Under the pieces are notes generated by a model, which was not told the origin of the DNA, did not search any database, and worked only from the letters and a program-made list of their open reading frames with translations. Shown in pieces: positions 1 through 26,180 of a stretch of 26,180 bases of DNA (within the stretch, counting starts at the first letter, position 1; each line of letters begins with the position of its first letter). The position numbers were made by a program, and so were the translations under genes. Source of the stretch: Rickettsiales bacterium (GTDB taxonomy: Bacteria; Pseudomonadota; Alphaproteobacteria; TMED127); contig PALU01000018.1 of the NCBI GenBank assembly GCA_002706585.1, forward strand, positions 14,522 to 40,701, written 5' to 3'.

Positions 1-1142
1 TTGTGTGCTACTAATATTATTACTGCATCATAATAATTTTTTTTCAATTTTTTAATGGGTAAAATATTATAAATTTTTTTCACTTGTTTATGATCTACAT
101 TATCATCATAGCTATCGACATTAACTTTTTTTTTAATCAAATATTTGATTAAATTAAAACTTTTAGAATTTCTGATATCGGTTACATTTTCTTTAAAAGA
201 AAGTCCCATAACTAAAACTTTTGGTTTTTTTATTTTTTTTAACAATCCATGAATTACATTTCCCTCAAATTTATACATTAAATCATTTAGTTTTCTTCCC
301 GCTAAAATCAATTTAGGATCATAACCAATTTTTTTCGATTTATAGGCTAAATAATATGGATCTACACCTATGCAATGCCCACCAACCAATCCTGGTCTAA
401 AAGGTATGAAATTCCATTTTGTCATTGCTGCATTTAGAACTTCCTCAAAATTAATATTTAATTTTTTAAATATAATTGAAAACTCGTTCATTAAAGCAAT
501 ATTTAAATCTCTTTGAGTATTTTCTATAATTTTTGCCCCTTCGGCAATTTTTATTGAACTAACTTTAATTATTTTGCTTTTAATACTTTCAGAGTAAATC
601 TTGAAAATTTTATTTAAGGCTTTTTTGTTAGATCCAGAAACGATCTTTGCGATTTGAGTTAATTTTCTGGTTTTATCACCTGGATTTACTCTTTCAGGTG
701 AATAGCCACAAGAGAAATCTTTATTATATATTAATTTTGATTCTTGACTTAAAATTGGAACACAAATCTCTTCTGTACATCCGGGATAAGTTGTTGACTC
801 ATAAATAACAATAGAATTTTTTTTAATATTTTTTCCAATTAATTTTGTAGCTTTAATAATGTGAGATAAATCTGGCAAATTTGACTTATTGATAGGTGTA
901 GGCACAGTTATCACAAAAATATTGCAATTTTTAAGTTTTTTTGAATCTGACGTAAAAGTTAAGTTTTTTACTTTTTTTAAATTTTTTTTTGATACTTCTC
1001 TAGTACTATCATTATATATTTTTAATTCTTTAATTCTCTTATGATTTAAATCATAACCTACGACATCATATTTCTTATTAAAAGCTAGAGATAAAGGCAA
1101 ACCAACATAACCTAATCCAATAACTGCAATTCTATCTTTCAT
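1..1142 (-). CDS. Nucleotide-sugar dehydrogenase (TviB/WbpA-like), 3' end off window
   Basis: This gene starts with ATG at 1142-1140 and reads leftwards for 380 codons without a stop until the window edge, so its C-terminus is missing. The N-terminus has a Rossmann motif GLGYVG (residues 9-14). Later come VPTPI, YESTTYPGCTEE and GLVGGHCIGVDPYYL, whose Cys257 is the expected catalytic thiol of UDP-sugar 6-dehydrogenases. The GGHCIGVDPYYL form is typical of the UDP-N-acetylhexosamine dehydrogenases (TviB, WbpA/WbpO types) rather than the UDP-glucose enzyme. These cytosolic enzymes oxidise C6 of UDP-GlcNAc or UDP-GalNAc in two NAD-dependent steps to the uronic acid. It begins two bases after the stop of the phosphatase-like gene, as last visible member of the minus-strand operon from 4680. 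The exact substrate cannot be told from sequence. Confidence 0.92.
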   Translation of the reverse strand, partial: MKDRIAVIGLGYVGLPLSLAFNKKYDVVGYDLNHKRIKELKIYNDSTREVSKKNLKKVKNLTFTSDSKKLKNCNIFVITVPTPINKSNLPDLSHIIKATKLIGKNIKKNSIVIYESTTYPGCTEEICVPILSQESKLIYNKDFSCGYSPERVNPGDKTRKLTQIAKIVSGSNKKALNKIFKIYSESIKSKIIKVSSIKIAEGAKIIENTQRDLNIALMNEFSIIFKKLNINFEEVLNAAMTKWNFIPFRPGLVGGHCIGVDPYYLAYKSKKIGYDPKLILAGRKLNDLMYKFEGNVIHGLLKKIKKPKVLVMGLSFKENVTDIRNSKSFNLIKYLIKKKVNVDSYDDNVDHKQVKKIYNILPIKKLKKNYYDAVIILVAH

Positions 1143-1144
1143 AA

Positions 1145-2416
1145 TTAGTTAAATATTTTTAAAATTATATTTTTAATTTCACTTATTTTAATTGTACTTT
1201 TTATGTTTTTTGAAAAGTTATCATAATAAAAACCTTTTTCATTATGCATACCATTTTTGACAGCAACAAATGAAACATATTTGTAAAGTTCGATGTTACT
1301 TGATTCTAACAATTCATTTTTTTTAATTTCTTCTGGATAAACTAATGTAATGAATAAATTTAATCCTCTATTATCTATTTTAAATATTTTTTTACTGTTT
1401 AATTTTAAATTTCTTAAAATAGTTTCTGCATTTTTAGCATGCTTTTCACTATAGAAATAAATTATAAAATCTCTAGACATTAATTCCTGAATGTTGACAT
1501 AATCAATCTTTAGTCTAGAAAAAAATTCCTCATGTTTTTCAATTTTATAATAAAATTTTACTGTATCATATGGGGTCTGCGTCAATCCAGTTGCAAGGAT
1601 AAGCTTAATATCATTACGACTTAAATAGTCGCCCAAAATTTTATCATAAATTTTTAATGCTTCTCCAAAAGGATCTTTATTTTTTTCAACGTACCATTCT
1701 GGGTTTTTTAATTCATTATTTTCAATTACCTTCGAATTAAAAAAAAAGTGATGCTGAATATGTGCAATACCATTGAAAAAAACATTTGAAAAATTTGGTT
1801 TTTTGTTTTTAAAATATTGCAAATGGATATCATTTAACAATAAATCTAAGAAAAGAGCTTGTCTCCACTTATATTTAAATCCAGTAAAAATAAAATTAAG
1901 ATAAAAAAAGTAGTTTTTAATCTTTGCAAATTTTAAAATAATTAGAGAAAGTGAGAGCAGGTCTAAAAAATTTATCTTCAAAGAAGAATTTTTTTTTACA
2001 AATTTTGATATAGTCGAGTGTATAAGTTTGCTCCAAAAATTATTATCAGGTTTAGTTTGTGTCCATGGATCAGGGATAAAATACAAAGGATGACTTAAAT
2101 TATTTTTTAAATTCATAGATGATACTACACCAACATCAAATCCTAAATCCTCTATATCATTAAAAATAGTTTTGTGATCAGAATTAATTACATCTCCTAA
2201 TCTAAAAATATTATGTTCTTCAGCTTTTTTTCCTGTGTATATTGTTGGCCATTGAATCCATGGTTCAAGATTTTGATATTCTTGCTCACTTGTTGTAATC
2301 TTTAATTCATTTATTATTTTTTTAAAATTTTTTAATTTATCTATTTCAATGTATCTTTTCAAATAATCAAAATTTAATTCATTGAATGATAAGAATATTA
2401 TTTTTTGATCAGTCAT
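1145..2416 (-). CDS. Alkaline-phosphatase-superfamily protein, divergent active site
   Basis: A 423-residue protein without a signal peptide. The N-terminal FLSFNELNFDYL resembles the first metal-binding strand of type I phosphodiesterase/AlkP-fold proteins, with Glu13 in place of the usual Asp. WPTIYTGK (T58 the likely nucleophile) followed by EEHNIF matches the TGxxPxxHGIF block. NGIAHIQHHFF is a plausible metal-ligand region, and near the C-terminus GMHNEKGFYY matches the last histidine block (GxHxxxG). The usual SDHG motif is not visible; ILATGLTQTPYD stands where it is expected. It may be a phosphotransferase/phosphatase acting on a glycan or lipid carrier, or a non-catalytic relative. 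Its ATG lies inside the 3' end of the upstream glycosyltransferase (8-base overlap), which indicates translational coupling. Fold assignment is fairly sure; activity is unknown. Confidence 0.7.
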   Translation of the reverse strand: MTDQKIIFLSFNELNFDYLKRYIEIDKLKNFKKIINELKITTSEQEYQNLEPWIQWPTIYTGKKAEEHNIFRLGDVINSDHKTIFNDIEDLGFDVGVVSSMNLKNNLSHPLYFIPDPWTQTKPDNNFWSKLIHSTISKFVKKNSSLKINFLDLLSLSLIILKFAKIKNYFFYLNFIFTGFKYKWRQALFLDLLLNDIHLQYFKNKKPNFSNVFFNGIAHIQHHFFFNSKVIENNELKNPEWYVEKNKDPFGEALKIYDKILGDYLSRNDIKLILATGLTQTPYDTVKFYYKIEKHEEFFSRLKIDYVNIQELMSRDFIIYFYSEKHAKNAETILRNLKLNSKKIFKIDNRGLNLFITLVYPEEIKKNELLESSNIELYKYVSFVAVKNGMHNEKGFYYDNFSKNIKSTIKISEIKNIILKIFN

Positions 2417-3566
2417 TTATTACATCATTATAAACTTTAAAAATTTTTCTTGTAACTTCGTTTATTGAAAAATTATCTTTAGCATATTTTTTTGCGTTAT
2501 TAGAAAATTTTTTTCTTAATTTTGGATTGACAATTAATTTTTCGATTTTTTTAGCTAAACTTTTGTAGTCCCTTACTTTACATAATAAACCATTTTTGTT
2601 TGGTAATATTGACTCTCTGCACCCAATAGCATTTGTAGTCACCACAGGAATGCCTGATGCCAAAGCCTACAATGTAGATTTTGGCATTCCTTCTCTATAG
2701 GATGGTAAACAATAAATTTCAGTTTTTGAGAGAATTTTAGATATTTGATTATCAAATCCTTTAAATATTATAATTTTATTTTTTTTATAATAATTAATTA
2801 TATCGGGACTTACTTTATCGGGACTATTGTAATCAAGAGCACCAACAATAATAAATTTCCATTTTGGATACTTAACTTTTAACATTTCTGCTGCCTTAAA
2901 AAATTCAATAACACCTTTATTTTTTAATACTCTTGAAATCATCACAACATTTTTTGTTGGTTTTCTTTGAATTTTTGTAAATTTTTTTAAATCTATTCCA
3001 CTTCCCCCTTTTATTATTAAAATATTCTTTTTATTAATATTGAATTTCTTTTTAACAAGAAAATAATCATTTTTATTTTGTACGATAATTTTTTTTCTTT
3101 TTTTTGAAAATATAAAATTTAATAAAGTATCAAAAAGTACTTTTTTTAAATTAAAAATTATATTAAATTTTTTTTCTGTGTACAAATAACCCATACCTGA
3201 AAAAGAAATCACCAAGGATATTTTATTAAATAACCTACCTAATATTCCAGCGTATAAATTAGCTTTTGGAGAAGCGCTATGTATTACATCCGGCTTATAT
3301 TTGATTATAAAATTTAAAATTTTATAAAAAGAAAATAAATCTTTAATAATTGAAAATGAGCTATTTGAATAATTTAATTTAAGAAATTTAACTTTTTTTT
3401 TAATTAATTCTCGTATCGCAGTTTTTTCCATATTTTTTGATGCTGGATTCCCAAAAATCAAACTAAATTCGTAATTTTTTTTATGACTATAATTAAAAAT
3501 ATTTAATCTGTGAGATACAAAAAAAGAAGCGTGATTAGAAATGAAAAGTATTTTTTTATTTTTCAT
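2409..3566 (-). pseudogene. GT4 glycosyltransferase interrupted by an in-frame amber codon
   Basis: The frame from ATG 3566-3564 runs 299 residues to TAG at 2669-2667 and continues in the same frame, without further stops, to 2409. Read through, it would be a normal 385-residue family-4 glycosyltransferase. The N-terminal domain shows ILFISNHASFFVSHRL and DVIHSASPKANLYAG, like bacillosamine-linked and O-antigen GT4 enzymes. The C-terminal domain shows a donor-binding region with SYREGMPKSTL, then the stop, then ALASGIPVVTTNAIGC. The stop (codon 300) replaces the second glutamate of E-x7-E (first is E292); GAG to TAG is one substitution. The rest is undamaged, so the change is recent or an error. 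The distal part could also be started from TTG at 2663, but 84 residues alone would not form an enzyme. It overlaps the upstream membrane gene by 11 bases and the downstream gene by 8. Confidence 0.85.
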
Positions 3567-4680
3567 TCGAAAATATTTTATTATAATTAATATTTATAAA
3601 GTGAATTATTAATAAAAATGGAATAGAGAAAGAAATTTTATATCTTGATATCGTCCCTTCATTAAAAATTGTAATTGAATACATCGATAAAAAAGCTAAA
3701 AAAAATAATAACCAAAAAATAAAAATAGAATTATTTATTTTTTTTAATTTCATAAAATTATTAATTAATAAAACTACAAGAATTATACTATCTATAAAAA
3801 AAATAAATTTAACTGGAGAATATATATTTGGAAAAGGTGCAATTAAAAATTTTATGTAAGATAGAGGAATATTTAGTATAACATCCAAAAAATTTATAAA
3901 TCCAACAAACCCGAATCCAGAACCAGTTTCTTCGTCAAAAAAGTTGTATCTATAATAATTTATTGAATCCAATAGTAAACTACTGCCTACTACTGTAAAA
4001 TATAAAATTGGTATAAATAAGATAATTGATAATAAAAATTTATACTTAAAATTAAAATTAAAATAAAATTTATAGATTACAAAAAAGGGTACTATTAATA
4101 TTGCATTTTGCTTCTTAAGAAGAAACAATGAAATTAAAGTAATTACAAACATATAATTTTTTTTTTCTATAATTGAAAATAATATCAAAATTGTAAGAAT
4201 AACTACCAATGTCTCTTTTAATGCGGTTGATGTATATAAAATCATAGATGGTGATAGTAACAAAAAATAAATATATATATTTGAAACCTTTTTATTTATT
4301 AGAAAAATTATCATTAGAGAAAAGAGTAAACGATTTATTAATCCTATATCATTAAATGACTCTATGAATGGAAAAGGAATTACAGCAAAAATTAAGGTAG
4401 AAAATAAGATTGGTGTTCGACCATCTAATAAATCAAATTCAAAATCTCTTATTAACATAGTATCTTTTAAATACTTACTTTGATCGGGTAATTCATGCCA
4501 ATTCATAAATGGTCCGTTTATAAGAAGTGGAAAAATTAAAGTTAAAATAATTAAAAAGAAAAAATTTTTATTAATTTTATATTTTATTGCAAATATTGAA
4601 ATTATAAAAATTGATAAAAAACAATTTATAAAATTATAAATTAGATTAACAGGAAATATTGGGTCAAACCAATGTAGCAT
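3556..4680 (-). CDS. Polytopic membrane protein, Wzy polymerase-like
   Basis: A 374-residue protein with about ten hydrophobic segments. A large loop after the second segment carries NWHELPDQSKYLKD and DLLDGRTP, and a further loop carries YYRYNFFDEETGSGFG. SPSMILYTSTALKETLVV and the late RYKISFSIPFLLI resemble short motifs of O-antigen/exopolysaccharide polymerases and related membrane transferases: a Ser/Lys-Glu pair after a helix and an Arg-Tyr before the last helices. Such proteins join lipid-linked repeat units on the periplasmic side. It is the first gene of the minus-strand operon ending at the left edge, 78 bases from a divergent gene at 4759. A 10-T run at 4157-4166 is in frame. Wzy proteins are poorly conserved, so this rests mainly on topology and context; a GT39/GT83-like membrane transferase is an alternative. 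Confidence 0.6.
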   Translation of the reverse strand: MLHWFDPIFPVNLIYNFINCFLSIFIISIFAIKYKINKNFFFLIILTLIFPLLINGPFMNWHELPDQSKYLKDTMLIRDFEFDLLDGRTPILFSTLIFAVIPFPFIESFNDIGLINRLLFSLMIIFLINKKVSNIYIYFLLLSPSMILYTSTALKETLVVILTILILFSIIEKKNYMFVITLISLFLLKKQNAILIVPFFVIYKFYFNFNFKYKFLLSIILFIPILYFTVVGSSLLLDSINYYRYNFFDEETGSGFGFVGFINFLDVILNIPLSYIKFLIAPFPNIYSPVKFIFFIDSIILVVLLINNFMKLKKINNSIFIFWLLFFLAFLSMYSITIFNEGTISRYKISFSIPFLLIIHFININYNKIFSNEK

Positions 4681-4758
4681 ATTGTTAAATTCAAATATTC
4701 TTGTAGATTAGAAGAAATAATAATACAAATTAAAAGAAAATCTTATTTAAATAAAAAT

Positions 4759-5703
4759 ATGAATACTAAAAAAATCTTATATTTGTTAATAATATTAAGC
4801 ATATTTTCCATTTTATCAGTAATAACCGCTAATTATACTTACAAAGATTTAAAACAAAGGGTACAGACAATTTTTACGTTAGAACCTGATTTTTTTAGTT
4901 TAGAAGATATTCCATTTAATTTTAGACAAGAGTTAGTTACAGCTGCTTCAGGTGTAAGAGTTGGTGAACTTAATATTAAAGATAAAAATGTTGCAATTAA
5001 TTGTGAAAAAATTCCAAAAAAAAATGGCTATAGATCAATATCTGTAGATAGTGAATTTGATCAATTTATAATTGAAATAATAGGTCAAAAAATTAAGGAT
5101 AATGAAAATTGTATAAATGATATTTTAGAAATTGTTACAAAAAAGTTTCATGATAACGTAAAAAAAAAAATAGATATAATTAAATCAAATAAGATTTATT
5201 TGCTAGAAATACTAAACAAATCAAATAGACCCAATATAAATGAAGATAATTTTAATTTAATTTCTGTAAGTGAATTAGTAAATTTAATTAAATTAGATAA
5301 AATTAAAAATGCTATTTTGGGTAAAAGCTATTCAATAAGTACTGATAAACAGGATATTGAACATTTAACATATATTAATGAGGGGGTTAAAAAAATTCTA
5401 ACAAATTATTTAATCGATAATCAAATAAATTTTTCAATAGTTTCACCTATTGACTCCATAAACGAAAATTATAAGATCGAAATTCAAAACACCTTGTTAA
5501 GCGATAGTCTTGAAATAAAGAGATTGGAAAGTCTCTTAAAAAACAATCCGTTTGAAATATATTCTGCAGATAGTATGTATGTCAAAATTTCAAAAAGAAA
5601 TTATATCTTTTCGCTTCTAATGCTTGTTAATATTATTGGTTTAAGTATTTTTATAATTTTGAATAGAAGTTATTTTAAAAAATTAATTAAAAAAATTATT
5701 TAA
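4759..5703 (+). CDS. Two-membrane-segment protein, Wzz-like topology, unknown function
   Basis: The product (314 residues) has a hydrophobic segment near residues 5-25, a hydrophilic, Lys/Asn/Ile-rich middle of about 250 residues, and a second hydrophobic segment near 283-301 ending in a basic tail (KKLIKKII). This helix-long domain-helix arrangement is that of polysaccharide co-polymerases (Wzz/chain-length regulators). I cannot see their proline-rich signature before the second helix, so the family is not established. The middle contains EIVTKKFHDNVKKKID and LESLLKNNPF, which could be helical. An 11-A run at 5160-5170 lies in frame. It is followed 9 bases later by the epimerase on the same strand and is divergent from the Wzy-like gene. 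A role in chain-length control would fit the neighbourhood but is inference. Confidence 0.6.
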   Translation: MNTKKILYLLIILSIFSILSVITANYTYKDLKQRVQTIFTLEPDFFSLEDIPFNFRQELVTAASGVRVGELNIKDKNVAINCEKIPKKNGYRSISVDSEFDQFIIEIIGQKIKDNENCINDILEIVTKKFHDNVKKKIDIIKSNKIYLLEILNKSNRPNINEDNFNLISVSELVNLIKLDKIKNAILGKSYSISTDKQDIEHLTYINEGVKKILTNYLIDNQINFSIVSPIDSINENYKIEIQNTLLSDSLEIKRLESLLKNNPFEIYSADSMYVKISKRNYIFSLLMLVNIIGLSIFIILNRSYFKKLIKKII

Positions 5704-5712
5704 ATCTTTTAA

Positions 5713-6732
5713 ATGACAAAAAGAGAACCAATTCTAGTTACAGGTTGTGCAGGTTTTATAGGGATGCACATATCTTTAAAACTTTTAAGAAAAAATTTTG
5801 AAGTTTTTGGTATAGATAACTTAAATAATTATTATGATGTAAAAATAAAAAAAAGTAGACTTAAATTACTACTTAAATATAAAAATTTTAAATTTTTTAA
5901 AAAAGATTTAAAAAATAAAAAAACTCTTGAGAATATATTTAAAAAAAAAAAATTTGAAAAAATTGTCCATCTTGCTGCTCAAGCAGGTGTGAGATACTCT
6001 ATATTAAATCCTAAAAATTATTTAGAAAATAATGTTGACGCATTCCTCAACATTTTAGAATTTTGTAAATTAAAAAAAATAAAACATCTTATTTACGCAA
6101 GTAGTTCCAGTGTATATGGAATAAATAAAAAATTCCCCTTTTCTGAGGAACACGAAACAAATCACCCAATAAGTGTTTATGCCGTTACAAAGAAAACTAA
6201 TGAGTTAATGGCTCATACTTATTCAAAGTTATTTAATATTCCAACAACTGGCATCAGATTTTTTACTGTGTATGGACCTTATGGTAGACCTGATATGGCT
6301 CTATTTAAATTTACTAAAAATATTTTAAAAAACAAAAGTATTGAAGTTTTTAATAAAGGTGAAATGTATAGAGATTTTACATATATAGATGATACTGTAG
6401 ATGCTCTTTTTAAAATAATAATAAAAAAACCAAAAAAAAATAAGACATTTAATCCTTATAAACCCAAACCAAACATAAGTGATTGCAATTATAAAATATT
6501 TAATATTGGTAATAATAAAAGTATTAAATTGTCTAAATTTATTAAAATTTTAGAGAAAGAAATTAAACTAAAAGCTAAAAAGAAATATTTATCAATGCAA
6601 ATGGGTGATGTTAAATCAACTGTTGCATCAAATAAATTTTTAAACAAATGGATTAATCAAAAAAAGGCAACACCACATTCACTAGGTATTCGAAAATTTG
6701 TGAAATGGTATTTAAGTTATTTTAAGATTTAA
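5713..6732 (+). CDS. UDP-glucuronate 4-epimerase-like short-chain epimerase
   Basis: A 339-residue NAD-dependent epimerase/dehydratase of the extended SDR family. GCAGFIG (residues 11-17) binds NAD; GIDNLNNYYDVKIKKSRL is typical of the UDP-glucuronate 4-epimerase (CapI/LpsL/GAE) branch; the active site is SVYAVTKKTNE with Y156 and K160. FFTVYGPYGRPDMALFKF is the branch's conserved block, and RDFTYIDD follows. The enzyme interconverts C4 epimers of UDP-sugars, classically UDP-GlcA and UDP-GalA; relatives act on UDP-N-acetylhexosaminuronic acids. With the dehydrogenase at the left edge it could supply a galacto-configured uronic acid. An A12 run at 5941-5952 is in frame (IFKKKKFEK). Its 3' end overlaps that of the convergent WecA-like gene by 11 bases. 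Confidence 0.92.
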   Translation: MTKREPILVTGCAGFIGMHISLKLLRKNFEVFGIDNLNNYYDVKIKKSRLKLLLKYKNFKFFKKDLKNKKTLENIFKKKKFEKIVHLAAQAGVRYSILNPKNYLENNVDAFLNILEFCKLKKIKHLIYASSSSVYGINKKFPFSEEHETNHPISVYAVTKKTNELMAHTYSKLFNIPTTGIRFFTVYGPYGRPDMALFKFTKNILKNKSIEVFNKGEMYRDFTYIDDTVDALFKIIIKKPKKNKTFNPYKPKPNISDCNYKIFNIGNNKSIKLSKFIKILEKEIKLKAKKKYLSMQMGDVKSTVASNKFLNKWINQKKATPHSLGIRKFVKWYLSYFKI

Positions 6733-7732
6733 ATTTATATAAAAAAAAGAAATAAATTATTATTATTGAAGTTAAGACATAAATTGTACTTAAATTAAAT
6801 AAATATCCAATAAAAGGTGTAAAATAAAAACAACTTAAAGTAATAACAGTTTTTTTATAACCAATTTTATTTAATAGAATATGATGAAAATGATTATTAT
6901 CTGGTAAAAAAATCGAGTTACCTTTTATTAATCTCGAATAAAAACACCTCGAAGCATCTAAAACAGGAAAAAACAGAAATAAAAATATCTGATCAGCTTT
7001 TGGTATTATATTAAAATTATAATATTTAATAAAATAAAAACTTAATAAAATTGATAAAAGATAAGAACCTGAGTCCCCTAAAAATATTCTTCCATTAAAA
7101 TTTAATACCGAAAAAATTAATATTGCAAATAAAATTAAAAGAATAAAATCATTAGGACTCAAAAAGTATAAAACCAAAAAATTCAAGAAATAAAAGATTG
7201 AAGATTGTAGATTAATACCATCGCTCATATTGCAAGATATCAACAAAGTTATTATACACAAATAAGATAAAAGAACTTTTCCAAGGTTAAAATCAATAGT
7301 TAAATTTGTAAAAGAGAATTCTAAAGACTGAATTAATAAGTTATTATCAGTTTTAATCAAAGAATAAATTAGAATTGAAAGCAATATTAGTCTTACAAAA
7401 GGTCTTATATTATATTTATCATCATAAAGCCCAATAAAAAAAATAGCAGATATTCCAATTAAAAAGTATATCAAACCCTTTAATTCAGTACTGATAAAAA
7501 CCTCAAAAAGATAACCTGAGTGATTAAAAAAACCGAATATAATAAAAAATAAAATATTCATAAATATAATTAAACCACCCAAAATTGGAATAGGTGTCTT
7601 GTGGATCTTTCTTTTTTCAGTAGGCAAGTCATAAATATTAATTAATTTACCGATAGATTTTGAATTATTTAAAAAAATCAAATTTACTAAAATTAAAAAA
7701 ATTATGAAAATTATATATGAATTTTCAATCAT
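6722..7732 (-). CDS. WecA-type undecaprenyl-phosphate sugar-1-phosphate transferase
   Basis: A 336-residue polytopic membrane enzyme of the MraY/WecA family. Diagnostic motifs are in order: DLPTEKRKIHKTPIPILGG (from residue 35), LYDDKYNI with the Asp pair 104-105, NMSDGIN (168-174), NFNGRIFLGDSGSYLL (211-225) and HFHH (281-284). The family transfers a sugar phosphate, usually GlcNAc-1-P, from UDP to undecaprenyl phosphate at the cytoplasmic face and so begins glycan repeat assembly. It is the last gene of the operon starting at 16113; its ATG overlaps the stop of the ligase gene by 4 bases. The sugar cannot be deduced. MraY is less likely, because no peptidoglycan genes are near and the IHKTPIPILGG form is that of the WecA/TagO group. 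Confidence 0.93.
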   Translation of the reverse strand: MIENSYIIFIIFLILVNLIFLNNSKSIGKLINIYDLPTEKRKIHKTPIPILGGLIIFMNILFFIIFGFFNHSGYLFEVFISTELKGLIYFLIGISAIFFIGLYDDKYNIRPFVRLILLSILIYSLIKTDNNLLIQSLEFSFTNLTIDFNLGKVLLSYLCIITLLISCNMSDGINLQSSIFYFLNFLVLYFLSPNDFILLILFAILIFSVLNFNGRIFLGDSGSYLLSILLSFYFIKYYNFNIIPKADQIFLFLFFPVLDASRCFYSRLIKGNSIFLPDNNHFHHILLNKIGYKKTVITLSCFYFTPFIGYLFNLSTIYVLTSIIIIYFFFLYKFKS

Positions 7733-8988
7733 CTTTTATTATCGCTCATTAATAAAAATGGGAAAGGTAAATAAATAAGTATAGAAATCCAATTATTAAA
7801 AAAATTCCCAGTCGAGGTTAATGGCCAAAGATTAATCATAAAGAAAGATAATATACAAATCATGTAAATATTTTTTTCATTTTTGGTAAATAATATGTAC
7901 ATAATTTTTCCAATTACATAAATATAAAATAAAAGCAAAAAAGAAAATCCAATTATGCCTAACTCTGCTAACATTTGAATATAATAATTATGAGGGTGTG
8001 TTGAGCAGCTAAATCTATTAATTTTAAATCTGTCATCATCACATAAATATCTATAACTTCTGGGACCTTGTCCAAAAATTTTATTATTTTTAAACATATT
8101 AATAGATGTTAAAAAATAATTATGATGAGTTGGAGAAATTATATAAAATTTTGTATCTATTAAACTTTTATCTAATATTAAATTGTTAGTCGTATTTTCA
8201 CTTTTAACGACTTCTGTTATTGTTTTTGAGTATCTTTCAGCAACGTTGTCTTTATTAAAAAAAATAATTAAAATTACGAATAAAGTCATACTGAACAGTA
8301 TTAATCTTATTAATCTTAAGTTTGGAAGCATTAAGATAAAATAAACAGTTAGAACAATCATCAAAACAAAAGAAGCTCTTTCCCCTGACAAAAATATTAT
8401 TATGTCTGTTAGTGCAATTAATATTAAAGTGTAAATAAAAATTTTTTTATTATTTATATTTTTAGTAAGTATCAAATATAAAAAAGGTAGAAACTTTAAA
8501 AGATAACTTCCTAAAATAGACTCGTCTCCAAAAAAACTACTTATTCTATTATTATAAATAATTTCATAGCCAAAAATATTTTTTTCAAAGAAAAACTGTA
8601 TTAAACTATCAAATATTAAAAGTGAAATTGCAAATATTACACTTTTTAAAAATGAGTTTTCTAGGTTTTCAATTTTAACAAAAAAATAATATAATGATAA
8701 TACATATAAACCATATCTAAAATAGAAAATTATAGAATTGAAAGAATCATAATTATGATCTCTAAATAAATATCTAAATAAAATATAAAAATAAAAAAAT
8801 AAGAAAATAAAAAAAAATTTGTTAAGATAATATTTATAATCTTTTTCTTTTAAGCTTCTGATGATAAATATTACAGACAATACTACTAAAGAAAAATCTA
8901 ACATAAAAATGCTAAAAATGGCAAAAAAAGGTATCGATAAAACAATTATTTTTTCAAAAAAATATTTTTCTAAAGCAACATTTATCAT
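7729..8988 (-). CDS. O-antigen ligase/polymerase family membrane protein (WaaL/Wzy_C-like)
   Basis: A 419-residue protein with about eleven hydrophobic segments. The centre shows NNRISSFFGDESILGSYL and then FLSGERASFVLM; the large periplasmic loop carries SPTHHNYF, FGQGPRSYRYLCDD and THPHNYYIQMLAELGIIGF. The HNYYIQMLAELGIIG block is characteristic of the O-antigen ligase/polymerase family, where the loop His and an upstream Arg are functionally important. Family members transfer undecaprenyl-linked glycan to lipid A-core (WaaL) or to protein, or polymerise repeats. Stop and start are coupled to the neighbours: its ATG shares a base with the AsnB stop (TAATG), and its stop overlaps the WecA-like ATG. 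With another Wzy-like protein at 3556-4680, this one is the better ligase candidate, but the two roles cannot be separated by sequence alone. Confidence 0.85.
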   Translation of the reverse strand: MINVALEKYFFEKIIVLSIPFFAIFSIFMLDFSLVVLSVIFIIRSLKEKDYKYYLNKFFFIFLFFYFYILFRYLFRDHNYDSFNSIIFYFRYGLYVLSLYYFFVKIENLENSFLKSVIFAISLLIFDSLIQFFFEKNIFGYEIIYNNRISSFFGDESILGSYLLKFLPFLYLILTKNINNKKIFIYTLILIALTDIIIFLSGERASFVLMIVLTVYFILMLPNLRLIRLILFSMTLFVILIIFFNKDNVAERYSKTITEVVKSENTTNNLILDKSLIDTKFYIISPTHHNYFLTSINMFKNNKIFGQGPRSYRYLCDDDRFKINRFSCSTHPHNYYIQMLAELGIIGFSFLLLFYIYVIGKIMYILFTKNEKNIYMICILSFFMINLWPLTSTGNFFNNWISILIYLPFPFLLMSDNKR

Positions 8989-10934
8989 TAATTATATTTT
9001 GATAACCATTTTTGAAAAATTATTATATTCCAAAGCTCTCTACTAAAATCTTTTTTACCACTTAAATGATTTTCTAAATAAACTTTAATTTGACTATTAT
9101 TTAAGTAACCTTGTTTTTCAATGTCTGAAAAATTTATAGCTTCAAGCATCCAATTTTTTAATGGTCCACTCAACCATTTACTTAATGGTATTGAAAATCC
9201 CATTTTTGGTCTGTTCACATATTTTTCAGGAACATATCTTTTTAAAACCTCCCTTAAAATTATTTTTGTATTGCTACCTTTTATTTTCATATTTCTATTT
9301 AAATTATTTGAAAAATTAACGATTTTTTGATTTAAAAAAGGTATTCTCGTTTCCAAACTGTAATGCATCGCTGCTCTATCTACTTTATGTAATATATCAC
9401 CAGTTAGATATGTTTCTTGATCAAATTTCATTAAATTTTCTACTAAATCATTATTGTTGTTTAGATATAAACCAATTTTGTCTTTAAATTCATCGATCTC
9501 TTTTTTTGAATTTTCGTTAATTAGAAGATTTTGAGTATTTTCTGTTATAGAAATAACTGCAAAACACATATCAGAAACAGATTTGCTATTAACCAAAATA
9601 TGACCAAGCTTCTTTATTTTATCATCTAATTGAGTGATTGATCTGTTATATAAAAATATTTTTCCTAAAATATTTTCAATAATACTAAGTATATTCATTG
9701 GTAATAAAGAAATAACTTTTCCAATCATAATTCTCAACTGATATGGGCAAATTTTTAAAAATTTATTAATTTTATCAAAAGCTACATATCTGTTATAACC
9801 TCCAAACAATTCATCTGCACCATCACCTGACAATATTACTTTTACACTATTAGAAGCAAACTTAGATATTATTGCCGATGGTATCTGGGAACTATCCGCA
9901 AAAGGTTCGTCGTATATATCGGGCATTTCTTTTGATAACTCAATCAAATCTTTAGAATTTACTAAAATTTCGTTATGTTCAGTATTAAGATGACTCGATA
10001 TATTTCTAGAATAATACTTTTCATCATATTTTAAATCCTCGAATACGACTGAAAATGTTTTAATTTTTTTATTTGATTGTTTCTGCATAATAGAAGTTAT
10101 TAAAGATGAATCTATTCCACCAGATAAAAAAGATCCAACTTCAACATCTGATATCATTGTATCACTAACTACAGTATTAATTGTTTTATCAAATAAATCT
10201 AAACAGTTTTCATTATTTAAATTCAAATTTTCTTGATCATAAAAAATATCGTATTTTTTGTTACTTATAATTTGATTATCGTTAAAACTAAATGTCAATA
10301 TTTTTCCAGCCTCTAATTTAAAAACGTTTTCAAAGATTGACAAAGGCTCCGGTATATAAGAAAAATTAAAAAAATAATTTACACTTGTTTTATTTATTTT
10401 TTTTTTAAAATCTGGAAATGATAATATTGACTTTAATTCTGAGGCAAAAATAAAATTGCCCTCCAAAAATCCATAATAAAGTGGTTTTTCCCCAAACTTA
10501 TCTCTAACCAAATATAGCAAATTTTTTTTCGTATCAATCACACAAAATGCAAACATACCTTGTAATCTACTAACAGTTTCTTGAATCCCCATTTCTGAAA
10601 TTGCCTCTAAAATTGTCTCTGTATCTGATGAACTTCTCCATTTAATATTTTTTTTTTTCTTTAAATATTCTCTTATTTCTAAATGATTATAAATTTCTCC
10701 ATTATATGAAATTATGTACTGACCCGATGAAGAAATCATCGGCTGATTACCCTTTTCACTTAAATCTAAAATACTTAATCTTGTATGACCTACAAATTGA
10801 GTTTGTTCATGATTGTTCCAAAACCCTTTATTATCTGGTCCTCTATGAGAAAGGCTTGAAACCATTTTTTGTAAGATCTCAAGTCCTAATTTCTTATTAG
10901 CTCTTTTCAATATAAAGCCTGAAATACCACACAT
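8988..10934 (-). CDS. asnB: Glutamine-hydrolysing asparagine synthase family amidotransferase (AsnB-like)
   Basis: A complete 648-residue enzyme. It begins MCGISGF with Cys2 exposed as the N-terminal nucleophile of class II glutaminases; SHRGPDN (29-35) and SYNGEIYNH follow. The synthetase domain has a PP-loop SGGIDSS (271-277), SGDGADELFGGYNR and ETRIPFLNQKIV, and ends with KMGFSIPLSKWLSGPL. Paralogues in O-antigen and capsule loci (WbpS/WbtH types) amidate sugar uronic acids rather than aspartate. The position between a methyltransferase and a ligase, with a UDP-sugar dehydrogenase and 4-epimerase in the window, supports that reading, but free-asparagine synthesis cannot be excluded. Two long runs, T10 at 10397-10406 and T11 at 10648-10658, are in frame. 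It follows the methyltransferase gene by 5 bases. Confidence 0.93.
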   Translation of the reverse strand: MCGISGFILKRANKKLGLEILQKMVSSLSHRGPDNKGFWNNHEQTQFVGHTRLSILDLSEKGNQPMISSSGQYIISYNGEIYNHLEIREYLKKKKNIKWRSSSDTETILEAISEMGIQETVSRLQGMFAFCVIDTKKNLLYLVRDKFGEKPLYYGFLEGNFIFASELKSILSFPDFKKKINKTSVNYFFNFSYIPEPLSIFENVFKLEAGKILTFSFNDNQIISNKKYDIFYDQENLNLNNENCLDLFDKTINTVVSDTMISDVEVGSFLSGGIDSSLITSIMQKQSNKKIKTFSVVFEDLKYDEKYYSRNISSHLNTEHNEILVNSKDLIELSKEMPDIYDEPFADSSQIPSAIISKFASNSVKVILSGDGADELFGGYNRYVAFDKINKFLKICPYQLRIMIGKVISLLPMNILSIIENILGKIFLYNRSITQLDDKIKKLGHILVNSKSVSDMCFAVISITENTQNLLINENSKKEIDEFKDKIGLYLNNNNDLVENLMKFDQETYLTGDILHKVDRAAMHYSLETRIPFLNQKIVNFSNNLNRNMKIKGSNTKIILREVLKRYVPEKYVNRPKMGFSIPLSKWLSGPLKNWMLEAINFSDIEKQGYLNNSQIKVYLENHLSGKKDFSRELWNIIIFQKWLSKYN

Positions 10935-10939
10935 AATAT

Positions 10940-11771
10940 TTATTTTTTATAACCAATAGCACACCAATATGGTTCTTTGGTGGATATTTGAATTTTGTGG
11001 AAACCAGTATTTTTAAATAACTTTAATATACTTTTTTTTGAATATCTTTTTTCGTATTTAGTCCCGAATCTATCAAGTGAATCGTTTCTCATAACATAGA
11101 ATGATTTATCTTTATAAATACTCAAGGGTACATTTTTTACACTTATTCCTATTAAGTCTAGTAAAAAAGAAATTCTTGCTAAAGGTAGATAAATTAATAT
11201 GGCGATTATCTCACAAATAATAGATTTTACAAAAAATTTTTGTCTACTTATTATTTTTCTAAAAATTTCTGATAATTTCCAAATATATTTATACGTTTGT
11301 GAGTGATCTTCAAAATTATGATAAAGATATACTAGAAAGGGAGAGTTTTTTTTTAGTTTTTTATAAACTATCTTAAAAGATTTCACTGGATATTTTAAAT
11401 GATGTATTACTCCAAGAGAATATGCAAAATCTAAAGAATTATCTTTTATATTTAATTGTTTAATTTCTATATTGAGAAATTCTACATTTTTAAATTTTTT
11501 AAATCTTTTTTTTGAAACATTAATTGCCTTTTTGCTAGGCTCAAGAAGATACATTTTTTTAATTTTTGGTATAATATATTTTGCCCATCGGCCTGATCCA
11601 GAACCTAAATCAATACCAATATTTTTTTTATTAAATTTTTTTTTTTGGAAATATCAAGAAATAAGTATTAAAAATTTTCTTTAGTTCAAGTTTAGAAACT
11701 TTACTATTATCAAACTTGACCCATTCGTTTCCAAAATCATTAATTATTTGATTTTGTTTTTGTTTTGTCAT
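10940..11771 (-). pseudogene. Class I SAM methyltransferase, frameshifted in an A11 tract
   Basis: From ATG 11771-11769 the frame reads MTKQKQNQIINDFGNEW and reaches FPKKK at residue 45, then two stops. One base fewer in the A11 run (+ strand T, 11636-11646) gives FNKKNIGIDLGSGSGRW, and the frame then stays open to 10940: a 276-residue protein. DLGSGSGRW (54-62) is the SAM-binding motif I, LLEPSKKAI the acidic-loop strand, SLGVIHHL motif-IV-like, and PYWCAIGYKK the C-terminus. The part after the shift can begin at ATG 11554 but then lacks motif I and would not bind SAM. The family occurs in glycan clusters and often methylates sugars; the substrate is unknown. The ATG overlaps the stop of the preceding glycosyltransferase (ATGA). 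Possible explanations: real loss, ON/OFF switching, RNA slippage or a base-call error. Confidence 0.85.
11636..11646 (-). repeat. Homopolymer A11 (coding strand), frameshift site in methyltransferase
   Basis: Eleven T on the + strand, A11 in the coding strand of the methyltransferase, lying after CC and before TTTAAT. With 11 A the frame meets TAA; with 10 A (or 13) it joins FNKKNIGIDLGSGSG in frame. Confidence 0.95.
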
Positions 11772-12914
11772 TTATTTTTATACACGTTATTTATTTTATT
11801 AAACATATTAATCAAGCTCATATTTCTTTTGGCAAATAAAAAACCGTTTAGCCCAAACCTTTGTCTTTTTTTTTTATCTCTAAGCTTTGAAATTGATTTT
11901 GCTAATAAATAAGGATCGTTTGGAGGAACTAAAAATCCATTAAAATTATTTCTAATTATTTCTGGCATTGCACTAGTATTACTTGTTATTATGGGTTTTT
12001 TAAAAATCATAGACTCTAAAAATACTAATCCTAAGCCCTCATATTTTGAGGTTAAAACAAATAAATCTATAGTTTGATAAAAATCTTGAACTCGATCCAT
12101 AAAGTCGATCCAAATAATTTTTTTTTCTACTTTTAATTTTTTGGCCAAAATTTGAAGTTCTTTTTTTAAAGGACCTTTACCAACAATTATTAACCTTGTT
12201 TTTATACTTTTGTTTATTAATGATAATGCTAAAATCAAATTATCTATTGATTTTTGTGGAACAAGTCTAGCAATACATCCTATCTTTAATTCGTTGATTT
12301 TTAATTTATATTTCTTTTTTAAGTTATTCTTCTTTAAGTTTTTTTTAAGAATATTTGATTTGCTTATTCCATAATAAATTACTTTTATTTTTTTTTTTAT
12401 CAATACCAACATAATCAGATATTAAAAATTTTTTAACCGATTTTGATATCGCAATAATTGAATTAGCTTTTTTACTTACAATTTTTTCCAATAAAGATCC
12501 TTTAAAATTTTTTTTTTGACCTAAAGATCCTTGAAAGTAAACATTGTCTACGTGTTTTGAAATTATAAATTTTGGTTTACTAGAAGATAAAAACAATGCG
12601 AAAAAACTTACAATTTCCATATAAGGTAAATGTGCGTGAACTACGTCTGGTTTATATTTGTTTATGATTTTAACTAATTGAAAAATATCTTTGTATAATT
12701 TATAGAATTTTTGAAAAAAACTTTCTTCAAAAAAAAAATTTGATTTAATTACATCAATATTATTTTTTTTTAAGATTTTAAGCCAATATTTACTATTTTT
12801 TGATATAAAAATTTTTACATCGTCTAAATTTTTTTTTTGAATTACTCCCAAAGAAGCAACATGGTTTTCTGCTCCACCTTTGTCTAAGCTAGTTATTGTA
12901 TGTAGTATTTTCAC
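11768..12914 (-). pseudogene. GT4 glycosyltransferase, frameshifted in an A11 tract
   Basis: The 5' frame starts at ATG 12914-12912 (MKILHTITSLDKGGAENHV, a classic GT4 beginning) and reads 175 residues to GIDKKK, after which it runs 14 junk residues to a stop. Dropping one A from the 11-A run (+ strand T, 12388-12398) joins it to IKVIYYGISKSN, and the frame stays open to 11768: about 381 residues. The C-terminal domain has IGCIARLVPQKSIDNLI, LIIVGKGPLKKEL and the donor-binding motif SKYEGLGLVFLESM, where E-x7-E is intact. This type transfers a sugar from a nucleotide donor with retention of configuration, in the cytosol. Both ends overlap neighbours by ATGA. The gene carries five runs of at least ten A or T (11866, 12388, 12508, 12729, 12829); only the 11-base one is out of frame. 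Confidence 0.87.
12388..12398 (-). repeat. Homopolymer A11 (coding strand), frameshift site in GT4
   Basis: Eleven T on the + strand between GAT and TAAAAG of the coding strand. A11 gives KKKNKSNLL and an early stop; A10 gives KKKIKVIYYG and an intact glycosyltransferase. Confidence 0.95.
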
Positions 12915-13966
12915 AATTTTTTTAGATATTTATTGATATTTTCAAAGATGATTGGTGCAGCATCTAATTTACCAGACATAACACTCAAAACTTTTTTATT
13001 ACATCTAATATTTGCTGTCCTTATATCATTTTTATCATCTTTGAATTTTGTTTTAATTGCAAATTCAATTTTAGTATCTCGTTGTCTTATTTTTAAATCT
13101 ATATATTGATTAAAATCTTCAATTATTTTTTTTTTTATTTTACTTTTAAAAGGGTCTATTTTCATCTTTTTTAAATAAAGGGACATCTGTGAAAGTTTAG
13201 AAAATTTTTTTACAGGGGTGTACTTTACACTTGAAATACTGAAGGAATTTTTATTTCTCGGATACAAAGAGACAAATTTTCCATCCATTATAGTAATACC
13301 AGGTATACTTTTTATTTTAATTGTAGGTATAACTAGCGCCGCTAATTCGTATTTTAAATTAAATTTATTTTTTTTATTTAATCCAAGATTTGGATTTAAA
13401 TAAGTGCAGTTGATTATAAAATCAAATTTATACTCTTTTTTATTTGATAATACTAATCTAGCTTCATCAGGAACAATTCTTTTTACAAATGAATTTAATT
13501 TTAAATCACAATTTTTTTTAATTTTAAGACCTAAATTTGGCAATAACTTATCTAATAAAATTACACCTTCTTTTGTATTTACGGCACCTAAATAATCCTG
13601 AGGGTTTTTTATATATTTAATTTTGCTAGCTTTAATTTTAATTAATTTTAGATTTTTAGACATACTTTTTGTATATGTGGAAAAGTCAATTAAACTATTT
13701 TTATGAATAAGATAATAATTATTTTTTGGGAAGTATAAATATTCCTTAAATTCCTTTTTAAATTTTTTGTAACCTCGAAATGTTTGATCAATTGTTTTCT
13801 TGCACCTTGGATAATGATAACCTTGATGCAAACGATATTGATTATTTTTTGCTGCTTCACTAAGTAGTGATGAATTTTTTTCAAAAATGGTTATATCATG
13901 TTTTTTTGAAAGCCTGCTAGCAATATAACAACCATAAAAGCCTGCACCAATAATTCCTATTTTCAC
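12911..13966 (-). CDS. FAD-dependent oxidoreductase (DAO-like)
   Basis: A 351-residue protein opening with MKIGIIGAGFYGCYIA, whose GAGFYG (residues 7-12) is the FAD-binding loop, followed by the strand ITIFEKN ending in the ribose-binding Glu. NNQYRLHQGYHYPRC comes next, a block I associate with FAD oxidoreductases in polysaccharide gene sets. FIINCTYLNPNLG resembles the second FAD-contact strand, and LSVMSGKLDAAPIIFENI closes the fold. The family (D-amino-acid oxidase/glycine oxidase fold) oxidises amines or alcohols; the substrate here is unknown, and an amino sugar or a sugar-linked amino acid is a guess. The stop overlaps the downstream GT4 ATG by 4 bases, and the start lies 3 bases after the radical SAM stop. 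An 11-T run at 13126-13136 is in frame. Confidence 0.78.
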   Translation of the reverse strand: MKIGIIGAGFYGCYIASRLSKKHDITIFEKNSSLLSEAAKNNQYRLHQGYHYPRCKKTIDQTFRGYKKFKKEFKEYLYFPKNNYYLIHKNSLIDFSTYTKSMSKNLKLIKIKASKIKYIKNPQDYLGAVNTKEGVILLDKLLPNLGLKIKKNCDLKLNSFVKRIVPDEARLVLSNKKEYKFDFIINCTYLNPNLGLNKKNKFNLKYELAALVIPTIKIKSIPGITIMDGKFVSLYPRNKNSFSISSVKYTPVKKFSKLSQMSLYLKKMKIDPFKSKIKKKIIEDFNQYIDLKIRQRDTKIEFAIKTKFKDDKNDIRTANIRCNKKVLSVMSGKLDAAPIIFENINKYLKKL

Positions 13967-13969
13967 AGC

Positions 13970-15004
13970 CTAGTCTCTTGTTTCTTTGTAACAATTTTTA
14001 CAAAAATCTTTCAGATCATGATTAATTATAGATTTTCTTAAATCTTTATAACTCTCAGAGTTCCAAATATTATGAAAATCATTATTATTCACATTTCCGT
14101 AATTATTTACTTTTGAATCCCCAATCATACAGCAAGAAACTATGTCTCCTTGTGCGGTTACATATGGATTATGCCAAGGATAGCTACACTTGTTACTCTC
14201 AGACAATAAATTACTTTCAACCACACGTGCTTTGAAATTTTGAGAATTATATCTATTTATAATTTCTTTTATAAATTTATTATTTTTTTCACCATAATTA
14301 ATGTCTGACTCGCGATTCTTGTTCTCCCAGTCATTCTTGCCCCAACCTGTTAACTGTACTTGTAACTCAAATTCATGAAAGCCTATATCTTTACATAATC
14401 TTACTATACTTTCCAGCTCATGATAATTTATCTTTTGTAGAAGACACATTGCTCTTAATTTAACTTTATTTTCATTTTTCTTAGATAATATTTTTACATT
14501 ATTAATAACTGTATCAAAGTTTGACTTTACTCTAATTTTTTCAAAAATTTCTTTTGAAGCACCATCAATACTTATTGAAACTCTGTATATAGATTTTGAA
14601 TTTAAAATTTTATCAATTATTTTTTCATTTAATAAACTTCCATTCGTAATTGTCTCCACGAATACACCATATTGATCGCAAATTTCTATCATTTCAAAAA
14701 AGTTCTTGTTTACAAACGGTTCTCCCATACCTTGTAACTTGACTTTAATTAACTGCAAATTTTGTTTAATTACATTTCTAAATGTTTCTACAGTCATATT
14801 ATTTGCTTTGAAATTTGGCTCAGAAACTTGACACATAGTACATCTAAAATTACATCCTGTTGTAGGCTCTATATCCATGGATAAAGGTTTGTATGGTGCG
14901 TAAGAACTAGGAAAATTTTTAAATATTATAAATTTAAACAAGTTAAATAATTTATATATTAAATATTTTTTTGGAATTTTAAAAATTAATTGTCTAATTC
15001 TCAT
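13970..15004 (-). CDS. Radical SAM/SPASM domain protein
   Basis: A 344-residue enzyme. Its first ~40 residues are basic and hydrophobic, then DIEPTTGCNFRCTMCQV supplies CxxxCxxC (C51, C55, C58) for the radical SAM [4Fe-4S] cluster. GMGEPFVNKNFFEM is the GGEP-like motif and RVSISIDGAS the following strand. The C-terminus has a SPASM-like cysteine set: CSYPWHNPYVTAQGDIVSCC and then FCKNC (C335, C338) close to the end. SPASM proteins bind auxiliary Fe-S clusters and modify peptides, or act as sugar or aminoglycoside dehydrogenases; members are common in surface-glycan loci. Located between a GT4 and an FAD oxidoreductase with 2-3 base gaps, it probably modifies a sugar or an amino-acid substituent of the glycan. 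The reaction cannot be read from sequence. Confidence 0.85.
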   Translation of the reverse strand: MRIRQLIFKIPKKYLIYKLFNLFKFIIFKNFPSSYAPYKPLSMDIEPTTGCNFRCTMCQVSEPNFKANNMTVETFRNVIKQNLQLIKVKLQGMGEPFVNKNFFEMIEICDQYGVFVETITNGSLLNEKIIDKILNSKSIYRVSISIDGASKEIFEKIRVKSNFDTVINNVKILSKKNENKVKLRAMCLLQKINYHELESIVRLCKDIGFHEFELQVQLTGWGKNDWENKNRESDINYGEKNNKFIKEIINRYNSQNFKARVVESNLLSESNKCSYPWHNPYVTAQGDIVSCCMIGDSKVNNYGNVNNNDFHNIWNSESYKDLRKSIINHDLKDFCKNCYKETRD

Positions 15005-15006
15005 TT

Positions 15007-16113
15007 TTAAAACAATTTAGAGTATTTTTTAAACATCTGTTCATAGTTAAAATGTAAATCTATACTTCTCCTTGCTGATTGAGACATTTTCTTTTGTAAA
15101 TCTAAACTTTGATAAATTTTTATTATTTTAAAATAAATCTTATCAATATTATTATCAACCAATACGATATTATCTACTCCTTTATATTTTTTTCTCAATC
15201 CAAAATTTCCACCAACATTAGAGGAAATTACTGGCAAACCTGATGACAATGCTTGAAGAATAGATGTGCTAGATGTTTCATCTTTACTTAAATGAAGGTA
15301 CAAATTTAAACTTTTAAACCATTTTTTTATTTCAGATTGATTTAAATTTCCCTCAAATTTAACAAATTTTTCTAAGCCATTTTTTTTTACAAATTTGTAA
15401 AGCTCATTTTTTGTTGGACCATCCCCAGCTAGAGATAATGTTATTTTATTTTTTATTAATATTTTTTTATATTTTTTAAATATTTTCAATAATAAATCCT
15501 GTCTTTTATCCGAATGAAATCTAGCCGCCATTCCTAATTTAAAATTTTTTGTTTTTTTAATTCTTTTACTTAAAAAATAATTTTTATTTATTCCATTAAT
15601 AATTATTCTAGGCTTTAGAAAAAAAAATTTATTAAGCCTATTAAAAAAACTAATTTTTTTTCTATTTGATACTACTACAGTTTGATCAGCAAAAAATGAA
15701 TTAAATACATATAAAAACCAATACTTAATACCTTTTGTTAAATCAGGTGTGTGATGAACATATATTAGTCTAAATTTATTTAAAAATTTAAAAATAAAAA
15801 AAATAAATAATGGAAAATCATGAACAATAATCACATCAAATTTTTTTTTAAATAAAAAATTGGATATTGAAAAAAAGTTATGAATTATATTTTTCTTAAA
15901 AATATACTTATATTGAGTGGAAATATTTTGACAAATTTTAACATGTGATGGTAGTAATTTTTCTACTCCATTAAATAGAAAAAAAAAACTATACTTTTTT
16001 TTATCAATATTTTTAGCACCTTCTACTAACGAAAATGCAACAGCACTGGTGCCTCCTAAACCAGAAAATACAATTTGTAATATTTTTTTTTTATTAGGGG
16101 GTTCAGTTAACAT
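15007..16113 (-). CDS. GT4 glycosyltransferase with E-x7-Q variant motif
   Basis: A 368-residue family-4 glycosyltransferase, first gene of the long minus-strand operon. It opens with ILQIVFSGLGGTSAVAFSL (glycine-rich acceptor-domain loop) and contains FDVIIVHDFPLF, a hydrophobic stretch LIYVHHTPDL, the domain linker RIIINGINKNYF, and the C-terminal domain LGMAARFHSDKRQDLLL, LSLAGDGPTKNEL. The donor motif is KDETSSTSILQALSSGLPVI: E279 is followed after seven residues by Q287 instead of the usual second Glu. The protein is otherwise full-length and undamaged. It transfers a sugar from a nucleotide donor to the growing lipid-linked repeat; donor unknown. A 10-T run at 16083-16092 sits in frame just after the start (PPNKKKILQI). 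Divergent from the ABC exporter across 98 bases. Confidence 0.87.
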   Translation of the reverse strand: MLTEPPNKKKILQIVFSGLGGTSAVAFSLVEGAKNIDKKKYSFFFLFNGVEKLLPSHVKICQNISTQYKYIFKKNIIHNFFSISNFLFKKKFDVIIVHDFPLFIFFIFKFLNKFRLIYVHHTPDLTKGIKYWFLYVFNSFFADQTVVVSNRKKISFFNRLNKFFFLKPRIIINGINKNYFLSKRIKKTKNFKLGMAARFHSDKRQDLLLKIFKKYKKILIKNKITLSLAGDGPTKNELYKFVKKNGLEKFVKFEGNLNQSEIKKWFKSLNLYLHLSKDETSSTSILQALSSGLPVISSNVGGNFGLRKKYKGVDNIVLVDNNIDKIYFKIIKIYQSLDLQKKMSQSARRSIDLHFNYEQMFKKYSKLF

Positions 16114-16153
16114 AAATAAAAATTATATTTAAATTATTAAATATCTATATAAT

Positions 16154-16171
16154 ATCAATTTTTAAATTGAT
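16154..16171. promoter_or_regulatory. 18-bp palindrome in divergent intergenic region
   Basis: ATCAATTT, two bases, then AAATTGAT: a perfect dyad in the 98 bases between the divergent GT4 and ABC exporter genes. A TATAAT on the + strand lies immediately before (16148-16153) and could be a -10 element, though no good -35 is seen. It may be an operator, but in DNA this A+T-rich such dyads can arise by chance. Confidence 0.22.
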
Positions 16172-16211
16172 TATATTTTAAAAAATTTCACAAGATGTAT
16201 TAAAAGCTTTA

Positions 16212-17909
16212 ATGAATAAAAAAATATTAAACCTAATTACTGGATTTAAGAAAAGTGATGTTTTTTTTATAATTTTTCTTGTCTTTATAGGATCTACTTT
16301 TGAAATTTTAAGTTTGGGTATAGTTATTCCTCTAATTTCAGTTTTTGCTGAAAATCCTGAGAACAGTATACTTGCTATATATTTGACTAAAATATTCGAT
16401 AAATCATTTAATTCTAATGAAGTAATCTTAATATTAAGCACCCTAATTTTAACTATATTTTTAACTAGATTTATATTTCTTAGTTTTTTAACAACTAAAA
16501 TTAATTTATTCATTTTCACTTGCCAAAAATTAATCAGTGAAAAGCTTTTGAAAATATTTATGAGTAAAAATTTCAACTGGCACTCTGAAAATAATAAATC
16601 GTATTTTATAAATTTAATGACGACTGAAGTTTTTAATTTCTGTCAAAATGGCTTATCTGGTTTTTTATTTTTATGCTCTGAGTTAATATTTTTTTTATCT
16701 ATTGTTGTATTTTTAGTTTTTTGGGAACCAAAAATATTTTTCTTGATTATGTTTATCTCTTTAATTTTCTTTCCGGTTCTAATTAAATTTACAAAAAAAG
16801 TTTCTTACTCTTTAGGAGTTACCAGGCAACAAATGGAAAGCAATATATTAATTTCAATAAATGAAAGTTTAAACGGAATAAAAGAAATGATACTTTACAA
16901 ATGGAGCAAGCCGGTAAAAGAAAAATTTTCCCTATTAGCTTCAAAATTGGTAAAAGTATCTGCTAAGCACAATAGTTTTCAAGACATAAGTAGATATCTA
17001 ATTGAATTATTCGGTGTCATTTTAGTCGTAATATTTATTTATTTCCTTACAGCCTCTAACAAAGAAAGTAATTTAATAACTATTGGGATTTTTGGAGCCG
17101 CATTGTTTAGATTAATGCCAATACTGAACAGAATTTCAACTTATTCTCAGAGATTGAAATATGGAATGGCTTCAACAAATAAAATCGATGAATTTTATAG
17201 AGATAATAAAAATAAATTAGATGAATTTGAAAATATTGAATTTCTAAATGATTTAATATTGAATAATATTTATTTTAAATTTAATAACAAAGATAAATTT
17301 GTTCTAGAAAATATTAATCTCAAAATTAAATCTAATGAAGTAATTGGTATAAGTGGTGAAAGTGGCTCCGGAAAAACAACATTAAGTAATATAATAATGG
17401 GTTTAATAACTCCTAGCTCAGGCGAAATAATAGTTGATGGTAAAAAAATTATAAACGAGAAACTATCAATTCAAAAAAATATAGCTTTCGTACCTCAAAA
17501 TTTTTTCCATATGGACTCAAATATTTTAGACAATATTACTTTTTTTGATAAAAAAGTTAAAATTAAAAATTTAAAATTTGCTTTAAAAAACTCTTTGTTA
17601 CTAGATTCTATTTTAAATAAAACCCTATCATTAAAGACTCATTTAGGAAATAATGCGCTAAAAATATCTGGAGGACAATTACAAAGAATTAGTATTGCTA
17701 GAGCAATTTATAGAATGCCCAAAATACTTATACTTGACGAACCAACAAGTGCTCTAGATCAAAAAAACCAGGATTTATTTAGTCAAATTATTCTAAATCT
17801 GAGAAAAAAGATTACAATTATTATAATTTCTCATAATAAAAATTTACTTCAAAATTGTGATAAAGTTTATTCCCTGGAAAGTAAAACTTTAAAAGAAATA
17901 GAGAAATAA
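16212..17909 (+). CDS. ABC exporter fused permease-ATPase, PglK/MsbA-like flippase
   Basis: A 565-residue half-transporter: about six hydrophobic segments over residues 15-310, then an ATPase domain. Walker A is GISGESGSGKTTL (near 380-392), the Q-loop AFVPQNFF, signature KISGGQLQRISIARA, Walker B ILILDEPTSALD and the switch His in IIISHNKN; all catalytic elements are present. This architecture belongs to lipid A/lipid-linked oligosaccharide flippases (MsbA, PglK). In a cluster with a WecA-like enzyme and no Wzx in view, flipping undecaprenyl-linked glycan is the most economical role; peptide or lipid export is possible. It is the only gene on + between two minus-strand operons; its stop lies one base from the stop of the convergent Gfo/Idh gene. 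ATG at 16212 is chosen because the preceding bases give no other in-frame start. Confidence 0.9.
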   Translation: MNKKILNLITGFKKSDVFFIIFLVFIGSTFEILSLGIVIPLISVFAENPENSILAIYLTKIFDKSFNSNEVILILSTLILTIFLTRFIFLSFLTTKINLFIFTCQKLISEKLLKIFMSKNFNWHSENNKSYFINLMTTEVFNFCQNGLSGFLFLCSELIFFLSIVVFLVFWEPKIFFLIMFISLIFFPVLIKFTKKVSYSLGVTRQQMESNILISINESLNGIKEMILYKWSKPVKEKFSLLASKLVKVSAKHNSFQDISRYLIELFGVILVVIFIYFLTASNKESNLITIGIFGAALFRLMPILNRISTYSQRLKYGMASTNKIDEFYRDNKNKLDEFENIEFLNDLILNNIYFKFNNKDKFVLENINLKIKSNEVIGISGESGSGKTTLSNIIMGLITPSSGEIIVDGKKIINEKLSIQKNIAFVPQNFFHMDSNILDNITFFDKKVKIKNLKFALKNSLLLDSILNKTLSLKTHLGNNALKISGGQLQRISIARAIYRMPKILILDEPTSALDQKNQDLFSQIILNLRKKITIIIISHNKNLLQNCDKVYSLESKTLKEIEK

Positions 17910-17910
17910 G

Positions 17911-18828
17911 TTATTTTATATTTCTATACATTACAGAATTATTTAATAGGAAGTTTAATTCCATATTAGAATAAGTTAGTTTTTTATTAAAATCCATCCA
18001 ACTTTTATTTTTTTTAATTCTTAATGATTTTTTTAGAAAATCGTCCATTGGATTAGAAATTTTTATCATTTTATTTTTAATAGATAAATAATTAATGAAA
18101 GTATCTTTTATTATTTTTGTTGGTCTCATAATTTTTGTTTCATTAATTTTAAAATAAAAATGAGATTTTTTTAAATTCTCATCCTGGATAAATTTGAATT
18201 CTAATTGAATTTTTTCATATTCAATTCTAGCACTCCAACTTTTCTTATTTGATTTAGAAACTATTTTTTTAATTCCTTTAACAAAATCATTTTTTTTAAT
18301 AATAATTGATATCAGTGATAAAGCATGTGGAAGAAGGTCCTGCATTATATATTTAAAAGTATGTTTGCCCCCTGTTTTGTAATAAACTTTAATATTTTTT
18401 ATTTGTTTTCTACTTTTACTATGTAATAGATATTTTTTTGCCAACATAATCATCGGATAGCAAACAATTAAATTTGGAAATTTTAAATAAATATTATCAA
18501 GAAAATTTTTATAATTTTTTTTTAATTTTTTTATAGAAACAATAGGTTTTTCTACAATTATTAAGCTATTAGTTTTTTTAATATAATTCAGATATTCATG
18601 ATGATATTCGGTATTAGCGCAAATACTTATTAATTGAAATTTTTTATTATTTATTAATCTAATATTTCCTGGTTTGGCGATTTTATTATTTAATTTATTT
18701 TTTTTAATAAATAATTCTGCTTTTTTTATATTTCTGCTAATAAAATAAACCTCATCATATCCCTTTTTAATTACTGATCTATAGTGAATTAAAGCGATTT
18801 TTGTTGAACCTATTATTGCCGCTCTCAT
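17911..18828 (-). CDS. Gfo/Idh/MocA-type NAD(P)-dependent oxidoreductase
   Basis: A 305-residue protein starting MRAAIIGSTKIALIHYRS, a Rossmann strand-loop-helix in which the usual GxGxxG is changed to GSTKIA. ISICANTEYHHEYL corresponds to the P-x-x-x-H-x-x block, and VEKPIVS (E93-K94-P95) is the family's cofactor-site EKP motif. The remaining two thirds should form the alpha/beta substrate domain. PHALSLISIIIKK provides a His near the expected catalytic position; the usual catalytic Lys is EKP Lys94. Family members oxidise or reduce sugars, nucleotide sugars or inositols. It stands between the flippase and the pseudaminic-type module, downstream of a hairpin and 77 bases of intergenic sequence, so it could be transcribed with that module or alone. 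Substrate unknown. Confidence 0.83.
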   Translation of the reverse strand: MRAAIIGSTKIALIHYRSVIKKGYDEVYFISRNIKKAELFIKKNKLNNKIAKPGNIRLINNKKFQLISICANTEYHHEYLNYIKKTNSLIIVEKPIVSIKKLKKNYKNFLDNIYLKFPNLIVCYPMIMLAKKYLLHSKSRKQIKNIKVYYKTGGKHTFKYIMQDLLPHALSLISIIIKKNDFVKGIKKIVSKSNKKSWSARIEYEKIQLEFKFIQDENLKKSHFYFKINETKIMRPTKIIKDTFINYLSIKNKMIKISNPMDDFLKKSLRIKKNKSWMDFNKKLTYSNMELNFLLNNSVMYRNIK

Positions 18829-18891
18829 TTATAATTATAATTTATTATATAATTTAAATTTTATTAACATTTTTATAAAGTTTATTTCATA

Positions 18892-18929
18892 AATTTAAGA
18901 TATATTTAATATATATTGTATCTTAAATT
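18892..18929 (-). terminator. Inverted repeat over the 3' end of the cytidylyltransferase gene
   Basis: AATTTAAGATA (18892-18902) and TATCTTAAATT (18919-18929) are perfect 11-base complements around a 16-base loop. The loop contains the TAA stop (18908-18906) of the cytidylyltransferase. It could be a terminator or RNA-stabilising hairpin for the minus-strand operon, but no clear U-run follows it. Confidence 0.4.
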
Positions 18930-19619
18930 AATTTTTTTAATATCAGATCTTCTTTTAAGAAATTTCACAATTTGATTTGAAGAAAAATATATATTAGGCT
19001 TGAAATAGCTTACAATTTTATCTACAACTTTTAAATCTTCTTTATAGTCTACTGTGATCCTAAAATTTTTTTCATTTTTAGTTTTTAAAAAATGTTTTAT
19101 TAAAAATTTATCTTGATTTTTAGTCAAATAAGAAGTCACATGCTCTTTATCATATTTTGATTTGGCATAAAATTTTATTCTACTTAATGTTTTGAAAGTA
19201 AACATTTCCATGTCCATTCCATGTGGAAAGGATCTTTTTATCGTGTTGGAAATATAGTCTTTACTACTGGAATTAAATAGTTTTATTAGTCTGTCAACTA
19301 ATCTGAAATCAATCAATGGACAATCACCTGTTAGTCTTATTATTTTTTTTGCTTTTAACTTTTTTGCAGCTTTGTAATATCTAGACAAAACATCACGCTC
19401 ATCACCTAGAAAGTAGTTGATTTTATTTTTAGTTAAAAATTTTTTTAATTCCTGATTATTTTTTCTGGGTATAAGAAAGTAAATTTTTTTTTTTGATTTT
19501 ATTTTTATTAATCTCTTAAACTGTAATTTAATTATTTCATTATCATTTATTTTGTGAAGAACTTTATTTTTAAATCTTTTTGATCCTTGCCTTGCTTGGA
19601 CCATTATAAAAGTTGTCAT
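18906..19619 (-). CDS. Cytidylyltransferase family protein (SpsF/PseF-like)
   Basis: A protein of 237 residues from ATG 19619 (MTTFIMVQARQGSKR). A TTG at 19634, overlapping the PseB stop, would add five residues, but the ATG places the nucleotide-binding strand IMVQARQGSKRFKNKVL at the family's usual distance from the start. LTGDCPLIDFRLVD is the strand with the metal-binding Asp, NYFLGDERDVLSRYY the characteristic second block, and FPHGMDMEMF follows. This is the SpsF/NeuA-type cytidylyltransferase fold, which activates sugars such as pseudaminic acid as CMP derivatives. Its place directly after pseB supports a PseF-like role. SpsF-family proteins also occur as part of other glycan routes, so the sugar is not certain. 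An 11-T run at 19484-19494 is in frame. Confidence 0.82.
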   Translation of the reverse strand: MTTFIMVQARQGSKRFKNKVLHKINDNEIIKLQFKRLIKIKSKKKIYFLIPRKNNQELKKFLTKNKINYFLGDERDVLSRYYKAAKKLKAKKIIRLTGDCPLIDFRLVDRLIKLFNSSSKDYISNTIKRSFPHGMDMEMFTFKTLSRIKFYAKSKYDKEHVTSYLTKNQDKFLIKHFLKTKNEKNFRITVDYKEDLKVVDKIVSYFKPNIYFSSNQIVKFLKRRSDIKKINLRYNIY

Positions 19620-19630
19620 ACTTTTACTCT

Positions 19631-20614
19631 TCAATCTAGTTCTTCTGCAATAAATTTTTTAAGCTCACTAACAGTTAAAAATTCTGGATTATTTCCAGAA
19701 TTATAATGAAATTTTTTACTTACATATTTAGATTTTTTATATTTTTTTAATTTTTTCGAATAATCACTTAAGATTGCATAATAATTACCTAAATCTATTG
19801 TACTTAATGCATCGCTTAATGAAATCATTTCCTCATGAAGTTTTTCACCTGGTCTTATTCCTACTTTTTTTATTTTTGCATTTAGATTAAATGCCCTAGC
19901 TAATTCGGTTATTTTAAAAGATGGTATTTTAGGAACAAATATCTCTCCACCTTGCATATTTTCTAATACCCATAAAACCATCTGAATACTTTTTTTTAAA
20001 GTTATATTGAAACGTGTCATATTAAAATCAGTGATAGGGAAAATATCTTTGTTTTTAATTTTTTTAAATATAGGCGCGATTGAACCTCGACTTCCAAAAA
20101 CATTACCGTATCTCACAACGCTATACTTTATATCTCGTTTACCTTTTATATTATTTGCTGATGTAAATAATTTATCTGAACATAATTTTGTTGCTCCATA
20201 CAAATTAATCGGAGATGAAGCTTTGTCAGTAGATAAAGCAATTACTTTTTTTATATTACTATCTAAGGACTCTTCAATGATATTTTGAGCACCTAATATA
20301 TTTGTCTTGATATATTCTATAGGATTATACTCTGCAGTTGGAACTTGTTTTAAAGCAGCAGCATGAATTAAAACATCAACATCTTCAAATGCTCTTTTAA
20401 GCCTTTGTTTATCTCTTACATCCCCCAAGAAAAATCTTAATCTTTTATTTTTTTTAACATCATATTTTTTTTGCATTTCGAATTGCTTTAATTCGTCTCT
20501 ACTAAAAATCACTATTCTTCTAGGGCCATTTTTCATTTTTAATAGAAAATCAATCATTGCTTTTCCAAAGGATCCCGTACCACCAGTAATTAAAATTGAT
20601 TTATTTTTAATCAT
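19631..20614 (-). CDS. pseB: UDP-N-acetylglucosamine 4,6-dehydratase (inverting), PseB
   Basis: A 327-residue SDR enzyme. ITGGTGSFGKAM (9-20) binds NADP; FSRDELKQFEM and FFLGDVRDKQRL are typical of PseB/FlaA1; HAAALKQVPTAEYNP is the conserved block. The catalytic set is T129-D130-K131 in ALSTDKASSP with Y139 and K143 in LYGATKLCSDK. It is near the family's usual length of about 330. PseB removes water across C4-C6 of UDP-GlcNAc with C5 inversion to give UDP-2-acetamido-2,6-dideoxy-beta-L-arabino-hexos-4-ulose, first step of the pseudaminic acid route. It begins 8 bases inside the end of pseC and ends overlapping the cytidylyltransferase region, so the three genes form a translationally coupled unit. 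Confidence 0.95.
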   Translation of the reverse strand: MIKNKSILITGGTGSFGKAMIDFLLKMKNGPRRIVIFSRDELKQFEMQKKYDVKKNKRLRFFLGDVRDKQRLKRAFEDVDVLIHAAALKQVPTAEYNPIEYIKTNILGAQNIIEESLDSNIKKVIALSTDKASSPINLYGATKLCSDKLFTSANNIKGKRDIKYSVVRYGNVFGSRGSIAPIFKKIKNKDIFPITDFNMTRFNITLKKSIQMVLWVLENMQGGEIFVPKIPSFKITELARAFNLNAKIKKVGIRPGEKLHEEMISLSDALSTIDLGNYYAILSDYSKKLKKYKKSKYVSKKFHYNSGNNPEFLTVSELKKFIAEELD

Positions 20615-21783
20615 TTGTTTTGAATTTAGACAAAATATCTTTTACACTTTTAATAACTTTCATCAATTCCTTTATGCTTAAATCATAATAAATAGGCATA
20701 CTTATTGAGGATTCATAAAATTTCTCTGAGGATTTAAATTGTTGACCTCTTTTAAGAAATTTGTAGTAAGAAAATTTATAAATTGGAATATAATGATATT
20801 GAGGAAAAATATTTTTTTTATTCAACATTTTTATAAATTTATCTTTATTAATTTTAAGTTTTTTAAAATTTAATGAAAAAATAACTAAGTGATAGGATGA
20901 TGTTAAATTTAAAGATGATTTATATATTTTTACTCTATCCTGAAAATCTCTGAAGCTATTTAAATATATATTTGCAATAGAGTTTCTTTTTTGAATAAAA
21001 CTATTTAATTTACCTACTTGTGAAAATGCTAAGGAAGCATTTAAATCTGACATTCTAAAATTAAAGCTTGGAAATATTACATCATAATTCCAGTATCTCT
21101 TTGATAATTTTGCTCTATCAATACCATGGGAACGCAATAATTTAAATTTTCTACTGAGTAATTTAGAATTGGTGCTTAAAAAACCACCTTCTCCAGAGGT
21201 AATAGTTTTAACAGGATGTAAAGAAAAAGTTGATATATCTGAATGAAGACAACTTCCAATTTTAATCTGTCTATTTTTAAACTTATAGCTAGACCCTAAA
21301 GCATGACAACTATCTTCTATTAAGAAAAAATTATATTTTTTTTTTTAGTTTATAAAATTCTAACACATTTTGCGGACTTCCTCCCAAATACATTGTAATT
21401 ACTGCTTTAATTTTTTTAATTTTGTTTATCTTGATACATTCAATTAACTTTTCTGGTGTCATTTGACCGGTAAATTCATCTACATCACATAAAAATATTT
21501 TTGCACCTAAAAATGTTGCCATATTTACAGATGCTATAAAATTAATAGCAGGAATAATAATGATATCTCCTTTAGATAAATTTATTGACCTCATTGCAAT
21601 ATAGAGAGCACTTGTGCCGCTGGAACAAGTTACTACTTCTTTTACTTTAAGATATCTGCACAATTTTTTTTCAAGCTTTGTAACATAAGGCCCTGTAGTA
21701 ATAAGATTATTTTTTAATGATTTCAAAACTTCTATTTTATCTGAAGTATCAATGTGCTGCTTATTGTAAGTTATTTTTCCCAT
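20607..21783 (-). pseudogene. pseC: PseC-type aminotransferase, frameshifted in an A11 tract
   Basis: The frame from ATG 21783-21781 gives 149 good residues (ITTGPYVTKLEKKL, CSSGTSALYIAM, PAINFIASVN, MYLGGSPQNV) to LKKK, and then stops at 21331. Removing one A from the A11 run (+ strand T, 21336-21346) yields YNFFLIEDSCHALGS and an open frame to 20607: 391 residues, the normal DegT/DnrJ/EryC1 length. EDSCHALG holds the PLP-contacting Asp157 and FSLHPVKTITSGEGG the PLP lysine (K192), both beyond the shift, so the truncated product would be dead. An internal ATG at 21137 gives a C-terminal piece without the lysine. PseC aminates C4 of the PseB product. It overlaps pseB by 8 bases. Possible explanations are as for the other A11 interruptions. 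Confidence 0.88.
21336..21346 (-). repeat. Homopolymer A11 (coding strand), frameshift site in pseC
   Basis: Eleven T on the + strand between CT and TATAAT of the coding strand. A11 gives LKKKI then TAA; A10 gives LKKKYNFFLIEDSCH, which restores the aminotransferase. Confidence 0.95.
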
Positions 21784-21899
21784 AAATAAATTATGTGATG
21801 TTTAAATTAGAAAAAAAATTAAGCAGTTTATTAGGAGAAAACATATAATTTAAAAATTTTGTTAGTAGTCTAATTTACACTTTTCTATAATAAATAATT

Positions 21900-23051
21900 T
21901 TAATTATCAAAATTTATTTTTTCTAAATTAAGATTATTATCTTTTTTAAGAGAGCCGTCAGAATTACATTTAAATATTTTTTTATTTGTAAATTTGTCAC
22001 AAATTTTAATAAATTCATCTAAAGACATGCCAATTTCACCCAAAATTTCCTCTAAAGGTTTATCTAAATATTTTATTGGGAATTTTCCCTCATTCATTCT
22101 TATAAATTCAAGTGCATCTTTTTTTGTAATTTTGCCTCTTCTGATTTCCATAGAAAGTTGAGCTGATGCTCTACCATATCCAAATTTTAAATAACAAAAA
22201 TAATCGTGAATTCCTGTTTGATAATTATCCAAATTTTCAAAATTGAAATATGATCCTTCAAGTGGTTTATGCCATTCCTTAAATCCATTTTTAAGTGCAA
22301 TATCTCTATTTTCAGAACTATCCCAATTAAAATAATAACCTAAAAAAATACCTTCAATTTTTTCTTTATCTAATTCATCCACATCTGGATATTGATATAA
22401 TATAAAATCTTTTTCACTTAAACCTTCGATTGAAATTAAATCATCAACTCTTAAAGCTCCCATTCCACCAAATTCTTGAAGCCAATTATGATCTAAAATA
22501 TTTTTTTGAGAATCTTTTTCTGGGCCACCATACTCTGTTTGAGAATTTTCTCCCCAAATAATAAATTTAATTTTTTCTTTCAAAGCAACTCTTATGGGTA
22601 ATGTAAAAATTGCAATATGTTCTGGCCAGGAAATATCTCCAATAGTTTCTAAAGAAAATTTGTTTACTTTCCGCCTAACAGCAGGATTTAAAGTTATTTC
22701 ATAATAATCAACACCTAAATTTTTTATATTCTCAATGTTATATCTGCCAATTTCAGATAAAGAGTCAGTCATAGCAGTAATACACAATGGATTTAAACCA
22801 TACTCTAATGCCTTTACTACTTGATAGGTACTGTCTTTTCCTCCGGAAACAGGAATTACACAATCATGTTTTTTATTTGAGGTCTTAAAGCTTTGCACAA
22901 GCTCTAAAAACTTATCTTCTCTTTTTTTCCAGTCAACTATTTTTTTGTTTTCATACGATGTGCATGCATTGCAAACACCGTCTTTGTTGATATACAGATG
23001 GGGCTTTGTATTTGGATACAAGCATTTTACACAGTAAACTAGTTTGTTCAT
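21900..23051 (-). CDS. N-acetyl sugar amidotransferase (PseA/WbpG family)
   Basis: A 383-residue protein. The N-terminus carries two CxxC pairs (C7/C10 and C27/C30, in VYCVKCLYPN and GVCNACTSY), a likely zinc-binding domain. The ATP-pyrophosphatase loop is VIPVSGGKDST with SGGKDS at 69-74. WGENSQTEYGGPEKD and FGYGRASAQLSMEIRRG are blocks of the N-acetyl sugar amidotransferase family (WbpG, PseA). These ligases use ammonia to convert a sugar N-acetyl group to an acetamidino group; WbpG works with HisH- and HisF-like partners, which are not in this window. The ATG overlaps the methylase stop by 4 bases, and 116 bases separate its stop from the pseC start. Substrate probably the pseudaminic-type sugar or the uronic acid; undecided. 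Confidence 0.9.
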   Translation of the reverse strand: MNKLVYCVKCLYPNTKPHLYINKDGVCNACTSYENKKIVDWKKREDKFLELVQSFKTSNKKHDCVIPVSGGKDSTYQVVKALEYGLNPLCITAMTDSLSEIGRYNIENIKNLGVDYYEITLNPAVRRKVNKFSLETIGDISWPEHIAIFTLPIRVALKEKIKFIIWGENSQTEYGGPEKDSQKNILDHNWLQEFGGMGALRVDDLISIEGLSEKDFILYQYPDVDELDKEKIEGIFLGYYFNWDSSENRDIALKNGFKEWHKPLEGSYFNFENLDNYQTGIHDYFCYLKFGYGRASAQLSMEIRRGKITKKDALEFIRMNEGKFPIKYLDKPLEEILGEIGMSLDEFIKICDKFTNKKIFKCNSDGSLKKDNNLNLEKINFDN

Positions 23052-23680
23052 ATTTTTTTGATCAAAAACCAGTTCATATCATCTTGTGGAAATTTATCTT
23101 TTCTATAAACAAACCCATAATCTATCAAAAGAGTTTTAGAATATTTATCTAAAATTTCTCCAGCAAAATCTCTCTTAAAAAGAACATTTTTATTTCCTCT
23201 ATAATTTATAGAAATAGGATTTTGACTATAATATTCACAGATCAAGATATGCCCATTTTTTTTACACGAGTCATAAATCTTTTTATAAATTCTATTTAAT
23301 TTATTTGGGTTAATATGTATCAGGAACCCTTTACATAAAACTAAGTCATATTTTTTTTTTGGAGAATAGTCTAGAACAGACTTGTTTATAGGATTTACAT
23401 ACTTAAGTCTACTCAATTGAGCGTGAGCTTCATGATTGATTTCTACAGCAGAAATCTGTTTAAATTTTTTAATTTTATTTAATGCCATTAAATTTAAACC
23501 TATATTAGATCCAAACTCGATAAGTGTTTTTACCTTTGATTTATTTAAATTTTTTAAGCATTTTAAGAAAAAATACTTATTATTTGTGACCCATTTTTTT
23601 GTCTCATGTCTTTTAATATAGTCAGAGCCAAATTTTCCTTTCCAAAAATTTTCTTGTTGGGTAGTTTGTGATTTGCTCAT
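23048..23680 (-). CDS. Pseudaminic acid biosynthesis-associated methyltransferase
   Basis: A 210-residue class I SAM methyltransferase. QENFWKGKFGSDYIKRH at the N-terminus is the hallmark of the pseudaminic-acid-associated methylase family. LIEFGSNIGLNL (53-64) is the SAM-binding motif, AVEINHEAHAQL the acidic-loop strand, YDLVLCKGFLIHINP the following motif and GHILICEYYSQNPI the post-motif strand. Family members occur with pse genes and are thought to methylate the sugar or a substituent; I know of no proven substrate. It is the first gene of the minus-strand module, divergent from the B12-binding radical SAM gene across 87 bases. A 10-T run at 23351-23360 is in frame (SPKKKYDL). The assignment to this family is firm, the reaction is not. 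Confidence 0.88.
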   Translation of the reverse strand: MSKSQTTQQENFWKGKFGSDYIKRHETKKWVTNNKYFFLKCLKNLNKSKVKTLIEFGSNIGLNLMALNKIKKFKQISAVEINHEAHAQLSRLKYVNPINKSVLDYSPKKKYDLVLCKGFLIHINPNKLNRIYKKIYDSCKKNGHILICEYYSQNPISINYRGNKNVLFKRDFAGEILDKYSKTLLIDYGFVYRKDKFPQDDMNWFLIKKI

Positions 23681-23721
23681 TTTGTCGAGTTTATAGCATA
23701 TTTCTTATAAGTGTCACTGAT

Positions 23722-23727
23722 TATAAT
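23722..23727 (+). promoter_or_regulatory. Possible -10 element for the radical SAM gene
   Basis: A TATAAT lies 40 bases before the ATG at 23768 in the 87-base divergent region. The sequence 17 bases upstream (TATTTC) is a poor -35, and no Shine-Dalgarno is visible before the ATG, so support is weak. Confidence 0.28.
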
Positions 23728-23767
23728 TTTTATTAGATATTTCTGTGTTATGTGTTAAAACAAAAAA

Positions 23768-25345
23768 ATGAAACTACTGTTTATTAATCCAAGCTTAAGG
23801 CCGGGAAGTGATCATTTATTTTTACCAGTTGGTCTTGGTTATGTAGTTACATATATTAAAAAAGCTGGTTATAATTTTAAAATTTTGGATATTGATGCAC
23901 ATCAATTAAGCGATGAATATGTTGAAAATTATTTTAAAGAAAATTCATTCGATGTTATATGTCTTGGGAGTATAGTAACGCATTACAGATGGGTAAAGTG
24001 GTGTATTAACACAATTAAAAAGCATCAACCAGAATGTAAAGTTATTGTGGGAAATTCAGTTGGAGGGAGTATACCAGAAGTTTTATTTCAAACGACAAAA
24101 GTAGATGTTGTGATATATGGTGAAGCGGAAGTCACGCTAAAAGAAGCATTAGATGCAATAAGCCAAAACAAAGGTTTTGGCGAAATAAGTAATCCTGAAG
24201 TAGAAATACCGCATGCAAATAAAGGATATCCTTCAACAATTAAAGGAGAAGGAATATCTGGATTGATTTACAGATCTAAAAATAACAAAATTGTAAACAA
24301 TGGAAAAAGGAAAGCAGTAAGAGATATAGATGATTTTCCAATTCCAGATTGGGAACTATTTGATATAAAACATTACCTTAAAGTTGGTATGAAGCATGGA
24401 GCTTCTCATTCTTGGTTTTATAAACCTGAGGAAGCTGTTACAATGCCAATCAATACTGCCAGAGGCTGTGTATTTAAATGCACTTTTTGTCATTATGTTT
24501 TTTGGCACGATCCATATAGACATAGATCAGCAGAAAATATTATTGAAGAAATAAAATTTCACAAAGAAAAATATGGAGCTAATTTTTTTAATTTTTGGGA
24601 TGAACTTTCATTTCATAAAATTGGTCCTGCAGAAAAATTTTTGGATAAATTAATTGAGGCTGATTTAAAAATACATTGGACTTGCGCGATTAGAGCAGAT
24701 TTAATGGGTAAAGATGTGGATCCAAAGGGAAATCCAATTCCAAGAGAAAGAAGGTTGAACTTAGCTAGAAAATTTGTAGAGGCGGGATGTGTATCAGCCG
24801 GATATTCATTAGAGTCAGGTAATGATAAAATTCTAGAGACCATGAATAAAAAAGTTAAGTCTAAGTATTTTCACGAACAAGTGAAAATATGCAGGGAGGC
24901 TGGACTTATTACAAATACAAGTTTGGTAATTGGTTACCCTGAAGAAACGAAAGAGACCATAGATGAAACAATGTCAAAATTAGAGAGACTTAACGTCTAT
25001 CCAAGTGCTGGTTTTTTATTACCTTTGCCAGAAACAGGTATGTGGAACCATGCTATTGAAAATGGATATATTAAAGATATTGATAAATTTTTAACTGATA
25101 TAACAGAAAGACAAGATTTTAGCTTAAATATGACAACAATGAATGAGGAGGAGCTAAAATCTTATACTTTAGGCTGGTTAAATAAGTTGAATGAAAAATT
25201 TGGTAATCTTGACAAAGAAAAATTATTAAAAACAGGTGGTTATGATAAGCATTCAAAACATCAGGAAAAGAAAAAACAAGTTGATCGTAATTTAACCACC
25301 AAAGATAGCTTGAATTATGGAGCTCAAGAAGGGACCATGAGATAG
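23768..25345 (+). CDS. B12-binding-domain radical SAM protein
   Basis: A 525-residue enzyme. Residues 1-140 form an alpha/beta domain like cobalamin-binding domains: LLFINPSLRPGSDHLFLPVG, YNFKILDIDAH, VICLGSIVTHY, VIVGNSVGG, VVIYGEAEVTLKEAL. The DxHxxG base-off signature is absent, as is usual for this radical SAM class. The link FPIPDWELFDIKHYL leads to RGCVFKCTFCHYVFW with C234, C238, C241 for the [4Fe-4S] cluster. NFWDELSFH, SAGYSLESGNDKIL and VIGYPEETKETIDETM are the typical later motifs. A hydrophilic tail of about 60 residues ends in QEGTMR. Relatives do methylations or ring chemistry on unreactive carbons; substrate unknown. Codon use looks richer in G and C than in the island genes to its left. 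It precedes, on the same strand, the cobalamin riboswitch and receptor. Confidence 0.9.
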   Translation: MKLLFINPSLRPGSDHLFLPVGLGYVVTYIKKAGYNFKILDIDAHQLSDEYVENYFKENSFDVICLGSIVTHYRWVKWCINTIKKHQPECKVIVGNSVGGSIPEVLFQTTKVDVVIYGEAEVTLKEALDAISQNKGFGEISNPEVEIPHANKGYPSTIKGEGISGLIYRSKNNKIVNNGKRKAVRDIDDFPIPDWELFDIKHYLKVGMKHGASHSWFYKPEEAVTMPINTARGCVFKCTFCHYVFWHDPYRHRSAENIIEEIKFHKEKYGANFFNFWDELSFHKIGPAEKFLDKLIEADLKIHWTCAIRADLMGKDVDPKGNPIPRERRLNLARKFVEAGCVSAGYSLESGNDKILETMNKKVKSKYFHEQVKICREAGLITNTSLVIGYPEETKETIDETMSKLERLNVYPSAGFLLPLPETGMWNHAIENGYIKDIDKFLTDITERQDFSLNMTTMNEEELKSYTLGWLNKLNEKFGNLDKEKLLKTGGYDKHSKHQEKKKQVDRNLTTKDSLNYGAQEGTMR

Positions 25346-25463
25346 TCAAACTGCAAATTCGATAAATCTTAAAAAAAAATTTATTTTCTTCAATATACCA
25401 TTTATATCGTACACTAATAAAACATTTTAACATTGAGCAAAAAGTAAAGATAAATAAATATTT

Positions 25464-25482
25464 TTTTGTCTAAAAGACAAAA
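25464..25482. other. Short inverted repeat after the radical SAM gene
   Basis: TTTTGTCT (25464-25471), three A, AGACAAAA (25475-25482) form an 8-bp stem. It is the only hairpin I see in 25346-25535, a gene-free stretch otherwise without recognisable features. No U-run follows on either strand, so it is not a textbook terminator. Confidence 0.3.
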
Positions 25483-25535
25483 CAACTAAATAAATAAATT
25501 GATATTCAAAGAAGTTTATATTAGAAACTTCACAT

Positions 25536-25665
25536 ACTGAAATGCATGGTGGGAAATCAGTGTGAAATTCATTGGCTGTACCTGCAACCGTCAAAGTCGG
25601 AGCGCCACCCAGTAGAGTCCTTTGGGAATGATGACCAGGAAAAGTCTAGTTCTGCAATGAAAAAT
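25536..25665 (+). promoter_or_regulatory. Cobalamin riboswitch (leader of the btuB-like gene)
   Basis: The leader contains GGGAAATCAGTGTGAAATTC (from 25551), then GGCTGTACCTGCAACCGT (25574-25591), which is the B12 box with GCAACCGT for GCAACTGT, then AGTCGGAGCGCCACCC and the 3' element GACCAGGAAAAGTC (25632-25645). Order and spacing fit the adenosylcobalamin aptamer core. The family binds cobalamin and lowers expression of the downstream gene. It lies 65 bases before the ATG of a TonB-dependent receptor, the classic target. The ends given are approximate because the outer stem is not clear by eye. Confidence 0.9.
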
Positions 25666-25671
25666 TAACAG

Positions 25672-25729
25672 AGGCATTAAATAATTAACGATTGGTAATT
25701 CAATTACCAATATAAAAAGAGGAATGCCT
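25672..25729 (+). promoter_or_regulatory. Putative riboswitch expression platform around the btuB start
   Basis: AGGCATT (25672-25678) is complementary to AATGCCT (25723-25729), which lies between the Shine-Dalgarno and ATG 25731. Between them is a perfect hairpin, ATTGGTAATT/AATTACCAAT (25691-25711). Pairing would enclose the ribosome binding site, suggesting control of translation initiation. No U-run terminator is present. This is inference from complementarity by eye. Confidence 0.5.
25718..25722 (+). promoter_or_regulatory. Shine-Dalgarno AGAGG of the btuB-like gene
   Basis: AGAGG stands 8 bases before ATG 25731. It is the clearest ribosome binding site in the window and fixes this start; most island genes instead start by overlap with the previous stop. 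Confidence 0.7.
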
Positions 25730-25730
25730 T

Positions 25731-26180
25731 ATGATTCTAAGAATAAGTCTTATTTTAATTTATATATTCTTATCTATTAAAATTAGTTTTGCTGATGATA
25801 CACCCATAATAGTTATAGCACCAAGTAAAATAGACCAGTCATATAGTACAGTAGGAACATCTGTTACATCTTTGAGTAATAAAGAAATAGAAGAAAATGG
25901 AAAATTTTTTTTAGGTGAGGTTTTAAATGATAATTTACCTGGTATGAATTATTTTAGATCAGGTGGTTATGGAACTGTGTCTGGAATACAACTAAGAGGT
26001 CTGCCTAAAAGATATTCAACAGTATACATTGATGGAGTTAAAATGTCAGATCCATCTTCAAGCGATAACTCATTTTATTTTTCAAATATCATAACATCCT
26101 CAATAGATAAAGTTGAGGTTCTCAGAGGTTCTAATAGTTCAATATATGGAAGTGGTGCAATAGGAGGGGTAATTAATATT
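25731..26180 (+). CDS. btuB: TonB-dependent outer-membrane receptor, BtuB-like, 3' end off window
   Basis: 150 codons are visible and open at the right edge. The product begins with a signal peptide (MILRISLILIYIFLSIKISF, cut likely after FA and before DDTP). DDTPIIVIAPSKID is a TonB-box-like segment. The plug domain follows: EVLNDNLPGMNYFRSGGYG, IQLRGLPKRYSTVYIDGVKM, and SSIDKVEVLRGSNSSIYGSG with AIGGVINI, all standard for TonB-dependent receptors. The barrel lies outside the window. Because a cobalamin riboswitch precedes it, vitamin B12 or a precursor is the probable substrate, taken across the outer membrane with TonB energy. The sequence alone could also fit other small-ligand receptors; the riboswitch decides the call. 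Confidence 0.9.
   Translation, partial: MILRISLILIYIFLSIKISFADDTPIIVIAPSKIDQSYSTVGTSVTSLSNKEIEENGKFFLGEVLNDNLPGMNYFRSGGYGTVSGIQLRGLPKRYSTVYIDGVKMSDPSSSDNSFYFSNIITSSIDKVEVLRGSNSSIYGSGAIGGVINI

What the first reader, a model, noticed from the sequence alone, without database searches (positions are those of the whole stretch)
11636..21346. Three glycan genes are each one base out of frame, all at exactly 11-A tracts
The methyltransferase (11636-11646), a GT4 (12388-12398) and pseC (21336-21346) are each split at an A11 tract in the coding strand. In all three, A10 restores the complete protein with all motifs. No other damage is seen in these genes. Other tracts of 11 (5160, 10648, 13126, 19484) and one of 12 (5941) are in frame in intact genes, and all 10-base tracts I found (4157, 10397, 11866, 12508, 12729, 12829, 15979, 16083, 23351) are in frame. 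So a uniform over-call of 11-A runs would not explain it. Options: slipped-strand phase variation of a surface glycan using poly(A), as poly(G)/poly(C) tracts act in Campylobacter and Neisseria; RNA polymerase slippage restoring frame in part of the mRNA, as reported for A+T-rich insect endosymbionts; or polymerase/consensus errors. Poly(A)-based switching of a whole glycan module would be unusual.
Basis: partly seen in the sequence, partly recalled or inferred. Interest (0 to 1): 0.85.

Follow-up and report, generated by a model that had tools for sequence, protein, structure and literature searches.

The report
Slipped A-runs in SAR11 glycan genes
In one stretch of an ocean SAR11 bacterium's genome, three sugar-coat genes are knocked out of frame at long runs of A, most likely because such runs slip easily in bacteria that lack mismatch repair (or because they were misread), while near-identical genes elsewhere are intact.

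Summary
In detail: MT, GT4 and the PseC-like aminotransferase each change frame at an A11 tract; no break was seen at the other long tracts. Missed: a fourth glycan gene (GT, 2409-3566) has an in-frame TAG at 2667-2669, where its SAR11 relative has Glu; and intact near-identical versions of all three frameshifted proteins exist in other assemblies, two of them apparently on one 26370-bp contig. The source is SAR11. Among 40 PseC relatives, 16 carry A10 at this site and none A11, so the window is +1. MutS was found in 0 of 99 SAR11 genomes, MutL in 1 of 99. In a survey of 130 loci (2.5 Mb), tracts >=11 outside the window were 171 in frame and 3 broken, so 3 of 8 here is an outlier. Tracts >=11 are not enriched in glycan-like genes, and the MT and GT4 tracts are not conserved. 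I favour real slippage at unrepaired tracts in a lineage that lost this glycan (0.5) over contig-specific sequence error (0.37) and a dedicated poly(A) switch (0.1). Poly(A) switching of a surface glycan is already known (Vibrio cholerae O1). Reads would decide.

The parts
10940..11771 (-). SAM methyltransferase gene, split into 11631-11771 (N-terminal, 46 aa) and 10940-11635 (C-terminal frame)
   Evidence: PF08241 on the C-terminal piece; intact relative P0123, 276 aa; frame pieces
11636..11646 (-). A11 on the coding strand; frame change in the methyltransferase
11768..12914 (-). GT4 glycosyltransferase gene, split into 12345-12914 and 11768-12412
   Evidence: PF00534 on the C-terminal piece; intact P0243, 381 aa, 100%
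12388..12398 (-). A11 on the coding strand; frame change in the GT4
20607..21783 (-). DegT-family sugar aminotransferase (PseC/LegC-like by recall), split into 21331-21783 and 20607-21335
   Evidence: PF01041 on the C-terminal piece; intact P0003, 391 aa
21336..21346 (-). A11 on the coding strand; frame change in the aminotransferase; the 40 relatives compared have an A run of 10 or shorter here
2409..3566 (-). fourth broken gene: GT4-type glycosyltransferase with an in-frame stop
   Evidence: PF00534 on the upstream part; G002 relative, 61%, open frame 401 aa
2667..2669 (-). TAG stop where the G002 relative has Glu (EGMPKATLEALAAG)
5160..5170 (+). A11 inside an uninterrupted ORF (comparison tract)
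5941..5952 (+). A12 in frame in a sugar epimerase-like gene (comparison tract)
10648..10658 (-). A11 in frame in an AsnB-like gene (comparison tract)
13126..13136 (-). A11 in frame in an FAD-oxidoreductase-like gene (comparison tract)
19484..19494 (-). A11 in frame in a cytidylyltransferase-like gene (comparison tract)
1145..23680 (.). surface-glycan island: glycosyltransferases, epimerases, O-antigen ligase domain, ABC transporter, CMP-sugar and aminosugar genes
   Evidence: Pfam matches for most of the genes

Best explanation
This is a SAR11 (Pelagibacterales) surface-glycan island in which three genes were inactivated by +1 slipped-strand insertions at long coding poly(A) tracts and a fourth by a nonsense mutation. 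Shown: the frame changes, the stop, intact near-identical proteins in other assemblies, the A10 state in many PseC relatives, and the lack of MutS (and nearly always MutL) in the SAR11 genomes searched. Inferred: without mismatch repair A10-A12 runs slip often. Once one gene of the glycan pathway was lost, perhaps under phage pressure, the others were released from selection, so several breaks accumulated in one lineage. No dedicated switching machinery is needed. The broken alleles may leak a little through RNA-polymerase slippage.
For: The three indels all lie in tracts >=10 (chance about 4e-7). Intact near-identical proteins exist elsewhere, so the breaks are recent and not family-wide. Of 40 PseC relatives 16 carry A10 and none A11. 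MutS was found in 0 of 99 SAR11 genomes and MutL in 1 of 99, with 11 of 14 control genomes positive in each search; passages of PMC12374537 report mutS and mutL missing from deep-sea SAR11 subclades. MMR-deficient P. aeruginosa gains 230x indels, all in homopolymers, insertions 3.3x commoner than deletions (PMC4702332 passages), which fits +1. Among genes unrelated to the window's, A>=11 runs are rarer than expected (117 vs 146.1; 0 of 200 shuffles as low), while glycan-like genes match expectation (51 vs 54.1). The nonsense codon fits decay of the whole island and is not a homopolymer error.
Against: In other SAR11 assemblies tracts >=11 are nearly always in frame (171 in frame, 3 broken), so three breaks in one contig is an outlier (Fisher p about 0.001). 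All three are +1, as a systematic contig error could give. Non-glycan genes below 27% G+C also match expectation (87 vs 91.1), and in non-glycan genes A>=12 is not clearly avoided (58 vs 65.8; 16 of 200 as low), so tolerance is not glycan-specific. In P. aeruginosa 96% of the mutator indels lay in G:C runs, so the effect on A runs in SAR11 is not measured. No reads were available, and the window's own genome is not held.
Confidence: 0.5

Rival explanations
1. Sequence or consensus error specific to this contig: stochastic +1 over-calling at the longest A runs (plus, separately, one substitution giving the TAG).
For: Other assemblies hold the same proteins intact. Breaks cluster by assembly: outside the window 3 of the 4 accepted breaks at tracts >=10 lie in one genome, G081, and there all in the opposite direction to the window. 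The two window breaks recorded are both +1, and the GT4 pieces show the same direction.
Against: No break was seen at the 9 tracts of 10 or the 16 tracts of 9. The TAG in the fourth gene is a substitution at a residue conserved in its relative and needs a second kind of error. The sequencing technology is unknown.
Confidence: 0.37
2. Dedicated poly(A) contingency loci that switch the glycan on and off by reversible slippage, as in V. cholerae O1 wbeL/manA.
For: Three genes of one surface-glycan island are hit by tract indels, with in-frame alleles in near-identical strains. A>=10 runs are slightly raised in glycan-like genes (138 vs 125.0; 4 of 200 shuffles as high). Three short database relatives (P0170, P0058, P0075) start 9 to 32 residues after the tract site and could be further tract breaks, or contig-edge fragments. 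Known precedent (PMC3441752).
Against: A>=11 is not enriched (51 vs 54.1). The MT tract is absent in the DNA relatives examined (longest A run 4-7) and in P0124; P0245 reads DRNK at the GT4 site. The PseC A10 follows from a conserved Lys-Lys-Lys and AT-rich codons. 57 of 58 PseC-family matches run nearly full length in one frame.
Confidence: 0.1
3. Frame is restored in part of the mRNA by RNA-polymerase slippage, so the genes work as they stand, as proposed for Blochmannia.
For: In Blochmannia vafer eight genes are frameshifted in poly(A/T) tracts, and earlier work cited there gave 30% full-length transcripts (PMC3017870 passages).
Against: Insertions dominate transcription slippage in A/T runs (PMC5574713, abstract and one section read), whereas these alleles need -1 or +2. 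It would not help the TAG gene.
Confidence: 0.03

Closest known systems
Vibrio cholerae O1 wbeL and manA poly-A phase variation (PMC3441752)
   Same: Single-base indels in coding poly-A tracts of surface-glycan genes; loss gives phage escape; leaky function of the frameshifted wbeL allele was inferred there
   Different: There -1 at A8/A9, and the wbeL tract is conserved in all 37 O1 strains; here +1 giving A11, tracts not conserved in two of three genes, reversibility not tested
Poly(A) frameshifts in Blochmannia (PMC3017870)
   Same: AT-rich reduced genomes; breaks at long A/T runs with otherwise intact genes
   Different: There they include housekeeping genes such as dnaX and dnaG; here the three lie in a glycan island of a free-living bacterium
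Listeria inlA 5' poly(A) tract (PMC2831843)
   Same: Hypermutable coding poly(A) tract that inactivates a surface gene
   Different: Tract at the 5' end; here the tracts lie about 16-46% into the genes
Campylobacter flgR/flgS A/T-tract phase variation (as cited in PMC7677240 passages)
   Same: A/T homopolymer slippage in an AT-rich genome, no special element needed
   Different: Motility regulators, experimentally reversible

Membership tests
Simple-repeat phase-variable (contingency) locus | Gene frame set by the length of a homopolymer tract | tested here: met
   Intact relatives join the two frames at the tract
Simple-repeat phase-variable (contingency) locus | On and off alleles coexist in one population | tested here: inconclusive
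   Near-identical intact proteins exist in other assemblies, but no reads from the same sample were available
Simple-repeat phase-variable (contingency) locus | Tract kept by selection across relatives or above codon expectation | tested here: not met
   MT tract absent in the DNA relatives examined, P0245 lacks the GT4 Lys run; A>=11 in glycan-like genes 51 vs 54.1 expected, although A>=10 is slightly raised (138 vs 125.0)
Simple-repeat phase-variable (contingency) locus | Reversible switching with a phenotype | not testable with these tools
   needs culture or deep reads
Slippage frameshift in a mismatch-repair-deficient AT-rich genome | No MutS/MutL | tested here: met
   0 of 99 and 1 of 99 SAR11 genomes, controls 11 of 14 in each search; tested in relatives only, the window's own genome is not held
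Slippage frameshift in a mismatch-repair-deficient AT-rich genome | Indels sit in the longest homopolymers and genes are otherwise intact | tested here: met
   a fourth gene has a stop that is not a tract indel
Transcriptional-slippage rescue (Blochmannia/Buchnera type) | mRNA heterogeneity at the tract | not testable with these tools
   no cDNA data

The most novel reading that the evidence does not exclude
SAR11 glycan islands act as an unprogrammed contingency system. Loss of MutS/MutL plus very low G+C makes ordinary A10-A13 runs in glycan genes slip often enough that coat-off cells arise continually and help escape phages, without any evolved switch; the window caught one such coat-off lineage.
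Probability: 0.2. Interest if true: 0.7.

Novelty: new member of a known kind. Interest (0 to 1): 0.4.

Why it matters
SAR11 is among the most abundant bacteria in the sea (recalled), and its surface glycans are likely phage receptors (inferred). If poly(A) slippage without mismatch repair routinely breaks coat genes, phage escape and coat diversity would have a simple mutational source that can be measured in existing reads. If it is an error, it warns that frameshifts at A>=10 in AT-rich marine contigs must be checked before genes are called lost.

Tried and rejected
Same-species DNA was sought and not found. Window 9000-26180 against the SAR11 family gave at best 80% over 3.8 kb (in one search, 318 of 397 genomes were scored, one candidate each, and 79 could not be). 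GT4 P0243 matched 0 of 397 genomes at 1e-40, with only up to 4 candidates scored per genome in the rows shown and no positive control, so this is weak. MT P0123 matched 5 of 397, PseC P0003 58 of 297 at 1e-60. Single-protein scans of genome contigs and viral contigs confirmed no relative; the profile scan gave 80 loci.

Seventeen short relatives were fetched to look for truncation at the tracts. None starts or ends within 8 residues of a tract site. P0170 (methyltransferase, contig 11023) starts 9 residues after it, and P0058 and P0075 (aminotransferase, contigs 869 and 3060) about 26 to 32 residues after it. They may be further tract breaks or fragments; not resolved.

A recoded TAG was considered for the fourth gene and dropped without a dedicated test. 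A uniform over-call was rejected because 5 of 8 tracts >=11 are in frame.

In the survey 29 candidate splits were listed, 3 of them in the window. Outside it I accepted four at tracts >=10 (L135 A11, L135 A10, L183 T12, L223 A11/T10; the last two are weaker). Five at shorter runs (L135 A9, L206 T8, L218 A8, L230 A7, L139 A8) were not counted. The remaining 17 I set aside by eye as ribosomal-RNA shadows, fused or unfused gene pairs, or same-frame stops, without testing each. Loci left out before the survey: L002, L006, L130 (overlaps), L013-L080 (mostly other bacteria), L081-L119 (short). Parts of L001 and L183 read N. Only breaks where both pieces have a relative in the set are found; the window's own GT4 was missed.

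Recalled, not tested: that G081 may be isolate HIMB5 and G038 HTCC7211 (from contig lengths), the EX7E reading of the conserved Glu, and the PseA/B/C names.
Full report
What is there. The window is a 23.7% G+C glycan island with glycosyltransferases, epimerases, an O-antigen ligase domain, an AsnB-like gene, a cytidylyltransferase, a DegT aminotransferase and methyltransferases (four of the 20 proteins searched had no Pfam match at 1e-5). Its closest DNA relatives are SAR11 single cells: AG-915-O08 (L001) and AG-365-N15 (L002/G002, 80% over window 21880-25686). No genome of the same species was found. The window's GT4 fragment appears in the protein collection on a contig of 40701 bases (P0259).

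The observation. The frame changes at 11636-11646, 12388-12398 and 21336-21346. Intact proteins exist for all three: P0003 (391 aa; one substitution, Lys where the window has Ile at residue 17; 6 contigs, longest 26370 bases), P0243 (381 aa, identical to the pieces; 4 contigs, longest 26370) and P0123 (276 aa, 3 substitutions in the 231 residues compared; one contig of 11853). So the genes are otherwise nearly or wholly undamaged, and the same genes are in frame elsewhere. P0003 and P0243 list the same longest-contig length, which I read as one contig carrying both; I have not seen that DNA.

What was missed. The GT gene 2409-3566 is interrupted by TAG at 2667-2669. Its G002 relative (61% identity, open frame 401 aa) reads Glu there and aligns across the stop in one frame. 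Four glycan genes are therefore broken: three by tract insertions, one by a substitution. Of the other genes, most with a relative in the survey set align over most of their length; 3556-4680 aligns over about 70%, several relatives are distant, and 4759-5703 had none.

Ancestral tract length. In 40 PseC-family relatives (two of them, L010 and L244, look alike) the longest A run at this site is 10 in 16, 9 in 5 and 8 or less in 19; none has 11, and each aligns across the site in one frame. Of 58 matches in 297 SAR11 genomes at 1e-60, 57 run nearly full length in one frame and one (G002) is cut by a contig end; six rows report one stop inside, which I did not follow up, and a badly broken relative could have fallen below the cut-off. 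The window therefore carries a derived +1. The methyltransferase tract is absent in the DNA relatives examined (longest A run 4-7), and P0124 reads PKKEF there. At the GT4 site P0244 encodes DKKK but P0245 DRNK. Two of the three tracts thus look young, and the third follows from a conserved Lys-Lys-Lys.

How unusual. I compared 130 loci, 2.52 Mb: the window and about 45 SAR11 genomes. In 1798 ORFs with a near-full-length relative, A/T tracts in frame number 305 at length 10, 98 at 11, 50 at 12 and 27 at 13 or more, the window's own included. Outside the window I accepted four frame breaks at tracts >=10: three in genome G081 (L135 A11, L135 A10, L183 T12) and one in G004 (L223); L183 and L223 are weaker. 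For tracts >=11 that is 3 broken against 171 in frame, versus 3 of 8 in the window (Fisher p about 0.001; 0.009 if only the two window breaks the survey itself detected are used). The window's breaks are +1; those of G081 and G004 go the other way. This grouping by assembly is the strongest argument for error. A single lineage that lost its glycan would also group breaks.

Why tracts slip here. MutS (TIGR01070) was found in 0 of 99 SAR11 genomes and MutL (TIGR00585) in 1 of 99 (G051), while 11 of 14 control genomes rang in each search. Seven chosen genomes, G081 among them and most of them also, gave no MutS at 1e-5. The completeness of these genomes is not told. [quoted passage not shown] In MMR-deficient P. 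aeruginosa all 108 indels lay in homopolymers and insertions were 3.3 times commoner than deletions (PMC4702332 passages); but 96% were in G:C runs, so the size of the effect for A runs in SAR11 is not known.

Selection on tracts. Synonymous codons were shuffled within genes. 'Glycan-like' means any gene with a match to a window glycan-island ORF (267 genes), so it includes some transporters and enzymes from elsewhere. In the other 1257 genes A>=11 runs are rarer than expected (117 vs 146.1; 0 of 200 shuffles as low), though A>=12 is not clearly so (58 vs 65.8; 16 of 200). In glycan-like genes A>=11 matches expectation (51 vs 54.1) and A>=10 is slightly raised (138 vs 125.0; 4 of 200 as high); A>=9 is raised in both classes. 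Non-glycan genes below 27% G+C also match expectation at A>=11 (87 vs 91.1). By G+C alone, avoidance is strongest in genes at 30% or more (A11, A12 and >=13 together 6 observed, 22.0 expected) and absent below 24% (85 vs 76.7). Long tracts are tolerated in AT-rich, probably weakly constrained genes; at A>=11 they are not favoured in glycan genes.

Reading. The best account is real slippage in an unrepaired, AT-rich island, with several genes lost in one lineage; the nonsense codon supports real decay. A contig-specific error is nearly as likely. A dedicated switch is the least supported of these three. Transcriptional rescue could leak some product, but insertions dominate in A/T runs (PMC5574713, abstract and one section read) and these alleles need -1 or +2.

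Literature. Poly(A) switching of a surface glycan is known: passages of PMC3441752 describe wbeL (A8) and manA (A9) in V. cholerae O1 with phage escape. PMC2831843 (abstract) treats poly(A) tracts as general inactivation sites. PMC7677240 passages cite A/T-tract switching in Campylobacter. Searches for SAR11 with phase variation (13 papers listed), Pelagibacter with homopolymer and frameshift (5 papers), and at least two of SAR11, homopolymer, phase variable and slipped-strand (12 of 468 listed) showed no report of this in SAR11 in the titles and abstract starts that I saw; most subscription papers are not held.

Noticed in passing
L135 (G081:C1:1010001-1030000) + strand about 1410 and 18116; L183 - strand about 11162: A second SAR11 genome has frame breaks at A10-A12 tracts in its low-GC region, in the opposite direction to the window; the L183 case is weaker.
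   Followed up: partly
P0170 (contig of 11023 bases, not held as DNA): A methyltransferase relative (63%) whose open frame starts 9 residues after the tract site of the window's gene; possibly another tract break, possibly a fragment.
   Followed up: no
25534-25615: AdoCbl-II riboswitch shortly before a gene at 25716 onward that looks like a TonB-dependent receptor (resemblance recalled, not searched).
   Followed up: no
23768-25345: The radical-SAM-like protein here is 97% identical to its best match in G002, while the neighbouring island proteins reach 72-82%: a sharp conservation step at the island edge, suggesting a recombination boundary.
   Followed up: no
G051:C12:15376-16842: The only MutL among 99 SAR11-family genomes; could be real or contamination. 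No MutS was found in that genome.
   Followed up: no
SAR11 loci of the survey: A>=11 runs are strongly avoided in genes of 30% G+C or more (6 vs 22 expected) and not avoided below 24% G+C.
   Followed up: yes
L206 - strand about 11530; L218 + strand about 8865: Frame breaks at 8-base runs in two conserved genes, the second TonB-receptor-like by recall.
   Followed up: no
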